DNA of 64,000 nt from a virus, in IMG/VR virus record IMGVR_UViG_3300044634_002329, positions 55,986-119,985 of that record, one strand, 5' to 3'. How positions within the stretch are numbered: position 1 is the stretch's first letter; each line of letters opens with the position of its first letter. A program made the translations under genes and the position numbers. Shown here piece after piece: positions 1-64,000 of the stretch. Under the pieces are notes generated by a model, which had not been told where the DNA came from, made no database searches, and saw only the letters and a program-made list of their open reading frames with translations.

Positions 1-383
1 ATGGATTTTTATTTACTACTTTTGAAGAAGGAAAAGTTTATATAAATTATCAAGGTGGAATGGAAGACGAAGACGGTAACTTATTGGTACCGGATCATGA
101 CTTACTTAATGAATATTATGAGTATGCTTTAAAACAAAGAATACTTGAAAATCTTTATATGAATGGTGAGGATGTATCACAAAGAATGCAACTAGTAGAA
201 CAAAGAGTTAAAGCTGCAAGAAACCAAGCATTAACTTTAGTTAATACTCCAAACTTCCAAGAAATGTATAAACTGTGGTGGACTAATAGAAGATCACAAT
301 ACAGTAAATATTATGACATGTTTAAATCACATGCACCAGATAATGATTTTTATAGACGTTTTGGAAATAAAAGAGTAATTTAA
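1..383 (+). CDS. Probable neck ring/adaptor protein, 5' truncated by window edge
   Basis: The reading frame is already open at base 3 and runs to TAA at 381-383, so the gene begins upstream of the window; the ATG at 60 is internal or a poor start. The visible part is helical and charged, following a beta-like start (FTTFEEGKVYINYQGG) and a DEDG...VPD turn, a pattern I associate with the crAss-like protein encoded just before the muzzle gene. In phiCrAss001 that position belongs to a neck ring protein (gp43). The next ATG lies one base after the stop, so it is probably co-translated with the muzzle gene. Assignment rests on position and pattern, not on a catalytic motif. Confidence 0.6.
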   Translation, partial: GFLFTTFEEGKVYINYQGGMEDEDGNLLVPDHDLLNEYYEYALKQRILENLYMNGEDVSQRMQLVEQRVKAARNQALTLVNTPNFQEMYKLWWTNRRSQYSKYYDMFKSHAPDNDFYRRFGNKRVI

Positions 384-384
384 T

Positions 385-3300
385 ATGGCAAAGAATTTAC
401 AAAATACATCCCAGAATGTAACTAATAATTTTAATAAAGGATTAAATAAAGATTATGATCCTTCACTAGTACAAGAAGGTATGTGGACTCATGCTAGAAA
501 TGCTAGTAATAATACTATTGAAGGTGACGTAGGTTCATTGTCTAATGAATCAGCTAACTTTATATGTGGTATTACTGGAACAACCATGCCATTAACTGTT
601 GTTAAAAAATATATTATTGGTGCTATTCAAATATTTTCTGATAAATGGTTAATATTTACTGCTGGTCATAATCCATTAGGTCAATCTATTTCATCTGAAA
701 TTGGATTATTAGAAGAAGAGTCATGTTCTTATAGACCTATTGTACAAGATGCTTGTTTAAGTTTTGATAAAAGATTTTTAATTACCGGAGCTTCTAAAGA
801 AAATGAAGATTGTAGTTGGTCAGTATTTTTTGCAGACGGTAATAATCCAGATAGATATATTAATATTGGAGATCCAAAAACTTGGCCATCATCTGATTAT
901 CAATGGGTAGGTACTACTGCAGATATGAACTATTATTTTAATGGTACTGATAAATTACTTTGGCCAAATGTTCAATGGGACACATATTGCACAACTGTCA
1001 ATAGTTGTATTATTTGTGAAAATTTACCATCTTTAAATTGTGATAAACTAAGACTTGCTAGATTAATGGAAACTCCATGTCTTAATGTTACATTAGGTAC
1101 ATCAGGTGGTACATTAAGAAATGGTTCTTATTTTGCAACTATAGCTTATAGTATTAAAGGTCAAAAAGTTACAGATTATTTTTCTCAAAGTAATGTCCAA
1201 CAAATATGGACTCCTAATAATAATGAAGGTTCATTGTTAATTGAAGTAAATGCAGATAGTGTTAACTTTAGTGAATTTATATTAGTAGTAGTACAAAATA
1301 TTAATCAAGGTACTGTAGCTAAACAAATTGGAATATATTCTACTAAGACTAGTAAAATTGAATTAGATCAAATTAAAGAAGATTTAATTACTGTACCATT
1401 AGAACAATTACCATTACAAACTCCAATATTTGAAAAATCAGATCAAATTGCTGATGTAAATAATTACTTACTTAGAGTAGGGCCTACATCTAAATTTGAT
1501 TTTAACTATCAACCATTAGCTAATTTAATTAGAGCTAAATGGGCTTCTGTAGAATATCCTGCTGACTATTATATTAATGGAGGAAATAAAGGAAGTTATT
1601 TAAGAGATGAAGTTCAACCATTTTTTATTAGATGGGTGTATGATACAGGAGATAAATCTGCATCATATCATATTCCAGGAAGAGCACCAAGAACATTTTT
1701 AGTCCCAACTAATAATACATTAACTCCAGAACAATCTGTTCTTGTAGATCAAAATAGTTTAACTGCAGATGATCAAGTATTTGAAGTTTATAATACTGCA
1801 AGTTCAGCACCTACTCCAGGTTTAGTTGGTACTATACTAGCCGATGGTGGTAAAGTTATTGATGCTGGAGATATGGGATATTGGGAATCAACTGAAATAT
1901 ATCCTGACAATCAAGCTGAAATTTGGAATGCTAGTGCTCATTGTTGGACAGGTGTAGGTAACGTACCAAACAATGCTTATGACTTATGTGGTCTCCCTAT
2001 TAGACATCACAAATTCCCAGACAATTATTTAAATAATAATACTGTACATTTTTCAACTAATCCTTCAGCAGCAACCCAAGGTGACTCTTTAAAAATAAGA
2101 ATCATGGGTGTGTACTTTGAAAATATTATAATGCCTAAAGATAATGATGGTTATGATATTCCTGGTATAGTAGGGTATGAGATTCTTAAAGGTTCTCGTG
2201 AAGGGAACAAAAGTATTATTGCCAAAGGTATGGTAAATAATATGAGAAGTTATGCAATAAAAGGAACAGTTGCTAGAGGTAGAGAAGGATTATATCCTAA
2301 CTATCCTTTTAATACTATTTTACCTTTAGGATATTCATCAACATCCGGAGACCATAATTATTTATTTAATGATCCTTATATTAAAATGCAGGATCCGGCT
2401 AATGAAGATGACGTACTTAATCAACAAGTACCAAGTGATATTATTACTTTTCATTCACCGGATACTATGTTTAGAACTCCTTATCTATCAACTACAGAAT
2501 TAAAACTCTATGGTTATTTATCTGGATTTTCTACTCAACAGTTTATTGAACCAGACCAACATCCTAAGTTTAAATTATTAGCTGATGCTAGTGTAATAGT
2601 TATGTTTTTAGGTGGTATTACTGAAGCTATCATATCTTTTATTGGTAGGTATGATAAAAAAGGATCATCATTTACTTCTCCTGGATATGCAGCTGGAGAT
2701 CCAACAGGACTTATTCCTTTTAGTGCTCAAGTTATAGGAGCTAGTGCTGGACAAGCTACAGCTACCGCATATGATTCGGCAATTGCAGCATATTACTCAG
2801 GTGGAGGTTCTATTGCAGATGCATTAACATATGCAGTTACAGGTCTTAGACCTATATTAGCAGGAATCAATACTGCTAAAGATACAGCACTAACACCATT
2901 GATTGCAACAGGTGGGGTTGCTGTAACAGGAGATGAATATACTTATACAGTTCCCAATTTAGATTATTTACCATTACCTCTTAGAGCACTTGGTGGGCTT
3001 AACCAAGCTTTATATTATTTTTCTGAAGGTGCTGATGTTACTTTAAATATTATATATACTTTATTACCTTATAGACAATTTGCTTTACAATCTGTAGCTC
3101 ATGGATTTTATAGTAACATGACTAAAGAAAATATGGCTGTAGATATATTAAGATTTAAAACTGATGTAAATTTATATTTAAGAGATGCTATTCAAGAACT
3201 TCCTAGATTTCAAGACACATCAGGTACATACCATTCTTATAGTATTAACAATCTTAAAAGATCTGATACAGTAGTAATAAGAACTACCACAGGAAATAAT

Positions 3301-5769
3301 TTAAACCAAGGACCTAAATTATTAAATATAGACCAATCATTAGTTACACTAGGTACTTTAGTTCAACATGGTACAGGATCAAATTTACCAGATTTTGAAA
3401 ATCAAGAAATTCCTTTTAGTTTACCTATAGCAAGTCATTATGCTGGAATAAAAGTAAGACTAAGAAATCAATATGGTCAACTGCAAGGTATTAAACAAAT
3501 TGTAATATCACCTTGTGAACAAAAAATTAATTTAAATGGGTTTACATTTCAAACTGTACAAACTAATATTAATTGTCCTACATTAACATTAGGTAATCCT
3601 AATCTTGTATTTAAAAAATTAAGCATGTCTCCAATATTTTTTGGAGGAGATACTTATATAAATAGATACACTGAAAAAAATACAATGTTTTATTACTATG
3701 ATTGGCTATATGGTCAACCAAATGGTTTTGAATATAATTACTATTTACATCAAATGATACCTTCTCCTAGATTTAATGTAAATAGTATTAAGTATGAAGT
3801 ATCAGATATAGCACCTGGTAACTGGAATAGTCCATTACCTGGTACCGGAGCTGTACCTACTAGTTTTTATAATCTAGATTATTATAAAAATCCTAATAGA
3901 AAGTATGATTATGTTAATGATCAACCAACAGGTTTTCCAGATACATATCCAGGAATATTAGGAGTTAAAGATTCTAAATTTTATTTAGCTAATTCAGCTG
4001 TAAGAGATTTCTTTGTAGAGTCAGATGTATTAGTAGATTTTAGAGAACCTGGTTTAACAGTAGCTGAAAAAAATTATGATCCGTATAGATATACAGATTA
4101 CATATCTATGTTTAATATGAAACCTGAAATTATTACAGCAGGTAACTGGTACAGATATGATTATTCATTAAGTGCTGCAAAAGCTTATACTCAATATTTT
4201 TCAGCAGGTAATTTACAAAGTAGATATTATAATCCTAATGTAGCTAGTTTATGTTATACATATTACCCAGATAGATTATATTATTCTTTACAACAACAGG
4301 AAGAATCATTTAAAGATAGTTGGTTTGTATTTCTTCCTAATAATTATAAAGAGTTTAGATCTCAACTTAATGGAGTAAAATCAATTAATAAATCAGGTTT
4401 ATTTATTACATTTAAAAATGATAGTCCTTTAATGTATCAAGGGGTAGATACTCTTCAAACAGATTTAGGAACTAAAATTACTATTGGTGATGGTGGGTTA
4501 TTTAGTCAACCACAACAATTAGTATCTAATGCAGATAAACCGTATGAATACGGATCATCTCAAAGTAGATTAAGTGTAGTATCTACACCAGCTGGATTAT
4601 TTTATATATCTCAGAATCAAGGTAAAGTTTTTAACTATGCTGATGGTTTAAAAGAAATATCTCAAACAGGATTAAAGTGGTGGTTTAATTTATTCTTACC
4701 ATATCAATTAACAAAAGATTTTCCAAATTATCCATATAAAGATAATCCTGTAGCAGGTATTGGGTGTCAGGGTATGTATGATAATATAAACTCTGTTTTA
4801 TATTTTTCTAAAAAAGACTTTAAATTAAAAGAAGAATATAAAGATCAAGTACAATATATACCAATGATAACTACTGGTAAATATAAAGGTAGAGGAGATT
4901 ACTTTACTTTAAATGGTACCGGACGTTATGAATTAGGAGATGAATTTTTATTTGAAGATGCATCATGGACATTAAGTTATGACCCTAAAAGTCAATTTTG
5001 GATTAGTTTTCATGATTGGCATCCTGATTTATCTTTACCTACTAAGACTACATTCTTAACAACTAAGAATAATACATTATGGAAACATAATGAAGCTTGT
5101 GATTATTTTTGCAATTATTATGGAGTTGATTATCCATTTGAAGTAGAATTACCTGTTATCACAGGTAAAACTGTTACTACTACAAGATCTGTAGAATACA
5201 TATTAGAATGTTATAGAAGATCATCTATTAACTGTATTGATCAATTTCAAGTGTTAGATTTTAACTTTAATAAAGCTGTAGTATTTAATTCTGAACAAGT
5301 ATCTGGATATCTTAATCTTAATATATTTCCAAAAAATAATATTACATTAAGTTTACAATATCCTATTCCTAATCCTGCAATTATTGTTGAACCAACAATT
5401 CAACCATTACCAGGATTTGAAATATTATTTTCTAAAGAAGAAAACAAATATAGATTTAATCAGTTTTGGGATATAACTAAAGATAGAGGTGAATTTCCTA
5501 TTGGTTCTACATATCCTCCAACAGGTCCTTTAGTACCAGGTACTACTGAGTTATTAGGAAATTATTCACAAGAATATATTTGGATAACTCAACCTAACGG
5601 ATATGTTAAAACATTAAATCCAAATAACTTAGATATTAATAAAGCTCAATTACAAAGAAAAAAGTTTAGACATTACTTAAACTTTTTACATCTAAGAAGA
5701 GATGTATCTGGAAATGTAAATATGATATTAAAATTAAGTGAAACAAAAAATCAACTATCTCTAAGATAA
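385..5769 (+). CDS. Muzzle protein (crAss-like tail nozzle component)
   Basis: A 1794-aa structural protein. The N-terminus (NFNKGLNKDYDPSLVQEG, then WTHARNASNNTIEGDVG) is the hallmark opening of crAss-like muzzle proteins (phiCrAss001 gp44 family), which form the distal part of the short tail through which DNA and cargo leave. The body is rich in Tyr, Asn and Gly with no enzymatic motif, as expected of beta-rich tail proteins. A hydrophobic stretch occurs near residues 735-755 and an Ala/Gly-rich segment around 770-860. Its TAA overlaps the next ATG by one base (TAATG), implying translational coupling. Family call is by recognition of the conserved N-terminus and synteny. Confidence 0.8.
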   Translation: MAKNLQNTSQNVTNNFNKGLNKDYDPSLVQEGMWTHARNASNNTIEGDVGSLSNESANFICGITGTTMPLTVVKKYIIGAIQIFSDKWLIFTAGHNPLGQSISSEIGLLEEESCSYRPIVQDACLSFDKRFLITGASKENEDCSWSVFFADGNNPDRYINIGDPKTWPSSDYQWVGTTADMNYYFNGTDKLLWPNVQWDTYCTTVNSCIICENLPSLNCDKLRLARLMETPCLNVTLGTSGGTLRNGSYFATIAYSIKGQKVTDYFSQSNVQQIWTPNNNEGSLLIEVNADSVNFSEFILVVVQNINQGTVAKQIGIYSTKTSKIELDQIKEDLITVPLEQLPLQTPIFEKSDQIADVNNYLLRVGPTSKFDFNYQPLANLIRAKWASVEYPADYYINGGNKGSYLRDEVQPFFIRWVYDTGDKSASYHIPGRAPRTFLVPTNNTLTPEQSVLVDQNSLTADDQVFEVYNTASSAPTPGLVGTILADGGKVIDAGDMGYWESTEIYPDNQAEIWNASAHCWTGVGNVPNNAYDLCGLPIRHHKFPDNYLNNNTVHFSTNPSAATQGDSLKIRIMGVYFENIIMPKDNDGYDIPGIVGYEILKGSREGNKSIIAKGMVNNMRSYAIKGTVARGREGLYPNYPFNTILPLGYSSTSGDHNYLFNDPYIKMQDPANEDDVLNQQVPSDIITFHSPDTMFRTPYLSTTELKLYGYLSGFSTQQFIEPDQHPKFKLLADASVIVMFLGGITEAIISFIGRYDKKGSSFTSPGYAAGDPTGLIPFSAQVIGASAGQATATAYDSAIAAYYSGGGSIADALTYAVTGLRPILAGINTAKDTALTPLIATGGVAVTGDEYTYTVPNLDYLPLPLRALGGLNQALYYFSEGADVTLNIIYTLLPYRQFALQSVAHGFYSNMTKENMAVDILRFKTDVNLYLRDAIQELPRFQDTSGTYHSYSINNLKRSDTVVIRTTTGNNLNQGPKLLNIDQSLVTLGTLVQHGTGSNLPDFENQEIPFSLPIASHYAGIKVRLRNQYGQLQGIKQIVISPCEQKINLNGFTFQTVQTNINCPTLTLGNPNLVFKKLSMSPIFFGGDTYINRYTEKNTMFYYYDWLYGQPNGFEYNYYLHQMIPSPRFNVNSIKYEVSDIAPGNWNSPLPGTGAVPTSFYNLDYYKNPNRKYDYVNDQPTGFPDTYPGILGVKDSKFYLANSAVRDFFVESDVLVDFREPGLTVAEKNYDPYRYTDYISMFNMKPEIITAGNWYRYDYSLSAAKAYTQYFSAGNLQSRYYNPNVASLCYTYYPDRLYYSLQQQEESFKDSWFVFLPNNYKEFRSQLNGVKSINKSGLFITFKNDSPLMYQGVDTLQTDLGTKITIGDGGLFSQPQQLVSNADKPYEYGSSQSRLSVVSTPAGLFYISQNQGKVFNYADGLKEISQTGLKWWFNLFLPYQLTKDFPNYPYKDNPVAGIGCQGMYDNINSVLYFSKKDFKLKEEYKDQVQYIPMITTGKYKGRGDYFTLNGTGRYELGDEFLFEDASWTLSYDPKSQFWISFHDWHPDLSLPTKTTFLTTKNNTLWKHNEACDYFCNYYGVDYPFEVELPVITGKTVTTTRSVEYILECYRRSSINCIDQFQVLDFNFNKAVVFNSEQVSGYLNLNIFPKNNITLSLQYPIPNPAIIVEPTIQPLPGFEILFSKEENKYRFNQFWDITKDRGEFPIGSTYPPTGPLVPGTTELLGNYSQEYIWITQPNGYVKTLNPNNLDINKAQLQRKKFRHYLNFLHLRRDVSGNVNMILKLSETKNQLSLR

Positions 5770-7940
5770 TGAATAAAAAAGTTTTATCCAAAGCTGTATC
5801 TGAATTAGATAAAGCAAAAGCTCCGGCAAAACCAAAAGATATAATTACTGATCCAATGGGTCAATGGAAATTTCTTGGACAAGATACTAGAATCCCTGGT
5901 AATGGTAAAGGTGATACTCTTAAGATTACTATGAAGGGAGTACCAGTTCCAGTATTTGCACAACCAAATGTAGGACCCGGTGTTATGATGGAATCAGGTA
6001 AAGATTATGAGTTTCCAGATGCAGACTATGTAGATGAAAGTCCACAGATGAAAAAAGGTGGTGTACTTAGATTACCTAAAATGCCTAAGCCATCTAAAAA
6101 AGGTGTATTAAGTAAAGCTTATAGTAGAAGTTTAGATGCTACAAATAAATTATTTACTGAACATATTTTATCTAAAAAAACTAAATCTAAAAAAGGTAAA
6201 GTATTTGACCCTAATGCTAATTATCAAGATGGTGGTTTTTCAACAAGATTAAGTGCTTCACCTGACATGGGTGCTGTAGTTAATCCATCTGTAAATTATA
6301 ATAAAGGTAATTTTAATATTAATGCTTCATCAACAGTACCTGTAGAAAATTTAAAAAATTATTCTAAAAATTTAAATGTTAATGCTACTTATAAAAAAAA
6401 TTTAAAAAAATATGGTAATTTAGAATTATTAGGCAGTGGATCTTTTTCTGAAGAAAATGACCCTAATTATAATGTTGGTGTTAATTATAATAAACAATTT
6501 AAAAATGGTTTAGGAATTAATATTAATGCAAACTCTCCATTAAAAAATATTAAAAATAATGCAAATGCAAATGTTGGTTTAACTTATAATTTTAAAGACG
6601 GTGGTTATATAGAAACAGATCTTGCAGATGATGAAATAGAAGAACTTAGAAAAGGTGGTTATATTGTACAGGATATATCCGTACCATCAGTAGGTGGTTA
6701 TAAACAAGGTGGTGCTTTACTTACTAAAAAAGTAACATGTAAAAAATGTGGTTGGAAATGGGATGCTGCAGATGGTGGTGATGATATTACTACTTGTCAT
6801 AAATGTGGTGGTCAAGGATTAGTACATGCACAATTAGGACAAAATACAAAATCATATACTAATAAAGAAGGTAGTACAACAACAAAATTTACTAAACCTG
6901 ATGGTACGACATATATAAAAGTTAAAGGTGCTGATGGTAAAGAGTATAATAAAACTGTTAAGCCAATAAAACCAATGTCTCGTAAAGAGTTTATGCAGAC
7001 TGATTATTATAATCAAGGTATTCAAAATCCTCAATTTAATATAACTCCTGCTGATAATACAAATGTTGTAAAACCTTTAATGCAAACTCCTGTAGCAAAA
7101 CCTGTATTAGCTAACAGAAATGAACAAAAAGCTTTAGCACAACATTTAGTCAATACAGGTGCTGCTAGTAGATATTTAGGAGATAACTATGATGATAGTA
7201 AAACATTAAATGAAGCTATGTTAGAAAAAGTTCAACAGAACCCTAACATTATGAATTCTATTAATAAACAAGAATATCAATATCTTATAGACAAAGAACA
7301 AAAAGCTTATGATAAAGCTAGTCCTTTAGAAAAAACTGCAAGTTTTATACATTCAACTATTACTGATCCTGTATTAGTAGGCTCTAATCTTATTGAAGGT
7401 AAAGCTCCTATGTTATGGCAAGGAATGAATAGAAGAGATAATACTAATCCTGAAACACAATCTTTTTATAATCAAGCATCAGGTGCAAATGATAATATGT
7501 TAAATAATGTTGTAAATACAATTAATCCAGGTAATACAGGAGCTAGTGCATATCAGCATAATAAAGAAGGTAATTATTTAGGTATGGTAGCTGATGTTGC
7601 TGAATTAGCAGCTATGGGTGCAGGAGCTCTTAAAAGTGCAAAAAGTTTATCAAATGTGGGTTCTAAAATGGGAAAATTAGAAAATATTGGTAATAGAGTA
7701 AATGATATTGTTGATGTTTCTGAAAATGCTAGTAATGAACAATTAGGTGATGGTTTAATTGGATTAGTGCCAAAATTAAATAAAGTAACTACTCCTTTAA
7801 AAGGAGCTAATGCTGCATTTAATAAAGAACCTATTATGAAAAAAGGTGGGATGACTAATAATTATATAGAACTAGAATTAACTCCTAAAGAAATTAAATG
7901 GTATGAATCTCAAGGATATATTGTAAAAGACATAGTCTAA
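5769..7940 (+). CDS. Putative virion (cargo) protein with zinc ribbon and GG repeats
   Basis: A 723-aa protein starting at the ATG that overlaps the muzzle stop. Near the N-terminus it has the phage virion pattern ITMKGVPVPV ... MMESGKDYEFPDA ... MKKGG. A treble-clef or zinc-ribbon-like motif lies at about residues 324-346 (C324, C327, C343, C346, with GWKWDAADGG between). The middle (about 150-270) is Asn-rich with repeated YNxxxNVN-type strands. Two related segments, one near residue 277 and one at the extreme C-terminus, share the pattern YIExxLxxxEIxxxxxxGYIVxDI. KxGG motifs recur as in the next two genes. Position between muzzle and RNA polymerase genes suggests a virion internal protein; the exact role is unknown. 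Confidence 0.6.
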   Translation: MNKKVLSKAVSELDKAKAPAKPKDIITDPMGQWKFLGQDTRIPGNGKGDTLKITMKGVPVPVFAQPNVGPGVMMESGKDYEFPDADYVDESPQMKKGGVLRLPKMPKPSKKGVLSKAYSRSLDATNKLFTEHILSKKTKSKKGKVFDPNANYQDGGFSTRLSASPDMGAVVNPSVNYNKGNFNINASSTVPVENLKNYSKNLNVNATYKKNLKKYGNLELLGSGSFSEENDPNYNVGVNYNKQFKNGLGININANSPLKNIKNNANANVGLTYNFKDGGYIETDLADDEIEELRKGGYIVQDISVPSVGGYKQGGALLTKKVTCKKCGWKWDAADGGDDITTCHKCGGQGLVHAQLGQNTKSYTNKEGSTTTKFTKPDGTTYIKVKGADGKEYNKTVKPIKPMSRKEFMQTDYYNQGIQNPQFNITPADNTNVVKPLMQTPVAKPVLANRNEQKALAQHLVNTGAASRYLGDNYDDSKTLNEAMLEKVQQNPNIMNSINKQEYQYLIDKEQKAYDKASPLEKTASFIHSTITDPVLVGSNLIEGKAPMLWQGMNRRDNTNPETQSFYNQASGANDNMLNNVVNTINPGNTGASAYQHNKEGNYLGMVADVAELAAMGAGALKSAKSLSNVGSKMGKLENIGNRVNDIVDVSENASNEQLGDGLIGLVPKLNKVTTPLKGANAAFNKEPIMKKGGMTNNYIELELTPKEIKWYESQGYIVKDIV

Positions 7941-7999
7941 ACATTTAAAGTTTAATGAATAAACTAAAATTTATTATATTTATTATATAACAAGTAGTC
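7938..7999 (+). promoter_or_regulatory. Conserved intergenic element: three-arm inverted repeat plus AT-rich promoter-like segment
   Basis: Arm 1 TAAAC (7938-7942) includes the upstream stop codon, arm 2 is AGTTTA (7949-7954), and arm 3 is TAAACT (7960-7965). Arm 2 can pair with either neighbour. This is followed by AAAATTT and TATATTTA and then an AACAA leader before the ATG at 8000. The same order of elements occurs at 12181-12246, the only other sizeable gap in the structural arm. It may combine a weak terminator or attenuator with a phage promoter; this is inference. Confidence 0.45.
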
Positions 8000-9946
8000 A
8001 TGGAAAAAAGACGTGTAAGAATATATAAAGCTGGAGGAGAACAAGGAGCTTATGTAAATAGTATGGCTCAGTTTTTAAAAAGAGCACAAGAAGGAGGTAT
8101 GCCAGATGTTAATGAAATGGGATATCAAGATAGTCAAGAACAAGCCGCAGTATCTGAACAAGACTTATCCAAACAAATTGCTATGGATATAAATAATGAA
8201 GTTCCAAAAGAAACTATCATTATGAAACTTGTAAATATACAAGGTTTAGATCCTATGCAAGCTACTCAATATGTTGAACAAATGTATCAAAATATTGGAG
8301 AAGATAGTGAAGAAGAAATTGTAGATGAAGAACTTGTTGATGAGGAAGAAGTTAATCAAGAAGAAGAAGTTGTTGAAGAACCTCAAATGCAAGTACCAGA
8401 ATTTGAACAAGAACCTGCTATGAGTTATAATGATTTATTAAGTCAAGAAATAGTAAATGAAGACAATCAGGAAGAAGATCTAGGTGGTTATGAAGAAGAC
8501 TTATTAATGCAATATGGTGGTTCAGCAATGTTGACTCAAGATTTTTCAGCTGAGCAAGCTTATAAAGAAGGAGGTGCTTATAAAAAAGATAAAAGATTAT
8601 ATATTAAAAGTGTATTAGACTTAGTTAAAAAAGAACTTGGTGGTAATAATACTGTATCTGAAGAAAGCACTCCAGATCCTACAGGATCTAATGTAAGAAA
8701 TAAAAACTTAAGTACTTTTGTATCTACATTACAGAATAAAAGTACAATGGCTATTGCTAAAGAAAAAGCTGAACAAGAGTTTGAACAATTACAACAACAA
8801 ATGTGGACTCCAGAAGCACAAGTTGGTGGATATGTTGATGCTGATAATCCTGGTTTATCTACATTTGTATATGGTGGTAATGATCAAATTACACAATCTG
8901 ATATAGACTTTTCTAATTCTAAAGATACTACTGATCCTAATTTTCCTAAAGCAGCCAAAGGAGGATGGCAAGATCTTATGAATAATTTATTTCCAGCAAG
9001 TATTCAAAGAAATATGCAAAGTATTCAAAGTGGTTATGCATATGATCCTATGACAGGTCAACGTTATAAAAATTTTATACCTAATGCAAATACTCCAGTT
9101 ACAAGTATGCGTGTAGATAAAAGTGGTATATTTGGTAAACCTAAAAAATATACAGTTACATATGGTAATACTAATAATCAAATGATTAATAGTACAGCTA
9201 AAGATCATATTGGAGCACCAACTCAAACTAATCAACCTACAGTAACTAATCCCATTGTTCCTAACACAACTAAAATGAGTGATAGTGAAAAAATGGCAAT
9301 GATGAATAAAAAATCTAAAGGAGGAATTAATATACAAAAATATCAAACTAAAGGTGAAGTTAAAACTCCAGTGTCATATAATACAGATCCTGCTATGAAA
9401 GGTTTAGTTGATGTAGGGTTAGAAGACCAAGGTAAACCAATTGAAGGTTTAGATTCTAGTCCTTTTCAAATGGGTTGGGAATTTGGTCAACAAACTCCAA
9501 CAGTACCGGTACAAGCACCTAAAGAAAATGAAATTGATGAAAAACAAACTGCTGGTTATATGGAAAAAACTCCTGGAGGAAGTATGTCAATTGATTTTGA
9601 TAATAGAAATACTAGAGCAACTAACCAAGCATACTTAAATGTAGCTAATGCAGGTATAAGAGGTGTAATGGGGATGATTGACAGAAAAAGAAATAAAAAA
9701 GATGAAGCTAAAATGTATGATGAATTAAATTCAGATGGAATTTTTGCTTCTACAGAATCGATAAACAAAGGAAATGATGAAACAAACTCAGGAATTTTTA
9801 GACCTAATGAAGCAGGTAGTAAATGGACTAGTAGTTCTAAATCAAAATATGGAGGTTCTTCAAATGAATATAATGAAGGAGATGAAGTAGAAATGTCAGA
9901 AGAAGAATTAGCAGACTTTATTGCTGCAGGAGGAGAAATATATTAA
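8000..9946 (+). CDS. Putative virion (cargo) protein, GG-motif rich
   Basis: A 648-aa acidic protein. Residues about 90-140 are extremely rich in Glu/Asp/Val. Short GG modules recur along the whole length: YKAGG, AQEGG, MQYGGS, YKEGGAY, QVGGY, FVYGG, AAKGG, KSKGG, SKYGGS. One of them leads into QKYQTKGEVK, nearly identical to a module in the next gene (QEYQDKGEVK). The C-terminus (EVEMSEEELADFIAAGGEIY) resembles the closing segment of the preceding protein in having an acidic helix then a Gly-rich hydrophobic end. No enzymatic motif is visible. It is preceded by the conserved intergenic element and followed by a gene 11 bases downstream. A virion role is inferred from position. Confidence 0.6.
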   Translation: MEKRRVRIYKAGGEQGAYVNSMAQFLKRAQEGGMPDVNEMGYQDSQEQAAVSEQDLSKQIAMDINNEVPKETIIMKLVNIQGLDPMQATQYVEQMYQNIGEDSEEEIVDEELVDEEEVNQEEEVVEEPQMQVPEFEQEPAMSYNDLLSQEIVNEDNQEEDLGGYEEDLLMQYGGSAMLTQDFSAEQAYKEGGAYKKDKRLYIKSVLDLVKKELGGNNTVSEESTPDPTGSNVRNKNLSTFVSTLQNKSTMAIAKEKAEQEFEQLQQQMWTPEAQVGGYVDADNPGLSTFVYGGNDQITQSDIDFSNSKDTTDPNFPKAAKGGWQDLMNNLFPASIQRNMQSIQSGYAYDPMTGQRYKNFIPNANTPVTSMRVDKSGIFGKPKKYTVTYGNTNNQMINSTAKDHIGAPTQTNQPTVTNPIVPNTTKMSDSEKMAMMNKKSKGGINIQKYQTKGEVKTPVSYNTDPAMKGLVDVGLEDQGKPIEGLDSSPFQMGWEFGQQTPTVPVQAPKENEIDEKQTAGYMEKTPGGSMSIDFDNRNTRATNQAYLNVANAGIRGVMGMIDRKRNKKDEAKMYDELNSDGIFASTESINKGNDETNSGIFRPNEAGSKWTSSSKSKYGGSSNEYNEGDEVEMSEEELADFIAAGGEIY

Positions 9947-9957
9947 TAACTTATATT

Positions 9958-12183
9958 ATGAAAGTTAGAATTAAAAAATTACCACAAGCAAGAACAGGAT
10001 ACCAAGTACGTGGATCATTAGTAAATGATGTACCTGCATTTGGTGGAGCTGACTATAATGCATATATTGGACAACCAGATAGTAGAGTTAGTAAAACTAT
10101 ATCTAGAGTTAAAAGAGAAGATGCTAACTTAGAAGCTGAAGGTGGAGAAACTGTTGTAGGTAATTTAGATGGTAGTATGATGCCATCATTTAAAACTATT
10201 AAAGGTCCAAGACATAGTGCAGGTGGTGTACCTTTAGATCTTCCTGATGATAGTTTTATTTTTAGTGATACAGCATCTATGAAGATTAATGATCCTCATT
10301 TACTTAAAATGTTTAATAAGCCTACAAAAAAAGGTGGGTATACTCCTGCTGAATTATCTAAGCCTTATCAAATTAATGACTATAGAAAAATTCTTCAAGA
10401 TCCAGAATCAGATTCAGTTTCTAAAAAAACTGCTGAGATGATGATTAAAAACTATACATTAAAGTTAGGAGCATTAGCATTAGCACAAGAAAGTCATAAA
10501 GGTTTTCCTCAAGGTATCCCTCTTATTGCAAGACCGTATATGAAAGCAAATGGTATTGCAGAAGAAGTATTATTACCTAAACCACAAGAACAAGAAGCTA
10601 TGGCTTCAATGCCACAAGCTCCTCAACAAATGCCAGACCAAGAACAACCTATGGCTGCTTATGGTGGTAGTATGGGTGGATATGATATGCCATTTGCTAA
10701 TGGTGGATCATTACAAGAATATCAAGATAAAGGTGAAGTAAAAGCTGAAACACCTAAGTTAACTCCTGAGCAAGAAAAAGAAGTTAAAGTAAAATGGAAT
10801 GGTGATGTTGCTGGGTATTTAAAATATAAGCAAACAGAAAATGCTATTAAAAATAATCCTGAGTTTAGAAAAAAACTTTATGAACAATATAAAAAGACTA
10901 TTGCTAATAAAGAAAATTACACAGGTGGTAAAAAAGAAAACTGGGAAAGTGCATTAAAAGATAGAACAGAAGAAGAAGTAATTAATAATTTATTAGATCA
11001 AGAACAAAGAAACTTAAGACTTAAAGCTTTTGGTCTAGATGCTTCTAAAACTGAACAAGGTAAAGTTAAAGGTTCAAATACAAATGCATCAGCTAAAAAA
11101 CTTATTGAAGAAAATAAAGAAGGTTTAGGAGATCTTGATTTTACTAGAGGTTATATTGGACAAGCAGCATATATTGCATATGATGATTTGATTAATGGTG
11201 AAAAACCAAAAGGATATGATAGAACTCAAACTGGTAAAGATGATGAGTTAAAAGGTAGACCACGTATATCTGGTATTGATAATGATAATAATAATACTAC
11301 ATTAGGTGAATTTATTAGTAGTGTTCCTAGTGTAGAATCTCCAGCTCCGTCAGTTCTTCCTGTTATTAAAAAACAAGAAGAAAAACAACCAGATCCTTAT
11401 GTACAAGAAGATGTAAATTTAACACCAGATGTACCAAGAAATCCTCAATGGTGGTTACAAGATACTGTAAATACTATGGGAGCATTTGGTGATATGTATA
11501 GTAGAAAAAAAGCTATGCCATTTGAACCAAGAGTAGATTTTGAAGAACCAAGACCAACATTTATTGATCCTACTAGAACTCTTGCTGCACAATCTGAACA
11601 AGCTAATATTGCTTCTCAAGCAGTAGGACAGTTTGCAGGAGCTCAAGGTGTCAATGCTAGACTAGCACAAATTCAAGGTCAAGGTGCTAAACAAGCAGCT
11701 GACACAATAAATAACGTTAATCAACAAAATGTAGGTATTGCTAATCAATTTGAACAAGCTCAGTCTAATATAAGAAATCAGGAGAATCAAGCTAATGCTC
11801 AAATGGCTACAAGAGTTTTTGATAAAAATGTTATTGCTAATCAACAGTTTGATAATACTAGATTAGCTGATAGAGAAAAGTTAAGACAGTCATATAATAA
11901 TGCATTAACTAATAGAGCTAAAACAGATGCTTTAAATCAAATGTACCCTAACTATCAAGTTGATCCTACAACTGGAGGATTGGTTAATTACACACCAACA
12001 GATAAAGAATTAAGTACTACAGAAGATAAAGATATTATTGCTTTTGCAAATGAGATAACAGGATTCTCACCTGAAGTACAAAAAATATTGTTGAAGAATA
12101 AATTTGGTAAAAAAGGTGGTGAATTTGCAAAAGGTGGTGCATATGTAATGGGTAGTAATGTTTTCCCTTTTATGTTTACTTAA
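9958..12183 (+). CDS. Conserved crAss-like virion protein (putative cargo)
   Basis: A 741-aa protein whose N-terminal 170 residues look conserved: KLPQARTGYQVRGSL, DYNAYIG, NLEAEGGETVVG, RHSAGGVPLDLPDDSFIFSD. I recognise this pattern from crAss-like phage virion proteins encoded between muzzle and RNA polymerase. The middle (about 205-250) is Pro/Gln/Met-rich, followed by GG modules and QEYQDKGEVK. Residues about 540-640 are Gln/Ala/Asn-rich and probably alpha-helical (repeated QANIASQ, NVNQQN patterns). The C-terminus is KKGGEFAKGGAY then VMGSNVFPFMF. No enzymatic motif is seen. It was once suggested that such proteins are ejected with DNA; that is inference here. Confidence 0.65.
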   Translation: MKVRIKKLPQARTGYQVRGSLVNDVPAFGGADYNAYIGQPDSRVSKTISRVKREDANLEAEGGETVVGNLDGSMMPSFKTIKGPRHSAGGVPLDLPDDSFIFSDTASMKINDPHLLKMFNKPTKKGGYTPAELSKPYQINDYRKILQDPESDSVSKKTAEMMIKNYTLKLGALALAQESHKGFPQGIPLIARPYMKANGIAEEVLLPKPQEQEAMASMPQAPQQMPDQEQPMAAYGGSMGGYDMPFANGGSLQEYQDKGEVKAETPKLTPEQEKEVKVKWNGDVAGYLKYKQTENAIKNNPEFRKKLYEQYKKTIANKENYTGGKKENWESALKDRTEEEVINNLLDQEQRNLRLKAFGLDASKTEQGKVKGSNTNASAKKLIEENKEGLGDLDFTRGYIGQAAYIAYDDLINGEKPKGYDRTQTGKDDELKGRPRISGIDNDNNNTTLGEFISSVPSVESPAPSVLPVIKKQEEKQPDPYVQEDVNLTPDVPRNPQWWLQDTVNTMGAFGDMYSRKKAMPFEPRVDFEEPRPTFIDPTRTLAAQSEQANIASQAVGQFAGAQGVNARLAQIQGQGAKQAADTINNVNQQNVGIANQFEQAQSNIRNQENQANAQMATRVFDKNVIANQQFDNTRLADREKLRQSYNNALTNRAKTDALNQMYPNYQVDPTTGGLVNYTPTDKELSTTEDKDIIAFANEITGFSPEVQKILLKNKFGKKGGEFAKGGAYVMGSNVFPFMFT

Positions 12184-12246
12184 ACTTATGAAGTTTAGTA
12201 AACTTATAAAATTTTAATATATTTACAGTATAGATAACAATAAATT
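12181..12246 (+). promoter_or_regulatory. Second copy of the conserved three-arm intergenic element
   Basis: TAAACTT (12181-12187, starting at the stop codon), AAGTTTA (12191-12197) and TAAACTT (12199-12205) form mutually exclusive stems. AAAATTTTAATATATTTA and a TATA...AACAA leader follow, before the ATG at 12247. The order and core bases match 7938-7999. A stem before an AT-rich tract could act as a terminator; the TATATTTA part could be a promoter for the downstream RNA-polymerase block. No experimental support. Confidence 0.45.
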
Positions 12247-15099
12247 ATGGCAACGTATTTACAAGGTGTCACAGACTACATTCCTCAGTATCAGCCTTTT
12301 CAGCCTGATTTAAATTTCTATGGAAATGTATTGCAGACAAAGCAAACACAATATGATACCAATTGGAAATCTCTAAATAAAATGTATAGTCAGTATTATA
12401 ATGCTGATTTAACAAGAGATGTCAATGTAGAAAAAAAAAATAATTACTTAAAACAAATTGAGTTTAATTTACAACGTGTATCACAATTAGATTTATCATT
12501 AGAACAAAATGTAGATCAAGCAACTCAAGTTTTTAAACCATTTTATGAAGATAAAGGTTTAGTTAAAGATATGGCATGGACTAAAAACTTTAACAATAAC
12601 TATAGCAAAGCTATGTCTTTTAAAGGAGCCTATGATGAAAAACTTAGAAATCAATATTGGGATACCGGAGTAAAAGAAATGGAGTATCTTAAAGATGAGT
12701 TTAAAAATGCATCTGATGCTAAAGCTATGACATTTGGTAATGTAGAATATACACCTTATGTTAATGTAGTAGAAAAAGCACAAAAAATTGCTAAAGATGC
12801 AAACTTGTCTATTGAGTCTGTAGATTTTTCAAAAGATGGTAGATGGATTGTTAAGACTAAAAATGGAGAACAACTTACTGAACCATTAAGTAAACTATTT
12901 GAAGCTGAGTTAGGAAATGACCCAGCTGTACAATCTATATACAAAACTCAAGCATATGTAAACCGTAAGGATTATGCTTACTCTAATGCTGCACAATTTG
13001 GTGGAGATAAGGATGCTGCAGAAATGAAGTATCTTGAAAATAGTTTTAATTTACTTAAAGCTCAAACTCAACAAAGATATGTAGGTATTAAACAAAGATC
13101 TATTGCATACCAAGCACAAATTGAAGATTTAGAAAATCAAATTAAAAATGGCAATGCATCACCACAAGTTAAAACTATGCTTGCTCAATATCAAATGAAT
13201 AAAGATATTAATGATAAAGCATTAGAAAGAGTTGAAACAGAACAAAAACAAATTAATGGTGGTCAATCTAGTACTGTTACAACAACTACTGGTTTTCAAA
13301 ATCCTTATGGGGATATTGAATCATTAAGATGGAAAGTAGATAATGGTATGGCTTCTAACTTAATGCAAAAAGATTTAGATGAAGCAGCTAATATCTTTGC
13401 TTATTCTAATTCTAAAGTTGATATTGATGCTAACCCTTATGCATTAAATGATCAAAAACATGCTCAAAATATGCAAGCTGTTGCTGCTAGAAATGCAGGT
13501 TTAGCTAGAGCTGCACAAATCCGTAATCAAGGAGAAATGCAGAAAACAATTATGAAAGCTAGATTAGATGCAGGTACACATTATATAGATGAGCAAACAG
13601 GAGAGTTAAAACCATTTGAAGCATTTGAAACAACATTTGTAGATCCTAATGATAAAGGTACAGCAACAGATAAAATGAACCTTAAGAACACTAGTACAAT
13701 GATTGCTAAAATGCAAACAGATAATGTTGCTAAACCTTACTTACAAAATACTTTATCTTTAATTGAAAGACTAGTAGATCAAAAAGTAATGACTAAAGCA
13801 GATGCTGCAAACATTTTAGGACATAGTAAAAATCCTAAAATGGATTATAAAACTTTTTCAGAAAGATTAAATAGTAATCCTTATACATTTATACGTAGTA
13901 CTATTGGAGCTCAAGACTTAGCTAAGATTAGATATAAAATGGGTACATGGTTAGGTGCCAATGGTCAACTTTCTGGTTTAACTGGTGAAGAATTTGCTAA
14001 TTATAAAAAATCAGCAGTAGCATTTGGTGATTATACTAAGTATCTTGAGGCAGATCAATCTTGGAGAAAATCTACTTCTAAAGAAGTTACTGCAGAATTA
14101 AAACATCAAGGTTTTAAAGCAGCATCACAATTGTATAATGAAAAAGGTGAATTAAGAAGTAAAAAAGAATTTAATAATGCAATTAGTCATTTAGGGTTAA
14201 GTGGTGATTATGATGAAATGGTATCTGCAGCAGGTGCAGTATATACATCTGGTAGAGTTAAAAAAGCTCCTCCAGGAATTGCTTCATTAGGAACAATGGA
14301 AGGAACCGGTAAATTTACTCCAGGTACAACAAGTATATATGTAAATCCTAAAGCTCATGGTACTAAAAGTTCTGCAATATTTGGTGAGGTAGTAAATGAC
14401 TTAAACAAATTTGATTGGGGAGCTACAGATAAAAACCGTGTTACATTTGATGGAATTAGTAAAACATCTTTTGATAAAAGAGCTGAAGAAGGATTTAGAA
14501 ATGAAGAAGGTAAAGCTTTATTAAATGCAATCAGAGGTGAAATGAATAACCCTAAAACAAAAATGGGTAATTTTAAAATTGGGGTATCTCCAGTTGCTGC
14601 CGGTACATTAAATAAAGCTGCTATTATTATTCATCCAGATGCTGAATGGTTAAAAAGTAAAGTATTTACAACAAATTCTAAAGGTGAAAAAACCGGTACC
14701 GGAATGATTAGTGCTGCACAATATGATCTTATCATGAAAAATGGTATATCATATATTACAGATTCTAAAAGTATCAATGGTAATAGTTTATACAAAAGTG
14801 CATATCAATCACCATTACAATCTTACGTAGATTATAAAGGTAGTTATACGTATGAAGACCCTGCAGATAATAGATATAAATACACTATTTCTAAAAGTAC
14901 AGTAGGTTCAGGTGATTATAAAACCACTATACAATATCCTTTATGGAATGCTGAACTAGGTAAAGAAACTATACATGTTATGTCTGAAAATGTTTCTACT
15001 CAAGGTAATAATTTAGAAATGAATAGGGATGATTATGCATTTTCTACTATTCCAGAAATAATGACATCAAATAAAGAAAGATATAATGGCAACTACTAA
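12247..15099 (+). CDS. Large virion-associated protein upstream of RNA polymerase genes
   Basis: A 950-aa protein beginning YLQGVTDYIPQYQPFQPDLNFYGN, a pattern I associate with crAss-like proteins encoded immediately before the giant polymerase ORFs. It is mostly alpha-helical, with a probable coiled coil at about residues 265-330 and many Lys/Gln/Asn residues. No catalytic motif is visible. Its last 14 bases overlap the start of the next gene, so the two are probably translationally coupled and made in linked amounts. A role as a virion cargo or polymerase-packaging partner is inferred from synteny only. Confidence 0.6.
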   Translation: MATYLQGVTDYIPQYQPFQPDLNFYGNVLQTKQTQYDTNWKSLNKMYSQYYNADLTRDVNVEKKNNYLKQIEFNLQRVSQLDLSLEQNVDQATQVFKPFYEDKGLVKDMAWTKNFNNNYSKAMSFKGAYDEKLRNQYWDTGVKEMEYLKDEFKNASDAKAMTFGNVEYTPYVNVVEKAQKIAKDANLSIESVDFSKDGRWIVKTKNGEQLTEPLSKLFEAELGNDPAVQSIYKTQAYVNRKDYAYSNAAQFGGDKDAAEMKYLENSFNLLKAQTQQRYVGIKQRSIAYQAQIEDLENQIKNGNASPQVKTMLAQYQMNKDINDKALERVETEQKQINGGQSSTVTTTTGFQNPYGDIESLRWKVDNGMASNLMQKDLDEAANIFAYSNSKVDIDANPYALNDQKHAQNMQAVAARNAGLARAAQIRNQGEMQKTIMKARLDAGTHYIDEQTGELKPFEAFETTFVDPNDKGTATDKMNLKNTSTMIAKMQTDNVAKPYLQNTLSLIERLVDQKVMTKADAANILGHSKNPKMDYKTFSERLNSNPYTFIRSTIGAQDLAKIRYKMGTWLGANGQLSGLTGEEFANYKKSAVAFGDYTKYLEADQSWRKSTSKEVTAELKHQGFKAASQLYNEKGELRSKKEFNNAISHLGLSGDYDEMVSAAGAVYTSGRVKKAPPGIASLGTMEGTGKFTPGTTSIYVNPKAHGTKSSAIFGEVVNDLNKFDWGATDKNRVTFDGISKTSFDKRAEEGFRNEEGKALLNAIRGEMNNPKTKMGNFKIGVSPVAAGTLNKAAIIIHPDAEWLKSKVFTTNSKGEKTGTGMISAAQYDLIMKNGISYITDSKSINGNSLYKSAYQSPLQSYVDYKGSYTYEDPADNRYKYTISKSTVGSGDYKTTIQYPLWNAELGKETIHVMSENVSTQGNNLEMNRDDYAFSTIPEIMTSNKERYNGNY

Positions 15100-18000
15100 T
15101 GAAGAAACATTTAGTTCTTTGGATCCACTTGGTCCTGAGTATGGAAACATTAATCAACCAACTTTAGATAATCAAGGTTTATCGGCATTTGAAGGAGAAA
15201 GAATAAGAGATAAACAAATTAATTTTCCAACACCTCAAAGATTTACTCCTATAGCACCAGGATTAAATAATCTTGAATCACCTAATCAAAATGTTAGGAG
15301 AAATGTTGTAAACTCTGCACCAAATAAACCAGGTATAAATAAAAATAGTTCTCATCAAGATCTTGTTAATGGTATCAATGCTAAATTAAGAGCTAAGATT
15401 CAAACTAATCAAGATAAGAATTCTTATGCTAAAATCTATTCATATGATGCCGGCCCAGATGCTAATGCATTCTATAAAAGATATCAAGCATATGGACAAG
15501 AAACATTTGATAAGATTGGATTTTCTCCTTTAAGAGATAATGAAGCTTTATTTAATTCTCGTACAACAATGTGGGATGATCATGTTAGAATGATGAAACA
15601 TTCATTCTGGCCTTTATTTTCACAAGGTTTTACTGCAGGTCCAAAGAGTTTAATGAAAATGTTTAGTGGGGATTTTACTAGTTCAGATCTAGAAGAATCA
15701 AAAGCTTATGAAGAAGCAGCTGCTATAGGACAATCTAATAAAGGTGGTATAGGAGGGTTTACAAATAACCTTTTAATGAACTTTGCATACAGTGCAGGTA
15801 TCATGACTGAAGCTGTAGTAGAAGAAGTAGCTGGTATATTATTGGCTCCAGAAACATTAGGTGCCAGTTTATTTTTAACAACAGCTAACAATTTAAGAAA
15901 AGTTGGTAAAATTGCTAAAGGTGTTGATAGAGCTATTGATGGTATGAAAGCTGTTAATACTACTTTAAAATCTGTAGATAATTTTTCTAGTGCTAAAAAG
16001 TTTTGGGAAAGTACAAAAGCATTATCATCATCTTCATTTAATCCATTAAAAAATACTTTGCAAGGATTTAAAGATGCTCAAGGTACATTAAAAATTGGTA
16101 GTGAAATAAACAACTTTACTAATCTAGGTAAAGCATATAAAACTGCAGGTGGGTTTTATAAAGATGTCCGTAATATAAATATGGCTTTATCTGAAGCTAG
16201 ATTAGAAGCCGGGACAGTTGAAAATAAAATTTATGATAATTTATATAATGAATATTATAAAGAACATGGTACTTCTCCTGATGATGCACAACAATATGAA
16301 ATGATTAAACAAGCTAAGAAAGGAGCTGTTAATACTTTATATTGGAATACTGCATTAATCTATGGATCTAATACTATTACTTTTCCAAACATTGTAGGAC
16401 CAAAAGGAGGTCTTAACAACTTTATGAAAAATACAGTTAAAGAATTACAAACTGTAGAGGGTGGTAAGTTTGGCAAATTAGGTAGCATTGTATATGATAA
16501 AGCTAAAAAACAATTTGAATTTCAAGCTAATGACTTTAAAACCTATGTAAAAAACTGGGCTAAACAACCAGTATATAAATCTTTAAAAAGTACATTAGGA
16601 TATACTAAAGCTAATTTTACTGAGGGGGTACAAGAAAGCTTACAAGAGATTATCTCTGGAGCAAATGAAAGATACTATACAGATTCATTTAAAAGTCCTG
16701 TAATACAGTCTCACACATATGCTAAAGGTATATCTCAATATAACTCTATGACACAAGGAGATTATATGATGGCTGAAGCTAAAAAACAAATGTCTTCACA
16801 AGGTCTTGAAACATTTGCATCAGGATTTTTTATGGGTACATTAGCTTCACCAATTAATAAATCATTTGACTTTTTATCAGTAGGTTATAACAGAATGTTT
16901 AAACCTGAAGTATTTCAACAATACAAAGCAGAAAAAGAAAAAATTGCTACAGATACTGTAAAAAAATTAAATGAAATTGATATGAAAGATTTCTTTGATA
17001 CAAGGATGTTTAATTATGGTGTACAAGATGCAGTTAGTTCTATTAAAAAAACTGGTACAACTAAAGAAGCACATGATGCTGATCATGATGGTTTTATGTC
17101 TCAAATGGACATGTTAATGAGAACTGGTACATTAGATGTATTTAAAGATAAACTAAAAGAAATGCAACAAATGTCTCCAGAAGAAGTTGAAGAAAATATT
17201 CCAACTATACCAAAAGAAGAAGCAAAGAAATACCAAGCTAGAATTGATGACACATTAACTAAAATTGATAGAATAGAAAAAAGAAGAGATTATTATAATC
17301 AAAAGTTTCCTAATCCTGTTGATATTGAAAATGTTGATGCTAGTAATGTTATGCAGTATGAAGATGATGTAGCATTACACTATGCATGGAATGATGCAAT
17401 TAAACATGCTGTATATTTCAATGAAACATTTGAAGATACTATGCAAAGAAAAAAAGATATTGTATCTAGGTATTTATCTAAAACCCCATTAAAAGGAATG
17501 AGTCAAATTGACTCAGAAGTTTTATTTGATGGTAATAAATTAAATAATGAAATAATGATGCTTACTGATGAAGTTGCAGCATTAAAAGATTTAGATGATC
17601 CTCAAAGTAAAAAACAATTAAAAGAAAAATCTAAAAAACTTGAAGCATATGAAATTTTAAGTGATGCTAGTAATAACTTTAAAAATTTCTTTAATAGATA
17701 TGATAATACTGAAAAACTTAAAGCAAAGTTACAAAAAGAAAAAGGTGAAAAACCTGTAACAGATGAAGAATTAGAAAAAGCTCTTGATGAACAATATGGA
17801 GAATTTTCTGAAGAAAACATAGGATTATATTATGCTAACTATGCTAATGGATATAAGAAGTATTTAAAGATGATTTCTAATGATGATGATATGTTGTTTG
17901 ATCAAGACATACAAGAATCATTTATATTATTAGCAGATCATCACAAACTAGATAAAGAATCTAGAAAATTAATGAGTTATGTAAATTTACTACATGACCC

Positions 18001-21000
18001 AAATGGTTTTATTCAACAAGTTGAAAGAACTAAAGAATGGATGAAAGATCTTTATAGAAGAAGAGAAAGTTACTATAAAGAAATGGTTGACAGAGAACTT
18101 GATAATGTAGAGGATAATACATTAATGAATGCTTTAGCTGATGTTGGTATTTATATGAGTGCAGAAGACTATGCTAATTATAGTGATAATGGAATACCAC
18201 CAAAAGAATTTGTTGACAATGTAAACAAGATGGTTTACAAAAGAGGTACTCAAAAGTATAATGAAATATACAATGAATACTTAGAAAAAAAAGATAGTTT
18301 AAAAGCAAGTAAAGTAAAAAAGAAAACCGGAACTAGTACATTAAAAGATACATTTAATAAAAAACTTGAAGAGATAAATAAAAAGGAACAAGAAGAATTA
18401 AATGCATTAGCTAAATCTAAAACAAGAGCTGATGTAAAAACTTTTGAAACTAATAGTATTAATATTACAGATACTGAATTTATTAAATCTCAACTAGAAC
18501 CAGAACAATATGTAGAATTAAAATACCCAGAGAATCCAAAACTTAATAAAATTTTCTTTTTGGATAAAGATGGTGTATTAAAATATGATGATGTTAATGG
18601 TGTACCAGTTGATGAATTAGATGCAGATTTTACACAATCTGGTGCATATGAAGCTACGGTATTCAAATATACAGAAGCTGTAGATCCTGAACTTAAAAAA
18701 GAAATTCAAGATAAATATCAAAAACAAAGAGATGAAATTCTTAAAGAGTATAATAAAGATATTACATATGAAGGAGAAGAAGGAGAATTTACACCTATTC
18801 CTGAAAATGTAACAGGAGATCAAATAAAAAAAGAGCATGCTAATTTTTATCAAAAAGAAATATTACCTCTGTTTAATGCTTATCTTGAAAAAACATATCC
18901 TGATATAAATGATAGATTAAATATATTTGAAGAAGAAGAAAATGAAATATTAACTGAGTTTATTAAAACTCCTGATATTCAAGCTATTATTAAAGCTTAC
19001 AATGTTAAAAATTCTCCAGTTGAAGATAAAGCAGATTATATTTTAGAATTTAAAGGAGTTAAAACTGATACTAGTAAAGCAAGTATTGATGATCTTAAAG
19101 CTTTAATTATTAAAATTGAAAATGAAATAGAGAGTTTAAAAAATAATACTACTACAAATTTTTCTAAAAATATAATTGAACTAGAAACTGAGTTAACTAA
19201 TTTAAGAGGAGTAATAAAAGGTAGAGCACAAAAAAAATATACACCAGAACAAAAAGCAGCTATTGAAAATGTTAAAAGATTACAGGCATTAAATAAAAAA
19301 TCTGTTGAGGCCGGTGTAGTATTAGAACAAGATGACACTGTTACTGGTTTAAAGAAAGGTGCTATAGCTTACAGAATCAATGGTAAGTTTCATAGACGTG
19401 TAAGTAATGTTGTAGATAAACTTAAAAAAGAAGGTTATAATTATACATCTGAAAAAGATGTAAGAGATGCTTATGCTGAAACTATAGAAGTTGAAGGTTT
19501 AACTAATGATTCAGTTGATAAATTTATTGATGAATTAATTAAAAGAAATATTGCTGGTAGTGATGGTATATTTTTTGAAAAATTAAGATCAAGATTAAAA
19601 TCAATGGTTGTTGAACCTGTTGATGTACAAATTAAAAATTTACAAAAACAAATTGCAGAATTAAATACTAAAATAGCTGATGCAAAACTTAAAGATGAAA
19701 CAGTTAAAGAACAACAATATATAACAGCTAAAGAAAAAATTGCTGAAGAGATTATTGCACTTGAAATGAGTCAACCTAGTAATGATCAATCTGACATAGA
19801 AGCTAAAAAAGCTGAATTAAAAAAACAAATTGAAGCTTTACCTGATGATATGATTTACGGTGCTCATGTCACTCAAGATCAAGTTGCTCAAGATATATTT
19901 AATAGTCAATTTGAATATAGTTTAGGTACAGGTTTACAAGGAACAATAGGTTTAACTAGTAAAAAAGGTCTTTTAACTTTAATGAATAATTTATTAGATG
20001 GAAATTCACCACATAGAAATCAATTTGGAGTATTTATTACAGCTTGGCCTAAATCTGAGTTTGGAGAAACAACAATAAATAATAAAGTTGATTTGGATAA
20101 AATTGAATCTGACATGTTAGATAATTATCCAGAAATGAGTGAAGGTAAAATCCCAACTAAATTTAATTTCGGCTATTTTAAAAATGGTAAATTATTTACT
20201 AATAATGATAAAACAGTCACAGAAGAACCAGTAACACCAGGTCAAAATAAAACTAATCATGATGATATAGTTAAAATGCTAGATTCTAACTTAAAAGTAA
20301 AAGGTGTTATTAATCAAGTAGAGGGTAGTACTGGAGTATCAATGTCATTAGACTATTGGGATAAAAATAAAAAAGTAATTTTTTATAATCATGACCGTAC
20401 TGTCACACCAGAAGATTATGGTAAAGAAGTTGAATTAAGACTAATTCCTGTTTATCAAACAGAAGATGGTAAAGTTTTTAATAATGCAATTGAAGTATGG
20501 CAAGGTGATAGATTTTTAGGATTAGTTGCAGAAACTGATTATGTCACACCTAAAGAAGAAAAAAATCTTGTTGAAGATGTATTAGAATTGATTTCTGAAA
20601 ATACTTATGCAGATAGTAGAACTGCAGGTAACTATATAGACAAAGCTGTAAAAGATTTATTTAGTAAAGGTATCCAACCAAAATTTGTTGAAGGAGCTAT
20701 TACAAGAGAAGCTTATGACTCTTTGTTTGGACCTGATGGATATCTTACAGAATTAAAAAATCAAGCTGATAACGGTGATATATTTATTGCTAGTGACAAT
20801 TTAGTAGTATGGGATTCTGATATTATTTTACCAAATAAGGCTAAAGATAGAATAGCCGGAGAAATAGATTTACTTATTGTAGATAAAGATGGTACTACTA
20901 GAATTGTAGATATTAAAACAGGTGAACAAAGAACTTGGAACATATTTAATTCTACTCAAACAAAAGAAAATACACCAGTATTTGCTAAAAGAGAATCTTT

Positions 21001-21781
21001 TACATTACAACAAGCAGCATATAGTAGATTATATGAAAACATGTTTGGAGTAACTCCAACTATACATATTTTCCCAATTGAAAGAGAATCTAATAAAGAT
21101 ACTGAACAAGTTTTAACAGCAGGTAAACCAAGCAACCCTACTTTGTTTAATAATATTCAATATGAAATAGATCCAGAAACCGGAAATTTTGTACTAGATG
21201 CTTTTGGTAATCCTAAATTTACTATATTAGATAAAGGAGTAAATTCAAATAAATTTATACCTTTGTATATAGAGACAGTTCAAGATAGAATTAACTCTGT
21301 AATACCATTAAAAGCAGTGGCAACGGCTACTGAAAATGTAGTTGAGACTCCTGAAACTAATGAAGAAGAAGAAACACCTACAAAAAAGAAGAAGTCTAAT
21401 TTTGTTAATGATAATCAAAATGATCCATATACTGTAGGAACTATGGTATATGATGCAGATGGTAATTCATATCAAATAACAAGAAGATTTAAAAATGGTA
21501 ATGTGACTATTATAGGTTCAGATAAAACAAAGATTAAAATGACTATGAAAGAACTTGAAGAAAACTATAAACTTGAAAATGAAGTTTATAATCCAACATC
21601 ACCTACAGGAGAATACAATCTTACTCCTGAAGAAGATGAAACTCTTAAAAAATCACAAAACACTGTTAATGAATTTATTGATAGTGACACATTAGAAAAT
21701 AAAGCATTTGAAGAAGCTTTAACAGCTAATGAATCTGACATTAAAAATAGTCTATTTAATAAAATTATAAATTGTCAATAA
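15086..21781 (+). CDS. Giant virion protein with C-terminal PD-(D/E)XK nuclease domain
   Basis: A 2231-aa protein at the head of the giant polymerase block. An amphipathic or hydrophobic segment lies at about residues 220-275 and another around 570-600 (FASGFFMGTLASP). Long Lys/Glu-rich helices and coiled coils fill about 680-1620. Near the C-terminus a RecB/Cas4-like PD-(D/E)XK core is readable: E1926-I-D1928, D1942-I-K1944 in VDIKTG, and a following helix FTLQQAAYSRLYE carrying the Q...Y signature. The catalytic D, D and K appear present, so the nuclease may be active. The stop overlaps the next ATG (TAATG). In crAss phages the proteins in this position are packaged with the RNA polymerase; that is family knowledge applied by synteny. 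Confidence 0.7.
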   Translation: MATTNEETFSSLDPLGPEYGNINQPTLDNQGLSAFEGERIRDKQINFPTPQRFTPIAPGLNNLESPNQNVRRNVVNSAPNKPGINKNSSHQDLVNGINAKLRAKIQTNQDKNSYAKIYSYDAGPDANAFYKRYQAYGQETFDKIGFSPLRDNEALFNSRTTMWDDHVRMMKHSFWPLFSQGFTAGPKSLMKMFSGDFTSSDLEESKAYEEAAAIGQSNKGGIGGFTNNLLMNFAYSAGIMTEAVVEEVAGILLAPETLGASLFLTTANNLRKVGKIAKGVDRAIDGMKAVNTTLKSVDNFSSAKKFWESTKALSSSSFNPLKNTLQGFKDAQGTLKIGSEINNFTNLGKAYKTAGGFYKDVRNINMALSEARLEAGTVENKIYDNLYNEYYKEHGTSPDDAQQYEMIKQAKKGAVNTLYWNTALIYGSNTITFPNIVGPKGGLNNFMKNTVKELQTVEGGKFGKLGSIVYDKAKKQFEFQANDFKTYVKNWAKQPVYKSLKSTLGYTKANFTEGVQESLQEIISGANERYYTDSFKSPVIQSHTYAKGISQYNSMTQGDYMMAEAKKQMSSQGLETFASGFFMGTLASPINKSFDFLSVGYNRMFKPEVFQQYKAEKEKIATDTVKKLNEIDMKDFFDTRMFNYGVQDAVSSIKKTGTTKEAHDADHDGFMSQMDMLMRTGTLDVFKDKLKEMQQMSPEEVEENIPTIPKEEAKKYQARIDDTLTKIDRIEKRRDYYNQKFPNPVDIENVDASNVMQYEDDVALHYAWNDAIKHAVYFNETFEDTMQRKKDIVSRYLSKTPLKGMSQIDSEVLFDGNKLNNEIMMLTDEVAALKDLDDPQSKKQLKEKSKKLEAYEILSDASNNFKNFFNRYDNTEKLKAKLQKEKGEKPVTDEELEKALDEQYGEFSEENIGLYYANYANGYKKYLKMISNDDDMLFDQDIQESFILLADHHKLDKESRKLMSYVNLLHDPNGFIQQVERTKEWMKDLYRRRESYYKEMVDRELDNVEDNTLMNALADVGIYMSAEDYANYSDNGIPPKEFVDNVNKMVYKRGTQKYNEIYNEYLEKKDSLKASKVKKKTGTSTLKDTFNKKLEEINKKEQEELNALAKSKTRADVKTFETNSINITDTEFIKSQLEPEQYVELKYPENPKLNKIFFLDKDGVLKYDDVNGVPVDELDADFTQSGAYEATVFKYTEAVDPELKKEIQDKYQKQRDEILKEYNKDITYEGEEGEFTPIPENVTGDQIKKEHANFYQKEILPLFNAYLEKTYPDINDRLNIFEEEENEILTEFIKTPDIQAIIKAYNVKNSPVEDKADYILEFKGVKTDTSKASIDDLKALIIKIENEIESLKNNTTTNFSKNIIELETELTNLRGVIKGRAQKKYTPEQKAAIENVKRLQALNKKSVEAGVVLEQDDTVTGLKKGAIAYRINGKFHRRVSNVVDKLKKEGYNYTSEKDVRDAYAETIEVEGLTNDSVDKFIDELIKRNIAGSDGIFFEKLRSRLKSMVVEPVDVQIKNLQKQIAELNTKIADAKLKDETVKEQQYITAKEKIAEEIIALEMSQPSNDQSDIEAKKAELKKQIEALPDDMIYGAHVTQDQVAQDIFNSQFEYSLGTGLQGTIGLTSKKGLLTLMNNLLDGNSPHRNQFGVFITAWPKSEFGETTINNKVDLDKIESDMLDNYPEMSEGKIPTKFNFGYFKNGKLFTNNDKTVTEEPVTPGQNKTNHDDIVKMLDSNLKVKGVINQVEGSTGVSMSLDYWDKNKKVIFYNHDRTVTPEDYGKEVELRLIPVYQTEDGKVFNNAIEVWQGDRFLGLVAETDYVTPKEEKNLVEDVLELISENTYADSRTAGNYIDKAVKDLFSKGIQPKFVEGAITREAYDSLFGPDGYLTELKNQADNGDIFIASDNLVVWDSDIILPNKAKDRIAGEIDLLIVDKDGTTRIVDIKTGEQRTWNIFNSTQTKENTPVFAKRESFTLQQAAYSRLYENMFGVTPTIHIFPIERESNKDTEQVLTAGKPSNPTLFNNIQYEIDPETGNFVLDAFGNPKFTILDKGVNSNKFIPLYIETVQDRINSVIPLKAVATATENVVETPETNEEEETPTKKKKSNFVNDNQNDPYTVGTMVYDADGNSYQITRRFKNGNVTIIGSDKTKIKMTMKELEENYKLENEVYNPTSPTGEYNLTPEEDETLKKSQNTVNEFIDSDTLENKAFEEALTANESDIKNSLFNKIINCQ

Positions 21782-24700
21782 TGATAACTTGTCCTATTAA
21801 TGATCCAGAAATTGTAAGTTTATTATATAAACTTATTGTAATTAAATTAAATAATTTTTCAAGTAATGAAACATTTGATCATGAAGCTTTTTTAAAAGAA
21901 TTATATGATGAAATAGCTGATAAAACTTCACCAGAAGTAGCAGCTAAATATTTACAGTCTGTACCAAGGTTACTTAGTTTAGCTGCTATTAAAAGGTTTG
22001 AAAATATTGATATTGATACAACTGCATTAAATAAATTAAGTAGAAAATTTAAATCAGAAACTGGTATTGCTGAGATCATTCAAACATATTCTACTGATTC
22101 TGATGAAGAGTTACGTAGAAAAATTAAGGAAAAAGAAGATGCAGAAAATAAAATACCTGTTGAATCAACTAGTGATCAACCTGTAATATTATTACCAACT
22201 AGATTTAAAGCAGCTTCTGCAGCTTCTGGAACTTTACAACAATTTGTAAAAGTTGACCCTAAGAAAAAAGGTCAGCATGATGAAGTAATTATTGAGACTA
22301 TTGATCCTGAATTAGAAACAACAATAAATGTTACTAATAAAATAAATGACTTACAAAATACTACACTACCAGGTGAAGAACTTAAATATCAAGGTAAAAC
22401 ATTAAGATTAAAAGTACAAGATGTTGTTGGTTTTAGAAAAGAATATTCTGATAAATTAAGAAAAAATGATGAAGAAAGTTTAAAAAGAAGTTCTGCTATT
22501 CTTGCACAAGGTAGTAAACTAGGAGATGTTATACCTATAAATGCACAAAGTTTATTAGTAATTACTGATGATAATGGTAATTTCTTATACTTTGATAAAG
22601 ACGGTAACATTACTGATGAAGCTAATGGTAATATTGTATATCAATTTTTAAGACCTGTAAGAAAAGACGGTAAAGAATATACTGTTACTAATGTATATAC
22701 AACTGAAAGTAGTGTTGCAACTCCAGAACAAATTGCTCAACAAACATATGATCAAAATTCAGATATTGATTATGATGCATATGTAAAAGCAATAAAACAA
22801 CAACAACAAGAAGAATTTAAAGCTCTTTATGGCATACAAGAACAAATTAAGTCAGGAGATAAAACAAGTATATTACTCCCTATTACTGGAGTATCATCTG
22901 GTGTACCAAGTAATTTATCAAGTACTATCATTTATTTAAATGAATTATCAAAATTTCCAGGACTTGATATAGCATCAATATTAACTAGTATTAATGTTAT
23001 AACATCTGATACAGCTAGTTTTAAAAAAGGTCAAACAACTGTACGTATTAATGGTGGTGAATTTAAGATTAATAATCCTAGAATGAATGAGGAATTAATG
23101 TCTGAAATTGCCGCTATGCTAATGGATCCAAACCCTCCTGCATCATTAAAACAAATATATCTTAATCAATTTATTGATACAACAAAAGATACAACACGTA
23201 GAATTCAATTTAATTCTATTGACAATACAATTGAATTATATAAAAAAACATCTACTAAAAATTCTTCAGGAACTTATACATTTGGTAAAGTAATTAACCG
23301 TACTATTGATTTAGAAAAACTTAAAAATAATGGATATACTGAACAAGAACGTCAAGATCTTGAAAAAGATATATTACAATATTTAAGAGAAGGTTTTAAA
23401 AATGGACCTACATTAATTAATATCAACAGTAGTTTAATTAAAAATCAAAAAGAATTTATTAGATATAATAGAGATACTAAAGAACCATACTCAGGTGACT
23501 ATTTAGAATTTATATCTTCTTTTCCTGCAGAAATTAATTTGATTAATGCAGATCCAGGTATTTATAATAGATCAATAGAGTTTGCATTTCCAGGAAGTTT
23601 TATTGATGACTTACAAAAAGCTGATAAAAATTTAAATAATACAGAAGGAGAAAACTTAAGCTTTGAAGAAATTCTTAAAAGAAAAGAAGAAGAGGACAAT
23701 AGAAATCCTGTTAAAGTAGAAGCACGTGATATTATTGCTAATTCAAAATCTGAAGAATTTTTAAATAAAGTTAAAAACTATCCAGGTAATACTAATATTA
23801 ATCCAACAGATAATTTTCTACTTGTTGCATACTTTAAAGCAGCTATTAAAGAAAAAAACTATACAAAAGAATTTGCTAATAGTATTAAGAATGAAATTCA
23901 AAGTCTTTTACCATTAAATCCTTTAAGTGTAGAACAAGTTAAAATGATTGAAGATGAGATTGATGCTATTAAAGAAGTACCAAGTCCTTCTCAAACTCAA
24001 GCAGAAATCAAAGATCAGGTAGAAGTACCGGGTGCTCCTGATCCGATAAATAATGCTACTACTAATGGGATGTTTACTGATAATGATATAGATGATGATA
24101 TCTTTAAAGGTTTATTCAGAAGAGGTTCTAAAGATGAAAAGATAGCTAGAGAAAAAGTTATTGCAGCTAGAACATGGTGGAATAGTCCTGAGTTAGCTCC
24201 TTTAAGAAAAGTTATTAGTCTTGAACATGTAGCTAACTTAGTTAACTCTGATGTATATGCTTCTTTTATTACTAATGCTAGTAAAATAGCAAACCCTGAT
24301 GGGACACTTGGTAAGATTACTGCTAATACAGCAAAAGGATCTGTATTTCAAAACTTAACTATTTACCATGAAGCATGGCACGGATTCTCTCAATTGTTTT
24401 TAAGTAAACAAGATAAAATTGATTTGTATGAAGAGTTAAGAAATTATACCACACCTAAAGGTGCAACTCCTTATGCTACTAAATCTTATTTGGAACTAGA
24501 GGAAATGTTAGCAGAAGACTTTAGAAACTATGTTAAAACCGGTAAAGCTAAAGCATCTTCTCCTAAAAGAAATACTTTGTTTAGAAGAATGGTGGAGTTC
24601 TTAAAACAATTATTTGGTAAAGGATTAAAAAAATTCAATAACAAAGATGTTCTTATTAATAGCCTTAATTCACCAATGGCTAAAGAATTATTTGACAAAC

Positions 24701-27700
24701 TTTATATTGGAGATATTAATAAATATACACCTTTAATTGATAACTCTATGTTCTACTCATTAGATAGAGGAGTACCTAGTGTCAATAATAAAAGAAATGT
24801 TGTATTAAGTAAACAAGATTCAACACTTGCTGTATCTTCTATAGATGGTATTTTTAGTCAAATTTTAAATACTATTAATGAAAAAGCTAGAGTTGCAGGT
24901 AAGTCAGGAGCTAAAGGAGCTAATATTGCTGTATTTTTAGAACCATCAAGAAGAGCTGCATTATATGTTCAAGCTAAAAAAGAATTAGAATCTAAATTAA
25001 AAATAGAAAAAGATAAATTAGCTAAAGTAGAAGGTATTGTAAACTTTAGTACATTAACAACACTACAAGAAATTAAAGATAATGCAGCTGGTGTATTTGT
25101 AAACTCAGAAGGTAAGAACAAATTTATATTTTTAAAATCTCAAATTGATGATTTTACAATATTAGAACCTTCATTAAAAGCTAATGGTGATAGAGTTAAA
25201 GGAGAAAAATACCACGGGATTAAAATTGTATCAGACTTTTACAAACATAAAACCATTTTAAATGGTAAAGTTCCTGCTGATATTATGGTTGTAACTTCAA
25301 TGGCACAAGCTGAAGAACAATTAAAAAATTATATTGATGGTAACTCAAAAGCTTATACTAAAGTAATTGATAATAAATTAGAAAATCCAGTATTATTAAC
25401 AGAAGATCAAGAATTTATTCAAGACAATATTAGAATTCTACAAACTATGCTTGACAATTACGGAGATGAAAACTCTGGATTGGTTAAGTATCATATGGAG
25501 AATAGTGACTTTGAAATATCTAAAACTAAATATGAGTTAGATGTTATTGATGAAAACAATGATGAAGCTATTAGTGAAAATGATTTAGAAAATTCAGGAA
25601 GAGATATAGAAACATTTAATGATGTAAAAAAACATAAACAGTCTTTACTTCAAACGATGAGTAAAGAAACTACTATGTTACTTAAAAGTCTTATTAAAAC
25701 AGATGGTAATAATGTTGTTAAAAACAGATTAGGATTTCCTGAAAGAGTTGATTTTATTAAAGTATTTAATATTGTAGCTAAAACTATTGGTGGAGTAAGA
25801 GATAGAGAACTGGCTTATAATTTATTAAAAGCTGAAGCTTCAAAGTTTCCTGAAATTCAACAGTTAATTGATTTTAAATATCCAGATCCTAATACTAAAA
25901 ATTCATATGAATTTGATATTAGTAGACAATTTTTACAAGATTTTGGAAAACCAAAAGTTACTTATAAAATTGTATTAGCTGTACCAGATGAAGAATCAGG
26001 TACAATTGATTTTAAATTAGCAGAAGCATCTTTAGCAATTAGTAATATTACAGGTAGATGGCAAACAGAATTTGTTAGTGCATCACCTAGTAGATATATT
26101 AAGAAAACTCCAGATAATGAATCTGAACTTAATTTACAAAATATACTTACTGACTTTAGTAAAAAAGATGAATTAGTTATAAGTAAAGCATTTGACTTTG
26201 CTAAAGCTATAGGTATTAATCTAACTGTAAATGATAATATCAAATCTGATTTTGATTCTAAATTAGAATACTATGGTATTCCGTTTATGTTTAATATAGT
26301 TAAAGACTTTGCTCAAATAGAACAAGATTTAAACAATCCGGCTACTGCTGCATCTGTGTCATCTGCACAAAAAACATTTCTTAATAAATTTAAAGCTAAC
26401 CCTATTGAAGTTTTAAGAACAGCAGTTCCTATAAATATTTTAACTACCTTTCCTAAAGGTATTAATGAGAATACTCAAATCACTAGATTAGCTGAATTAC
26501 AAGCTAAATACGGATATGACTCAGCAACAACAGGTGTAATTACTGCAGATGGTAATACAGCTTATGAAGATGTTAATTACAGTTTTATGACAGGATTTGT
26601 AGATGCTGTTAACTCTGTATCTAACATAAGAGATTTATGGACTAAGAATGAATATAGCCACATGGCTTATTTAAATCCTAATACTAATACATTTACTAAG
26701 AACTTAAGAATATTAAATGAAATATTTGATATGCATACTGGTGCAAAAAAACCAGGTAAGTCTCTTCAGTTAATGAATGTAAATGGTACTAGTCAAATTA
26801 CAGAAGATGAAAATGGTAACTCAAATACTGAAGGTACTGTTACAGCTGACTTAGATCCAATAGGAAAAGGATTACAAGAATTACATTCTATGTTAGGAGG
26901 AGGTGTCTCTGAGTTTAATAGAATGTCTGAAAAGAAAAATGCATATGGTCTTAAAGTAGTAGGAGGTATTGTTGGTAAAACAGATCCTATTAGTTATGCT
27001 ACCAAAGGAGCAGATACAGACTTATATGTAGATGTAATCCAATTTGCTAATAATGGTAATGGAGAAATCTATGCTATTAATAATCATTTCCTTGGTTATA
27101 TCCAATCTGAATTTGACAGAATAGTTAAATTCAAAGGTAACAGACGTGAAGAGTATTTAAACTTTACAGGATTTAATAACAAAGTAAATGATGTAAACGG
27201 TGTTGAAAAATATGCAGGTGAAGTATTTAATGACTTTGATGATATCCTATCAAAAGATACACAAAATCAATTATATGCTCTTGCTGATCAATATGCAAAT
27301 AGTAATGAAGTTAATATACCTTTAGTACAATATTTAAAAACTAATTCTAAGTTATTAAAAGATATTCAAACAGATATTACTAATTACTTTGATACTGTTA
27401 CAGAAAAATATAAAACACTTTACTTTGATAAATTACCTTATATATCTAAGTCAATACTAGTAAAAGCAGGAGTACCTAAAGAAAAACTACTAACTAGAAA
27501 ACAAGTTGAAGAAGCTCAAGAAGATCCTAAAAATATTCAGACAGTTCTTAAAGCATTTATGTATAATGACTGGATTCATAGATTTGAGGTCTCCTCTTTA
27601 ATGTTTGGAGATAGAGCACAATGGAATCATGGTAAAGAAGAACAACCTAAACGTATTCCAGGAGCACAATCTGATGGTATAGGATTTCTATATGATCAAT

Positions 27701-30700
27701 CTTCAAGAGATTTTATTAATGATGTATTTAATAAAACTACTGAAACATATGGTGCCAAATTAACTAGAGAGTCTGAAGATAATACTAAGTATGATTCATT
27801 TAAATATTCAGATGTACTTAATACTGCAGTTATTAAAGATGCTCAACGTGAATCTATTTATTTAGCAGAATATCAAGCTGCATGGAAAAAAAATTATATA
27901 GAAGTAAACAATTATTCTGAAGAAGAAGCAGATAGATTAGTAGAATTAGATTCAAAACCTTTTAGAAAAGATAAAATGGATGAATCTGATGGTATTGCTT
28001 ATATGACTCTTGATGCATATAGAACATTACATAAAACAGGTAGAGGTTGGTCAGTAGCTCAAGAAGCATTGTATCAAAAAGTTGTAGCTGGTGAAACAAT
28101 TTCAACACAAGATGCTAAAGAATTTTTTCCAATTTACAAATTACATTATTATGGTTCATTAAAAAATGATTTGTTACCAGCTATGGCTATGCATAAGTTT
28201 TCTGTAGCTCCTTTAATTCCAGGTGTGTATCCTGAAACTAGTGAATTAGGAAAACTACATAAAAAAATGTTAAAAGATAATGTTCAATATGTAACATTTA
28301 AATCTGGTTCAAAAGCAGTTACATTAACTAATGGAGGGAATGTAGATAACTTATTTGCTAACAGTAATGAAAACAGTATTAATGAAGATTTTACTTTTAC
28401 TGTTAACCCAATATTCATGGCTAACTTAAAAGAAGTAACAGTTATCAATGAATACTACAAAAAAACATTACCTATTGCTACTCAAACAAGAGTAATCATA
28501 TTAGATAACTTATATAATGATGGTAAATTAACTAATTCAGATAATGCACCGTTAGTTAATGATTATAAAAATGTAGTTAGGGATTATTCAATTGTTTTAA
28601 AAGATGAATTATTAAATAAAATTGGATACTCTCTTAATGAGGATGGAAATTATGAAGGTGACATTACTACTTTTGTACAGGTATTAAGAGAAGAGTTAGG
28701 TAATAGAGATATCCCAGAACAGTTATTAAAATTACTTAACACTACTAAAGAAGGTAAATTATCTATAGATCTATCTTTACATCCTCAAGCAGAAACTATT
28801 GAAAAGTTATTATTAAGTATTATCCAAACTACATTAATTAAACAACAGACTAATGGGGAACCATTAACTCAAATGCCGTCTACATTTACAAATGGTATCT
28901 GGGATGATCAATATAAAACATTAACAAATCCTGCTGATATTGAAAGATTATTAGGAACTAATACTCTTCCTTTTTATAACATTAATAAAACTACAGGTAA
29001 AACCAACTTAATGAAAGTTGCTATTGCTTTACAAGGGGAGTATAAAAATTTATTGAAAGCAAAAGACTTAGATGGTAATGTAATTGGTACTATTGACAGA
29101 TTAAATGAATTAATTAAAGATGATAAATGGTTAGAACAAAACCGTGATGCTATTTCATTGTTTGGACCACGTATTCCTAATGATGCTACAAATACAATTG
29201 AAGGAGCTGAAGTATGGCATTTCTTTAATGAAAGTTTTGGTAATGCTATTATATTGCCTACTGAAATTGTAGCTAAAGCTGGGTCAGATTATGATGGAGA
29301 TAAGTTATTTATGTCAATGCCAAACGTTGATAAAGATGGTAACTATATTAATAAAGGAATTGATAATTATGATGCTTTATTAAAAGAAACTATTGCATTA
29401 GAAAAAGATGGTAAACTAGGTAAAGACAGATTAAAATCAGGTCAATTAATTGAACTTCAAAAAAAATATTTACAAAACTTATATCTTAAAAAATCAATTG
29501 ATCTTTTAACTCTTCCTGATAACTTTGGATATTTAACTAAACCAAATCAAACATACTTAGTTGAAAAGTATGCAGAAGATTTACAAAAATTAGGCACAGG
29601 ATATAATAGATATGAAAGTGCTACTCATGGTAGTCCAAAAAAATCTGTGGGTCCTAAAGATAAACAAAAAGATGTAGTTAGTCCTACAAGACAAAATGAA
29701 ATTAGCCATCAGTTATATTTACATGATGCTAACTTATCTTTAGAGCCTTCATTAGGTGTACAAGCCAACTTTACTAAAAGTCATGTATTATATAAAACTG
29801 TTGGTGTAAATATGCCGGCTACTTATACTACTTCATATACTAACTTTTCAGTTAATAGAGTAATTAAAAGTTTAATTGAGTTGCCTATGGTGATGAGACT
29901 AAAACATAATACTGCAATTAATGAAGCTGGTAAAGAAGTAATATCATTATCTGGAGAAAAAACTCAATTAGGTACTAGAATTACTGATATTAATTCACAT
30001 GCATTAAATGGTATTTTAGATAGAGCTAAGAACTCTTTCCCATTTGATTTAAAACTTGTACCAGAAGCTATTAATACGTTAAACTACATGCTTCAAGCAG
30101 GTGTTAGTGAAGAAGAAATTTTTTACTTTTTAACTCAACCATTAATAGTTGAATACATTAAAGATCAAAAGTTAAGAAAAAGTCCTTACTATAGTATTGT
30201 ATATGGTGAATCTAAAGGTAGTAAAACTACAGCATCTGCAAATGCTATAATTCAAAATATGATTAATGTAAAAGGAGTAGATTTTACTTCATATTTAGCT
30301 GATATTAACTTACTAAAATTAAAAGCTACATTAGAATCTTATGCTGCTTCTGCTAAAAAAAGTAAAGAAGCTTATAATGTAAAATTAAAAGATGAGTCAA
30401 TTTTATACACTCTTACACCAGAAGAAATAATTAATAAAATTAATAACGGTGATATTGATCCAACAACAATAAAAAAAATATTTAATAGTAATGCAAAAGA
30501 TGCATTTGAAGAAGTAACTGAATCAAAAGAATTGTTTACAGATAAAAATTATGCATTTACTACTCAAGCATTCTCAAATGCTTTTTTACCAGAAGGGATA
30601 ATTAATATTGACTTTTTAAAAAAACATATTAAAGATTCTAGTAGTCCTGCTGCCTTAACATTGTTTTTTAATTATTTAGAATTAGAACAACAATATGAGG

Positions 30701-33700
30701 GTATGAGTGAATTAGAAAAAGTATTTAGTCCAGATAAAATTAAATTAACTACAGCTCAACAAGTGATTAAAAGAGAAGAAGCATATAAAAATTTATATGA
30801 AAATAGTAAAGTTGATAAAGCTTCTCTTGAGAGATTAACAAAACAATCTGTTTTATCTTCTTTTAATCAAGATAAACTAATATTAGATTTAGTTACTCCA
30901 TTGTTCCCATTAAGATTAAGTAATGAAATTTCTAGTTACATTACTAAATTATTTAATGATCCAACTGAAAGTCGAAAAATTAGAAATAAGTTTGGGACAG
31001 GTATTGATGGTCAAGAATTCTTTACTAAAAAATATCAAAATGCAATTGTAGCATACATTTATCAAAACTACATGTCTAGATTTGTTAATGCTGATGGTAC
31101 TTTGACTAATATTCCGGAATCTTATAATGGTAAACCAGTACTAGTTAATAATGATATCAATACTAATGTTATTATAGATAAAGATAGTATCATAATTAAT
31201 AGTGATAGAGTTAGAACTGAGTACCAAAGAAAAGTATATTTAAGTGCAAATAAAAATGTAGGATACACAGGTGATAAATTTGCAAAAGATCCTTTTAATA
31301 CTTTAAATAGTTACTATAGATATACAATTGAAAAAGAATTATTAAGAACAAGTATTCCTATTGAAAGTTTAGAACAAAATAAAGATTTTCTTAATTTATT
31401 AAATACTTATAATACTGCAGACGAAGCATATGAATCATATATTTCTGAAAAAGCTTTAGCTAATACTTATAATAGAAGCTACATTGTTGGTACAGCTAAA
31501 TATAGTTATACTGAAAAAGTATTAAATATTATTAAAGAGTTTGAGAATACAAACTTAAAAGATAAATATCCTATACTAGCTCAACTAGCTCCTGTTAAAA
31601 CTAAAAAAGCTGTAAAATTAATTCAGTTAAATGATAAACAAATAGCTAAAGGAGTATTAGGTGAAATATACATTAACAACTTAATTAATTTAGCTAACCC
31701 TATTATTAAAAAAGTTGATGATCCTATTGATAATCAAAGAATTAGTGACGTATTTAAAGATTTTTCTTTAATGATGTTTTATCAACATGGAGTTGGTAAT
31801 AGTAAATTAGGTTTTGTAAATGCTATAGACCCTGAAGTTTATACAGAAAGTATGACTAAGTTTTCTCAACAGTTTTTAAATAACTATTTATCAGATGATT
31901 CATTGACTGATGTTTATAATATGCTAATGGCTCCTGGTAATCTATTTGGTAACTTTGAAATTAAAGATGTAGAAAATGAAAAACCATACTCTAAAGCAGA
32001 TCAGTTAACACCTTTTGAATTACCAGGATCTACTTCTCCTGTGGCTAATATACCACAAAATAAAATATCTGGAGTAGCTTCTTTTGGATCTACAGTTACT
32101 GCAAATGATGAAGTAATTAAAGTACTTGGAGCAAATGCACATTCTATAGATATGATAGAATCTGGTTTAAGAACTAGGACTACAAGAAGTGAATCTGAAA
32201 TGGCAAAATATGCTGTTAAGGTGGGAGATATCATTAAGCATTTTGGTAAGTCTGCTGATGGTTCAACTAAAACTATTTTAGCTAAAGTAACAGCAATACA
32301 TCCTAAAGGAACACCTGGATTTAAAGGTACTTGGAATAAAGAAGGTTGGAGATCTGAAGATGTAAATGTTATAGACAGATTTAAAGATGGTGCTGCAGCT
32401 ATTGAGTTTGAAATAATTAATAATAATCAAACACCAGGATCTACTTCTGTTAATAAAAAAGTTATTAAAAATGAAAAAGGTTTAATTATTATTAATAATG
32501 CAATTCCTACAGAAAAAACTATTGATATTGTAAAAAATAATAAAGATTTTATTCAAGAAACATCTTTTAAACAAACAAATGGTTCAGTATCTTGGGGTTA
32601 TGGTATGCAATGGATTAGAAGTTCTGCATTAACAGATAAACAAAAACAAGGTGTTCAAATAGGAAAACAAATTGGTGGACAAGAAGTAACAGAAGAAATG
32701 GTAAATCAACTTCTTGCTGGAACTGAAGCAAAGAAAATTAAAGGAATGCCTTTATATGTATATACTAATATTGATATAAATGGAAATAGATTACCTAATA
32801 TACCTAATGAGATAATAGAAATACTGTTAGAACAAGGTATTGATGTATCTCAATATGATGCAAGTTATAATTCTGTATATGATAAAAATGACAAAGGAAG
32901 TCTTATTGTTCATCAGGATAATACAGAATTTAACACATCTCCTATTATTACTGTGTCTTTAGGTAGACCAATGAAATTTATTACATATCAATTAAAAGAT
33001 TCTAGTAATTATTCATTTGGTACAAATGCTAAAAATAGATATGAATTAACATTAAATACAATATCTAATAAACTTGTAGCTGGTAAATTAGCTCCTGAGT
33101 TAAAAAGACAAAAGAATTTTAAAGGTGATGAAGTTATAGGTTATGGTGAACTTACTCCAGGTAATTTAGCTAAATATGCTAAAATGGTTGGAGAAGAATC
33201 TGCAGCATTAGATGCATTAGCTAATTCAATAGAAAAAATTGAAGAACATACTTTAACTAATGGAGCTGTTTTAGTATTCTCTAAAGAAAATAGAAATGTA
33301 TTTCATGAAATTATATTTGATGAAGAAACAGATGCATTACCTATGCCTAAAGGTTTTCCTGAATTAACTATTAATAAAGCTTATAAAGGTTTAGGTAAAC
33401 CAGATCAAATGGTTAAAACTAAAGACTATAGAGTTGTATTAACACTTAGAAAAGTTAACGGCACTAAAGAATTAGATGTAGTTGATACAAATAAACTTAC
33501 AGCATCTCAACCTACACAAGTTCCTACACCTATTCAACCTATAAGTGATATTGATAATAGTAATAAACCTGTATTAAATAGTCTTCCTAATAAGTCATCT
33601 ATCCCAACTATGACTTATGCGGGTATTGGATCTAGACAAACCCCACAAGAAGTTCTTAATAAAATGACTGAAGTAGCTAAGTATTTAGATGGCTTAGGTT

Positions 33701-36700
33701 ATACATTACAAACTGGTTTTACATTTAAAGATAAAAATACAGGTTTAGATGAAGAAGGTGCAGATAAAGCATTTTCAGATGGAGCTCAAAATAAAATATT
33801 GTTTGGACCTTCAGGTATTAGAAAAACAATAAATGGAGAAACATCAGTAGATACATATAATCCAAATGTAACTACTAAATCTACTGATGTGGTTAAAGAA
33901 GTACATCCAGCACCTGAAAAATTAAGCCCAGGAGCTTTAAAGTTAATGGCAAGAAATACTAATCAAATCTTTGGTAAAAATCTTGATAGTACAGTAGATT
34001 TTGTAATATTCTATGCTCCTGAAACAAACAATCCTTTAAGACCTAAAGGTGGTACAGGACAAGCTGTAGAAATGGCTAGAAGAAAAGGTATCCCAACTAT
34101 TAATTTAGCTAATAGTAATTGGAGAGAAGAGTTAAAAACTGCACTTGCTAATAGATCTACTCAATCACCTACTAAAGTTGAAGTAAAAGCTTTTAGAACA
34201 TCAGGTACTTTTTCATCTACAGTAGACTATGCACAAAGAGGTTCCGGAACATATTATGCATTAGATAAACCATTTCAAGAACTAGGAAGAACAGATAAAG
34301 TTGAAGAAGTAAATGTATCTTATAACCCATCTAAAACTTTAGATGCAACAACTGAAGAAGGTCAATCTAAATTTATGGAGATTAAAAGAAAAGCTGTTGA
34401 AGGTAAAACTTTTGATGAAATAAAAGATTTAAATGATGCAGTTTCTCAAGAAATGATGAATAATGGATATGAGTCATTAATTGGTTGGATTGATGAAGAT
34501 GTACCTAATGTAGGTAGAGAACTTGTTATATATCCTACTCAATCATCTACTGATACAAACTATCAATTACCACAAAATAGAGAATTAGAAGAATACGTAG
34601 CATCTGAAAAAACTATTAGAGATTTAGCTGCTAGAATGTCTGATAGAATAGGTATACCTTTTATATTTGAATCTGATAGAACTAAAGAATATAAAGGTAA
34701 ATTAGAAAGTGATAGACAAGTATTAGATGCAGATCCTGAAGATGGAGTTACTTATGGAAATGTAAAAAATACTGCTTTTATTAATTTAGCTTATGCTACA
34801 TTAGATACTCCTATACATGAAATATTAGGCCACCCTATTATCAGAGCTATTAAAAATAATACAAAAGGGACTTTTTATGAACCTAAATATGACAATTCTT
34901 TAAATCAATGGGTTATTGAAGAACATAAAATTGATGATTATGATGTTCATTTTTTTAATACAAAAAAAGAAGCTGATGCTTTTTATAAAAGTAAACAAAG
35001 TCAACTTTATCAAAACTTACTTAAAGAACTTGAAACAGGTAAAGGTAAAGAAGTATTAGATAGAATTAAAAGAGATTATAATAAAAAATTTGAAAGAGGT
35101 AAATCATTTACATTTGAAGGTAAAGATTACATTGCAGATAATGCAAGTAAAACAGGTTATAGAGATAAATATGGAAATGATGTAGAGTCTAATGAGTTAG
35201 AAATTAGTTTATTTGCTTATGAATTAAAACATAAAGATAAAATTTATTATACTTTAGAAGAGCAACAAGAAGAAGCTCTTGTAGAACTTTTAGGTATGAT
35301 GACAGCTGGAAAACTTGATGCAGTTAAAGATGGTAATTTAATTTCTCTTTTAAAAAGACTTCTTAAAGAAATAAAAACTTTTGTAAAAGATCTTTTAAAA
35401 CAAAAAGAAATAGAAATAAATAAGTTACCTGATAATATGACATTAGGGGATATATCTGATATATTAGCTTATAGTAATTCTAAACTTATACTCCCTGGTA
35501 ATGAAGTAGAATATACTACTCCTGATAATCAAAAATTTAAAACTTATCAAGAAGCAAGTAATCATATTAGTCAATTAGTTAAAAATATTAAAGATGTTGA
35601 TTTAGATAATATTAAGATTGAAAATAAAGGTATTCCTAATCATTTTCAAAAAGATACGTATCAAGGAGACAGAGACTATACTGATTGGTATTCATTTAAT
35701 GATGGAAAATATTATGTAGAACGAGATGGACAAAATTATGAAGATGGTTTTAGTAGAACAAAAGAAATAACTAAACAAGAATTTGAACAAGCTTATATAG
35801 ATTCTCAAAACTATGGAGGAATGATTGGTAAAGGTACTATTGATTCTGATATTACTTCTTTTATAGCAAAAAATAAAGAATATGAACAATCTAAAGAAAT
35901 TATAGATGAATGGAAAAAAATAAATAATATTCAATATAAACCAGAAGAAATATATAGTAGAGGTCAAGAATTTACTTCAGTTGTTGGAGCTTATTCTGAT
36001 TTTGATGTAAATCTTATGATGCAAAATTTATTATCTCATATTGAAGATAATGAAAAAGCTGGAGGTAAATTTGCAATATCAGCATTTACTAAACCTATTG
36101 ATAAAAAAATATCACATCTAGAAGGGGGAGGAGGTAAAATTAAATTTAAAATTTATCCACAATCTCAAGATATTTTATGGGCTGCTAATATTGATGTATA
36201 TTCTGGTAGTGTTTGGGATGCTGCAGACAAAGTAAATAAAGATAAAAAATCTGAATTACTTGGAGTAAGTTATACTAAATATCCTTCATTAGACAATGTA
36301 AATGCTGTACAACCTAATTTAGCTTCTATTGTAGATGATTTAGCTCATCATCATAATGAATTAGGTATTTCTTTAACTGGTAATAACTTTAGATTAGAAT
36401 ATGATGATAATATTCCTAACACAACTAAAAAAATTATTGATAGTATTAATTCTATATTAGATCAAAAATATGGTAAAATAATTAAACCTGAAATTAAAAA
36501 ACAAGAACAACAAATAATAAAATATGGGTTATTTAGTAAAGGTGCTAATGATATTTTAGATGAGTTTAATACAAAAGAAGAAGCTCAAACTGCTGTAGAT
36601 TTTAATAATAAATTATTAATTGATGGAGGAGAGTCAGCAGACTATTCTGTAGTTCCAATTAAAAATATAGGTATTCAACCAACTCAAACTAAAAATAATA

Positions 36701-37551
36701 TAAAAGAAGATATTAAAGATGTTAGAGAAAAAATAAGAAAACAATATGATGAAACTATATTTCATAAATATAGTAAAGATGAATTAGAAATTGTTCCTTT
36801 TGAAGATCAAAAAGGTTATTTTATAATTCAAACTAAACAAAAAAATGCTAATGGTTATCCATTAGATGATACTATTAATATTTTTAAATCAGAAGATTTA
36901 GCTAAAGCACATATTGAAAAAAATTATAATGAATTAAAAACAATAAAACCTAAACCAGATTATACTACACAAGCTTTAATTAATACTAAAATAGCTGCAC
37001 TTAAAGAAATAGCTAAAAAATATCCAAGAACTTTAATTAGAAATGAAGTTAAACCTATAAATGAATTAAAATCATTTAATCAATTTGAAATAGATGAATT
37101 ACCATTTCAAAAATTAAAGTCTAAATCTTTTATTAATAATAATAATATATCACCTATAGAAAATGATCAAGAAATGTTTAACCAAATGGTTAAACAAAAC
37201 AATGGTCAATACCCTAAAAGATTTGAAAATCAAGGTAGAGTTTGGTTATTAAATGCAAATAACTTATATGATTCTATTGATGATGTATCTAAAAGTATCA
37301 TTATTAAAAACATGAATATGGTTACTGGACAAATTGAACCAGAAATAAAAACAGAAACACCAGTTAATCAAGAAGAATTATTTAATTTTATACAATCAAT
37401 TAATAATTCAATTTTAAATGAAGGGTTAGATGTAATATTAGCTAATAATGGAATAAATGTACAAGATATTCTTGATGAAGCTAGTAAAGTTACAACTCAA
37501 GAAGAATTAACTGATTTAGAAAATAATTTAAAGAAATACATATGTCGTTAG
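21781..37551 (+). CDS. Giant multidomain virion RNA polymerase polyprotein
   Basis: About 5256 aa from the ATG overlapping the upstream TAA (TAATG); a TTG at 21772 would add three residues. Domains seen in order: zincin motif HEAWH at 863-867 with a Glu-rich helix at about 905-912; crAss-like multisubunit-type RNA polymerase region at about 1950-2760 with catalytic DYDGD at 2503-2507; ASCH-like domain at about 3429-3545 between two PGSTS linkers; AlkB-like 2-oxoglutarate/Fe(II) dioxygenase (H3711-x-D3713, H3842, RVVLTLR 3884-3890); SLOG/YpsA-like domain from about 3942 (TYAGIGSRQTP); an ADP-ribosyltransferase-like segment at about 4132-4254; a second metallopeptidase-like HEILGH at 4346-4351; and about 700 C-terminal residues unassigned. 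The polymerase would transcribe early genes after ejection. Processing into smaller chains is plausible but not shown. Confidence 0.85.
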   Translation: MITCPINDPEIVSLLYKLIVIKLNNFSSNETFDHEAFLKELYDEIADKTSPEVAAKYLQSVPRLLSLAAIKRFENIDIDTTALNKLSRKFKSETGIAEIIQTYSTDSDEELRRKIKEKEDAENKIPVESTSDQPVILLPTRFKAASAASGTLQQFVKVDPKKKGQHDEVIIETIDPELETTINVTNKINDLQNTTLPGEELKYQGKTLRLKVQDVVGFRKEYSDKLRKNDEESLKRSSAILAQGSKLGDVIPINAQSLLVITDDNGNFLYFDKDGNITDEANGNIVYQFLRPVRKDGKEYTVTNVYTTESSVATPEQIAQQTYDQNSDIDYDAYVKAIKQQQQEEFKALYGIQEQIKSGDKTSILLPITGVSSGVPSNLSSTIIYLNELSKFPGLDIASILTSINVITSDTASFKKGQTTVRINGGEFKINNPRMNEELMSEIAAMLMDPNPPASLKQIYLNQFIDTTKDTTRRIQFNSIDNTIELYKKTSTKNSSGTYTFGKVINRTIDLEKLKNNGYTEQERQDLEKDILQYLREGFKNGPTLININSSLIKNQKEFIRYNRDTKEPYSGDYLEFISSFPAEINLINADPGIYNRSIEFAFPGSFIDDLQKADKNLNNTEGENLSFEEILKRKEEEDNRNPVKVEARDIIANSKSEEFLNKVKNYPGNTNINPTDNFLLVAYFKAAIKEKNYTKEFANSIKNEIQSLLPLNPLSVEQVKMIEDEIDAIKEVPSPSQTQAEIKDQVEVPGAPDPINNATTNGMFTDNDIDDDIFKGLFRRGSKDEKIAREKVIAARTWWNSPELAPLRKVISLEHVANLVNSDVYASFITNASKIANPDGTLGKITANTAKGSVFQNLTIYHEAWHGFSQLFLSKQDKIDLYEELRNYTTPKGATPYATKSYLELEEMLAEDFRNYVKTGKAKASSPKRNTLFRRMVEFLKQLFGKGLKKFNNKDVLINSLNSPMAKELFDKLYIGDINKYTPLIDNSMFYSLDRGVPSVNNKRNVVLSKQDSTLAVSSIDGIFSQILNTINEKARVAGKSGAKGANIAVFLEPSRRAALYVQAKKELESKLKIEKDKLAKVEGIVNFSTLTTLQEIKDNAAGVFVNSEGKNKFIFLKSQIDDFTILEPSLKANGDRVKGEKYHGIKIVSDFYKHKTILNGKVPADIMVVTSMAQAEEQLKNYIDGNSKAYTKVIDNKLENPVLLTEDQEFIQDNIRILQTMLDNYGDENSGLVKYHMENSDFEISKTKYELDVIDENNDEAISENDLENSGRDIETFNDVKKHKQSLLQTMSKETTMLLKSLIKTDGNNVVKNRLGFPERVDFIKVFNIVAKTIGGVRDRELAYNLLKAEASKFPEIQQLIDFKYPDPNTKNSYEFDISRQFLQDFGKPKVTYKIVLAVPDEESGTIDFKLAEASLAISNITGRWQTEFVSASPSRYIKKTPDNESELNLQNILTDFSKKDELVISKAFDFAKAIGINLTVNDNIKSDFDSKLEYYGIPFMFNIVKDFAQIEQDLNNPATAASVSSAQKTFLNKFKANPIEVLRTAVPINILTTFPKGINENTQITRLAELQAKYGYDSATTGVITADGNTAYEDVNYSFMTGFVDAVNSVSNIRDLWTKNEYSHMAYLNPNTNTFTKNLRILNEIFDMHTGAKKPGKSLQLMNVNGTSQITEDENGNSNTEGTVTADLDPIGKGLQELHSMLGGGVSEFNRMSEKKNAYGLKVVGGIVGKTDPISYATKGADTDLYVDVIQFANNGNGEIYAINNHFLGYIQSEFDRIVKFKGNRREEYLNFTGFNNKVNDVNGVEKYAGEVFNDFDDILSKDTQNQLYALADQYANSNEVNIPLVQYLKTNSKLLKDIQTDITNYFDTVTEKYKTLYFDKLPYISKSILVKAGVPKEKLLTRKQVEEAQEDPKNIQTVLKAFMYNDWIHRFEVSSLMFGDRAQWNHGKEEQPKRIPGAQSDGIGFLYDQSSRDFINDVFNKTTETYGAKLTRESEDNTKYDSFKYSDVLNTAVIKDAQRESIYLAEYQAAWKKNYIEVNNYSEEEADRLVELDSKPFRKDKMDESDGIAYMTLDAYRTLHKTGRGWSVAQEALYQKVVAGETISTQDAKEFFPIYKLHYYGSLKNDLLPAMAMHKFSVAPLIPGVYPETSELGKLHKKMLKDNVQYVTFKSGSKAVTLTNGGNVDNLFANSNENSINEDFTFTVNPIFMANLKEVTVINEYYKKTLPIATQTRVIILDNLYNDGKLTNSDNAPLVNDYKNVVRDYSIVLKDELLNKIGYSLNEDGNYEGDITTFVQVLREELGNRDIPEQLLKLLNTTKEGKLSIDLSLHPQAETIEKLLLSIIQTTLIKQQTNGEPLTQMPSTFTNGIWDDQYKTLTNPADIERLLGTNTLPFYNINKTTGKTNLMKVAIALQGEYKNLLKAKDLDGNVIGTIDRLNELIKDDKWLEQNRDAISLFGPRIPNDATNTIEGAEVWHFFNESFGNAIILPTEIVAKAGSDYDGDKLFMSMPNVDKDGNYINKGIDNYDALLKETIALEKDGKLGKDRLKSGQLIELQKKYLQNLYLKKSIDLLTLPDNFGYLTKPNQTYLVEKYAEDLQKLGTGYNRYESATHGSPKKSVGPKDKQKDVVSPTRQNEISHQLYLHDANLSLEPSLGVQANFTKSHVLYKTVGVNMPATYTTSYTNFSVNRVIKSLIELPMVMRLKHNTAINEAGKEVISLSGEKTQLGTRITDINSHALNGILDRAKNSFPFDLKLVPEAINTLNYMLQAGVSEEEIFYFLTQPLIVEYIKDQKLRKSPYYSIVYGESKGSKTTASANAIIQNMINVKGVDFTSYLADINLLKLKATLESYAASAKKSKEAYNVKLKDESILYTLTPEEIINKINNGDIDPTTIKKIFNSNAKDAFEEVTESKELFTDKNYAFTTQAFSNAFLPEGIINIDFLKKHIKDSSSPAALTLFFNYLELEQQYEGMSELEKVFSPDKIKLTTAQQVIKREEAYKNLYENSKVDKASLERLTKQSVLSSFNQDKLILDLVTPLFPLRLSNEISSYITKLFNDPTESRKIRNKFGTGIDGQEFFTKKYQNAIVAYIYQNYMSRFVNADGTLTNIPESYNGKPVLVNNDINTNVIIDKDSIIINSDRVRTEYQRKVYLSANKNVGYTGDKFAKDPFNTLNSYYRYTIEKELLRTSIPIESLEQNKDFLNLLNTYNTADEAYESYISEKALANTYNRSYIVGTAKYSYTEKVLNIIKEFENTNLKDKYPILAQLAPVKTKKAVKLIQLNDKQIAKGVLGEIYINNLINLANPIIKKVDDPIDNQRISDVFKDFSLMMFYQHGVGNSKLGFVNAIDPEVYTESMTKFSQQFLNNYLSDDSLTDVYNMLMAPGNLFGNFEIKDVENEKPYSKADQLTPFELPGSTSPVANIPQNKISGVASFGSTVTANDEVIKVLGANAHSIDMIESGLRTRTTRSESEMAKYAVKVGDIIKHFGKSADGSTKTILAKVTAIHPKGTPGFKGTWNKEGWRSEDVNVIDRFKDGAAAIEFEIINNNQTPGSTSVNKKVIKNEKGLIIINNAIPTEKTIDIVKNNKDFIQETSFKQTNGSVSWGYGMQWIRSSALTDKQKQGVQIGKQIGGQEVTEEMVNQLLAGTEAKKIKGMPLYVYTNIDINGNRLPNIPNEIIEILLEQGIDVSQYDASYNSVYDKNDKGSLIVHQDNTEFNTSPIITVSLGRPMKFITYQLKDSSNYSFGTNAKNRYELTLNTISNKLVAGKLAPELKRQKNFKGDEVIGYGELTPGNLAKYAKMVGEESAALDALANSIEKIEEHTLTNGAVLVFSKENRNVFHEIIFDEETDALPMPKGFPELTINKAYKGLGKPDQMVKTKDYRVVLTLRKVNGTKELDVVDTNKLTASQPTQVPTPIQPISDIDNSNKPVLNSLPNKSSIPTMTYAGIGSRQTPQEVLNKMTEVAKYLDGLGYTLQTGFTFKDKNTGLDEEGADKAFSDGAQNKILFGPSGIRKTINGETSVDTYNPNVTTKSTDVVKEVHPAPEKLSPGALKLMARNTNQIFGKNLDSTVDFVIFYAPETNNPLRPKGGTGQAVEMARRKGIPTINLANSNWREELKTALANRSTQSPTKVEVKAFRTSGTFSSTVDYAQRGSGTYYALDKPFQELGRTDKVEEVNVSYNPSKTLDATTEEGQSKFMEIKRKAVEGKTFDEIKDLNDAVSQEMMNNGYESLIGWIDEDVPNVGRELVIYPTQSSTDTNYQLPQNRELEEYVASEKTIRDLAARMSDRIGIPFIFESDRTKEYKGKLESDRQVLDADPEDGVTYGNVKNTAFINLAYATLDTPIHEILGHPIIRAIKNNTKGTFYEPKYDNSLNQWVIEEHKIDDYDVHFFNTKKEADAFYKSKQSQLYQNLLKELETGKGKEVLDRIKRDYNKKFERGKSFTFEGKDYIADNASKTGYRDKYGNDVESNELEISLFAYELKHKDKIYYTLEEQQEEALVELLGMMTAGKLDAVKDGNLISLLKRLLKEIKTFVKDLLKQKEIEINKLPDNMTLGDISDILAYSNSKLILPGNEVEYTTPDNQKFKTYQEASNHISQLVKNIKDVDLDNIKIENKGIPNHFQKDTYQGDRDYTDWYSFNDGKYYVERDGQNYEDGFSRTKEITKQEFEQAYIDSQNYGGMIGKGTIDSDITSFIAKNKEYEQSKEIIDEWKKINNIQYKPEEIYSRGQEFTSVVGAYSDFDVNLMMQNLLSHIEDNEKAGGKFAISAFTKPIDKKISHLEGGGGKIKFKIYPQSQDILWAANIDVYSGSVWDAADKVNKDKKSELLGVSYTKYPSLDNVNAVQPNLASIVDDLAHHHNELGISLTGNNFRLEYDDNIPNTTKKIIDSINSILDQKYGKIIKPEIKKQEQQIIKYGLFSKGANDILDEFNTKEEAQTAVDFNNKLLIDGGESADYSVVPIKNIGIQPTQTKNNIKEDIKDVREKIRKQYDETIFHKYSKDELEIVPFEDQKGYFIIQTKQKNANGYPLDDTINIFKSEDLAKAHIEKNYNELKTIKPKPDYTTQALINTKIAALKEIAKKYPRTLIRNEVKPINELKSFNQFEIDELPFQKLKSKSFINNNNISPIENDQEMFNQMVKQNNGQYPKRFENQGRVWLLNANNLYDSIDDVSKSIIIKNMNMVTGQIEPEIKTETPVNQEELFNFIQSINNSILNEGLDVILANNGINVQDILDEASKVTTQEELTDLENNLKKYICR
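32022..32448 (+). repeat. Exact 16-bp direct repeat encoding PGSTS linkers around the ASCH-like domain
   Basis: ACCAGGATCTACTTCT occurs at 32022-32037 and again at 32433-32448 in the same frame, encoding PGSTS at residues 3415-3419 and 3552-3556 of the giant protein. The interval is the ASCH-like domain. An in-frame repeat at both domain edges suggests the module was inserted or shuffled as a unit. Confidence 0.75.
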
Positions 37552-40500
37552 TATCATGCCCTATTAAGTCAAGTAAAGAATATCAAGACATCTTGGCTCA
37601 AGCTAATAATAATGAAGAGGAGGCTCTAAGACTTTGGAATGAAAATGAAAAGTTAAGAGACAATCCAGATCTTAATGAGACTACAGAAGAAACTACTGTA
37701 GAGGAAGAAGAAGATTCTCCATTTAAAGAGTTAATAGACAAAGTAATTTTATTTTTAAAGAAACAGTTAAATGATTTAAAAAAGAAAAAACTTGTTGATC
37801 AGACAGCTAAAGAAAAAAGTTTAGCTGAATTGATTGCAAATATTGAAGCTGCAGAAGGAGTTCAAAGTATAAATATTTTTATTGATGATGCTATTAAATT
37901 ATCTAGACAAGCAGAAGCTAGATTAAAAACAATATTAGCTAATAAAGAAAATCTTACACCACATCAAATGATAGAGCAATTGACTAGTGTAAATGACTTT
38001 ATTAAAGGTTATGCAATCATTGATGAAATAGATAAGGTTGATATTGAAGAATTCATGAATGATGAAACTTTAATTACTGGTATAGAATTAAGTAAAATGA
38101 ATCCTAAATCAAAAATTAAAGAAATCAAGTTAATCAAAGATGAAATCAATAAACAATATATTGAAAAAGGTATTCCCTTATTAGCAGAATTTCTTAGTGA
38201 TTTTTCTCCAGAAACTTTAAAAGAACAAGGAAGTAAACTAATAGAAACAGCTGAGAAAAAAATTCAAGAAATTGAAGCTTCTAGTAAAACACCTGAGCAA
38301 AAAGCAAAAGAAATAGCACCTCTTCAAGATAGAATAGATAATATTTTAAGATCAGGTGGTGATAAAGATTCTTTAATTAAATCTCTTAAAGAAGCTACTA
38401 AAGACCAAGGAGTATTAGATTTTTTATTGGCACCACTTATTAGTTCTCCAGATAGTGTATTAGCATTATTTGCTAAGAGTATTAAAAGAGCTTTGCAAAT
38501 GGCTGCATTAAAAGATATTGAATTTGAAAAAAAAATAACTCCGGAATTTCAAAAATATGCTAAAGCTAGAGGTTCACAACAAAATGTAAAAGAATTTAAT
38601 AAACCTCTATTTGAAGAAGTTGATTATGTTTATAAAGACAAAAATGGTAAAGAAGTTACTATTAAAAGAGCTGCATTTGTTCAAAAGTTTGATATGAATA
38701 AATATAATAAAGCTCAGTCTGAATTATACAAATCATTAGGAGAAAAACCTACAGATGCTAAATCATTAGGTGCATGGAAAAAAAGAAGAAATAATTGGTA
38801 TAGACTTAATACACAATCTGTTAGTAAAGAAAAAATTGCAGAAATTGATCAAGCTAAGAAAAAAGAATTAACTGATAAAATCATTACTGCAGAAGAATAT
38901 CAAACATGGTTAGATGAAGACAGAGTAAAAGAAATTACAGAACCATCTGATCAATATCTTAATGATAAATGGCTGGCTTTATATAATATAGATGGTACCC
39001 CTAAAAATAAACTAGGAGATCATCATAAATTTTTATTAGATCAATATTTATCAGATCAAAAAAAACTACCTGTATCACAAAGACCAAACTTTTTTGTACC
39101 ATCAATTGAAAAAACAGATGCAGATAGATTAACTAGTAATTCTACAAAAGAATTTTTAAAAGATAAAATAACAGATCAATTTAAACTTAAATCATATGAT
39201 GCAGCATCTGGTATTACATCTTTATCAAATGAAGATGCTAGATTTATACCTGTATACTATAATCAAGTAATGGATATTAATGATGTAAGTTTAGACTTAA
39301 CTAGATCTATCATGATGTTTCATTCAATGACAAATAAATATGAAGCATTAAATAACTATCATGGTGAGATATCATTAATGAAAGCTGTTATTGGAAATAG
39401 AGAAGTAGCTAAAACAAATAGTAAAGGTAAAGCAATCATAGATGCATTTGCAGAAAAAAATGGACTTACAGATTTTATTAAAAAAAATGGAGAAAGTTAT
39501 TCTGAAAAACACTTAAATGCATTTATAGATATGGTTGTATATGGTGAGATGCAGAAAGCTGAAGATATTTTTGGTATCTCAGCAACTAAGCTGACTAACT
39601 CAATTATGGGATTTTCTGCTATAACTACTATATCAATGGATGTTTTAAAAGGTACAGCTAATTCTATACAAGCAAACATTCAAGTATTAATTGAAGCAAA
39701 CTCTGGTGAGTTCTTTGGTAAGAAAAATTTAGCAAAAGGTAAAGCAAAGTTTTGGAGTAAAGCTGCTCCTGCAATGGTATCTGATTGGGGAAAACCAACT
39801 CCTACTAGTTTGTATGGTCAACTACATCAATTGTATGACCCAATGCAAGGAAGATATAAAGATCAATATGGTAAAAATGTAACAGCTACAACGGCTAATA
39901 AATTGATTAGAACAGATACTTTATTTTTCAATCAGCATTTTGGAGAACTTGAAATAGCAACTACTACATTATATGCATTAATGGATAATACCATGGTAAA
40001 AACAAATGATGGTAGAGAGATTACATTATTAGCTGCATATGAAGAGTTTGGTGTAAATGATATATTTGATAAAACAGATTTTACTTTAAACAAACAACTT
40101 GATTTACAAGATAGAATACATGCTTTAAATAAAAGAATGCATGGAGTCTATAATGATTTTGATAAAGGTACAGCACAAAGGTTTTCATTAGGAAGAGTAG
40201 CTCTAATGTATAGAAAACATGTTGTACCAGGATATACTAGAAGGTTTAAAAAACTAGGAGCAGATCAAGAATTAGGTGCATATACTGAGGGTTATTATAG
40301 AGTTTTTTACGATACTGTTTTAAAAGATTTAACCAAATTTAAATTCAATATAGTTAAAAACTGGTCAACTTATGATTCATTTGAACAAGCTAATATTAAA
40401 AGAGTAATTGCTGAAATGGGTATTATAGCTTCAACAGCATTAATTATCATGATACTAGAAGCTGCTGGAGATGATGATGAGGATTTAAAAACTAATTTTG

Positions 40501-40808
40501 CTTATAACTTCTTATTATATGAAGCAATAAGAATGAGATCAGAAACATCTTCTTATATCTGGCTTCCTGATGCTTACCGTATTGTAAAATCACCTTCAGC
40601 TATTACCGGTACATTAGATAGAACTATAAAATTTATGGGTCAAATAATGCCTTGGAATATCACTGAAGAATATGAAAGAAAAACAGGAATATGGAATGCC
40701 GGTGATAATAAAGCATGGGCATACTTTTTAAGATTAATGGGTTATTCTGGATACAATTTAACTCCAGAAGAAGCAATCAAAAGTTTCAAATCTACATTCG
40801 TTAAATAA
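37542..40808 (+). CDS. Large crAss-like protein, companion of the virion RNA polymerase
   Basis: A 1088-aa protein whose ATG overlaps the upstream gene by 10 bases. The N-terminus (VSCPIKSSKEY) matches the opening of the giant polymerase protein (ITCPINDPEI). Residues about 10-290 are Glu/Lys-rich and helical. The C-terminal third carries a pattern I recognise from crAss-like giant proteins: FDKGTAQRFSLGRVALMYRK then VVPGYTRRF. A single hydrophobic helix (MGIIASTALIIMILEAAG, about residues 955-973) is followed by DDDED. No catalytic motif was identified. Position and conserved segments suggest it is ejected with or helps deliver the polymerase; the hydrophobic helix would suit membrane contact. 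Function is inferred. Confidence 0.65.
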   Translation: MSLVSCPIKSSKEYQDILAQANNNEEEALRLWNENEKLRDNPDLNETTEETTVEEEEDSPFKELIDKVILFLKKQLNDLKKKKLVDQTAKEKSLAELIANIEAAEGVQSINIFIDDAIKLSRQAEARLKTILANKENLTPHQMIEQLTSVNDFIKGYAIIDEIDKVDIEEFMNDETLITGIELSKMNPKSKIKEIKLIKDEINKQYIEKGIPLLAEFLSDFSPETLKEQGSKLIETAEKKIQEIEASSKTPEQKAKEIAPLQDRIDNILRSGGDKDSLIKSLKEATKDQGVLDFLLAPLISSPDSVLALFAKSIKRALQMAALKDIEFEKKITPEFQKYAKARGSQQNVKEFNKPLFEEVDYVYKDKNGKEVTIKRAAFVQKFDMNKYNKAQSELYKSLGEKPTDAKSLGAWKKRRNNWYRLNTQSVSKEKIAEIDQAKKKELTDKIITAEEYQTWLDEDRVKEITEPSDQYLNDKWLALYNIDGTPKNKLGDHHKFLLDQYLSDQKKLPVSQRPNFFVPSIEKTDADRLTSNSTKEFLKDKITDQFKLKSYDAASGITSLSNEDARFIPVYYNQVMDINDVSLDLTRSIMMFHSMTNKYEALNNYHGEISLMKAVIGNREVAKTNSKGKAIIDAFAEKNGLTDFIKKNGESYSEKHLNAFIDMVVYGEMQKAEDIFGISATKLTNSIMGFSAITTISMDVLKGTANSIQANIQVLIEANSGEFFGKKNLAKGKAKFWSKAAPAMVSDWGKPTPTSLYGQLHQLYDPMQGRYKDQYGKNVTATTANKLIRTDTLFFNQHFGELEIATTTLYALMDNTMVKTNDGREITLLAAYEEFGVNDIFDKTDFTLNKQLDLQDRIHALNKRMHGVYNDFDKGTAQRFSLGRVALMYRKHVVPGYTRRFKKLGADQELGAYTEGYYRVFYDTVLKDLTKFKFNIVKNWSTYDSFEQANIKRVIAEMGIIASTALIIMILEAAGDDDEDLKTNFAYNFLLYEAIRMRSETSSYIWLPDAYRIVKSPSAITGTLDRTIKFMGQIMPWNITEEYERKTGIWNAGDNKAWAYFLRLMGYSGYNLTPEEAIKSFKSTFVK

Positions 40809-40814
40809 CACACA

Positions 40815-40952
40815 ATGGCAAAAACAACAGCAGCAGGAAAAACTCTTGCAACAATTAAAAAGTCTAGACCAGGTATTCATTCTAAAAATAATACCTCTAA
40901 GCTTACTTCTTCAAAGAATTATAAAAAAGCTTATAAAGGTCAAGGCCGTTAA
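40815..40952 (+). CDS. Small basic conserved phage protein (45 aa)
   Basis: ATG at 40815 follows the upstream stop by six bases; it ends with TAA at 40950-40952. The product is strongly basic: it contains GKTLATIKKSRPGIHSKNN and ends with NYKKAYKGQGR. I recognise this kind of tiny Lys/Arg-rich protein, with SRPG and a GQGR tail, as recurrent at the end of crAss-like structural arms. It could bind nucleic acid or be a minor virion protein; no function is established from sequence. It is the last gene before the convergent terminator. Confidence 0.75.
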   Translation: MAKTTAAGKTLATIKKSRPGIHSKNNTSKLTSSKNYKKAYKGQGR

Positions 40953-40953
40953 G

Positions 40954-40982
40954 AAAAAAAAAAGGGGACCATTACAGTCCCC
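40954..40982. terminator. Terminator between convergent structural and replication arms
   Basis: GGGGAC (40964-40969) pairs with GTCCCC (40977-40982) around a 7-base loop. On the - strand it is followed by ten T residues (complement of the A-run 40954-40963), a strong intrinsic terminator. On the + strand the tail is only moderately T-rich. The TAA of the - strand gene ending at 40972 lies in the loop. Confidence 0.85.
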
Positions 40983-41325
40983 CTATTTCTATATCCATCA
41001 ATTGACAGAATAATCTTTTTGTCTCAGCTTCTACAGCTTCTTTTGGCCACTTTTTTTCTGTATCATCCCAGTGTTTAGTATCAAAACCAAATATCCAATA
41101 ATTACGTGGTATTTCTGGACGACCTACAAACAGTCCAGGAATATCATTCATTTCTGAATAAGTTAATCCACCATGAACATCTATATCATCAACATCACTG
41201 TAATCTACTCCCCATAAAGGATGAGAAGGGGGAACAGCTACATAACCATTCCCCCATCCATTTGGTAATTTTTGATTTAGTTTTACTGATTTAAATTCAA
41301 AACCTTTAACTACAAACCATTTCAT
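40972..41325 (-). CDS. Conserved phage protein of unknown function (117 aa)
   Basis: A compact acidic protein with patterns such as NGYVAVPPSHPLWG, DIDVHGGLTYSE and WIFGFDTKHWDDT, which I recognise as a widespread phage hypothetical family without an established role. Conserved His, Asp and Trp residues might form an active or ligand site, but nothing is proven. It is the last gene of the - strand arm: its stop codon sits within the loop of the terminator. The start overlaps the upstream stop as ATGA, indicating coupling with the 60-aa gene before it. Confidence 0.75.
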   Translation of the reverse strand: MKWFVVKGFEFKSVKLNQKLPNGWGNGYVAVPPSHPLWGVDYSDVDDIDVHGGLTYSEMNDIPGLFVGRPEIPRNYWIFGFDTKHWDDTEKKWPKEAVEAETKRLFCQLMDIEIGGL

Positions 41326-41504
41326 TTCATTTTAATAAATTTATTAAGTTTAGGTAAATCTTTTTCAGTTAAACCTTGTAAGTTTATAATACATACTTTA
41401 AACATACCCTCGTCAGTTTTTTTATTTTTACTGACTAATGCATACTCCATATCTAATGATACGTATTTAATGTATACATCTTCACCTTCATATTGTACTT
41501 TCAT
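41322..41504 (-). CDS. Small unknown protein (60 aa)
   Basis: Not recognised. The short product has alternating hydrophobic and charged residues (YEGEDVYIKYVSLDMEYALV) suggesting a small beta fold, and ends FIKMK. Both ends overlap neighbours by four bases (ATGA), exactly as other genes of this operon do, which supports it being real. No motif, signal peptide or membrane helix is visible. Confidence 0.65.
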   Translation of the reverse strand: MKVQYEGEDVYIKYVSLDMEYALVSKNKKTDEGMFKVCIINLQGLTEKDLPKLNKFIKMK

Positions 41505-41878
41505 AAGAACTGTTTAATGTTTGGTTTAAAATAATTAAGACCTTTTAAAATCTTACCATCTCCTCTAAGAACAGGTTTTCCGTCATCACCTAGTTTACTC
41601 ATATTACTAGCTTGTATTTCAGCAAATACATCTTCAATAATATGTTGCATGCCATGCTTAAGAATGGTACCACAAAGAATATAAAGTTGATCACCTAAAG
41701 CATCTGCAACCTCAACCAGGTCTTTTGCATGACATGCGTCTAAGTATTCATCATTTTCTTCTTTCATAAGAGTGTGTCTTAAATCAAACTCACTATGAGA
41801 TATTAATCTTGGAGATTCTCCATTTTCTTGTCCAAAGGCTACGTGGAATTTTTCCACACTTTCTAATTGTTTTTTCAT
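41501..41878 (-). CDS. MazG/HisE-like nucleotide pyrophosphohydrolase
   Basis: A 125-aa all-helical protein with the metal-binding signature of the all-alpha NTP pyrophosphatase superfamily: E40-E41-x-x-E44 in the first helix and E56-x-x-D59 in the second, followed by ALGDQLYILCGTILKHG. Members hydrolyse nucleoside triphosphates or phosphoribosyl-ATP to the monophosphate and pyrophosphate. In phages they may clean the nucleotide pool or lower alarmone levels; the substrate here cannot be read from sequence. It overlaps the downstream gene by four bases. Confidence 0.8.
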   Translation of the reverse strand: MKKQLESVEKFHVAFGQENGESPRLISHSEFDLRHTLMKEENDEYLDACHAKDLVEVADALGDQLYILCGTILKHGMQHIIEDVFAEIQASNMSKLGDDGKPVLRGDGKILKGLNYFKPNIKQFL

Positions 41879-41887
41879 GATACAAAT

Positions 41888-43078
41888 TTAGAAAAAGTCA
41901 GGAATATTTTCATCCTCCTCTTCCTCATACTTGTCTATTAAATCAAATGTTTCTTCTAATTCAAAATCATGACCTACACAAGGAGGAACTGGTACCTTAA
42001 AAGTATTACCTACAGCATCAGTGTAAACTATTTCTTCATCTACAATTGTAGCAATCTTTAAAGGTTCTTCATCAGTTGTCCAAATTTCATTTTCTACAAT
42101 TACATGATCTTCTTCAGCTTTATTATCATCTAGAATAATTTCCTCAGACTGGTGCACAACTGGTTCTATTTCTACCTCTTCTTGCACCGGTGGAAATGCA
42201 TCATTTGGTGTAAGAGGATACTGGGCTTGCAATACAGAATCATCACCTGTTTCTTCAGCAATCTGTACAAGAAGATTTGTTTGATTTTCAGGTTCTCCAT
42301 AGTTAGATGCTAATAGATCTACTATAGGTGTATCTTCTACTACAGGAACTACAACAGGTACAGGGGTGAAGTTACCAACTGTACTAATAAAGTAATGTAG
42401 TATTCTTTGTTCTTCTAACCATGTTTTAGGATGAGATGATTGTAAAGCAAGTGTAACATAACAATAGAATGCCCAAAGACTATCTGTACTAGCATATACA
42501 TGACTTGGTTTATCCATTTGTTGTCTAACCATACTAGCTTGTTCAGTAGTAAGAATTTGATATTCTGCAAATAAAATACCTAACATTTGAGCTTGTCTTC
42601 TTTTATTTAAAGACACACCTTCCATAGTTTGTTTATCATGTACCAATTGATTATAGTACATATGAGCATTTGCAATTTGAGAATCTATAGTCTGTTGTGT
42701 CTCAACATCAGCAGTCCCTGTATGTTTTCTAGTCCATGTACTAATATCACCAGACACCATTACAGTTTCTGTCTTATTAATATAGGCACCAATCAAACAT
42801 TTAAATTTTACTTGTTTGTTGTAACTGTTTGTCCAAGCAAACATCATTGACAACTCAGGATCACTATTATAATTTAACTTATAAATTCCTTGAGCAATTT
42901 GCCCATCTGCAGTACTTCTGTATTCCTCATCTACAATAACAAAACCAGCAGCTAATAACTGTTGTTTTGAATAATCAATAACAAATTTGTGGCTAATAGT
43001 TGTATAACTAGCAGCATGATTTGGCAACGGAACACTAATTAAGTCTCCCATTGCACAATTTTGTATTTTCTTTGGCAT
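41888..43078 (-). CDS. DUF932-like phage protein with acidic SSB-like C-terminal tail
   Basis: A 396-aa protein. The N-terminal 240 residues (SHKFVIDYSKQQLLAAGF, ELSMMFAWTNSYNKQVKFKC, VSGDISTWTRKHTG) resemble the DUF932 / plasmid-like family common in phages. The remaining region is Glu/Asp/Val-rich and probably disordered, ending EEEDENIPDFF, which looks like the acidic tip of single-strand DNA-binding proteins that recruits replication partners. It lies one base from the DNA polymerase stop. A replication-associated role is inferred from the tail and the neighbour; the DUF932 match is by pattern only. Confidence 0.65.
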   Translation of the reverse strand: MPKKIQNCAMGDLISVPLPNHAASYTTISHKFVIDYSKQQLLAAGFVIVDEEYRSTADGQIAQGIYKLNYNSDPELSMMFAWTNSYNKQVKFKCLIGAYINKTETVMVSGDISTWTRKHTGTADVETQQTIDSQIANAHMYYNQLVHDKQTMEGVSLNKRRQAQMLGILFAEYQILTTEQASMVRQQMDKPSHVYASTDSLWAFYCYVTLALQSSHPKTWLEEQRILHYFISTVGNFTPVPVVVPVVEDTPIVDLLASNYGEPENQTNLLVQIAEETGDDSVLQAQYPLTPNDAFPPVQEEVEIEPVVHQSEEIILDDNKAEEDHVIVENEIWTTDEEPLKIATIVDEEIVYTDAVGNTFKVPVPPCVGHDFELEETFDLIDKYEEEEDENIPDFF

Positions 43079-43079
43079 T

Positions 43080-45017
43080 TTAAAATAATTTTGATTGTTG
43101 GATTTTAGGTGATAAACCTTCTATTTCTTTATTTATTTTTTGTAAATAATAATCATAGTTGATATTATATTCAGAAATATCTTTTTCTTTATGATCAATG
43201 TACAAAGTTTGAAGCCATCTACCGGCTTCCACTTGAATTTTTCTACCATCACTATTATTAACTTTAAGAATTTTACTTCCATTTTTAGAAATATAATATC
43301 TTAATGTATGTTGTAGTTCTGTAGTAGTATATTCACCTTTTACTACTTTATGTTCTACAAAGTGCCAGGCACCTTTAATTTTTACACCACTACAATAATC
43401 AAAAATATTAGTACTGGATTTTAAATATGTTTTTGGATCAATACCATTAACAAAATAATTATAAATAGCTTTAGCTACAATTAAGTTACTTTTGTTTTTA
43501 TGTAAATGAGAATACTTATGTTTTTCTAAGTCTTCCCATTCAAATCTACCTTTACATTTAGCTTTACCATCTGTATAAACACTGATATAATTATTAACAT
43601 CCCAGATGTACATAGCTTTATAATCAGCATACTCTAGTGTTAACTTAGTAAGTACTTCCCATTCTTTACAAATCTCTTCATATATAGGTAAGTATTCTTT
43701 TTTAAACCTAAAAGTGGCACCATCTGTATTTGTTTGTAACAACATAGCATCTGGTATTCTAATTAATAATTTTTCAACAAGCATACTTAATAAAAGCTGA
43801 CCATTAATTGTAGTTTGTAAAGTATAAGAAGTGTCATATAACCAAGAGTATTCTGAATTACTATTACCATAACTTGCATTAGCAGCTTCTTTAAACCCTT
43901 CAATAATAGCCATGTCTCTTTGATCTTTAGGTTTAGCTTTTTCACCTAACCTTACATCTACAATATCTTCTTTATATACTTGAAAAAACTCCTTTCCTAA
44001 ATGTGCCGGATACATTCCATTAACACATGCTATACTAGGATATAGTGATGCTACATCTAAGTCTTTAATAATATACTCATCATCTGCTAAATAGATCCCA
44101 GGACTAATGCATTGATGTATACCACCGGCCCCATAGAAAAATTCATAACCTTTAAATCTTAGTTGATATTTAAAATCATTCTTGGTATCATATATAATTT
44201 TTGGCTTTAGTTTTTCAAAAAACATTTGAAAAGGTGCAGTCTCAAACTTTACATAAGGAAATAATATATCAGATATTAATACACCATTCCTATAAGTTCT
44301 ACTTTCTCTTACATCTTTTTTTTCTTTACCTGTAGCTTCACAATATAGTTTTAACAATAGTTCACTACCTAATCTTGTATTAGAATAATTATAACAATTT
44401 AAACCATATTTATTTTTAATCTTAATTCTTACATCAATTAACGGTTTAGATAAAACCATTATCTCTTTAGTTGACTCAACATCATTAATACAATAATTAA
44501 CTACTTGATCAACTTCTTCTTGAGTATATACTTTGGTTGTATGATGAATTGGCATGTCTTGCAACTTTAACCAATCCATACTAAACTGAGCCCACTTTAA
44601 AGAAGTTCTTTTATTAGCATTATCCCAGTGATTTATTTTAAATACATCAAGTTGTTGAATACTCAGTTTCCATTCTGGATACTTAGAAAATTCATTATTT
44701 CTACTTTTAGAAATTGTATCTTGTGCTATATCATAAAGATGTGTAACTAAATCTTCAGTTGTACATTTTAAAAAATACTTTTCACTTTGTATAATTTCTT
44801 GAATAATTTGTGAGTCAAAACTTAAACCATTAAATGATACATGCCATTCAGATAGCTCAATGTTTCTTTTTAGAAAAGTAATTAATTCTCTAATATCATT
44901 TCTTTTAGTAGGAGGATGTACAATAAAAGTCTTAGTTGTACTTGTTTTATAATCTTGGAATACAGCAACAAAAAGATTTTTCATTGTCTCTAAATCCATT
45001 ACCCAATGTGTTCTCAT
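43080..45017 (-). CDS. Family B DNA polymerase with 3'-5' exonuclease domain
   Basis: A 645-aa replicative polymerase. Exonuclease motifs: D8-L-E10, SFNGLSFDSQ (N63, D68) and Y175-C-I-N-D179. Polymerase motif A is D321VASLYPS, motif B is K376EAANASYG, and motif C is Q428TNTDG433, where the usual first Asp of DTD is Asn. The protein is short for the family but has all regions in order. Its start overlaps the Cys-rich gene upstream as ATGA. It would copy the phage genome with primase and helicase encoded further upstream in the same arm. The Asn in motif C is probably a lineage feature because motif A and the second motif C Asp are intact. Confidence 0.93.
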   Translation of the reverse strand: MRTHWVMDLETMKNLFVAVFQDYKTSTTKTFIVHPPTKRNDIRELITFLKRNIELSEWHVSFNGLSFDSQIIQEIIQSEKYFLKCTTEDLVTHLYDIAQDTISKSRNNEFSKYPEWKLSIQQLDVFKINHWDNANKRTSLKWAQFSMDWLKLQDMPIHHTTKVYTQEEVDQVVNYCINDVESTKEIMVLSKPLIDVRIKIKNKYGLNCYNYSNTRLGSELLLKLYCEATGKEKKDVRESRTYRNGVLISDILFPYVKFETAPFQMFFEKLKPKIIYDTKNDFKYQLRFKGYEFFYGAGGIHQCISPGIYLADDEYIIKDLDVASLYPSIACVNGMYPAHLGKEFFQVYKEDIVDVRLGEKAKPKDQRDMAIIEGFKEAANASYGNSNSEYSWLYDTSYTLQTTINGQLLLSMLVEKLLIRIPDAMLLQTNTDGATFRFKKEYLPIYEEICKEWEVLTKLTLEYADYKAMYIWDVNNYISVYTDGKAKCKGRFEWEDLEKHKYSHLHKNKSNLIVAKAIYNYFVNGIDPKTYLKSSTNIFDYCSGVKIKGAWHFVEHKVVKGEYTTTELQHTLRYYISKNGSKILKVNNSDGRKIQVEAGRWLQTLYIDHKEKDISEYNINYDYYLQKINKEIEGLSPKIQQSKLF

Positions 45018-45244
45018 GGCAGTTTTGTAAATAAACCTTCGTGAATAGGATCTTGTAATTTTTTAGTATTAATATATACTTTTGTTTGACTAGGCATTCT
45101 AGCTTCACATTTACTGCAATGCTCAACTCTTTCTGAATGACTTGGACTACAACAATCACATTTAATTGGAAAGCTGAAGTAGGTAATTCTTAATGGACCT
45201 TCATCACAACAATAGTAACATGGTCCCCATGGCATATCTCCCAT
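45014..45244 (-). CDS. Small Cys-rich zinc-binding-like protein (76 aa)
   Basis: Contains several Cys pairs (CYYCC, CDCC, CSKC) spaced like a double zinc ribbon or knuckle, so it probably binds zinc. It overlaps the DNA polymerase start by four bases and would be co-translated with it. A terminator lies just upstream, so this gene probably starts a transcription unit running into the polymerase. No family was recognised. Confidence 0.7.
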   Translation of the reverse strand: MGDMPWGPCYYCCDEGPLRITYFSFPIKCDCCSPSHSERVEHCSKCEARMPSQTKVYINTKKLQDPIHEGLFTKLP

Positions 45245-45286
45245 AATCTTGATGTTCAGTTAAGCTGTCCCCCCAATTTAGTGAAT

Positions 45287-45324
45287 AAAAAAGAGGAGTA
45301 GTTGATTAACATCTACCCCTCTTT
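45287..45324 (-). terminator. Intrinsic terminator downstream of the 123-aa gene
   Basis: On the - strand a 12-base stem (AAAGAGGGGTAG / CTACTCCTCTTT, one G-U pair; 45313-45324 with 45290-45301) closes an 11-base loop and is followed by a T-run. The + strand side is also T-rich, but no + gene ends here. Confidence 0.85.
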
Positions 45325-45338
45325 AGTTTTTATTTTAA

Positions 45339-45710
45339 TTATGCTTTTTCAGTCATGAATGACTTGTAATCAAAAGTACTTCCATTGACACACATAGTAG
45401 TTAAAATAATATCTACAGCTTCCATGTCTTCAATATAGTATTCTTGAAAAGTTTCAATGGACTTTCTTTCTTCTTTGAATTGTCTTCCATTTGGTCTTTT
45501 TGTTTTACATACTGTTGGATCACCATTATCATCCATTTTAGGTAACATGTGTAATGCAGTTTTTGTAATTTTACTAATAGCTACAAAAACTTTTTGTCCT
45601 GGATCCCAGATACATTCTACATAAGGGCTTTCATTAGTTACAGGTACTGTTCTAAATGTTTGTTCGTCATTCCATGTAGATTTTACAAGGATCATTGAAT
45701 CTTTACTCAT
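45339..45710 (-). CDS. Conserved crAss-like hypothetical protein (123 aa)
   Basis: Begins SKDSMILVKSTWNDEQTFRTV, with further patterns SPYVECIWDP and LHMLPKMDDNGDP and a later NGRQFKEERK. I recognise these as a conserved hypothetical of Bacteroidota phages without a known function. Fold appears mixed alpha/beta with an acidic C-terminal helix. It ends just before a strong terminator and starts 27 bases after the previous gene stop, so it is the final gene of that transcription unit. Confidence 0.7.
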   Translation of the reverse strand: MSKDSMILVKSTWNDEQTFRTVPVTNESPYVECIWDPGQKVFVAISKITKTALHMLPKMDDNGDPTVCKTKRPNGRQFKEERKSIETFQEYYIEDMEAVDIILTTMCVNGSTFDYKSFMTEKA

Positions 45711-45737
45711 TGTGTTGGTTTTAAAAATTAGTACAAA

Positions 45738-46304
45738 TTAATCTAATATTTCTATCTTTTCCAAATTTGTAACCTGTAATGTTAAATTTTCTTTTTCTAA
45801 ATCTGGTGCATTGCACAATTCTCCTACTGATTGTAGTAGATTAGTGTCCACATCTAGAATTTTAGAATATTTTTCAAAATACATATCCGGAAATAAATAA
45901 CTCTCAATGTAATCATAATTAACTGAATTTTTTTGAAAAAAATCTCTTATTATTCGCTTTACTTTTATATTAATTTTGCTGTAATGTCCATTTAAAAAAT
46001 GAACCCAATCATCACTTAAATCAGAAAAATCAAATATAAATACTGTTTCTTCTTCTGATACCTTTTTGTAATCAGCAAGTCTGGAATGTTTCAATAAAAA
46101 ATGTTCTTCAAAATATTTATATTCTTTTACATTCTTTGTTGAATACACACAGACTAATTTCATATCCTCGGATTTAACCTCATCTCCCCATGAGAGATAA
46201 GTTTGTGCTGGTACAACACTTGATCCTTTTTTAATGCCTAAGATCGGATATAAGAATACCTTAGACTTTTGAAAATACCCATTGTAAAGCGAATTAATGC
46301 CCAT
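45738..46304 (-). CDS. Conserved hypothetical protein (188 aa)
   Basis: N-terminus INSLYNGYFQKSKVFLYPIL followed by GIKKGSSVVPAQTYLSW is, to my recollection, conserved among crAss-like phages. No catalytic motif, signal peptide or membrane helix is evident; many aromatic residues and Lys/Asp suggest a soluble mixed fold. It follows the PD-(D/E)XK nuclease gene by three bases in the same operon, so it may act in replication or recombination; this is only context. Confidence 0.65.
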   Translation of the reverse strand: MGINSLYNGYFQKSKVFLYPILGIKKGSSVVPAQTYLSWGDEVKSEDMKLVCVYSTKNVKEYKYFEEHFLLKHSRLADYKKVSEEETVFIFDFSDLSDDWVHFLNGHYSKINIKVKRIIRDFFQKNSVNYDYIESYLFPDMYFEKYSKILDVDTNLLQSVGELCNAPDLEKENLTLQVTNLEKIEILD

Positions 46305-46307
46305 ATA

Positions 46308-47351
46308 TTATAATTTTACATTACCTAATGCTAATTCATATGGTAAAGTATAATCCCTATCACTATAGTGATAATCTACTATAGTTAATATTTCTTGGAA
46401 CTTTTCTTTCCATTGAATTAGGGTGTCTCTTGATACTTGGAAAGGATAAATTTGGTTATACTTATCTATTACAATAAAGGTAATAACAATTTTCCAATCT
46501 GCAGCATCCGGTAAATCTTTTATATAATTGACCCAACAAAGTTGCTCATACATTACTGCTTGTATCCAGTATTTATAATACTCAACTGCATTAGGAAAAT
46601 CCTGTAAAGGTTTACCCGTTGTTTTTAAGTCATTTACAAATAGAATTTTTGTATTATAATCAAGTACTACATTATCAAGAATCCCTTTAAATCCAAATTT
46701 GTATTTAGCAGGTTCTGTTTTTAATGCTTGTTCATTTAAAATTTTTATGTTTGGATCAACAACACCAATTTGTAATAACTGATTAACTACTAAGTTATTT
46801 CTTAATGCTAATACAGATTCATTACATGCATCTAATGTTAATTGATCTACAACTGTTTTGTTTTCTTTTGCTTTTAAAAAGTTAAAATATTCTTTGTTTT
46901 GTTCTGTAAGTACTTTGTCTAATCTTTTTTTGTCTCCAGTATTTGTTACATCTTTTTTATCATCTACTAAGCTTTGATATAAATTCATAACTTCTAACTG
47001 TGTAATGATTTGATCTTTGAAATCTTCAAGTTCTAATGTATCATTTTGTAAATCAAGATAATCATGTTTAAACAATGTATCTAGTAAAAGCCTGATATTA
47101 TCATTTGGCATTTTCCCAGGCATTACAATAAACTGATCTTTAAAGTTTTGTGGCTCTAATAATAAGCAATGTAAAACTCTTCCGGATACAAGATGTGCAT
47201 CAGTACTATCCTCTCTTTGTCTCAGTATGTAATGAGAATAAAACATACTTGGTGAAAACAATAATTTATTTATGCTACTGTAGCTAAAATAAAATGTTTC
47301 ATTATAAAATTTTTGTAGTTCATCAGAACCAGTCAATGTCATTAGACCCAT
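46308..47351 (-). CDS. PD-(D/E)XK exonuclease (RecE/Cas4-like)
   Basis: A 347-aa nuclease of the lambda-exonuclease/RecE-like group. Visible features: an N-terminal SYSSINKLLFSP-MFY helix typical of RecB-type domains, GRVLHCLLLEP with H61, KGILD with D226, NDLKTTG with D241 and K243, and the helix Q264AVMYEQL. These give the H, D, D, K set. It likely resects DNA ends for recombination together with the Sak4-like ATPase and the SSB candidate of this arm. The first ATG overlaps the upstream gene by 29 bases; a second ATG three codons later is possible. Confidence 0.85.
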   Translation of the reverse strand: MGLMTLTGSDELQKFYNETFYFSYSSINKLLFSPSMFYSHYILRQREDSTDAHLVSGRVLHCLLLEPQNFKDQFIVMPGKMPNDNIRLLLDTLFKHDYLDLQNDTLELEDFKDQIITQLEVMNLYQSLVDDKKDVTNTGDKKRLDKVLTEQNKEYFNFLKAKENKTVVDQLTLDACNESVLALRNNLVVNQLLQIGVVDPNIKILNEQALKTEPAKYKFGFKGILDNVVLDYNTKILFVNDLKTTGKPLQDFPNAVEYYKYWIQAVMYEQLCWVNYIKDLPDAADWKIVITFIVIDKYNQIYPFQVSRDTLIQWKEKFQEILTIVDYHYSDRDYTLPYELALGNVKL

Positions 47352-48630
47352 TAGTTTGTGTTATTTGATTGTTATTTGATACAGGTTTTATTTCTAATGG
47401 AGCTTCTATAGCTTCTTCAACAATAACTTCTTCAGAAATTTCATGTCCCTTAGACTCTTCTAAATGTCCCTTAGCTAAATCTTTTTCTAACTCTATTAAC
47501 TCTGACTTAAGTTCATTTCTTTCCATCATAGTAAATGCAGCTGCTATATCTTCATCAGACACTTCTTCTTCAACTTCTACAGGAACATAATCAGTATTAA
47601 CAGTTTTGTACTCATAGTTAGTATTAATATTAGCTAATTCTTCTTTTTCTAAAGTAATTACTTTAATTTTAAAATACTTAGAATCACCTCTATCTAAGAT
47701 ATCTTTATGAGAATGATTAAGAAGTATATCCAAATTTTCAGGAACAAACTGACCTTTATCTTTTAAGATGTCACATAAGTCATCAAGAGTATTACGGTGA
47801 AGAATGTTTCCGTTTAACCAACCTACTAAAGATTTAAAGTTCACATGAGTTCTTGTATGAGAATTATACATCTGCCCACTAAAGTCTTTAAACAGTAATA
47901 GCATGTAAGGTAAACTTGCAGAATACTTACAGTTAGCAAGGATCTCCATAGCTAAAACATGATTATCCTCATCTGTACTTTGAAACATTGTACTTAGTTG
48001 CTCAAACATTGGAGCATCAATAACACTTGCATCTTGACCATTAAGTTTATCTATAATGGTGGATTCTTCATAAATAGTTTTACCTTCAAATGCTTCAGAT
48101 AATTTAATAAAATCTTCTGAAATTGAAAGTATTTTATCGTGAGAAAACGGTACACCATTAGTTGCAATTGCCATAGCAAAAGGATGATCAACAGCAATAA
48201 ACTCATTTGTATAAAATTCTAATGCTGTTTTTAACTTTTCAATATAAATCTCATCTACAGTAAGAGTTTGATTTTCTAATGCATCAATTAAATACTTAGT
48301 TTCAATCTTATAACTCCAATTACTATCTGTTATTTTATCTGAAGTAGATTTATTTCCAAAAAACACAGTAGCTTCATTTGGATTTCTTACAGTTTTAATA
48401 CCATATGTAAGAGCTATTTCTTTAAACTTAACTCTTGGTACATTTACACCAGGTAGAAAATATACCTTATCACCTTTTTGAGGAATATATTCACTATTAT
48501 CTAAAGCAATAATGTCTCTATATTTAAAAGATCCTATTTTACTTTGCACATGTACTACAACATTGCTATGTTTATTAATCTCACCCCAAAAACCTAAGTT
48601 AGTAGTGATGTGTAATATTTGTTCTGTCAT
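47323..48630 (-). CDS. Conserved crAss-like protein with SSB-like acidic C-terminus
   Basis: A 435-aa protein with an ordered N-terminal 340 residues (YRDIIALDNSEYIPQKGDKV, FFLPGVNVPRVKF-like patterns, then helical DASVIDAPMFEQLSTMF) and a disordered Glu-rich tail ending SNDIDWF. That tip resembles the acidic-aromatic C-terminus of single-strand DNA-binding proteins. It lies between MoxR ATPase and the exonuclease gene, the latter overlapping it. A role in replication or recombination is inferred from the tail and position; I do not recognise a characterised family. Confidence 0.6.
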   Translation of the reverse strand: MTEQILHITTNLGFWGEINKHSNVVVHVQSKIGSFKYRDIIALDNSEYIPQKGDKVYFLPGVNVPRVKFKEIALTYGIKTVRNPNEATVFFGNKSTSDKITDSNWSYKIETKYLIDALENQTLTVDEIYIEKLKTALEFYTNEFIAVDHPFAMAIATNGVPFSHDKILSISEDFIKLSEAFEGKTIYEESTIIDKLNGQDASVIDAPMFEQLSTMFQSTDEDNHVLAMEILANCKYSASLPYMLLLFKDFSGQMYNSHTRTHVNFKSLVGWLNGNILHRNTLDDLCDILKDKGQFVPENLDILLNHSHKDILDRGDSKYFKIKVITLEKEELANINTNYEYKTVNTDYVPVEVEEEVSDEDIAAAFTMMERNELKSELIELEKDLAKGHLEESKGHEISEEVIVEEAIEAPLEIKPVSNNNQITQTNGSNDIDWF

Positions 48631-48646
48631 TTTTTTAATTTTAAAT

Positions 48647-48668
48647 AAGGGGAGTTTTACCTCCCCTT
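48647..48668 (-). terminator. Terminator hairpin after the MoxR gene
   Basis: AAGGGGAG and CTCCCCTT (48647-48654, 48661-48668) pair across a 6-base loop, immediately after the stop at 48675. The following - strand sequence is ATTTAAAATT, so the T-run is weak and some read-through into the next gene is likely, because no room remains for a separate promoter. Confidence 0.7.
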
Positions 48669-48674
48669 GATTAA

Positions 48675-49865
48675 TTATTTTACTGCCATTTTAACAACCT
48701 CATTGTTCATCATGAGTTTTGCAAACTTGACTTTGTTACCATTTACAATTTCTTTGACCATGTAATATTTTAAGTCATCTGTAAATGCATTACAATCTGT
48801 AATAAGTTTAATTAACCTGTTTGCCATTTGATCTGATACCGGATTAGTTTCTGCATGTAACAATGAATAGTTAACTAATCTTGTAGCAATAACACTTGAG
48901 ATGTCAGCTCTGAACTCATCATCTTTCCCTACTGCAGAAGTCAAAGCATTCATAACATACTGCTCATCTTTAGTCAAGATGTCTTCAGGAGAAATGATTT
49001 TATCAAGTTGGTTATTGATAAACATAGTAAACATTGATGAGAAATCAACACCCACAGAACCTTCACCAATCATTTGAATCATTGGTAATCTTTGGTTAAA
49101 GTTCTTAAATGAACTGATAGCATTGAAAAATGTAGTAACTGCTCTAGGGTTTACACTTTGAGTTACTAATTCTGGGTGCATCAACATAAAGTTAATACAT
49201 CTACCATCAATACCTGCAGTCTCTGCCCACTTAGCCCATACACTTTTGTCATACTTTAACCCAACAGAAATAAATCTTGTCTTTTGAGCTACATCCAAAC
49301 TAGTAACGTTGTAGTCACCATTGTCTGGGTTAGTAGTCAAAATAACATGCCAATTTTTAGGAAGTTTCCAAGAAACATATTCTTGTCTATCTAAAATCTC
49401 CATAGTAGCTTGCATGAATCTATGGTCAGCTCTGGTATAATCATCCAGGATCAAGAAACCACCTTCTCCTTTACCTTGTATCCATTCTGGTGCAGCATGA
49501 GACATTCTCTTTGCTCCAACTTTGTATCCTTTCTTAACAGCTGCATCAATCTGAGCTTCATTAATCCACATGGTTTTTCCTTCTTGATTCATAATCTCAA
49601 ATTCTTTAACCGGGAAACCAACTAAATCACCTAATTCTTCTAACTGAGATAAATTAAGTTTTACAACTTGCATGTTCATCTCTTTACCCAACTGCATAAT
49701 AGCAGAAGTTTTACCAAGACCAGCATCACCTTCAATGTTTATTGCTACAGGAATTTTTCCTTGAGCTTGGATATACTGATTATTTTCAACCATATGTGAG
49801 ATAAAATCTTTCATCTCTTCAACATTCAACAATACTTGACTATTTTCAATTTTCTTTTTTGACAT
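48675..49865 (-). CDS. MoxR-type AAA+ ATPase
   Basis: A 396-aa AAA+ protein. Walker A is G46DAGLGKT53, Walker B F137LILDD142, sensor-1 TTNPD at 177-181, and a Thr-Arg (KTRFISV) in the position of an arginine finger. MoxR ATPases act as chaperone-like remodelers and usually pair with a VWA-domain protein, as in RavA-ViaA. Here the VWA metallopeptidase is the gene directly upstream, 11 bases away. The start has an A-rich upstream region of the Bacteroidota type. Target complex is unknown. Confidence 0.88.
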   Translation of the reverse strand: MSKKKIENSQVLLNVEEMKDFISHMVENNQYIQAQGKIPVAINIEGDAGLGKTSAIMQLGKEMNMQVVKLNLSQLEELGDLVGFPVKEFEIMNQEGKTMWINEAQIDAAVKKGYKVGAKRMSHAAPEWIQGKGEGGFLILDDYTRADHRFMQATMEILDRQEYVSWKLPKNWHVILTTNPDNGDYNVTSLDVAQKTRFISVGLKYDKSVWAKWAETAGIDGRCINFMLMHPELVTQSVNPRAVTTFFNAISSFKNFNQRLPMIQMIGEGSVGVDFSSMFTMFINNQLDKIISPEDILTKDEQYVMNALTSAVGKDDEFRADISSVIATRLVNYSLLHAETNPVSDQMANRLIKLITDCNAFTDDLKYYMVKEIVNGNKVKFAKLMMNNEVVKMAVK

Positions 49866-49876
49866 CTTTTTTCTTT

Positions 49877-51175
49877 TTATAATTCTAACTTAATTGTTCT
49901 TCCAGGAAGATTTTCATTCATATGTGACTGTTCAGATAACACCCATAAAGTAGGACCTTTTGGTAAAATACTAGTACTACATTCACCATCTGTAAAATAT
50001 ACAAGACTAGTATATTTTTTATTGTTTTGATTAAAGTATTCAATAACAGGATCAAACTCAGTTCCTCCTCTACCATGTACTTTTAAATCAAGTTCACCTT
50101 TGTAAGGTTCAATAGAATGAATTCTAGTATCACATTGAATGACTGTGATATCTACACCAGCTTTGTAGATATGATGCATTTCATTCATAAACTCTGCAAG
50201 TTCATTATCACTCACAGAACCTGAAGTATCAATAGCCAACAACATGTGTTGTTTCATCTTAAGTTTTAATCCAGGACTATCAGGAAACTTTCTGTTTTCT
50301 TTTCTTCTGATTTTCTTAGAAAAAACTCTTGTACTTACTCCAGTAAATCTACGGATGTAACCTCTCCAATCAAACTTAGGTGGGACTATTTCATCTACTT
50401 CAATGACACCTTCCATTTCACCAGGTACATGACCTCTTTTCTTTAAAGTTTCTTCTTTAGCATCAGACAATAGTTTTTGAACTTGTTTATTCAATAACTT
50501 TTCTTCAGCTTCAGACATGTCTTCAAAATCATCCCATGTACTATGATCAGGTCCATCACCTTTAGCTATTTGATCTAATAGTTGATCTAAATTTTTATCT
50601 CCAGATGTACCATTCTTATCTTTTTTCTCTTTAGCTTCTCTTAGTTTATCATAATAATATCTACTACCAGCTTTGAGATCAAATTTAGAATCAACATAAT
50701 CTTCAATCAAAACACCTCTAGGAGGAATAGAATCCATTAACTCTGCTATTTGTTCTTCAGTTAATGTATCTTGTTCATTTTGTATTTTTTCTTTGACAGA
50801 TTCAACTATTGCATCATGTTGTTCTTTAGTTAAATCATCTCCTGGCAACCAACCTTTTTGAATATACTGGTTGATTTCCATATCCATGGCCACATTTGCA
50901 AGTTTTCTATCACTAAATTTAAAAATAGTAGATAGATGACCAAATGCAATGTGTAATAATTCATGTTTGAGAATACCTATTTTGTGTGAATCAGATAATG
51001 AATTCCAGAACTTCTCATTTATTTCTAATTGATAGTTGATATTCAATTTACTTACACCTGCTGTAGGTACTCTTGTACTCCAGTGTTTGTTTAATTTCAT
51101 AAGGAATATACCATAAAATGGTTCCTTTAGCATTAAATCTTTACTGGTTTTACTGAGTGTGTCTTGTTTACTCAT
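49877..51175 (-). CDS. Metallopeptidase-VWA protein (DUF2201/COG3864-like)
   Basis: A 432-aa protein with an N-terminal zincin-like motif H71ELLHIAFGH80 followed by NVAMDMEINQYI, and a C-terminal von Willebrand A domain whose MIDAS begins D316TSGS320, with later T and D in GRGGTEFDP. The middle (about 110-260) is Glu/Lys-rich and linker-like. This architecture matches the VWA-metallopeptidase partners of MoxR ATPases, and the ATPase is next door. The start overlaps the upstream gene by four bases. Role in phage growth is unknown; it may remodel or cleave a protein complex. Confidence 0.85.
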   Translation of the reverse strand: MSKQDTLSKTSKDLMLKEPFYGIFLMKLNKHWSTRVPTAGVSKLNINYQLEINEKFWNSLSDSHKIGILKHELLHIAFGHLSTIFKFSDRKLANVAMDMEINQYIQKGWLPGDDLTKEQHDAIVESVKEKIQNEQDTLTEEQIAELMDSIPPRGVLIEDYVDSKFDLKAGSRYYYDKLREAKEKKDKNGTSGDKNLDQLLDQIAKGDGPDHSTWDDFEDMSEAEEKLLNKQVQKLLSDAKEETLKKRGHVPGEMEGVIEVDEIVPPKFDWRGYIRRFTGVSTRVFSKKIRRKENRKFPDSPGLKLKMKQHMLLAIDTSGSVSDNELAEFMNEMHHIYKAGVDITVIQCDTRIHSIEPYKGELDLKVHGRGGTEFDPVIEYFNQNNKKYTSLVYFTDGECSTSILPKGPTLWVLSEQSHMNENLPGRTIKLEL

Positions 51176-51570
51176 TCTTTTAATTTAATACTTATATCAA
51201 ATTTTTCTGCCGGATACCCTAACTGGTCAAGAAAACCAATCATATCCCCTACAAAGTTTTCAAAATACAACTCTAATGATTCTTTACTAGCTTTTTTTTC
51301 TGTCATAATAGACAAACATTTACCACTGGACATTGCAGTTTTATCTACAAAATGTTCTGATATCTTTTTCCAAGACTTAGGAGCTTCTTTCTCCCATATT
51401 GTATGATCTTTCTTACCATACTTGTATAATACAATCAATTCTCCAAAATAGTCTTTTAAATCAGAATTCTCTAATACTTGAAATGCAACTGTTGCATTTT
51501 CTACATCAGTTGAAGAAATCATATTCAAAAGATTCTTTGTCTCTTCTTTGTTTAATTTAACCTTTGCCAT
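51172..51570 (-). CDS. Unknown protein upstream of the MoxR-VWA pair (132 aa)
   Basis: Not recognised as a known family. It is helical, with KLNKEETKNLLNMISSTDVE at the N-terminus and LYFENFVGDMIGFLDQLGYP near the end. It overlaps both neighbours (ATGA with the VWA gene), so it is likely co-expressed with the MoxR-VWA module and could be an adaptor or substrate of it. That link is inference from gene order. Confidence 0.65.
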   Translation of the reverse strand: MAKVKLNKEETKNLLNMISSTDVENATVAFQVLENSDLKDYFGELIVLYKYGKKDHTIWEKEAPKSWKKISEHFVDKTAMSSGKCLSIMTEKKASKESLELYFENFVGDMIGFLDQLGYPAEKFDISIKLKE

Positions 51571-51920
51571 TACATTTCAACTTTTAGATTTTCTCCATCT
51601 AAATTCATTATTTCCATTAGAGCATCATTTAAGCTCATAATAGCTAATCCTTCAGGATTCATCATATCTTCATCTACATTATACTCTTTTTCTAAAATGT
51701 CAATAGCTTTAGTAATTAAAGCTTCTAATTCATTTTTCATGTTATTTAATCTACTCATTTTTTCTTCATTTTTACTAATTACTATTTTATATGCTGCATG
51801 AAAACCAGCTAAAAAACCTACATATAAATCAGGATGAGGAGCACCATAACTTTCTTCAAGCATGTACTTTTTAGCCATTTCTTCTCTTTCTCCATCAGGT
51901 AGATCTAAAACATTTTCCAT
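51570..51920 (-). CDS. Unknown helical protein (116 aa), paralog of the 63-aa protein at 52204
   Basis: The C-terminal half (ELEALITKAIDILEKEYNVD, then MSLNDALMEIMNLDGENLKV) closely parallels the 63-aa protein encoded at 52204-52395 (KVEALVNEAIELLEANYDME, MDLNGALMELDCLDDEYLKI). The extra N-terminal half contains an amphipathic helix (VGFLAGFHAAYKIVISK). Function unknown. Its start touches the previous stop by one base. Confidence 0.65.
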   Translation of the reverse strand: MENVLDLPDGEREEMAKKYMLEESYGAPHPDLYVGFLAGFHAAYKIVISKNEEKMSRLNNMKNELEALITKAIDILEKEYNVDEDMMNPEGLAIMSLNDALMEIMNLDGENLKVEM

Positions 51921-52204
51921 TAACTTTCAATTTTAAATAAATTTAATCCTGAATAAAGATTTTTTAATAGTAGGATAATTGTGTCATGCATACTTCTTGT
52001 ATCTAAAGTTAAACAATCATTTCCATTTTCATCTTTAGTTACAAATGCTACACATATCTGATGACCGTTGTATTTATCTTCAGTAAGTATATCACCTTTT
52101 TCAAATTGTAAACCATTAGGTATTAGATATTTCCCAGTTACTTTTATATAACTACCTTCTTCTATTACAGAATCTACTGTAAATATGTTATTCATTTTTT
52201 CCAT
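51920..52204 (-). CDS. Unknown small protein (94 aa), probable beta-barrel fold
   Basis: Alternating hydrophobic strands (FTVDSVIEEGSYIKVTGKYL, GDILTEDKY, ICVAFVTKDENGN) suggest an OB- or SH3-like small barrel, which is inference. No catalytic motif. It lies between two paralogous small genes, both overlaps being of the ATG/stop type, and next to a 22-base direct repeat that spans its start. Confidence 0.55.
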   Translation of the reverse strand: MEKMNNIFTVDSVIEEGSYIKVTGKYLIPNGLQFEKGDILTEDKYNGHQICVAFVTKDENGNDCLTLDTRSMHDTIILLLKNLYSGLNLFKIES

Positions 52205-52412
52205 CAGTCTTCAATTTTTAAGTATTCATCATCTAAACAATCTAATTCCATTAATGCACCATTTAAATCCATCATAGTCATGTATGCAGGATTATTAAAC
52301 TTAGCATTTTCCATATCATAATTAGCTTCTAACAGCTCTATAGCTTCATTAACTAAAGCTTCTACTTTTTCTTTAATTTGTTCTACTCTTTCCATCAGTC
52401 TTCAATTTTTAA
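52200..52412 (-). repeat. 22-bp direct repeats bounding the 63-aa gene
   Basis: TCCATCAGTCTTCAATTTTTAA occurs exactly at 52200-52221 and 52391-52412, and a degenerate copy (TCCATTAACTTTCAATTTTAA) begins at 51916. Each copy holds a stop codon overlapped by the next start (CTGATGGA on the - strand). This looks like the footprint of tandem gene duplication. Confidence 0.8.
52204..52395 (-). CDS. Unknown helical protein (63 aa), paralog of the 116-aa protein
   Basis: Starts ERVEQIKEKVEALVNEAIEL and ends MELDCLDDEYLKIED. It matches the C-terminal half of the 116-aa protein two genes downstream, indicating duplication. Its start and its stop both lie in copies of the same 22-base direct repeat, so the gene itself is exactly the repeat-bounded unit. 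No known function. Confidence 0.65.
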   Translation of the reverse strand: MERVEQIKEKVEALVNEAIELLEANYDMENAKFNNPAYMTMMDLNGALMELDCLDDEYLKIED

Positions 52413-52742
52413 AGTTTTAATTGCCCATAACTCAGGCTTACCAGATGCAATCATATCTACCCATTCTTTTGCACTAGGGATATACCCGTTGCAATCTTCT
52501 TTTACATGTTGTTCAGCAACATATCTTGTATATACAGTTTTACCATCTGAGTTGACAAAAGACATTCCAAATATCTTTTCACATTCAAATATACCTTCAC
52601 TATGATGTCTAAACATTCTGTGTTTACTATGACCAATCCATTTTTTAGTTTCATCAAACCAATTATGTATTGCAATATAATCACTCCATTCTCCACCCCA
52701 TTTTTTTATTGAGGATTTACAGTGTTCTAAAGGATGGGCCAT
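52395..52742 (-). CDS. DUF6915-like phage protein
   Basis: A 115-aa protein opening MAHPLEHCKSSIKKWGGEW and containing IHNWFDETKKW, FRHHSEGIFECEKIFG and AEQHVKED, the conserved His/Asp pattern of the DUF6915 family, widespread in phages and of unknown function. The conserved His residues could bind metal. Its last residues (LKIED) match those of the downstream 63-aa protein because the direct repeat covers both 3' ends. One-base overlap with the upstream gene. Confidence 0.75.
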   Translation of the reverse strand: MAHPLEHCKSSIKKWGGEWSDYIAIHNWFDETKKWIGHSKHRMFRHHSEGIFECEKIFGMSFVNSDGKTVYTRYVAEQHVKEDCNGYIPSAKEWVDMIASGKPELWAIKTLKIED

Positions 52743-53146
52743 TACTCTAAAGTTTTATCAATCAAATTACCATCATGCGTATACTCTTCATACTCTGTAA
52801 CTCTAATGTTATTATAAATACAATATTTACCGGACGGTACACAGATGCAAACATCTCCATTACCCCCTTCATTATTCCACCAATCTTCAATATCTTGTAG
52901 TAGTTTATCATTAACCCATTCATCAACAGAATCAGTAAGATTACTATTTAAATCTTCAAGTCTATCTTCTAAAGAAAATGCATCTACTTCATCTAAAACA
53001 TCAGATGGTTCATTTATTTCTCCAGTGGTATAATTTATGCTTTCAATTGCACCGCTGTCTCCTTCACCTTCATAGTGTACTCTGATACCAGTCACACCAA
53101 GGTCAGCCAACTGTAATAGAAGGCCTGTCATTTCTGTTTCTGTCAT
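52742..53146 (-). CDS. DUF6878-like phage protein
   Basis: Start chosen at the ATG at 53146 (134 aa), which follows the stop of the upstream gene and has AGAAGAA before it; an earlier in-frame ATG at 53200 would overlap that gene by 47 bases. Patterns GVTGIRVHYEGEGDSGAIE and WWNNEGGNGDVC with a final acidic strand match DUF6878, a phage family of unknown function. The protein is acidic throughout. It is next to the homing-endonuclease cluster but appears intact. Confidence 0.7.
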   Translation of the reverse strand: MTETEMTGLLLQLADLGVTGIRVHYEGEGDSGAIESINYTTGEINEPSDVLDEVDAFSLEDRLEDLNSNLTDSVDEWVNDKLLQDIEDWWNNEGGNGDVCICVPSGKYCIYNNIRVTEYEEYTHDGNLIDKTLE

Positions 53147-53153
53147 AATTCTT

Positions 53154-53540
53154 CTAATTTGCATATTTCCATTCAAAACCACCTGATGTATTTCTGTCAT
53201 TCTTTAAACACCTATTAATATTTGGAGTATCTAAATTATTTTTTTTAGCTGCTATTGTAGCATTTTCGTAAGTACAAATAAAACTACCTTTATAGTATTT
53301 TGAGACAGGTAGCAAAGATGTTTTACCAGGTATATTTGTTATATCACCAATTCTTTTAATAATTTTAGCAAAATCTGAATACTTTCTAAACTGCATATTA
53401 ATTGTTTGTATGCAGTGACCTGTAATACAATTGTTAATACCTCCTTTAGGAGTTTTTAATTGTGATTCTAAATCTCTGACAGTCTCCACTTCAAACACTT
53501 CTAATAAATGACCTTCTAGGTCGTACATTGCTATTTTCAT
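53154..53540 (-). CDS. NUMOD-like DNA-binding protein linked to homing endonuclease
   Basis: A 128-aa protein made of two small modules. The C-terminal half (FICTYENATIAAKKNNLDTP, then INRCLKNDRNTSGGFEWKY) fits the NUMOD1 helix-turn-helix repeat usually attached to homing endonucleases. The N-terminal half (MYDLEGHLLEVFEVETVRDL, then GGINNCITGH) looks like a related module. No nuclease residues are visible, so it may be a stand-alone DNA-recognition subunit or remnant. It starts two bases after the LAGLIDADG gene stop and is probably co-transcribed with it. Confidence 0.65.
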   Translation of the reverse strand: MKIAMYDLEGHLLEVFEVETVRDLESQLKTPKGGINNCITGHCIQTINMQFRKYSDFAKIIKRIGDITNIPGKTSLLPVSKYYKGSFICTYENATIAAKKNNLDTPNINRCLKNDRNTSGGFEWKYAN

Positions 53541-53542
53541 AA

Positions 53543-54424
53543 TTATTTTGTTTTGTTAATAATCTCCAAGTACTTATTGTACTTTCTTGTTATATACATA
53601 TTCGCTATAGGATTGTTATATATAGCTTTTAATAAAGGAAGATACATCTTACCAACAAAGTTTATTGAATATATCTCAATAGAAGACTTAACCTTGTAAG
53701 GTTTAACTTTAACAGTTTTGCCTAAAATAAATTCACAAAACTTTTTAAATGCATTAATAGTATTTTCTGTACCAACTAAAGATATTCCATAGGTTGTGTA
53801 CTTTCTTTCATACTTAAAAATACATCCATCTCCATCAAGCATACCTCTCCAAAAATGAGAATTGTACAAATAACAATCAGGAACTTGATAATCAAGTGTT
53901 TTATTTTTTATAATACCTCTTTCTTCAAAAAACTTTCTAAAAGAACTGTCAGAGATTGTTAATCTTACCTGATCCTTTTCATTATTCTTAGATCTTTTCA
54001 TTGTATACAAAGGTCCGGTATAATTAAAATAACTACTTACTTTTTCAAGTATCTCTTTATCTGTACTTTGTAAACCAATTGAAAGACCTGATTTTTCATT
54101 TGAACCATCTGCTGCATAAAGACCTGCTATATAAGCAGTTACTTCATTATCTACTAGTTTATCTACATTAACTATATACTTCTTATTTTTTACACCAGTA
54201 TATTTTACGGCTTCTTTTTGTAAACAACCACATGATTGTACTTTAGATTTATTCAAAGAGGAAAAATCTGTAGTTGTAATATTACCGCAGTCACATTGAC
54301 ACTTAATGTAATAAGCTCCCCATTTGTTTTTATGTGATAATTCTATTACTTGAAGTCTACCAATCTTAGGTAAAGCTATTAACATATCTTTGTATGTTCT
54401 ATAAGTTCCGGTTTGTGTTCTCAT
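53543..54424 (-). CDS. LAGLIDADG homing endonuclease
   Basis: About 293 aa from the ATG at 54424 (a TTG at 54439 is less likely). Two LAGLIDADG helices, YIAGLYAADG (98-107) and FWRGMLDGDG (191-200), make it a monomeric two-domain enzyme with both catalytic acidic residues. The N-terminus has a Cys cluster (C42, C44, C46, C65, C67) like zinc-finger modules found on homing endonucleases. It is free-standing: no flanking gene is visibly interrupted by an intron or intein. It has its own TATATTTG promoter box. A mobile gene that likely inserted in the primase-side operon. Confidence 0.85.
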   Translation of the reverse strand: MRTQTGTYRTYKDMLIALPKIGRLQVIELSHKNKWGAYYIKCQCDCGNITTTDFSSLNKSKVQSCGCLQKEAVKYTGVKNKKYIVNVDKLVDNEVTAYIAGLYAADGSNEKSGLSIGLQSTDKEILEKVSSYFNYTGPLYTMKRSKNNEKDQVRLTISDSSFRKFFEERGIIKNKTLDYQVPDCYLYNSHFWRGMLDGDGCIFKYERKYTTYGISLVGTENTINAFKKFCEFILGKTVKVKPYKVKSSIEIYSINFVGKMYLPLLKAIYNNPIANMYITRKYNKYLEIINKTK

Positions 54425-54428
54425 AGAA

Positions 54429-54436
54429 CAAATATA
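54429..54436 (-). promoter_or_regulatory. Bacteroidota-type -7 box for the homing endonuclease gene
   Basis: TATATTTG on the - strand fits TAnnTTTG. The ATG at 54424 is only four bases downstream, so a transcript from here would have almost no leader. Based on motif only. Confidence 0.4.
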
Positions 54437-54466
54437 CAAATAATATACTACATTCCTAATATATTT

Positions 54467-54892
54467 TCATTTAGAATGGAAAAAGCGGCCAAGAATATTG
54501 GCATTCAAGTATTCATCTTTCTCAAGCACTTCATATTTAAACTGATGCTTTACTTCCTGATATGTTAATTCCATTTGAGAATAGCATATCATTAATATCT
54601 CTCTTTTGATAATAACTCCTGCTTTGTGAGCATCTTTAAGAGTTTTATTACTACTGTAGTAATTCATGTAATCAGGTTTAATAACCCGGCTGTATTTCTT
54701 GAGTCTTTTATCTGTACTCATAGCCAAAGCTTTTTTACCTAATGGTCTTTTGATATTGGCAAAGAAGTTTTTCTTACCAATGTAGGCTACTGACTTACCA
54801 TCTATAACAGCAGTCATAATGTAAATAAAACCTACACCACCTTCTGGAATCATAGAATCTGAAAACTGTTTACCTTTATGTATCCAACTCAT
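54467..54892 (-). CDS. GIY-YIG-like nuclease domain protein
   Basis: A 141-aa protein. GFIYIMTAVIDGKSVAYIGK contains a GIY-YIG-like pair (F-I-Y ... Y-I-G), followed by Arg/Lys-rich segments, YYSSNKTLKDAHKAG, REILMICYS and a conserved end EYLNANILGRFF. This is the shape of phage-encoded GIY-YIG nucleases, some of which are homing enzymes. Its start overlaps the primase stop as ATGA, so unlike the LAGLIDADG gene it is integrated into the operon and may serve replication or repair. The catalytic residues are not certain. Confidence 0.6.
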   Translation of the reverse strand: MSWIHKGKQFSDSMIPEGGVGFIYIMTAVIDGKSVAYIGKKNFFANIKRPLGKKALAMSTDKRLKKYSRVIKPDYMNYYSSNKTLKDAHKAGVIIKREILMICYSQMELTYQEVKHQFKYEVLEKDEYLNANILGRFFHSK

Positions 54893-55875
54893 AATGCTTG
54901 TTTTAATAATAGAAATAACATTTCTTTAGTTTTTTGTACACCGTGTATTTTAATAGAATCAGATAAATCTTTTTCCATTGATAATGTAATAAAATCAATA
55001 CCATATCTATCTTTATATCTTTGAGCAGCTTTTAATCCAGGATCATCATTGTCAAATAATACAATTATCTTTTTATATTTTGATTTAAGATCATTTATCA
55101 AATTTTCATTAATCATTGAGTTTTCACTATCCGGAGCTATGGATTCAATATTTCCAATATTTAGAATATTAAAGTCCATTAAATCTTTTAGTGAAGAAGT
55201 TATAATCAAATATTTTTTATCATAATTCAATTGTTCTATACCTTGTGTGTAATCATGTACTTTAATAAATTTCTTTTTTAAATTTTTTGGTTGATAAACT
55301 TTGTATAATGTACCATCTTCTTTAAAATAACCATACAAATAGTTTTTTGTAACAGTAAAGAAAGATTCAGAACCATCTAAATTTTCTTTAGTCATTGTAT
55401 AATACTCTAATGGGAATACATTGTATTTGTTTAACATTTTTGAATCAATCTGATAACTCATCCAATAAGCTTGGTCTAAATTATTCCAATGTCTAATAGT
55501 ATAATCTGTAACTTTATATCTATCATGATTAATAAATTCAGCAACAGTAACTTCTTGTTTACTAGAATAGATCTCAAAATCTTTATTAATCATATAAGAC
55601 GCTTCATACCTATCAGGTAATCCAAATAAATATTGTACCAATGAAATACCATCACCACCATACCCAGATGAAAAATCTTTAAACTTATATTTACTAGTGT
55701 TTCTATCAACATAAACATGCATTGAAGGAGTTTTTTCACTATTAAATACAGAATTCATTTTAAGATGTTGACCAAATAATTTTTCAGTCAACTTTAAATA
55801 ATATTCAAATATCCATTCACTAGGTATGTGTGTAATATTTACTATTAAATCATTTAATGATATCATTTCATACAT
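54889..55875 (-). CDS. DnaG-like (TOPRIM) DNA primase
   Basis: A 328-aa primase. The N-terminal region (FNSEKTPSMHVYV, KFKDFSSGYGGDGISLVQ) matches the DnaG zinc-binding fold in layout but has no Cys ligands. The TOPRIM core reads LIITSSLKDLMDF (223-235), LFDNDDPGLKAA (273-284) and KDLSD (302-306). The usual TOPRIM Glu in the first motif is replaced by Ser-Ser-Leu. It would lay primers for the family B polymerase. A terminator lies immediately upstream of its start. Confidence 0.82.
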   Translation of the reverse strand: MYEMISLNDLIVNITHIPSEWIFEYYLKLTEKLFGQHLKMNSVFNSEKTPSMHVYVDRNTSKYKFKDFSSGYGGDGISLVQYLFGLPDRYEASYMINKDFEIYSSKQEVTVAEFINHDRYKVTDYTIRHWNNLDQAYWMSYQIDSKMLNKYNVFPLEYYTMTKENLDGSESFFTVTKNYLYGYFKEDGTLYKVYQPKNLKKKFIKVHDYTQGIEQLNYDKKYLIITSSLKDLMDFNILNIGNIESIAPDSENSMINENLINDLKSKYKKIIVLFDNDDPGLKAAQRYKDRYGIDFITLSMEKDLSDSIKIHGVQKTKEMLFLLLKQAL

Positions 55876-55887
55876 TATTAAATAGAA

Positions 55888-55912
55888 AAAGGGGACCTGT
55901 CTGATCCCCTTT
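55888..55912 (-). terminator. Terminator between SSB-like gene and primase
   Basis: AAAGGGGA and TCCCCTTT (55905-55912 and 55888-55895 read on the - strand) pair across a 9-base loop and are followed by TTCTATTT. It follows the stop of the gene ending at 55932 and precedes the primase start by 12 bases. Confidence 0.8.
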
Positions 55913-55931
55913 ATCCTTATACAATTATGTA

Positions 55932-56615
55932 TTAGTCTAAACTGAAATCAGACGAAGTAGCAGGAATAGTTAAACCATCTGGATTACCAAATTCTTCAAT
56001 ATTCTTTACTTCTAGCTTTTTCAAATGAACATTTTCATTATATGTAAGTACTTTTGCAGAATCTATAGATCCATATGCATATTTACCTCCATCAGCTTTT
56101 GCAAACCACATGTCATAATTAGTATAACCTGCATTGTTTACATATTCTTTACCAGCAACACATGTTTTAATAAACACATCTTGAAATGGTGCTGTTTTAT
56201 TAAATGCATTAACAAAATCTTCAATAGTATCATGCACATTATTTTGTTCATGAAACCATTCATTAATTCCTAATGCATTACAAAAGTTTTGCAAAAATAT
56301 CAAAATAGATTTATCTCTATTGACTTTTACACCACTTTTTGTTGTTCCATCAGCAAAAGCATACTGACTTGCTTTGACTTTTCCAACTTGTCCAAGATGA
56401 TAACCTGCATCTGGATTTTCTTTATCTAACATAAAACCTTGGAAATCAGCAATTGGTTCAGTTTCTACATTAATCATCAAGTGCTTTGCACCTTCAATAT
56501 ATGTAAACTCTTCCAAATAAATATTATTTATTTTTACTGTATGATTACCTGGAGCAATTGTTTTTGGTAATCCATTTCCATTCCCTGATGTTAAACCTTC
56601 TACACTTAAAGCCAT
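55932..56615 (-). CDS. Putative single-strand DNA-binding protein (crAss-like)
   Basis: A 227-aa protein with beta-rich N-terminal part (PGNHTVKINNIYLEEFTYIE, KHLMINVETEP) and an acidic end (ATSSDFSLD). The position directly after a Sak4-like ATPase gene and the OB-like strand pattern match the protein usually called SSB in crAss-like phages. It would coat single-stranded DNA during replication and recombination. No enzymatic motif is visible. An A-rich region (AAAATAAAAT) precedes the ATG. The call relies on context and pattern. Confidence 0.6.
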   Translation of the reverse strand: MALSVEGLTSGNGNGLPKTIAPGNHTVKINNIYLEEFTYIEGAKHLMINVETEPIADFQGFMLDKENPDAGYHLGQVGKVKASQYAFADGTTKSGVKVNRDKSILIFLQNFCNALGINEWFHEQNNVHDTIEDFVNAFNKTAPFQDVFIKTCVAGKEYVNNAGYTNYDMWFAKADGGKYAYGSIDSAKVLTYNENVHLKKLEVKNIEEFGNPDGLTIPATSSDFSLD

Positions 56616-56634
56616 TTTATTTTATTTTTAATTG

Positions 56635-57360
56635 TTATACGTAAATTTTGTCCCAGTGAGTTTCTAACTTACCTTTTGCATTTAATTCTGCAAGGACTAT
56701 TTCTTCATTTTTTAAATGTGCAGGTCTTGCACCACAACTTACTTCATCAGAAGTTTTAAATGATAAAATTGTTTTATTACCTTTTCTAAATAGATAACCA
56801 ATTGCATCAGCATTTGCACAAATCAAAGACTTGATTTTACCTGTCAAATCAATGTTTGCTGCCATTACCATCTCACCTTTGTCATCGACTACTTTGTCTT
56901 TGATGTGTCCAGATAAAATAATATTAGGTGCCAATGTATCAATAAAATCTAATACTTGAAAGAAAGCTTGTCTTAAGTACAAATAACCAGCACCATTAGG
57001 TAAAGTTAGTACATTGTCTCCATCAAAGTTTTTACCCATAGGTGTACCTCTGTATAGTTTAAGAGCTAATGGACCAACCATTTCTTCTAATGCAGTTACT
57101 GTATCTACAGTTACATACTTGTAAGGACAACCTGCAGCTTTAATAGCTTTTCCTGTGTCAAGTAATTCTTGAAGATTGTTAATTTTAATTTTTAAAGCAC
57201 TGACAAAGTCACTACCATTTTCTAAATCCAAAATTAGATTATCTGCTAATTCAGAAAAAGCAGATGTTTTTCCTGCTTTTGGTTTTGAATAAATCAACAA
57301 TCTTTTTGGATTTGATTTTGCAACTTCAATCTTTTTAGTTGGAAGAATTATTTCACTCAT
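56635..57360 (-). CDS. Sak4-like RecA-fold ATPase (recombination)
   Basis: A 241-aa P-loop ATPase with Walker A SKPKAGKTS (25-33), LDLENG shortly after, VTVDT (82-86) as the Walker B region and LSGHIKDK as a later motif. This is the compact layout of Sak4-type single-strand annealing ATPases, distant RecA relatives found in phages, which act with an SSB. The SSB candidate is the next gene. The start overlaps the upstream stop by four bases (ATGA). Confidence 0.8.
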   Translation of the reverse strand: MSEIILPTKKIEVAKSNPKRLLIYSKPKAGKTSAFSELADNLILDLENGSDFVSALKIKINNLQELLDTGKAIKAAGCPYKYVTVDTVTALEEMVGPLALKLYRGTPMGKNFDGDNVLTLPNGAGYLYLRQAFFQVLDFIDTLAPNIILSGHIKDKVVDDKGEMVMAANIDLTGKIKSLICANADAIGYLFRKGNKTILSFKTSDEVSCGARPAHLKNEEIVLAELNAKGKLETHWDKIYV

Positions 57361-57890
57361 ACTGTTTTAATTAATTCATTTAACCATTTTTTATTACTTA
57401 CAGGTTTTTTCCACATGATAGCAGCAAAATCTCTTACAGACATTTGTGCTAATGCAGTATCTGTATCAGTATCTAAAAAACTTGATTCAAAATCCGGAAA
57501 TACTGAATTTACTACTTCTTTTTTAACAGGTTCTGGTTCAATAACCAACATTTCTGTTAAAGGAATTAGATACCTATTATCTCCTGATTTTGTAGGTTCT
57601 GTTAAATACTCTTCCTCATAAAAAGGATTGTACTTAATTTTGTACAATGTTCTTGACGGATCCTCTGAATTAAGCTCAAAGTCTACACACTCTGTATAGA
57701 TATCTACACCTTTTGATAATTCACTTTTAAAGAATCCCATAAATTTGCCTTCTTGACCCTTTACATAATGAGCACATTTTGGTACATAGAATGGATCTAC
57801 AATACCGGCAGCTCTAAATTTTGGTAATTGGCCGACAATTAATTCATCTGTTTTTTCTTTTCTGTTCACTTGTTTTAATCCTACTGACAT
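57357..57890 (-). CDS. Conserved hypothetical between helicase and Sak4 (177 aa)
   Basis: Not assigned to a named family. Contains IVDPFYVPKCAHYVKG, FKSELSKGVDIYTE, DPSRTLYKIKYNPFYEEEYL and an acidic stretch FLDTDTDTALAQM. It is sandwiched between DnaB-like helicase and Sak4-like ATPase, a placement I recall as conserved in crAss-like phages, so it likely serves replication or recombination. No catalytic residues could be proposed. Confidence 0.65.
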   Translation of the reverse strand: MSVGLKQVNRKEKTDELIVGQLPKFRAAGIVDPFYVPKCAHYVKGQEGKFMGFFKSELSKGVDIYTECVDFELNSEDPSRTLYKIKYNPFYEEEYLTEPTKSGDNRYLIPLTEMLVIEPEPVKKEVVNSVFPDFESSFLDTDTDTALAQMSVRDFAAIMWKKPVSNKKWLNELIKTV

Positions 57891-57896
57891 ATTTGA

Positions 57897-58904
57897 TTAT
57901 TTGGTTGTTAATTTTCTGTCTTGTGTAGCTGGAGTCATCATTTCTACAATTCTCATATTATGAAACTCAGCTTTAAAGAAACTTAGTCTTGTATCTCCAT
58001 TTCTACATTTAAGAAAGTGGAAAGCCAAGGTGTTTTCATCCTCAATGATATATCTATCTGGCCCGTAATATCTGATTTTTTGCTTGGCCGGCTTATTAAT
58101 GCCTACAACAGTATCTGCATGTTGTAATAATGCATCAGCCCCAAACAAATCAGATTCTAGTATATAATTTCCATACTTGCCATCTTCATTTCTTTCAGGA
58201 TTATCAATGTTTCTATTAAGCTGACTCAATAAAATAAAAGCTATAGGATATCTCCTTTTTAAATCAGTCAATGCTTCACCTAGATTATTTAACATTTCAT
58301 GTTTATCCTTCTCAAATGAGTCTTTCTTGAATAAATATGAATGATCTATAGTGATCAACATTTTCGTGTATTTTTTTACAGTATTTCCATCTTTATCTTT
58401 CTCATAATAACAATATTTTTCCATTTCATCTTCTACAGTTGCAATAAAGTCAGTTACTGTACATTGTTCATAAACAACATTGATTGGAAATTGTGTTACT
58501 TGAGCAGCATGTTGAAAACACTTATCCCAAATTACCGGATCTAGATTTTTATTACACAACTCTTTGTAGGATTTATTAACCACTCCTGAAAATTCTCGTA
58601 TGGAGCTGGTTTTACCTACCATTTCAAATTGAAATTTTAAAACTCTAAATGTTAATCCGGGATTTAATCTAAAGGCTTCTCTTACTATTTGTTCAACAAA
58701 TAATGTTTTACCTGTACCAGGTCTTGCACCTACTACAATAAGAGTTTGCCATTCTATTCCGTCTAATAATGCATCATCAAACTTTGGCCAAGGAGTTTTT
58801 AATGTTTGGACATTTCCATCCATAAACTCCTTCATGTATCTTAAAGCATCTTTAAATGCTTCAGTTTGGCTTTCTCTACGTATGGGAGTACCTTTTCTAG
58901 ACAT
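57897..58904 (-). CDS. DnaB-like replicative helicase (SF4)
   Basis: A 335-aa RecA-fold helicase. Walker A G59ARPGTGKT67, Walker B LITIDH (183-188), motif FILLSQLNR (223-231) with the Gln/Asn typical of motif H3, and a final GDTRLSFFKAEFHN segment like the DnaB C-terminus. It lacks the large DnaB N-terminal domain. It would unwind DNA at the fork for the family B polymerase and the primase in the same arm. Confidence 0.9.
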   Translation of the reverse strand: MSRKGTPIRRESQTEAFKDALRYMKEFMDGNVQTLKTPWPKFDDALLDGIEWQTLIVVGARPGTGKTLFVEQIVREAFRLNPGLTFRVLKFQFEMVGKTSSIREFSGVVNKSYKELCNKNLDPVIWDKCFQHAAQVTQFPINVVYEQCTVTDFIATVEDEMEKYCYYEKDKDGNTVKKYTKMLITIDHSYLFKKDSFEKDKHEMLNNLGEALTDLKRRYPIAFILLSQLNRNIDNPERNEDGKYGNYILESDLFGADALLQHADTVVGINKPAKQKIRYYGPDRYIIEDENTLAFHFLKCRNGDTRLSFFKAEFHNMRIVEMMTPATQDRKLTTK

Positions 58905-58907
58905 ACA

Positions 58908-59102
58908 TTAACTATTAAAAAATTCTATTTTAGACTCTTTTAACTTATTATACATATAATGAGCTATACTAATTACAACTTCAATTCCTAAATATTGATA
59001 TATTGAAACATCAATAACAAATCTTTTAAGAATAATGTAAGAAGCAAAACTACCAACAACAGCACATAATAATAACATGCTTTTTTTTTTATAATTCATC
59101 AT
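58908..59102 (-). CDS. Small membrane protein (64 aa)
   Basis: Two hydrophobic helices (SMLLLCAVVGSFASYIIL and VSIYQYLGIEVVISIAHYM) separated by a short charged loop; Lys-rich N-terminus suggests an inside-facing start. Overlaps the preceding gene as ATGA. No family recognised; a role at the host inner membrane is inferred. Confidence 0.6.
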   Translation of the reverse strand: MMNYKKKSMLLLCAVVGSFASYIILKRFVIDVSIYQYLGIEVVISIAHYMYNKLKESKIEFFNS

Positions 59103-59680
59103 ACAACTTTCTCACTAAAGTGTCTTACTTCATAGTCTGTTCCACTTTCTATCATTTCACAATAATTAGCTAAATCTGAGATTGCATCTGAGTTTTGTTT
59201 TCTTATAAAATACTGAGCTGTCCTCATATATTTATAACCTTCTCTTTGACGTTCTTGGACATAGTTATCTGTAGCTTTTAAGATTGTATCCCAGCTATAT
59301 TCATAATTTTCAAAAAACCATTTGAAATTTATCTCAAGATTTTTCTTGTTTCCTCTAGCATATTTTCCACTTGGCAGCTTAATACTAGGGAATAATTCTA
59401 AATAATTTGTAATCATATCACTGTAATCACTTCCCAATAAATCTTTTGTTGTTTTTTTCTTACTTTTTCTGAAATACGAGTCTATTTCTTGGATAAAGAT
59501 AATACTTTTACTTGTTAAAACCAAGTTTTCATCAAGCCAATTATCAATTTGTAACCTCTTAACTTCTATAGAGCTATTAACAAATGAATTGGGTTTTATC
59601 TTCTGACTCATTGAATGTAATACATAAAATGTATTAGGGCTAAGTTTATTAGCTATTAGTTTATTGAAAATTTCTTCCAT
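59099..59680 (-). CDS. Conserved phage protein, possible replication accessory (193 aa)
   Basis: The N-terminus (FNKLIANKLSPNTFYVLHSM) looks like a winged-helix or helical bundle start. A Lys-rich middle (YFRKSKKKTTKDLLGSD) and C-terminal SWDTILKATDNYVQ, YKYMRTAQYFIRK resemble helicase-loader or primosomal protein ends. It lies between uracil-DNA glycosylase and helicase. The helicase-loader idea is inference from context. Confidence 0.55.
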   Translation of the reverse strand: MEEIFNKLIANKLSPNTFYVLHSMSQKIKPNSFVNSSIEVKRLQIDNWLDENLVLTSKSIIFIQEIDSYFRKSKKKTTKDLLGSDYSDMITNYLELFPSIKLPSGKYARGNKKNLEINFKWFFENYEYSWDTILKATDNYVQERQREGYKYMRTAQYFIRKQNSDAISDLANYCEMIESGTDYEVRHFSEKVV

Positions 59681-59685
59681 GATAT

Positions 59686-60399
59686 TTACCAGATTATTGA
59701 ATAATTATAAACTTCTTGTATAATTTTTTGTGTTTTTGTAAATACATTTTCAGAATTCCAAGTTTGTGTTTTATTGTACACAGCACTAGCCGGATGACTA
59801 ATTAGAAATTTATGACAATTTTCATTGACATGTTCTTCCCAATTTTGTGCTTGTTTACCAACAAATATGTAGACTAAACCTGGACAATTTAATGATAAGT
59901 AGTCAAACAAATATGTAATGAAAGGTTTCCAAATATCATAATGTTCACCAACTTTTCCTATTACAGTTGTTAAAGCTGAATTAAGGAGTAATATACCTTG
60001 TTCAGCCCATCTTGTTAAATCAGGATCTGTACTTATAGGATGACCTTTGTAAACAGTTCTGTTTACTTCATTAAGTAAAAAGTTAATAGCCGGCATACAT
60101 TCCTCAGACTTACTACAACTAAATGCTAGACCATCTGCTACATTAATTTGTGGATAAGGATCTTGACCTATCATAACAACTTTAAGTTCATTTACAGGGC
60201 ACTTTTCAAATGCACTAAATACATCTTTAAGTGCAGGAGTAAATCTTTTATTAGCATTAACTTGATTGACCAATGTAATTAATATGGTATCAAATTCATT
60301 ACTATATATAAATCCTCTTAATTTTAATGCCCAACCAGATGGTTCTAATCTTTTATACAACTTATCTTTTAATTCTGTAATGTTTAATTCTTTTTGCAT
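59686..60399 (-). CDS. ung: Uracil-DNA glycosylase (family 1)
   Basis: A 237-aa enzyme that removes uracil from DNA. All signature segments are present: GQDPYP (78-83, D80 the water-activating Asp), LAFSCS, ILLLNSALT (136-144) and SHPASA (201-206, H202), the last being a variant of HPSPLS. In crAss-like phages this gene is part of the conserved replication block. It is the first gene of the - strand block and is divergent from the + gene at 60430. Confidence 0.95.
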   Translation of the reverse strand: MQKELNITELKDKLYKRLEPSGWALKLRGFIYSNEFDTILITLVNQVNANKRFTPALKDVFSAFEKCPVNELKVVMIGQDPYPQINVADGLAFSCSKSEECMPAINFLLNEVNRTVYKGHPISTDPDLTRWAEQGILLLNSALTTVIGKVGEHYDIWKPFITYLFDYLSLNCPGLVYIFVGKQAQNWEEHVNENCHKFLISHPASAVYNKTQTWNSENVFTKTQKIIQEVYNYSIIW

Positions 60400-60405
60400 T
60401 TTGAT

Positions 60406-60413
60406 TATATTTG
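60406..60413 (+). promoter_or_regulatory. TAnnTTTG promoter box for the + strand gene
   Basis: TATATTTG lies 16 bases before the ATG at 60430, in the 30-base divergent gap shared with the uracil-DNA glycosylase gene. It fits the Bacteroidota -7 consensus, suggesting host RNA polymerase can use it. The -33 region (TGTTTAA near 60381) is a weak match. Confidence 0.6.
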
Positions 60414-60429
60414 TAAAAAAATATTTGTT

Positions 60430-60744
60430 ATGGCAATTAAAGTAAAGGAGTTAAAGGATGATACATTGTTAGATGTGAAAGTAAATAAATCATATTATTT
60501 AATGCTAAAGTCTACTTTGTTTTACATTTTTCAACAAGAAAAAGACTCTTCTAAAAGAGAAGAATCTTTAAAAGTTATTAAAGAAGGTGATTATGAGAAA
60601 ATGAATGAATATGAAAGATCATTCTACACCTTAACTCTTATTCTTGCTGAAATTGAAAAACAAGCTACAAACAACTCTTTATTTGATGAAAAAGAAGTGT
60701 TAGAACCTGGAGATGAAGGTTATGTTGAACCTAAGCTAGGTTAA
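60430..60744 (+). CDS. Conserved small phage protein, lone + strand gene in the right arm (104 aa)
   Basis: Start set at ATG 60430, after the promoter box; an earlier ATG at 60394 would overlap the divergent gene. The product has VKVNKSYYLMLKSTLFYIFQ, ERSFYTLTLILAEIE and an acidic end with EPGDEGYVEP, a pattern recurring in Bacteroidota phages without known function. Helical, soluble. Its 3' end overlaps the convergent gene by 14 bases. Confidence 0.7.
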   Translation: MAIKVKELKDDTLLDVKVNKSYYLMLKSTLFYIFQQEKDSSKREESLKVIKEGDYEKMNEYERSFYTLTLILAEIEKQATNNSLFDEKEVLEPGDEGYVEPKLG

Positions 60745-61108
60745 CATTATAAAATTCACCAATTTCAATGCAGGCTTGAATAGCTTGGGATAATTCATCT
60801 TTACTACAATCAGCAAATGATTTAATACTTTGAGTTTTTCCTTTGTTTATAATCAAACCTGCTTTTTCTTTTACAACAACTTTCATCTCTTCAAATGTAT
60901 ATCCAGATTCTTTTGCAAGTTCTCTAATACATGCATGTACTTTAACTACTTGTGCAGCTGTACCATCAGGAGTTGATAACTCCATATACATCTCAACAAT
61001 CTCACCTTCTGCAAGATTATCTATAAAAATTTCATATTTAAGTTTTTCTTTTGGATCAACATAAACAAGTTTACCATTTTTCTTTTCTAACTTAACTATA
61101 TTATTCAT
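60731..61108 (-). CDS. Conserved phage protein, weakly NinB-like (125 aa)
   Basis: Start chosen at the ATG at 61108, overlapping the upstream TGA as ATGA; an in-frame ATG at 61120 is possible. N-terminal strands then a helical C-terminal half: VHACIRELAKESGYTFEEMK, KTQSIKSFADCSKDELSQAI. The SFADCSKxEL segment resembles the C-terminal part of NinB/recombination proteins of phages, but this is a weak resemblance. Convergent with the + gene. Confidence 0.6.
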   Translation of the reverse strand: MNNIVKLEKKNGKLVYVDPKEKLKYEIFIDNLAEGEIVEMYMELSTPDGTAAQVVKVHACIRELAKESGYTFEEMKVVVKEKAGLIINKGKTQSIKSFADCSKDELSQAIQACIEIGEFYNVNLA

Positions 61109-61356
61109 ATTCTTTTCCATTTTTTAGTTAAACCAATAAACGTTTGTAAATCTACTATGTCTTCAATAATATAATCTAAGTCATAAAGATAAACTTTCCA
61201 TCTGTCTCCGTATGAATCATCACTTTCTGATGATGTAATAGTTTGATTTTGACCTAATTCATAAGAATAATAGTAATAATCTTCTTTATTACCACTTTCT
61301 TCTTTAGGTACATCAATTCTAACAAACCCTTCTTCTTGTAATTCAATTTCTGTCAT
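61105..61356 (-). CDS. Unknown acidic protein (83 aa)
   Basis: Not recognised. Glu/Asp/Tyr-rich, with IELQEEGFVRIDVPKEES and a YYYYSYELGQN segment, then DRWKVYLYDLDYIIE; likely a small beta domain. It overlaps both neighbours by four bases (ATGA), which supports it as a real gene. Confidence 0.6.
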   Translation of the reverse strand: MTEIELQEEGFVRIDVPKEESGNKEDYYYYSYELGQNQTITSSESDDSYGDRWKVYLYDLDYIIEDIVDLQTFIGLTKKWKRI

Positions 61357-61757
61357 GATGTTTTATTAAATGTGTTACTAAGCATTAGAGGAGATATCAT
61401 TAAAACAGTGTAATCTTTCTTTACATTTTTATATGCTTTAGAATCATAAACTACTCCATATTTCTTTTGTCTTTTCTTTCTATAATGCTTAAGTATTGTA
61501 TACAACATGTAGAAGTTATCTTTATCTGGTGAAGTTAACATGTTAGATAAGTTTTCAGATTCATCCTGTGTTATCATATTCATAGCCAGATTAAGATTAA
61601 TTTCTGCAGCAAAAATAAATGGTTTATACTGATCTTTATGAGTACCTTCAGAATACAGATACCATAAAAAGTTCATACTTTTATCATCACTATTGCTTAA
61701 TTCATAATGTTCATTTGCTATTTTAGTAATAAACTTTTTTATCTCTGGTGTAATCAT
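61353..61757 (-). CDS. Unknown helical protein (134 aa)
   Basis: Not recognised. N-terminal ITPEIKKFITKIANEHYEL, middle FAAEINLNLAMNMITQDESE, a basic stretch KHYRKKRQKKY and a hydrophobic end. Its start overlaps the upstream gene by 35 bases, long for this operon, so a later start is conceivable though the next ATG is 27 codons in. Confidence 0.55.
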   Translation of the reverse strand: MITPEIKKFITKIANEHYELSNSDDKSMNFLWYLYSEGTHKDQYKPFIFAAEINLNLAMNMITQDESENLSNMLTSPDKDNFYMLYTILKHYRKKRQKKYGVVYDSKAYKNVKKDYTVLMISPLMLSNTFNKTS

Positions 61758-62133
61758 CTCCTACAGTTATATTAGTATAAGAATAAATTTTAAGAGGATT
61801 TTTCCTAAAATATTCTTTATTTTCTTTTCTTTTTTCTGAATCTAACATTTGTATATTATCATAATCAAAACTTAACATAATTGATCTAGCATATTCTACA
61901 TCTGGAACTTCGGCAGATAATACTACTCCCCATCTTACAGTATCAAAATGACCGTTATCCAAATTAGGATTTTCAGGTACATAATACTTAGTATATCTTT
62001 TATTAATGTATTTAGCACCCATTTGAGTAAGCATAGCTTTAGCAATATCAACAGCTTCTTTTCTTACACCCTTAGGACCAAGTCCTGTAGGTATACCTAT
62101 TCTTAATAGTCCTGACTTAGCTTCCATAATCAT
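61723..62133 (-). CDS. Unknown protein (136 aa)
   Basis: Not recognised with confidence. Contains RIGIPTGLGPKGVRKEAVDI, YINKRYTKYYVPE and RWGVVLSAEVPDVEYARS. The Gly/Pro-rich start and following helix might bind nucleotide, but no P-loop is present. ATGA overlap with the upstream gene (ATG at 62133 and a second ATG two codons on). Confidence 0.6.
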   Translation of the reverse strand: MIMEAKSGLLRIGIPTGLGPKGVRKEAVDIAKAMLTQMGAKYINKRYTKYYVPENPNLDNGHFDTVRWGVVLSAEVPDVEYARSIMLSFDYDNIQMLDSEKRKENKEYFRKNPLKIYSYTNITVGDDYTRDKKVYY

Positions 62134-62339
62134 AATTTTTTGATTTCTTGTTGAACTTCTGAATAATAAGAATTATTTTTTTCTAATATTCTTAATAAAT
62201 CTAGTATCTCATCAACTGCAATTAAAGCACATTGTTTTGCATATTTTCTTCTTGAATCTATGCTAGAATTTTCACTAAAATCAGTTAATAGTAAATAATA
62301 CTTATCAAATAATTCCCTCGCTTTTTCTTTAGCTTCCAT
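62130..62339 (-). CDS. Small conserved helical phage protein (69 aa)
   Basis: EAKEKARELFDKYYLLLTDF and RKYAKQCALIAVDEILDLL form two helices typical of a short protein seen repeatedly in Bacteroidota phages (pattern AKQCALIAVDEI). Function unknown. Overlaps the upstream phosphoesterase gene by 11 bases. Confidence 0.7.
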   Translation of the reverse strand: MEAKEKARELFDKYYLLLTDFSENSSIDSRRKYAKQCALIAVDEILDLLRILEKNNSYYSEVQQEIKKL

Positions 62340-62877
62340 TTTGTCTTAGTATTAATTCATCAATAGTTCTAGGTGTGTAATCTAAAAGATGAGCATCAAC
62401 ATTAAAATACTTGTTTTTAGTAAATCCGGGAACACTTCCAGGATCATTATACTTATTCTTAGTTACAACTTCTTCAAGCTTATTCAAGTGATGAATATGA
62501 GCATGTATGTTACCTCTGTAGAAATGTACTTCATTAGGATGAATAGGTACATGTGTAAGAATAAATCCTTTGTAATCTATTGCTCCGGTAATACCTTCTA
62601 CATATAACATTAATTGTTTTGAATGCTGATACTTATCATGATTCCCACCAACAACAATCTTTCTACCATGTAACAAATCTAGTTTATAATAATCTAGTTT
62701 CTTTTCCATGGTAACATCTCCAAGAATATAAGTAGTATCTTTTTTGTTTACTACTTTATTCCATTGCTTTATCAAGTATGCATCTTGTTCTTCAGCATTA
62801 TCCCACCCACGGTATTTTGCTACACTATGGTGTCCAAAATGTAGACAACCAATCATCCTAACGTTACTGATAGGCAT
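62329..62877 (-). CDS. Calcineurin-like metallophosphoesterase
   Basis: A 182-aa phosphoesterase. Motifs: GCLHFGH (10-16), GDV with D54, GGNHD (77-81), a following THVPIHP (H108) and GNIHAHIH (H124, H126, H128). In the first motif the usual metal-bridging Asp of D-x-H is Cys11, with His13 and the later ligands kept. I recall GCLH as common in Bacteroidota phage homologs. The ATG at 62877 directly follows AAAGGAG with no spacer; an ATG seven codons later is an alternative start. Substrate unknown. Confidence 0.85.
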   Translation of the reverse strand: MPISNVRMIGCLHFGHHSVAKYRGWDNAEEQDAYLIKQWNKVVNKKDTTYILGDVTMEKKLDYYKLDLLHGRKIVVGGNHDKYQHSKQLMLYVEGITGAIDYKGFILTHVPIHPNEVHFYRGNIHAHIHHLNKLEEVVTKNKYNDPGSVPGFTKNKYFNVDAHLLDYTPRTIDELILRQNGS

Positions 62878-62900
62878 CTCCTTTCCAATAGTTCATAATT

Positions 62901-63248
62901 TTATTTTTTAAGAAATTCTTCAAAAGCCATATACTGCTTAACTCTTAGTAGTAATGTATCTACTGTATCAGGATAATAATTATAGGTTTTAAATCTATAA
63001 CTAGAAAGACCATGTTCAATAGTAGTTTCTACATACCATTGATTTATAACAGTAGTTCCACTTGTAGAAAGTCTTTTTGATGCTATAAACTTAATGTGAA
63101 CACTTGTTAAATCCATAATCCTAGGACCCGGAGTAACATAATGATTACTAATATATTGCATATATTCATTAGACCCTCCTGGATATTTTGATGTAAAACC
63201 TTGTTTAACTATTTTCCTTCTTATTTTGTCAATCTCTAAAGCAGTCAT
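62901..63248 (-). CDS. Unknown protein (115 aa)
   Basis: Not recognised. Basic N-terminus (EIDKIRRKIVKQGFTSKYPG), then alternating strands (SVHIKFIASKRLSTSGTTVI, YVETTIEHGLSSYRFKTYNY) and a C-terminal helix. No catalytic motif, signal peptide or membrane segment. It sits two bases after a Cys-rich small gene. Confidence 0.55.
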   Translation of the reverse strand: MTALEIDKIRRKIVKQGFTSKYPGGSNEYMQYISNHYVTPGPRIMDLTSVHIKFIASKRLSTSGTTVINQWYVETTIEHGLSSYRFKTYNYYPDTVDTLLLRVKQYMAFEEFLKK

Positions 63249-63249
63249 A

Positions 63250-63456
63250 TCAAATCCTATTAGTTATACAACTTGGCCTGTGTCTTTTTCTTATCCCACA
63301 ATGAAGACATTTCTGTTCTATTTGGTTATCACATAGTTTACTATTTTTTGGTTTGTAGTCATTGTAGGCTTGCCAATAACTATCAGGTGCAGTGTATCTA
63401 TAGCAGTGATACTTTAGTTTACAATCCTTATTTCCACATTTACTTATATCAGCCAT
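63250..63456 (-). CDS. Small Cys-rich zinc-binding-like phage protein (68 aa)
   Basis: Starts ADISKCGNKDCKLKYHCYRY, followed by TAPDSYWQAYNDY, and later KCLHCGIRKRHRPSC. The Cys spacing suggests one or two zinc sites. This N-terminal pattern with CYRYTAP is recurrent in phage genomes without an assigned role. Two bases separate its stop from the previous gene. Confidence 0.75.
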   Translation of the reverse strand: MADISKCGNKDCKLKYHCYRYTAPDSYWQAYNDYKPKNSKLCDNQIEQKCLHCGIRKRHRPSCITNRI

Positions 63457-63458
63457 AA

Positions 63459-63821
63459 CTAATAGTAATATCTAAAACATGCATTGTCATAAGTAATGAT
63501 CAATACAGTATAGTCATCTGTATATTGCATGGTAAGGTAACAGGTGATATACTCTTCATCTAATGATTTCCAGGTAATATGATCATCTTTTTTATCAAAG
63601 ATCTCTAAGGTTTCAAATACTGAACCCATCTCATTGTTAATAGACACTACAGACTTATCAAATGTAATAGTCAAGTTTACTTTTTGAACATTACCCCAGA
63701 CCCAACCATTTTTAACTTTGGACCATGTGCCCACTTGTGCTGCATATGCTCTTTCTATATCTTGACAGAATGCACTTACAGTAATAGCAATAAATGCTAT
63801 GATTAATAATAATTTCTTCAT
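63459..63821 (-). CDS. Secreted or periplasmic protein with signal peptide (120 aa)
   Basis: N-terminal KK, a hydrophobic run LLLIIAFIAITVSAF and a CQD site give a clear signal peptide; the Cys followed by Gln is a common Bacteroidota cleavage context (SAFCQD). The mature part has strands (WVWGNVQKVNLTITFD, YTVLIITYDNACFRYYY) and no catalytic motif. It would act in the host periplasm or envelope, possibly in superinfection exclusion; that role is inference. Confidence 0.65.
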   Translation of the reverse strand: MKKLLLIIAFIAITVSAFCQDIERAYAAQVGTWSKVKNGWVWGNVQKVNLTITFDKSVVSINNEMGSVFETLEIFDKKDDHITWKSLDEEYITCYLTMQYTDDYTVLIITYDNACFRYYY

Positions 63822-63822
63822 T

Positions 63823-64000
63823 TTATTCTGTTTTAGATTCTACAATTTCAATTAATTTAGTAAGACAAGCAATTTCTGCTTCTTCGTAGGTATCAAAATA
63901 AAACTCAATTTTTTCTTCACCATATACAGTAATATAGAATGCATTTTTTTTATTCATATGAACTACTGAAGCATAAAATTTATACTTCTCTCTGAACCAT
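63823..64000 (-). CDS. Partial unknown phage protein at right edge
   Basis: The - strand frame is open from the window edge to TAA at 63823-63825. The visible end reads WFREKYKFYASVV then a beta strand (AFYITVYGEEKIEFYF) and DTYEEAEIACLTKLIEIVES. I recognise the combination of WFREK, a strand pair, and YEEAExACLxKLIEI as a common phage hypothetical. The start lies outside the window. Confidence 0.65.
   Translation of the reverse strand, partial: WFREKYKFYASVVHMNKKNAFYITVYGEEKIEFYFDTYEEAEIACLTKLIEIVESKTE

What the first reader, a model, noticed from the sequence alone, without database searches (positions are those of the whole stretch)
21781..37551. Virion RNA polymerase fused to a string of putative anti-host enzymatic domains in one ~5256-aa protein
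Seen: one uninterrupted frame contains HEAWH, DYDGD, ASCH-like, AlkB-like, SLOG-like, ADP-ribosyltransferase-like and HEILGH segments. Known: crAss-like phages package giant RNA polymerases and eject them with DNA; polyvalent phage and plasmid proteins carry mixed domains of this kind to protect incoming DNA. Inference: here the polymerase and a polyvalent defence-counter set are one ejected polypeptide, so anti-defence enzymes would arrive before any phage transcription.
Basis: partly seen in the sequence, partly recalled or inferred. Interest (0 to 1): 0.85.

Follow-up and report, generated by a model that had tools for sequence, protein, structure and literature searches.

The report
Phage polymerase with swappable enzyme cargo
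A crAss-like phage encodes its injected RNA polymerase and a swappable set of enzymes (AlkB, SLOG and others) as one 5,256-residue protein that has no cysteine except one at each end, a pattern found across the whole phage order that suggests the injected proteins are linked end to end like a train.

Summary
The ORF is real: ATG 21781 to 37551, 5,256 aa, in a Crassvirales-like phage contig. Residues ~2050-2830 are a crAss-type virion RNA polymerase (DYDGD aligns with the catalytic GSDFDID). AlkB and SLOG domains are solid, both HExxH zincin segments are conserved, ASCH is weak, and the ADP-ribosyltransferase is not supported in this phage (ART-PolyVal is present in relatives).

In relatives, residues 1-3384 and the last ~140 are conserved, while the stretch between is an exchangeable cargo slot. 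Phages 97.8-99.9% identical over the polymerase carry different cargo (NADAR+ART versus AlkB), and cassettes are 70-82% identical between phages whose cores are 23-45% identical.

Unexpected: the protein has exactly two cysteines, residues 4 and 5255. The upstream virion protein has one (penultimate residue), the downstream protein one (residue 6). The junction pattern holds in 34 of 37 lineages (the exceptions are interrupted genes), including phi14:2 and crAss001, whose proteins are virion components by mass spectrometry. Cargo regions of 17 phages contain 0 cysteines in 13,758 aa (155 expected). This supports cargo travelling with the ejected polymerase and suggests head-to-tail disulfide linkage.

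Anti-defence function is inferred, not shown. Precedent: N4 vRNAPs are polyvalent and cysteine-free; slot and junction cysteines appear new.

The parts
21781..37551 (+). Giant virion RNA polymerase ORF, 5,256 aa
21781..31932 (+). Conserved core, aa 1-3384 (homologous along its length in about 17 IMG/VR relatives, mostly 40-49% identity, 33-37% in the most distant near relatives)
21790..21792 (+). N-terminal Cys4 (MITC), one of only two cysteines in the protein
24367..24381 (+). HEAWH zincin motif, aa 863-867; region aa 802-947 homologous to HEAFH of crAss phages cr118_1 and cr4_1
27928..30267 (+). crAss-type RNA polymerase homology, aa 2050-2829
29287..29301 (+). Catalytic DYDGD, aa 2503-2507
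31933..37125 (+). Cargo slot (variable region), aa 3385-5115, no cysteine
32014..32415 (+). ASCH-like cassette, aa 3412-3545; 72-82% identical in L025, L026 and L099
   Evidence: ASCH assignment weak
32674..33450 (+). AlkB-type 2OG-Fe(II) dioxygenase, aa 3632-3890, catalytic H3711/D3713/H3842/R3884/R3890
33505..33516 (+). SQPT inter-module linker, aa 3909-3912
33610..34161 (+). SLOG (DprA/YpsA/MCP-like) domain, aa 3944-4127
34168..34536 (+).
34816..34833 (+). HEILGH second zincin motif, aa 4346-4351; aa 4253-5112 is 50% identical to a cargo segment fused to a gp50-like protein in L104
37126..37548 (+). Conserved C-terminal module, aa 5116-5256 (beta 'YDL' domain plus helical tail, pLDDT about 90), ending in -ICR
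37543..37545 (+). C-terminal Cys5255
15086..21781 (+). gp47-like virion protein, 2,231 aa; its only Cys is residue 2230 (nt 21773-21775)
37542..40808 (+). gp50-like RNAP-associated protein, 1,088 aa; its only Cys is residue 6 (nt 37557-37559)

Best explanation
The ORF is the virion RNA polymerase of a Crassvirales-like phage. Between its polymerase core and a conserved C-terminal module lies an exchangeable cargo slot, here holding an ASCH-like domain, an AlkB dioxygenase, a SLOG domain and a second zincin. Most likely the whole chain is packaged, threaded through the tail ahead of or with the DNA, and refolds in the host. There the polymerase transcribes early genes, and the cargo enzymes act on host nucleic acids, nucleotide signals or proteins before phage gene expression. 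Shown: the single frame, the homologies, the mosaic exchange, and cysteine depletion shared with proteins proven to be in virions of relatives. Inferred: packaging of this protein, no cleavage, and a counter-defence role (AlkB repairing or demethylating incoming DNA or RNA; SLOG binding or cleaving ADP-ribose-type alarm signals). The single cysteines at the ends of neighbouring chain members suggest that the ejected proteins are joined head to tail by disulfides that the host cytoplasm would reduce.
For: RNAP homology and catalytic motif. Crassvirales-type terminase and same gene-block order. AlkB and SLOG. Slot: strains 99.9% identical over 12.8 kb diverge abruptly at the slot, NADAR+ART versus AlkB (L016/L017); L010/L025 (97.8%) and L026/L090 (96.5%) do the same. 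Cassettes 70-82% identical where cores are 23-45%. T-Q-P-T/S linkers 14-fold enriched in cargo. Cargo 0 Cys in 13,758 aa versus 155 expected; standalone phage SLOGs have 0-3 each. Virion MS for homologous blocks: crAss001 gp47/gp49/gp50 (PMC10172136) and phi14:2 g065-g067. N4 vRNAPs are Cys-free, explained by tail and periplasm transit (PMC3715699, PMC3915230).
Against: No proteomics for this phage. Two HExxH segments leave room for self-cleavage. AlkB and SLOG could serve DNA metabolism rather than counter-defence; no PADLOC match in this window's cargo. Structure models of the cargo are mediocre (mean pLDDT 57.6 and 49.5).
Confidence: 0.72

Rival explanations
1. Polyprotein: the chain is cut (by its own zincins or a host protease) in the virion or after entry, so polymerase and cargo enzymes act as separate proteins.
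For: Two zincin-like HExxH segments in the chain. In L104 the same cargo is encoded on the next ORF instead, so covalent fusion to the RNAP is not obligatory.
Against: crAss001 and phi14:2 block proteins are reported as the encoded units, with no cleavage mentioned in the passages read. No conserved cleavage motif was looked for.
Confidence: 0.3
2. The cargo enzymes are packaged but serve the phage's own DNA/RNA repair or nucleotide metabolism, not anti-defence.
For: AlkB and DprA-like proteins have housekeeping repair roles; many phages carry standalone DprA-like genes.
Against: Rapid strain-level replacement by other enzymes such as NADAR and ART is typical of conflict genes, not housekeeping.
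Confidence: 0.25
3. Terminal cysteines bind a metal or another partner rather than forming a junction disulfide.
For: No redox data exist.
Against: Usually exactly one Cys per end, so two per junction, with no further Cys nearby. The pair moves with the gene boundary (L104) and is missing at the end that is fused (jaberico, crAss002).
Confidence: 0.3
4. Assembly or annotation artefact (chimeric fusion).
For: Single metagenomic contig.
Against: An independent contig with 100% identity (L001) and many complete homologous fusions; identical cargo variants recur in contigs of different metagenomes (L010=L013, L017=L024).
Confidence: 0.01

Closest known systems
Virion RNAP block of Crassvirales (phi14:2 g065-g067; crAss001 gp47, gp49, gp50)
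   Same: RNAP homology, DxDxD loop, gene order, N-terminal zincin in some members, cysteine pattern
   Different: The reference proteins examined lack the AlkB/SLOG slot; cr118_1 carries a helicase-like C-terminal extension (read from its sequence)
N4-like (Schitoviridae) vRNAP polyvalent proteins (Iyer et al. 2017, PMC5512222)
   Same: Ejected giant RNAP fused to metallopeptidase and sometimes ART, lysozyme or PBECR; cysteine-free (PMC3715699)
   Different: T7-like polymerase, not the DPBB type; stereotyped architecture; no AlkB/SLOG/NADAR slot reported in the text read; no terminal Cys pair reported
Polyvalent proteins of phages and conjugative elements (PMC5512222)
   Same: Several unrelated conflict-type domains in one chain beside late genes
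   Different: SLOG, AlkB and NADAR do not occur in that paper's text
P23-45 tape-measure-fused vRNAP (PMC10770324)
   Same: About 5,000-aa virion protein containing a cell-type RNAP
   Different: Fused to a tape measure protein, not to enzyme cargo (abstract only)

Membership tests
Crassvirales virion RNAP | DxDxD catalytic loop within homologous RNAP sequence | tested here: met
Crassvirales virion RNAP | Transcription block after tail and ejection genes, followed by a gp50-like gene and an opposite-strand replication block; crass terminase | tested here: met
Crassvirales virion RNAP | Two double-psi beta-barrels in one chain | not tested
Crassvirales virion RNAP | Packaged in the virion | not testable with these tools
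   MS exists only for phi14:2 and crAss001
Polyvalent proteins (Iyer 2017) | Multiple distinct conflict-type domains in one chain, near late genes | tested here: met
Polyvalent proteins (Iyer 2017) | ART-PolyVal domain in this protein | tested here: not met
   met in L016, weak in L010 and L020. Not required for membership
N4-like vRNAP | T7-type single-subunit RNAP domain | tested here: not met
   The polymerase is homologous to the DPBB-type crAss RNAP instead
N4-like vRNAP | No cysteine | tested here: inconclusive
   None inside, one at each end
AlkB 2OG-Fe(II) oxygenase | Profile over cut-off, HxD...H...RxxxxxR, fold | tested here: met
SLOG superfamily | Profile and Rossmannoid fold match | tested here: met
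ASCH | Pfam ASCH over cut-off | tested here: inconclusive
Zincin metallopeptidase (both sites) | HExxH plus a family profile or fold match | tested here: inconclusive
   Motifs conserved; no profile or fold match

The most novel reading that the evidence does not exclude
Crassviruses load the host with a covalent protein train. The gp47-like, RNAP and gp50-like chains, purged of internal cysteines, are coupled head to tail by one disulfide per junction in the virion, and an exchangeable cargo wagon beside the polymerase delivers counter-defence enzymes before any phage gene is expressed.
Probability: 0.4. Interest if true: 0.95.

Novelty: new variant of a known kind. Interest (0 to 1): 0.86.

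Why it matters
It identifies a place where crassviruses swap injected enzymes, so new counter-defence proteins can be mined from a defined slot. Cysteine depletion becomes a sequence test for which domains travel through the tail. The junction cysteines make an open question, how several giant proteins are ejected in order through a narrow tail, testable with one non-reducing gel of phi14:2 or crAss001 virions.

Tried and rejected
PHROGs, Pfam and NCBIfam on the N-terminal 3,400 aa: no match at a curated cut-off. tblastn of the ASCH/AlkB part and of the ART/zincin part against named phages: no match. PF04266 and PF18760 in the own genome: none. ART by profile-profile: rejected. PDB sequence searches with single slices: none. 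Structure of aa 4250-5256: low confidence except the C-terminal module, and no Foldseek match. PADLOC: nothing in the window's cargo. Gene-overlap explanation of the terminal Cys: rejected, since the Cys codon overlaps the next ATG in only 9 of 61 cases and crAss001 gp47 lies on the other strand from its partners. Assembly chimera: rejected. p-crAssphage could not be checked (accessions not held).

Full report
1. Observation. The frame 21781-37551 is open and encodes 5,256 aa. The record is a 119,985-base virus contig and the window is its last 64 kb. TerL and portal match phage families. TerL aligns at about 25% over most of its length to terminases of many phages, among them crAss-like cr130_1, cr55_1 and cr1_1, and gene order follows the Crassvirales pattern. 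So this is a deep, Crassvirales-like lineage.

2. Domains. Residues 2050-2830 are homologous to crAss virion RNAPs. DYDGD 2503-2507 aligns with GSDFDID in A1, and R445-I-P447, G482 and D484 (slice numbering) are invariant. AlkB: Pfam PF13532 5.6e-10; a profile of the segment finds AlkB structures; Foldseek gives E. coli AlkB at 4.9e-5, with catalytic residues H3711, D3713, H3842, R3884 and R3890. SLOG: phrog_768 1e-45; Foldseek matches include the Thoeris effector EcThsA, DprA and the Moco carrier protein. Zincin 1 (HEAWH) is homologous to HEAFH of cr118_1, so it is an old feature of crAss RNAP blocks and not a special weapon here. Zincin 2 (HEILGH) is invariant in L104 and L105 but has no profile or fold support. 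ASCH is weakly supported through L094. The ADP-ribosyltransferase is not supported in this window.

3. The cargo slot. A pattern scan of IMG/VR gave 143 encoded relatives, 80 kept, of which 17 contigs besides a 100%-identical one have RNAPs 51-59% identical to the window's. Aligning whole proteins shows homology from aa 1 to ~3384 and again over the last ~130-140 aa, while the middle differs. Among relatives the middle spans 484-1,736 aa and carries AlkB in many, SLOG, NADAR with ART-PolyVal (L016), ASCH-like and uncharacterised modules, in changing order. A 60-aa 'YDL' domain often flanks the cargo on both sides; in L094 the cargo lies between YDL and the helical tail. L016 and L017 are 99.9% identical over 12,798 bases through the core, and similarity then stops just after the first YDL copy; L010/L025 and L026/L090 break at the same place, and L016/L018 a little further into the cargo. 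Identical variants occur in contigs of different metagenomes (L010=L013, L017=L024). Cassettes are more alike than cores: AlkB part 78% versus 41% (L021), ASCH-like 82% versus 33% (L099), SLOG 71% versus 26% (L094), 72% versus 23% (L096), 70% versus 37% (L098). Modules are separated by T-Q-P-T/S linkers: 32 in 12.5 kaa of cargo versus 8 in 43.3 kaa of core, shuffled mean 3.4. Their DNA is close to ACTCAACCW, a possible site of microhomology, which is only a suggestion. In L104 the RNAP ORF ends early and the window's zincin-2 cargo is fused to the gp50-like protein instead. So the slot lies between polymerase and gp50 whichever gene carries it.

4. Cysteines. The window's RNAP protein has two cysteines, 4 and 5255; the upstream 2,231-aa protein one, at 2230; the downstream 1,088-aa protein one, at 6. 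That is four in 8,575 aa, all at the two junctions. For 64 distinct RNAP ORFs with a separate next gene, 61 have Cys in the last 8 residues and 61 next proteins have Cys within 7 residues of Met; control ORFs give 12% and 16%. Grouped at 50% identity, 34 of 37 lineages obey; the three exceptions are interrupted ORFs in which a later ORF of the block ends in Cys. Where RNAP and gp50 are fused (jaberico, crAss002) the chain lacks the C-terminal Cys. In L104 the pair moved with the gene boundary. Internal Cys: 0.00024 per residue in RNAP ORFs and 0.00015 in gp50-like proteins, versus 0.0112 in minus-strand ORFs of the same contigs. Isolates: phi14:2 g067 (only Cys 1797 of 1797), g066 RNAP (3 and 2179 of 2180), g065 (only Cys 3), all annotated from virion MS/MS; crAss001 gp47 (only 2339 of 2341), gp50 RNAP (5, 1334, 2404 of 2412), gp49 (only 5), all detected in virions (PMC10172136). 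Overlap of the Cys codon with the next ATG explains at most 9 of 61 cases, and crAss001 gp47 is on the other strand from gp49/gp50.

5. Meaning. Cysteine absence in N4-like vRNAPs has been explained by passage through tail and periplasm (PMC3715699, PMC3915230). Here the whole cargo obeys the same rule: 0 of 13,758 aa in 17 phages (155 expected), and 0 of 1,736 in the window (about 20 expected), although standalone phage SLOGs carry 0-3 each. Cargo modules are partly related to each other, so these counts are not independent, but the window alone is already far from chance. This is the best available evidence that the cargo travels with the polymerase. One cysteine at each facing end, moved or lost with the gene boundary, fits an inter-chain disulfide; that is inference. 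The Cys is often a few residues from the terminus, which fits a disulfide better than peptide ligation.

6. Function. AlkB could reverse alkylation or methylation on incoming DNA or RNA. SLOG may bind or degrade ADP-ribose-type signals, as proposed for viral SLOG domains (PMC9503650); NADAR and ART in relatives fit an NAD/ADP-ribose theme. None of this was tested.

7. Novelty. Polyvalent vRNAPs are known in N4-like phages (PMC5512222), so the fusion is a new variant of a known kind. I found no description of the exchangeable slot in crassvirus RNAPs or of the junction cysteines in the papers searched. The library lacks most subscription papers, including the phi14:2 RNAP structure paper.

Noticed in passing
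window 15086-40808; L115, L123 and about 60 further loci: Single cysteines at the facing ends of neighbouring transcription-block proteins and almost none inside, across Crassvirales.
   Followed up: yes
L091 2-21776: A phage contig (141 kb; an identical stretch in a 226 kb contig) in which ORFs of 2932, 1450, 2343 and 480 aa carry facing terminal or near-terminal cysteines; cargo (AlkB, SLOG, ART-PolyVal) is on separate ORFs and no RNAP was recognised in the part examined.
   Followed up: partly
L016 1519-1796; L010 1444-1712: A second small hypervariable stretch in the gp47-like protein of otherwise near-identical strains (about aa 1410-1500 in window P0002 numbering).
   Followed up: no
L002 21407-21686: RNAP gene of cr108_1 interrupted exactly in the catalytic loop after GSD, probably by an intron; its downstream part ends NLCK.
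   Followed up: partly
window 5769-7940: 723-aa protein before the block with four cysteines in a CxxC...CxxC pattern (324, 327, 343, 346), zinc-finger-like.
   Followed up: no
window 8000-15099: Three further proteins of 648, 741 and 950 aa with no cysteine at all, probably also virion or ejected proteins.
   Followed up: no
L084 416-18649: A 6,078-aa RNAP ORF with a NADAR domain about 700 aa downstream of the polymerase.
   Followed up: partly
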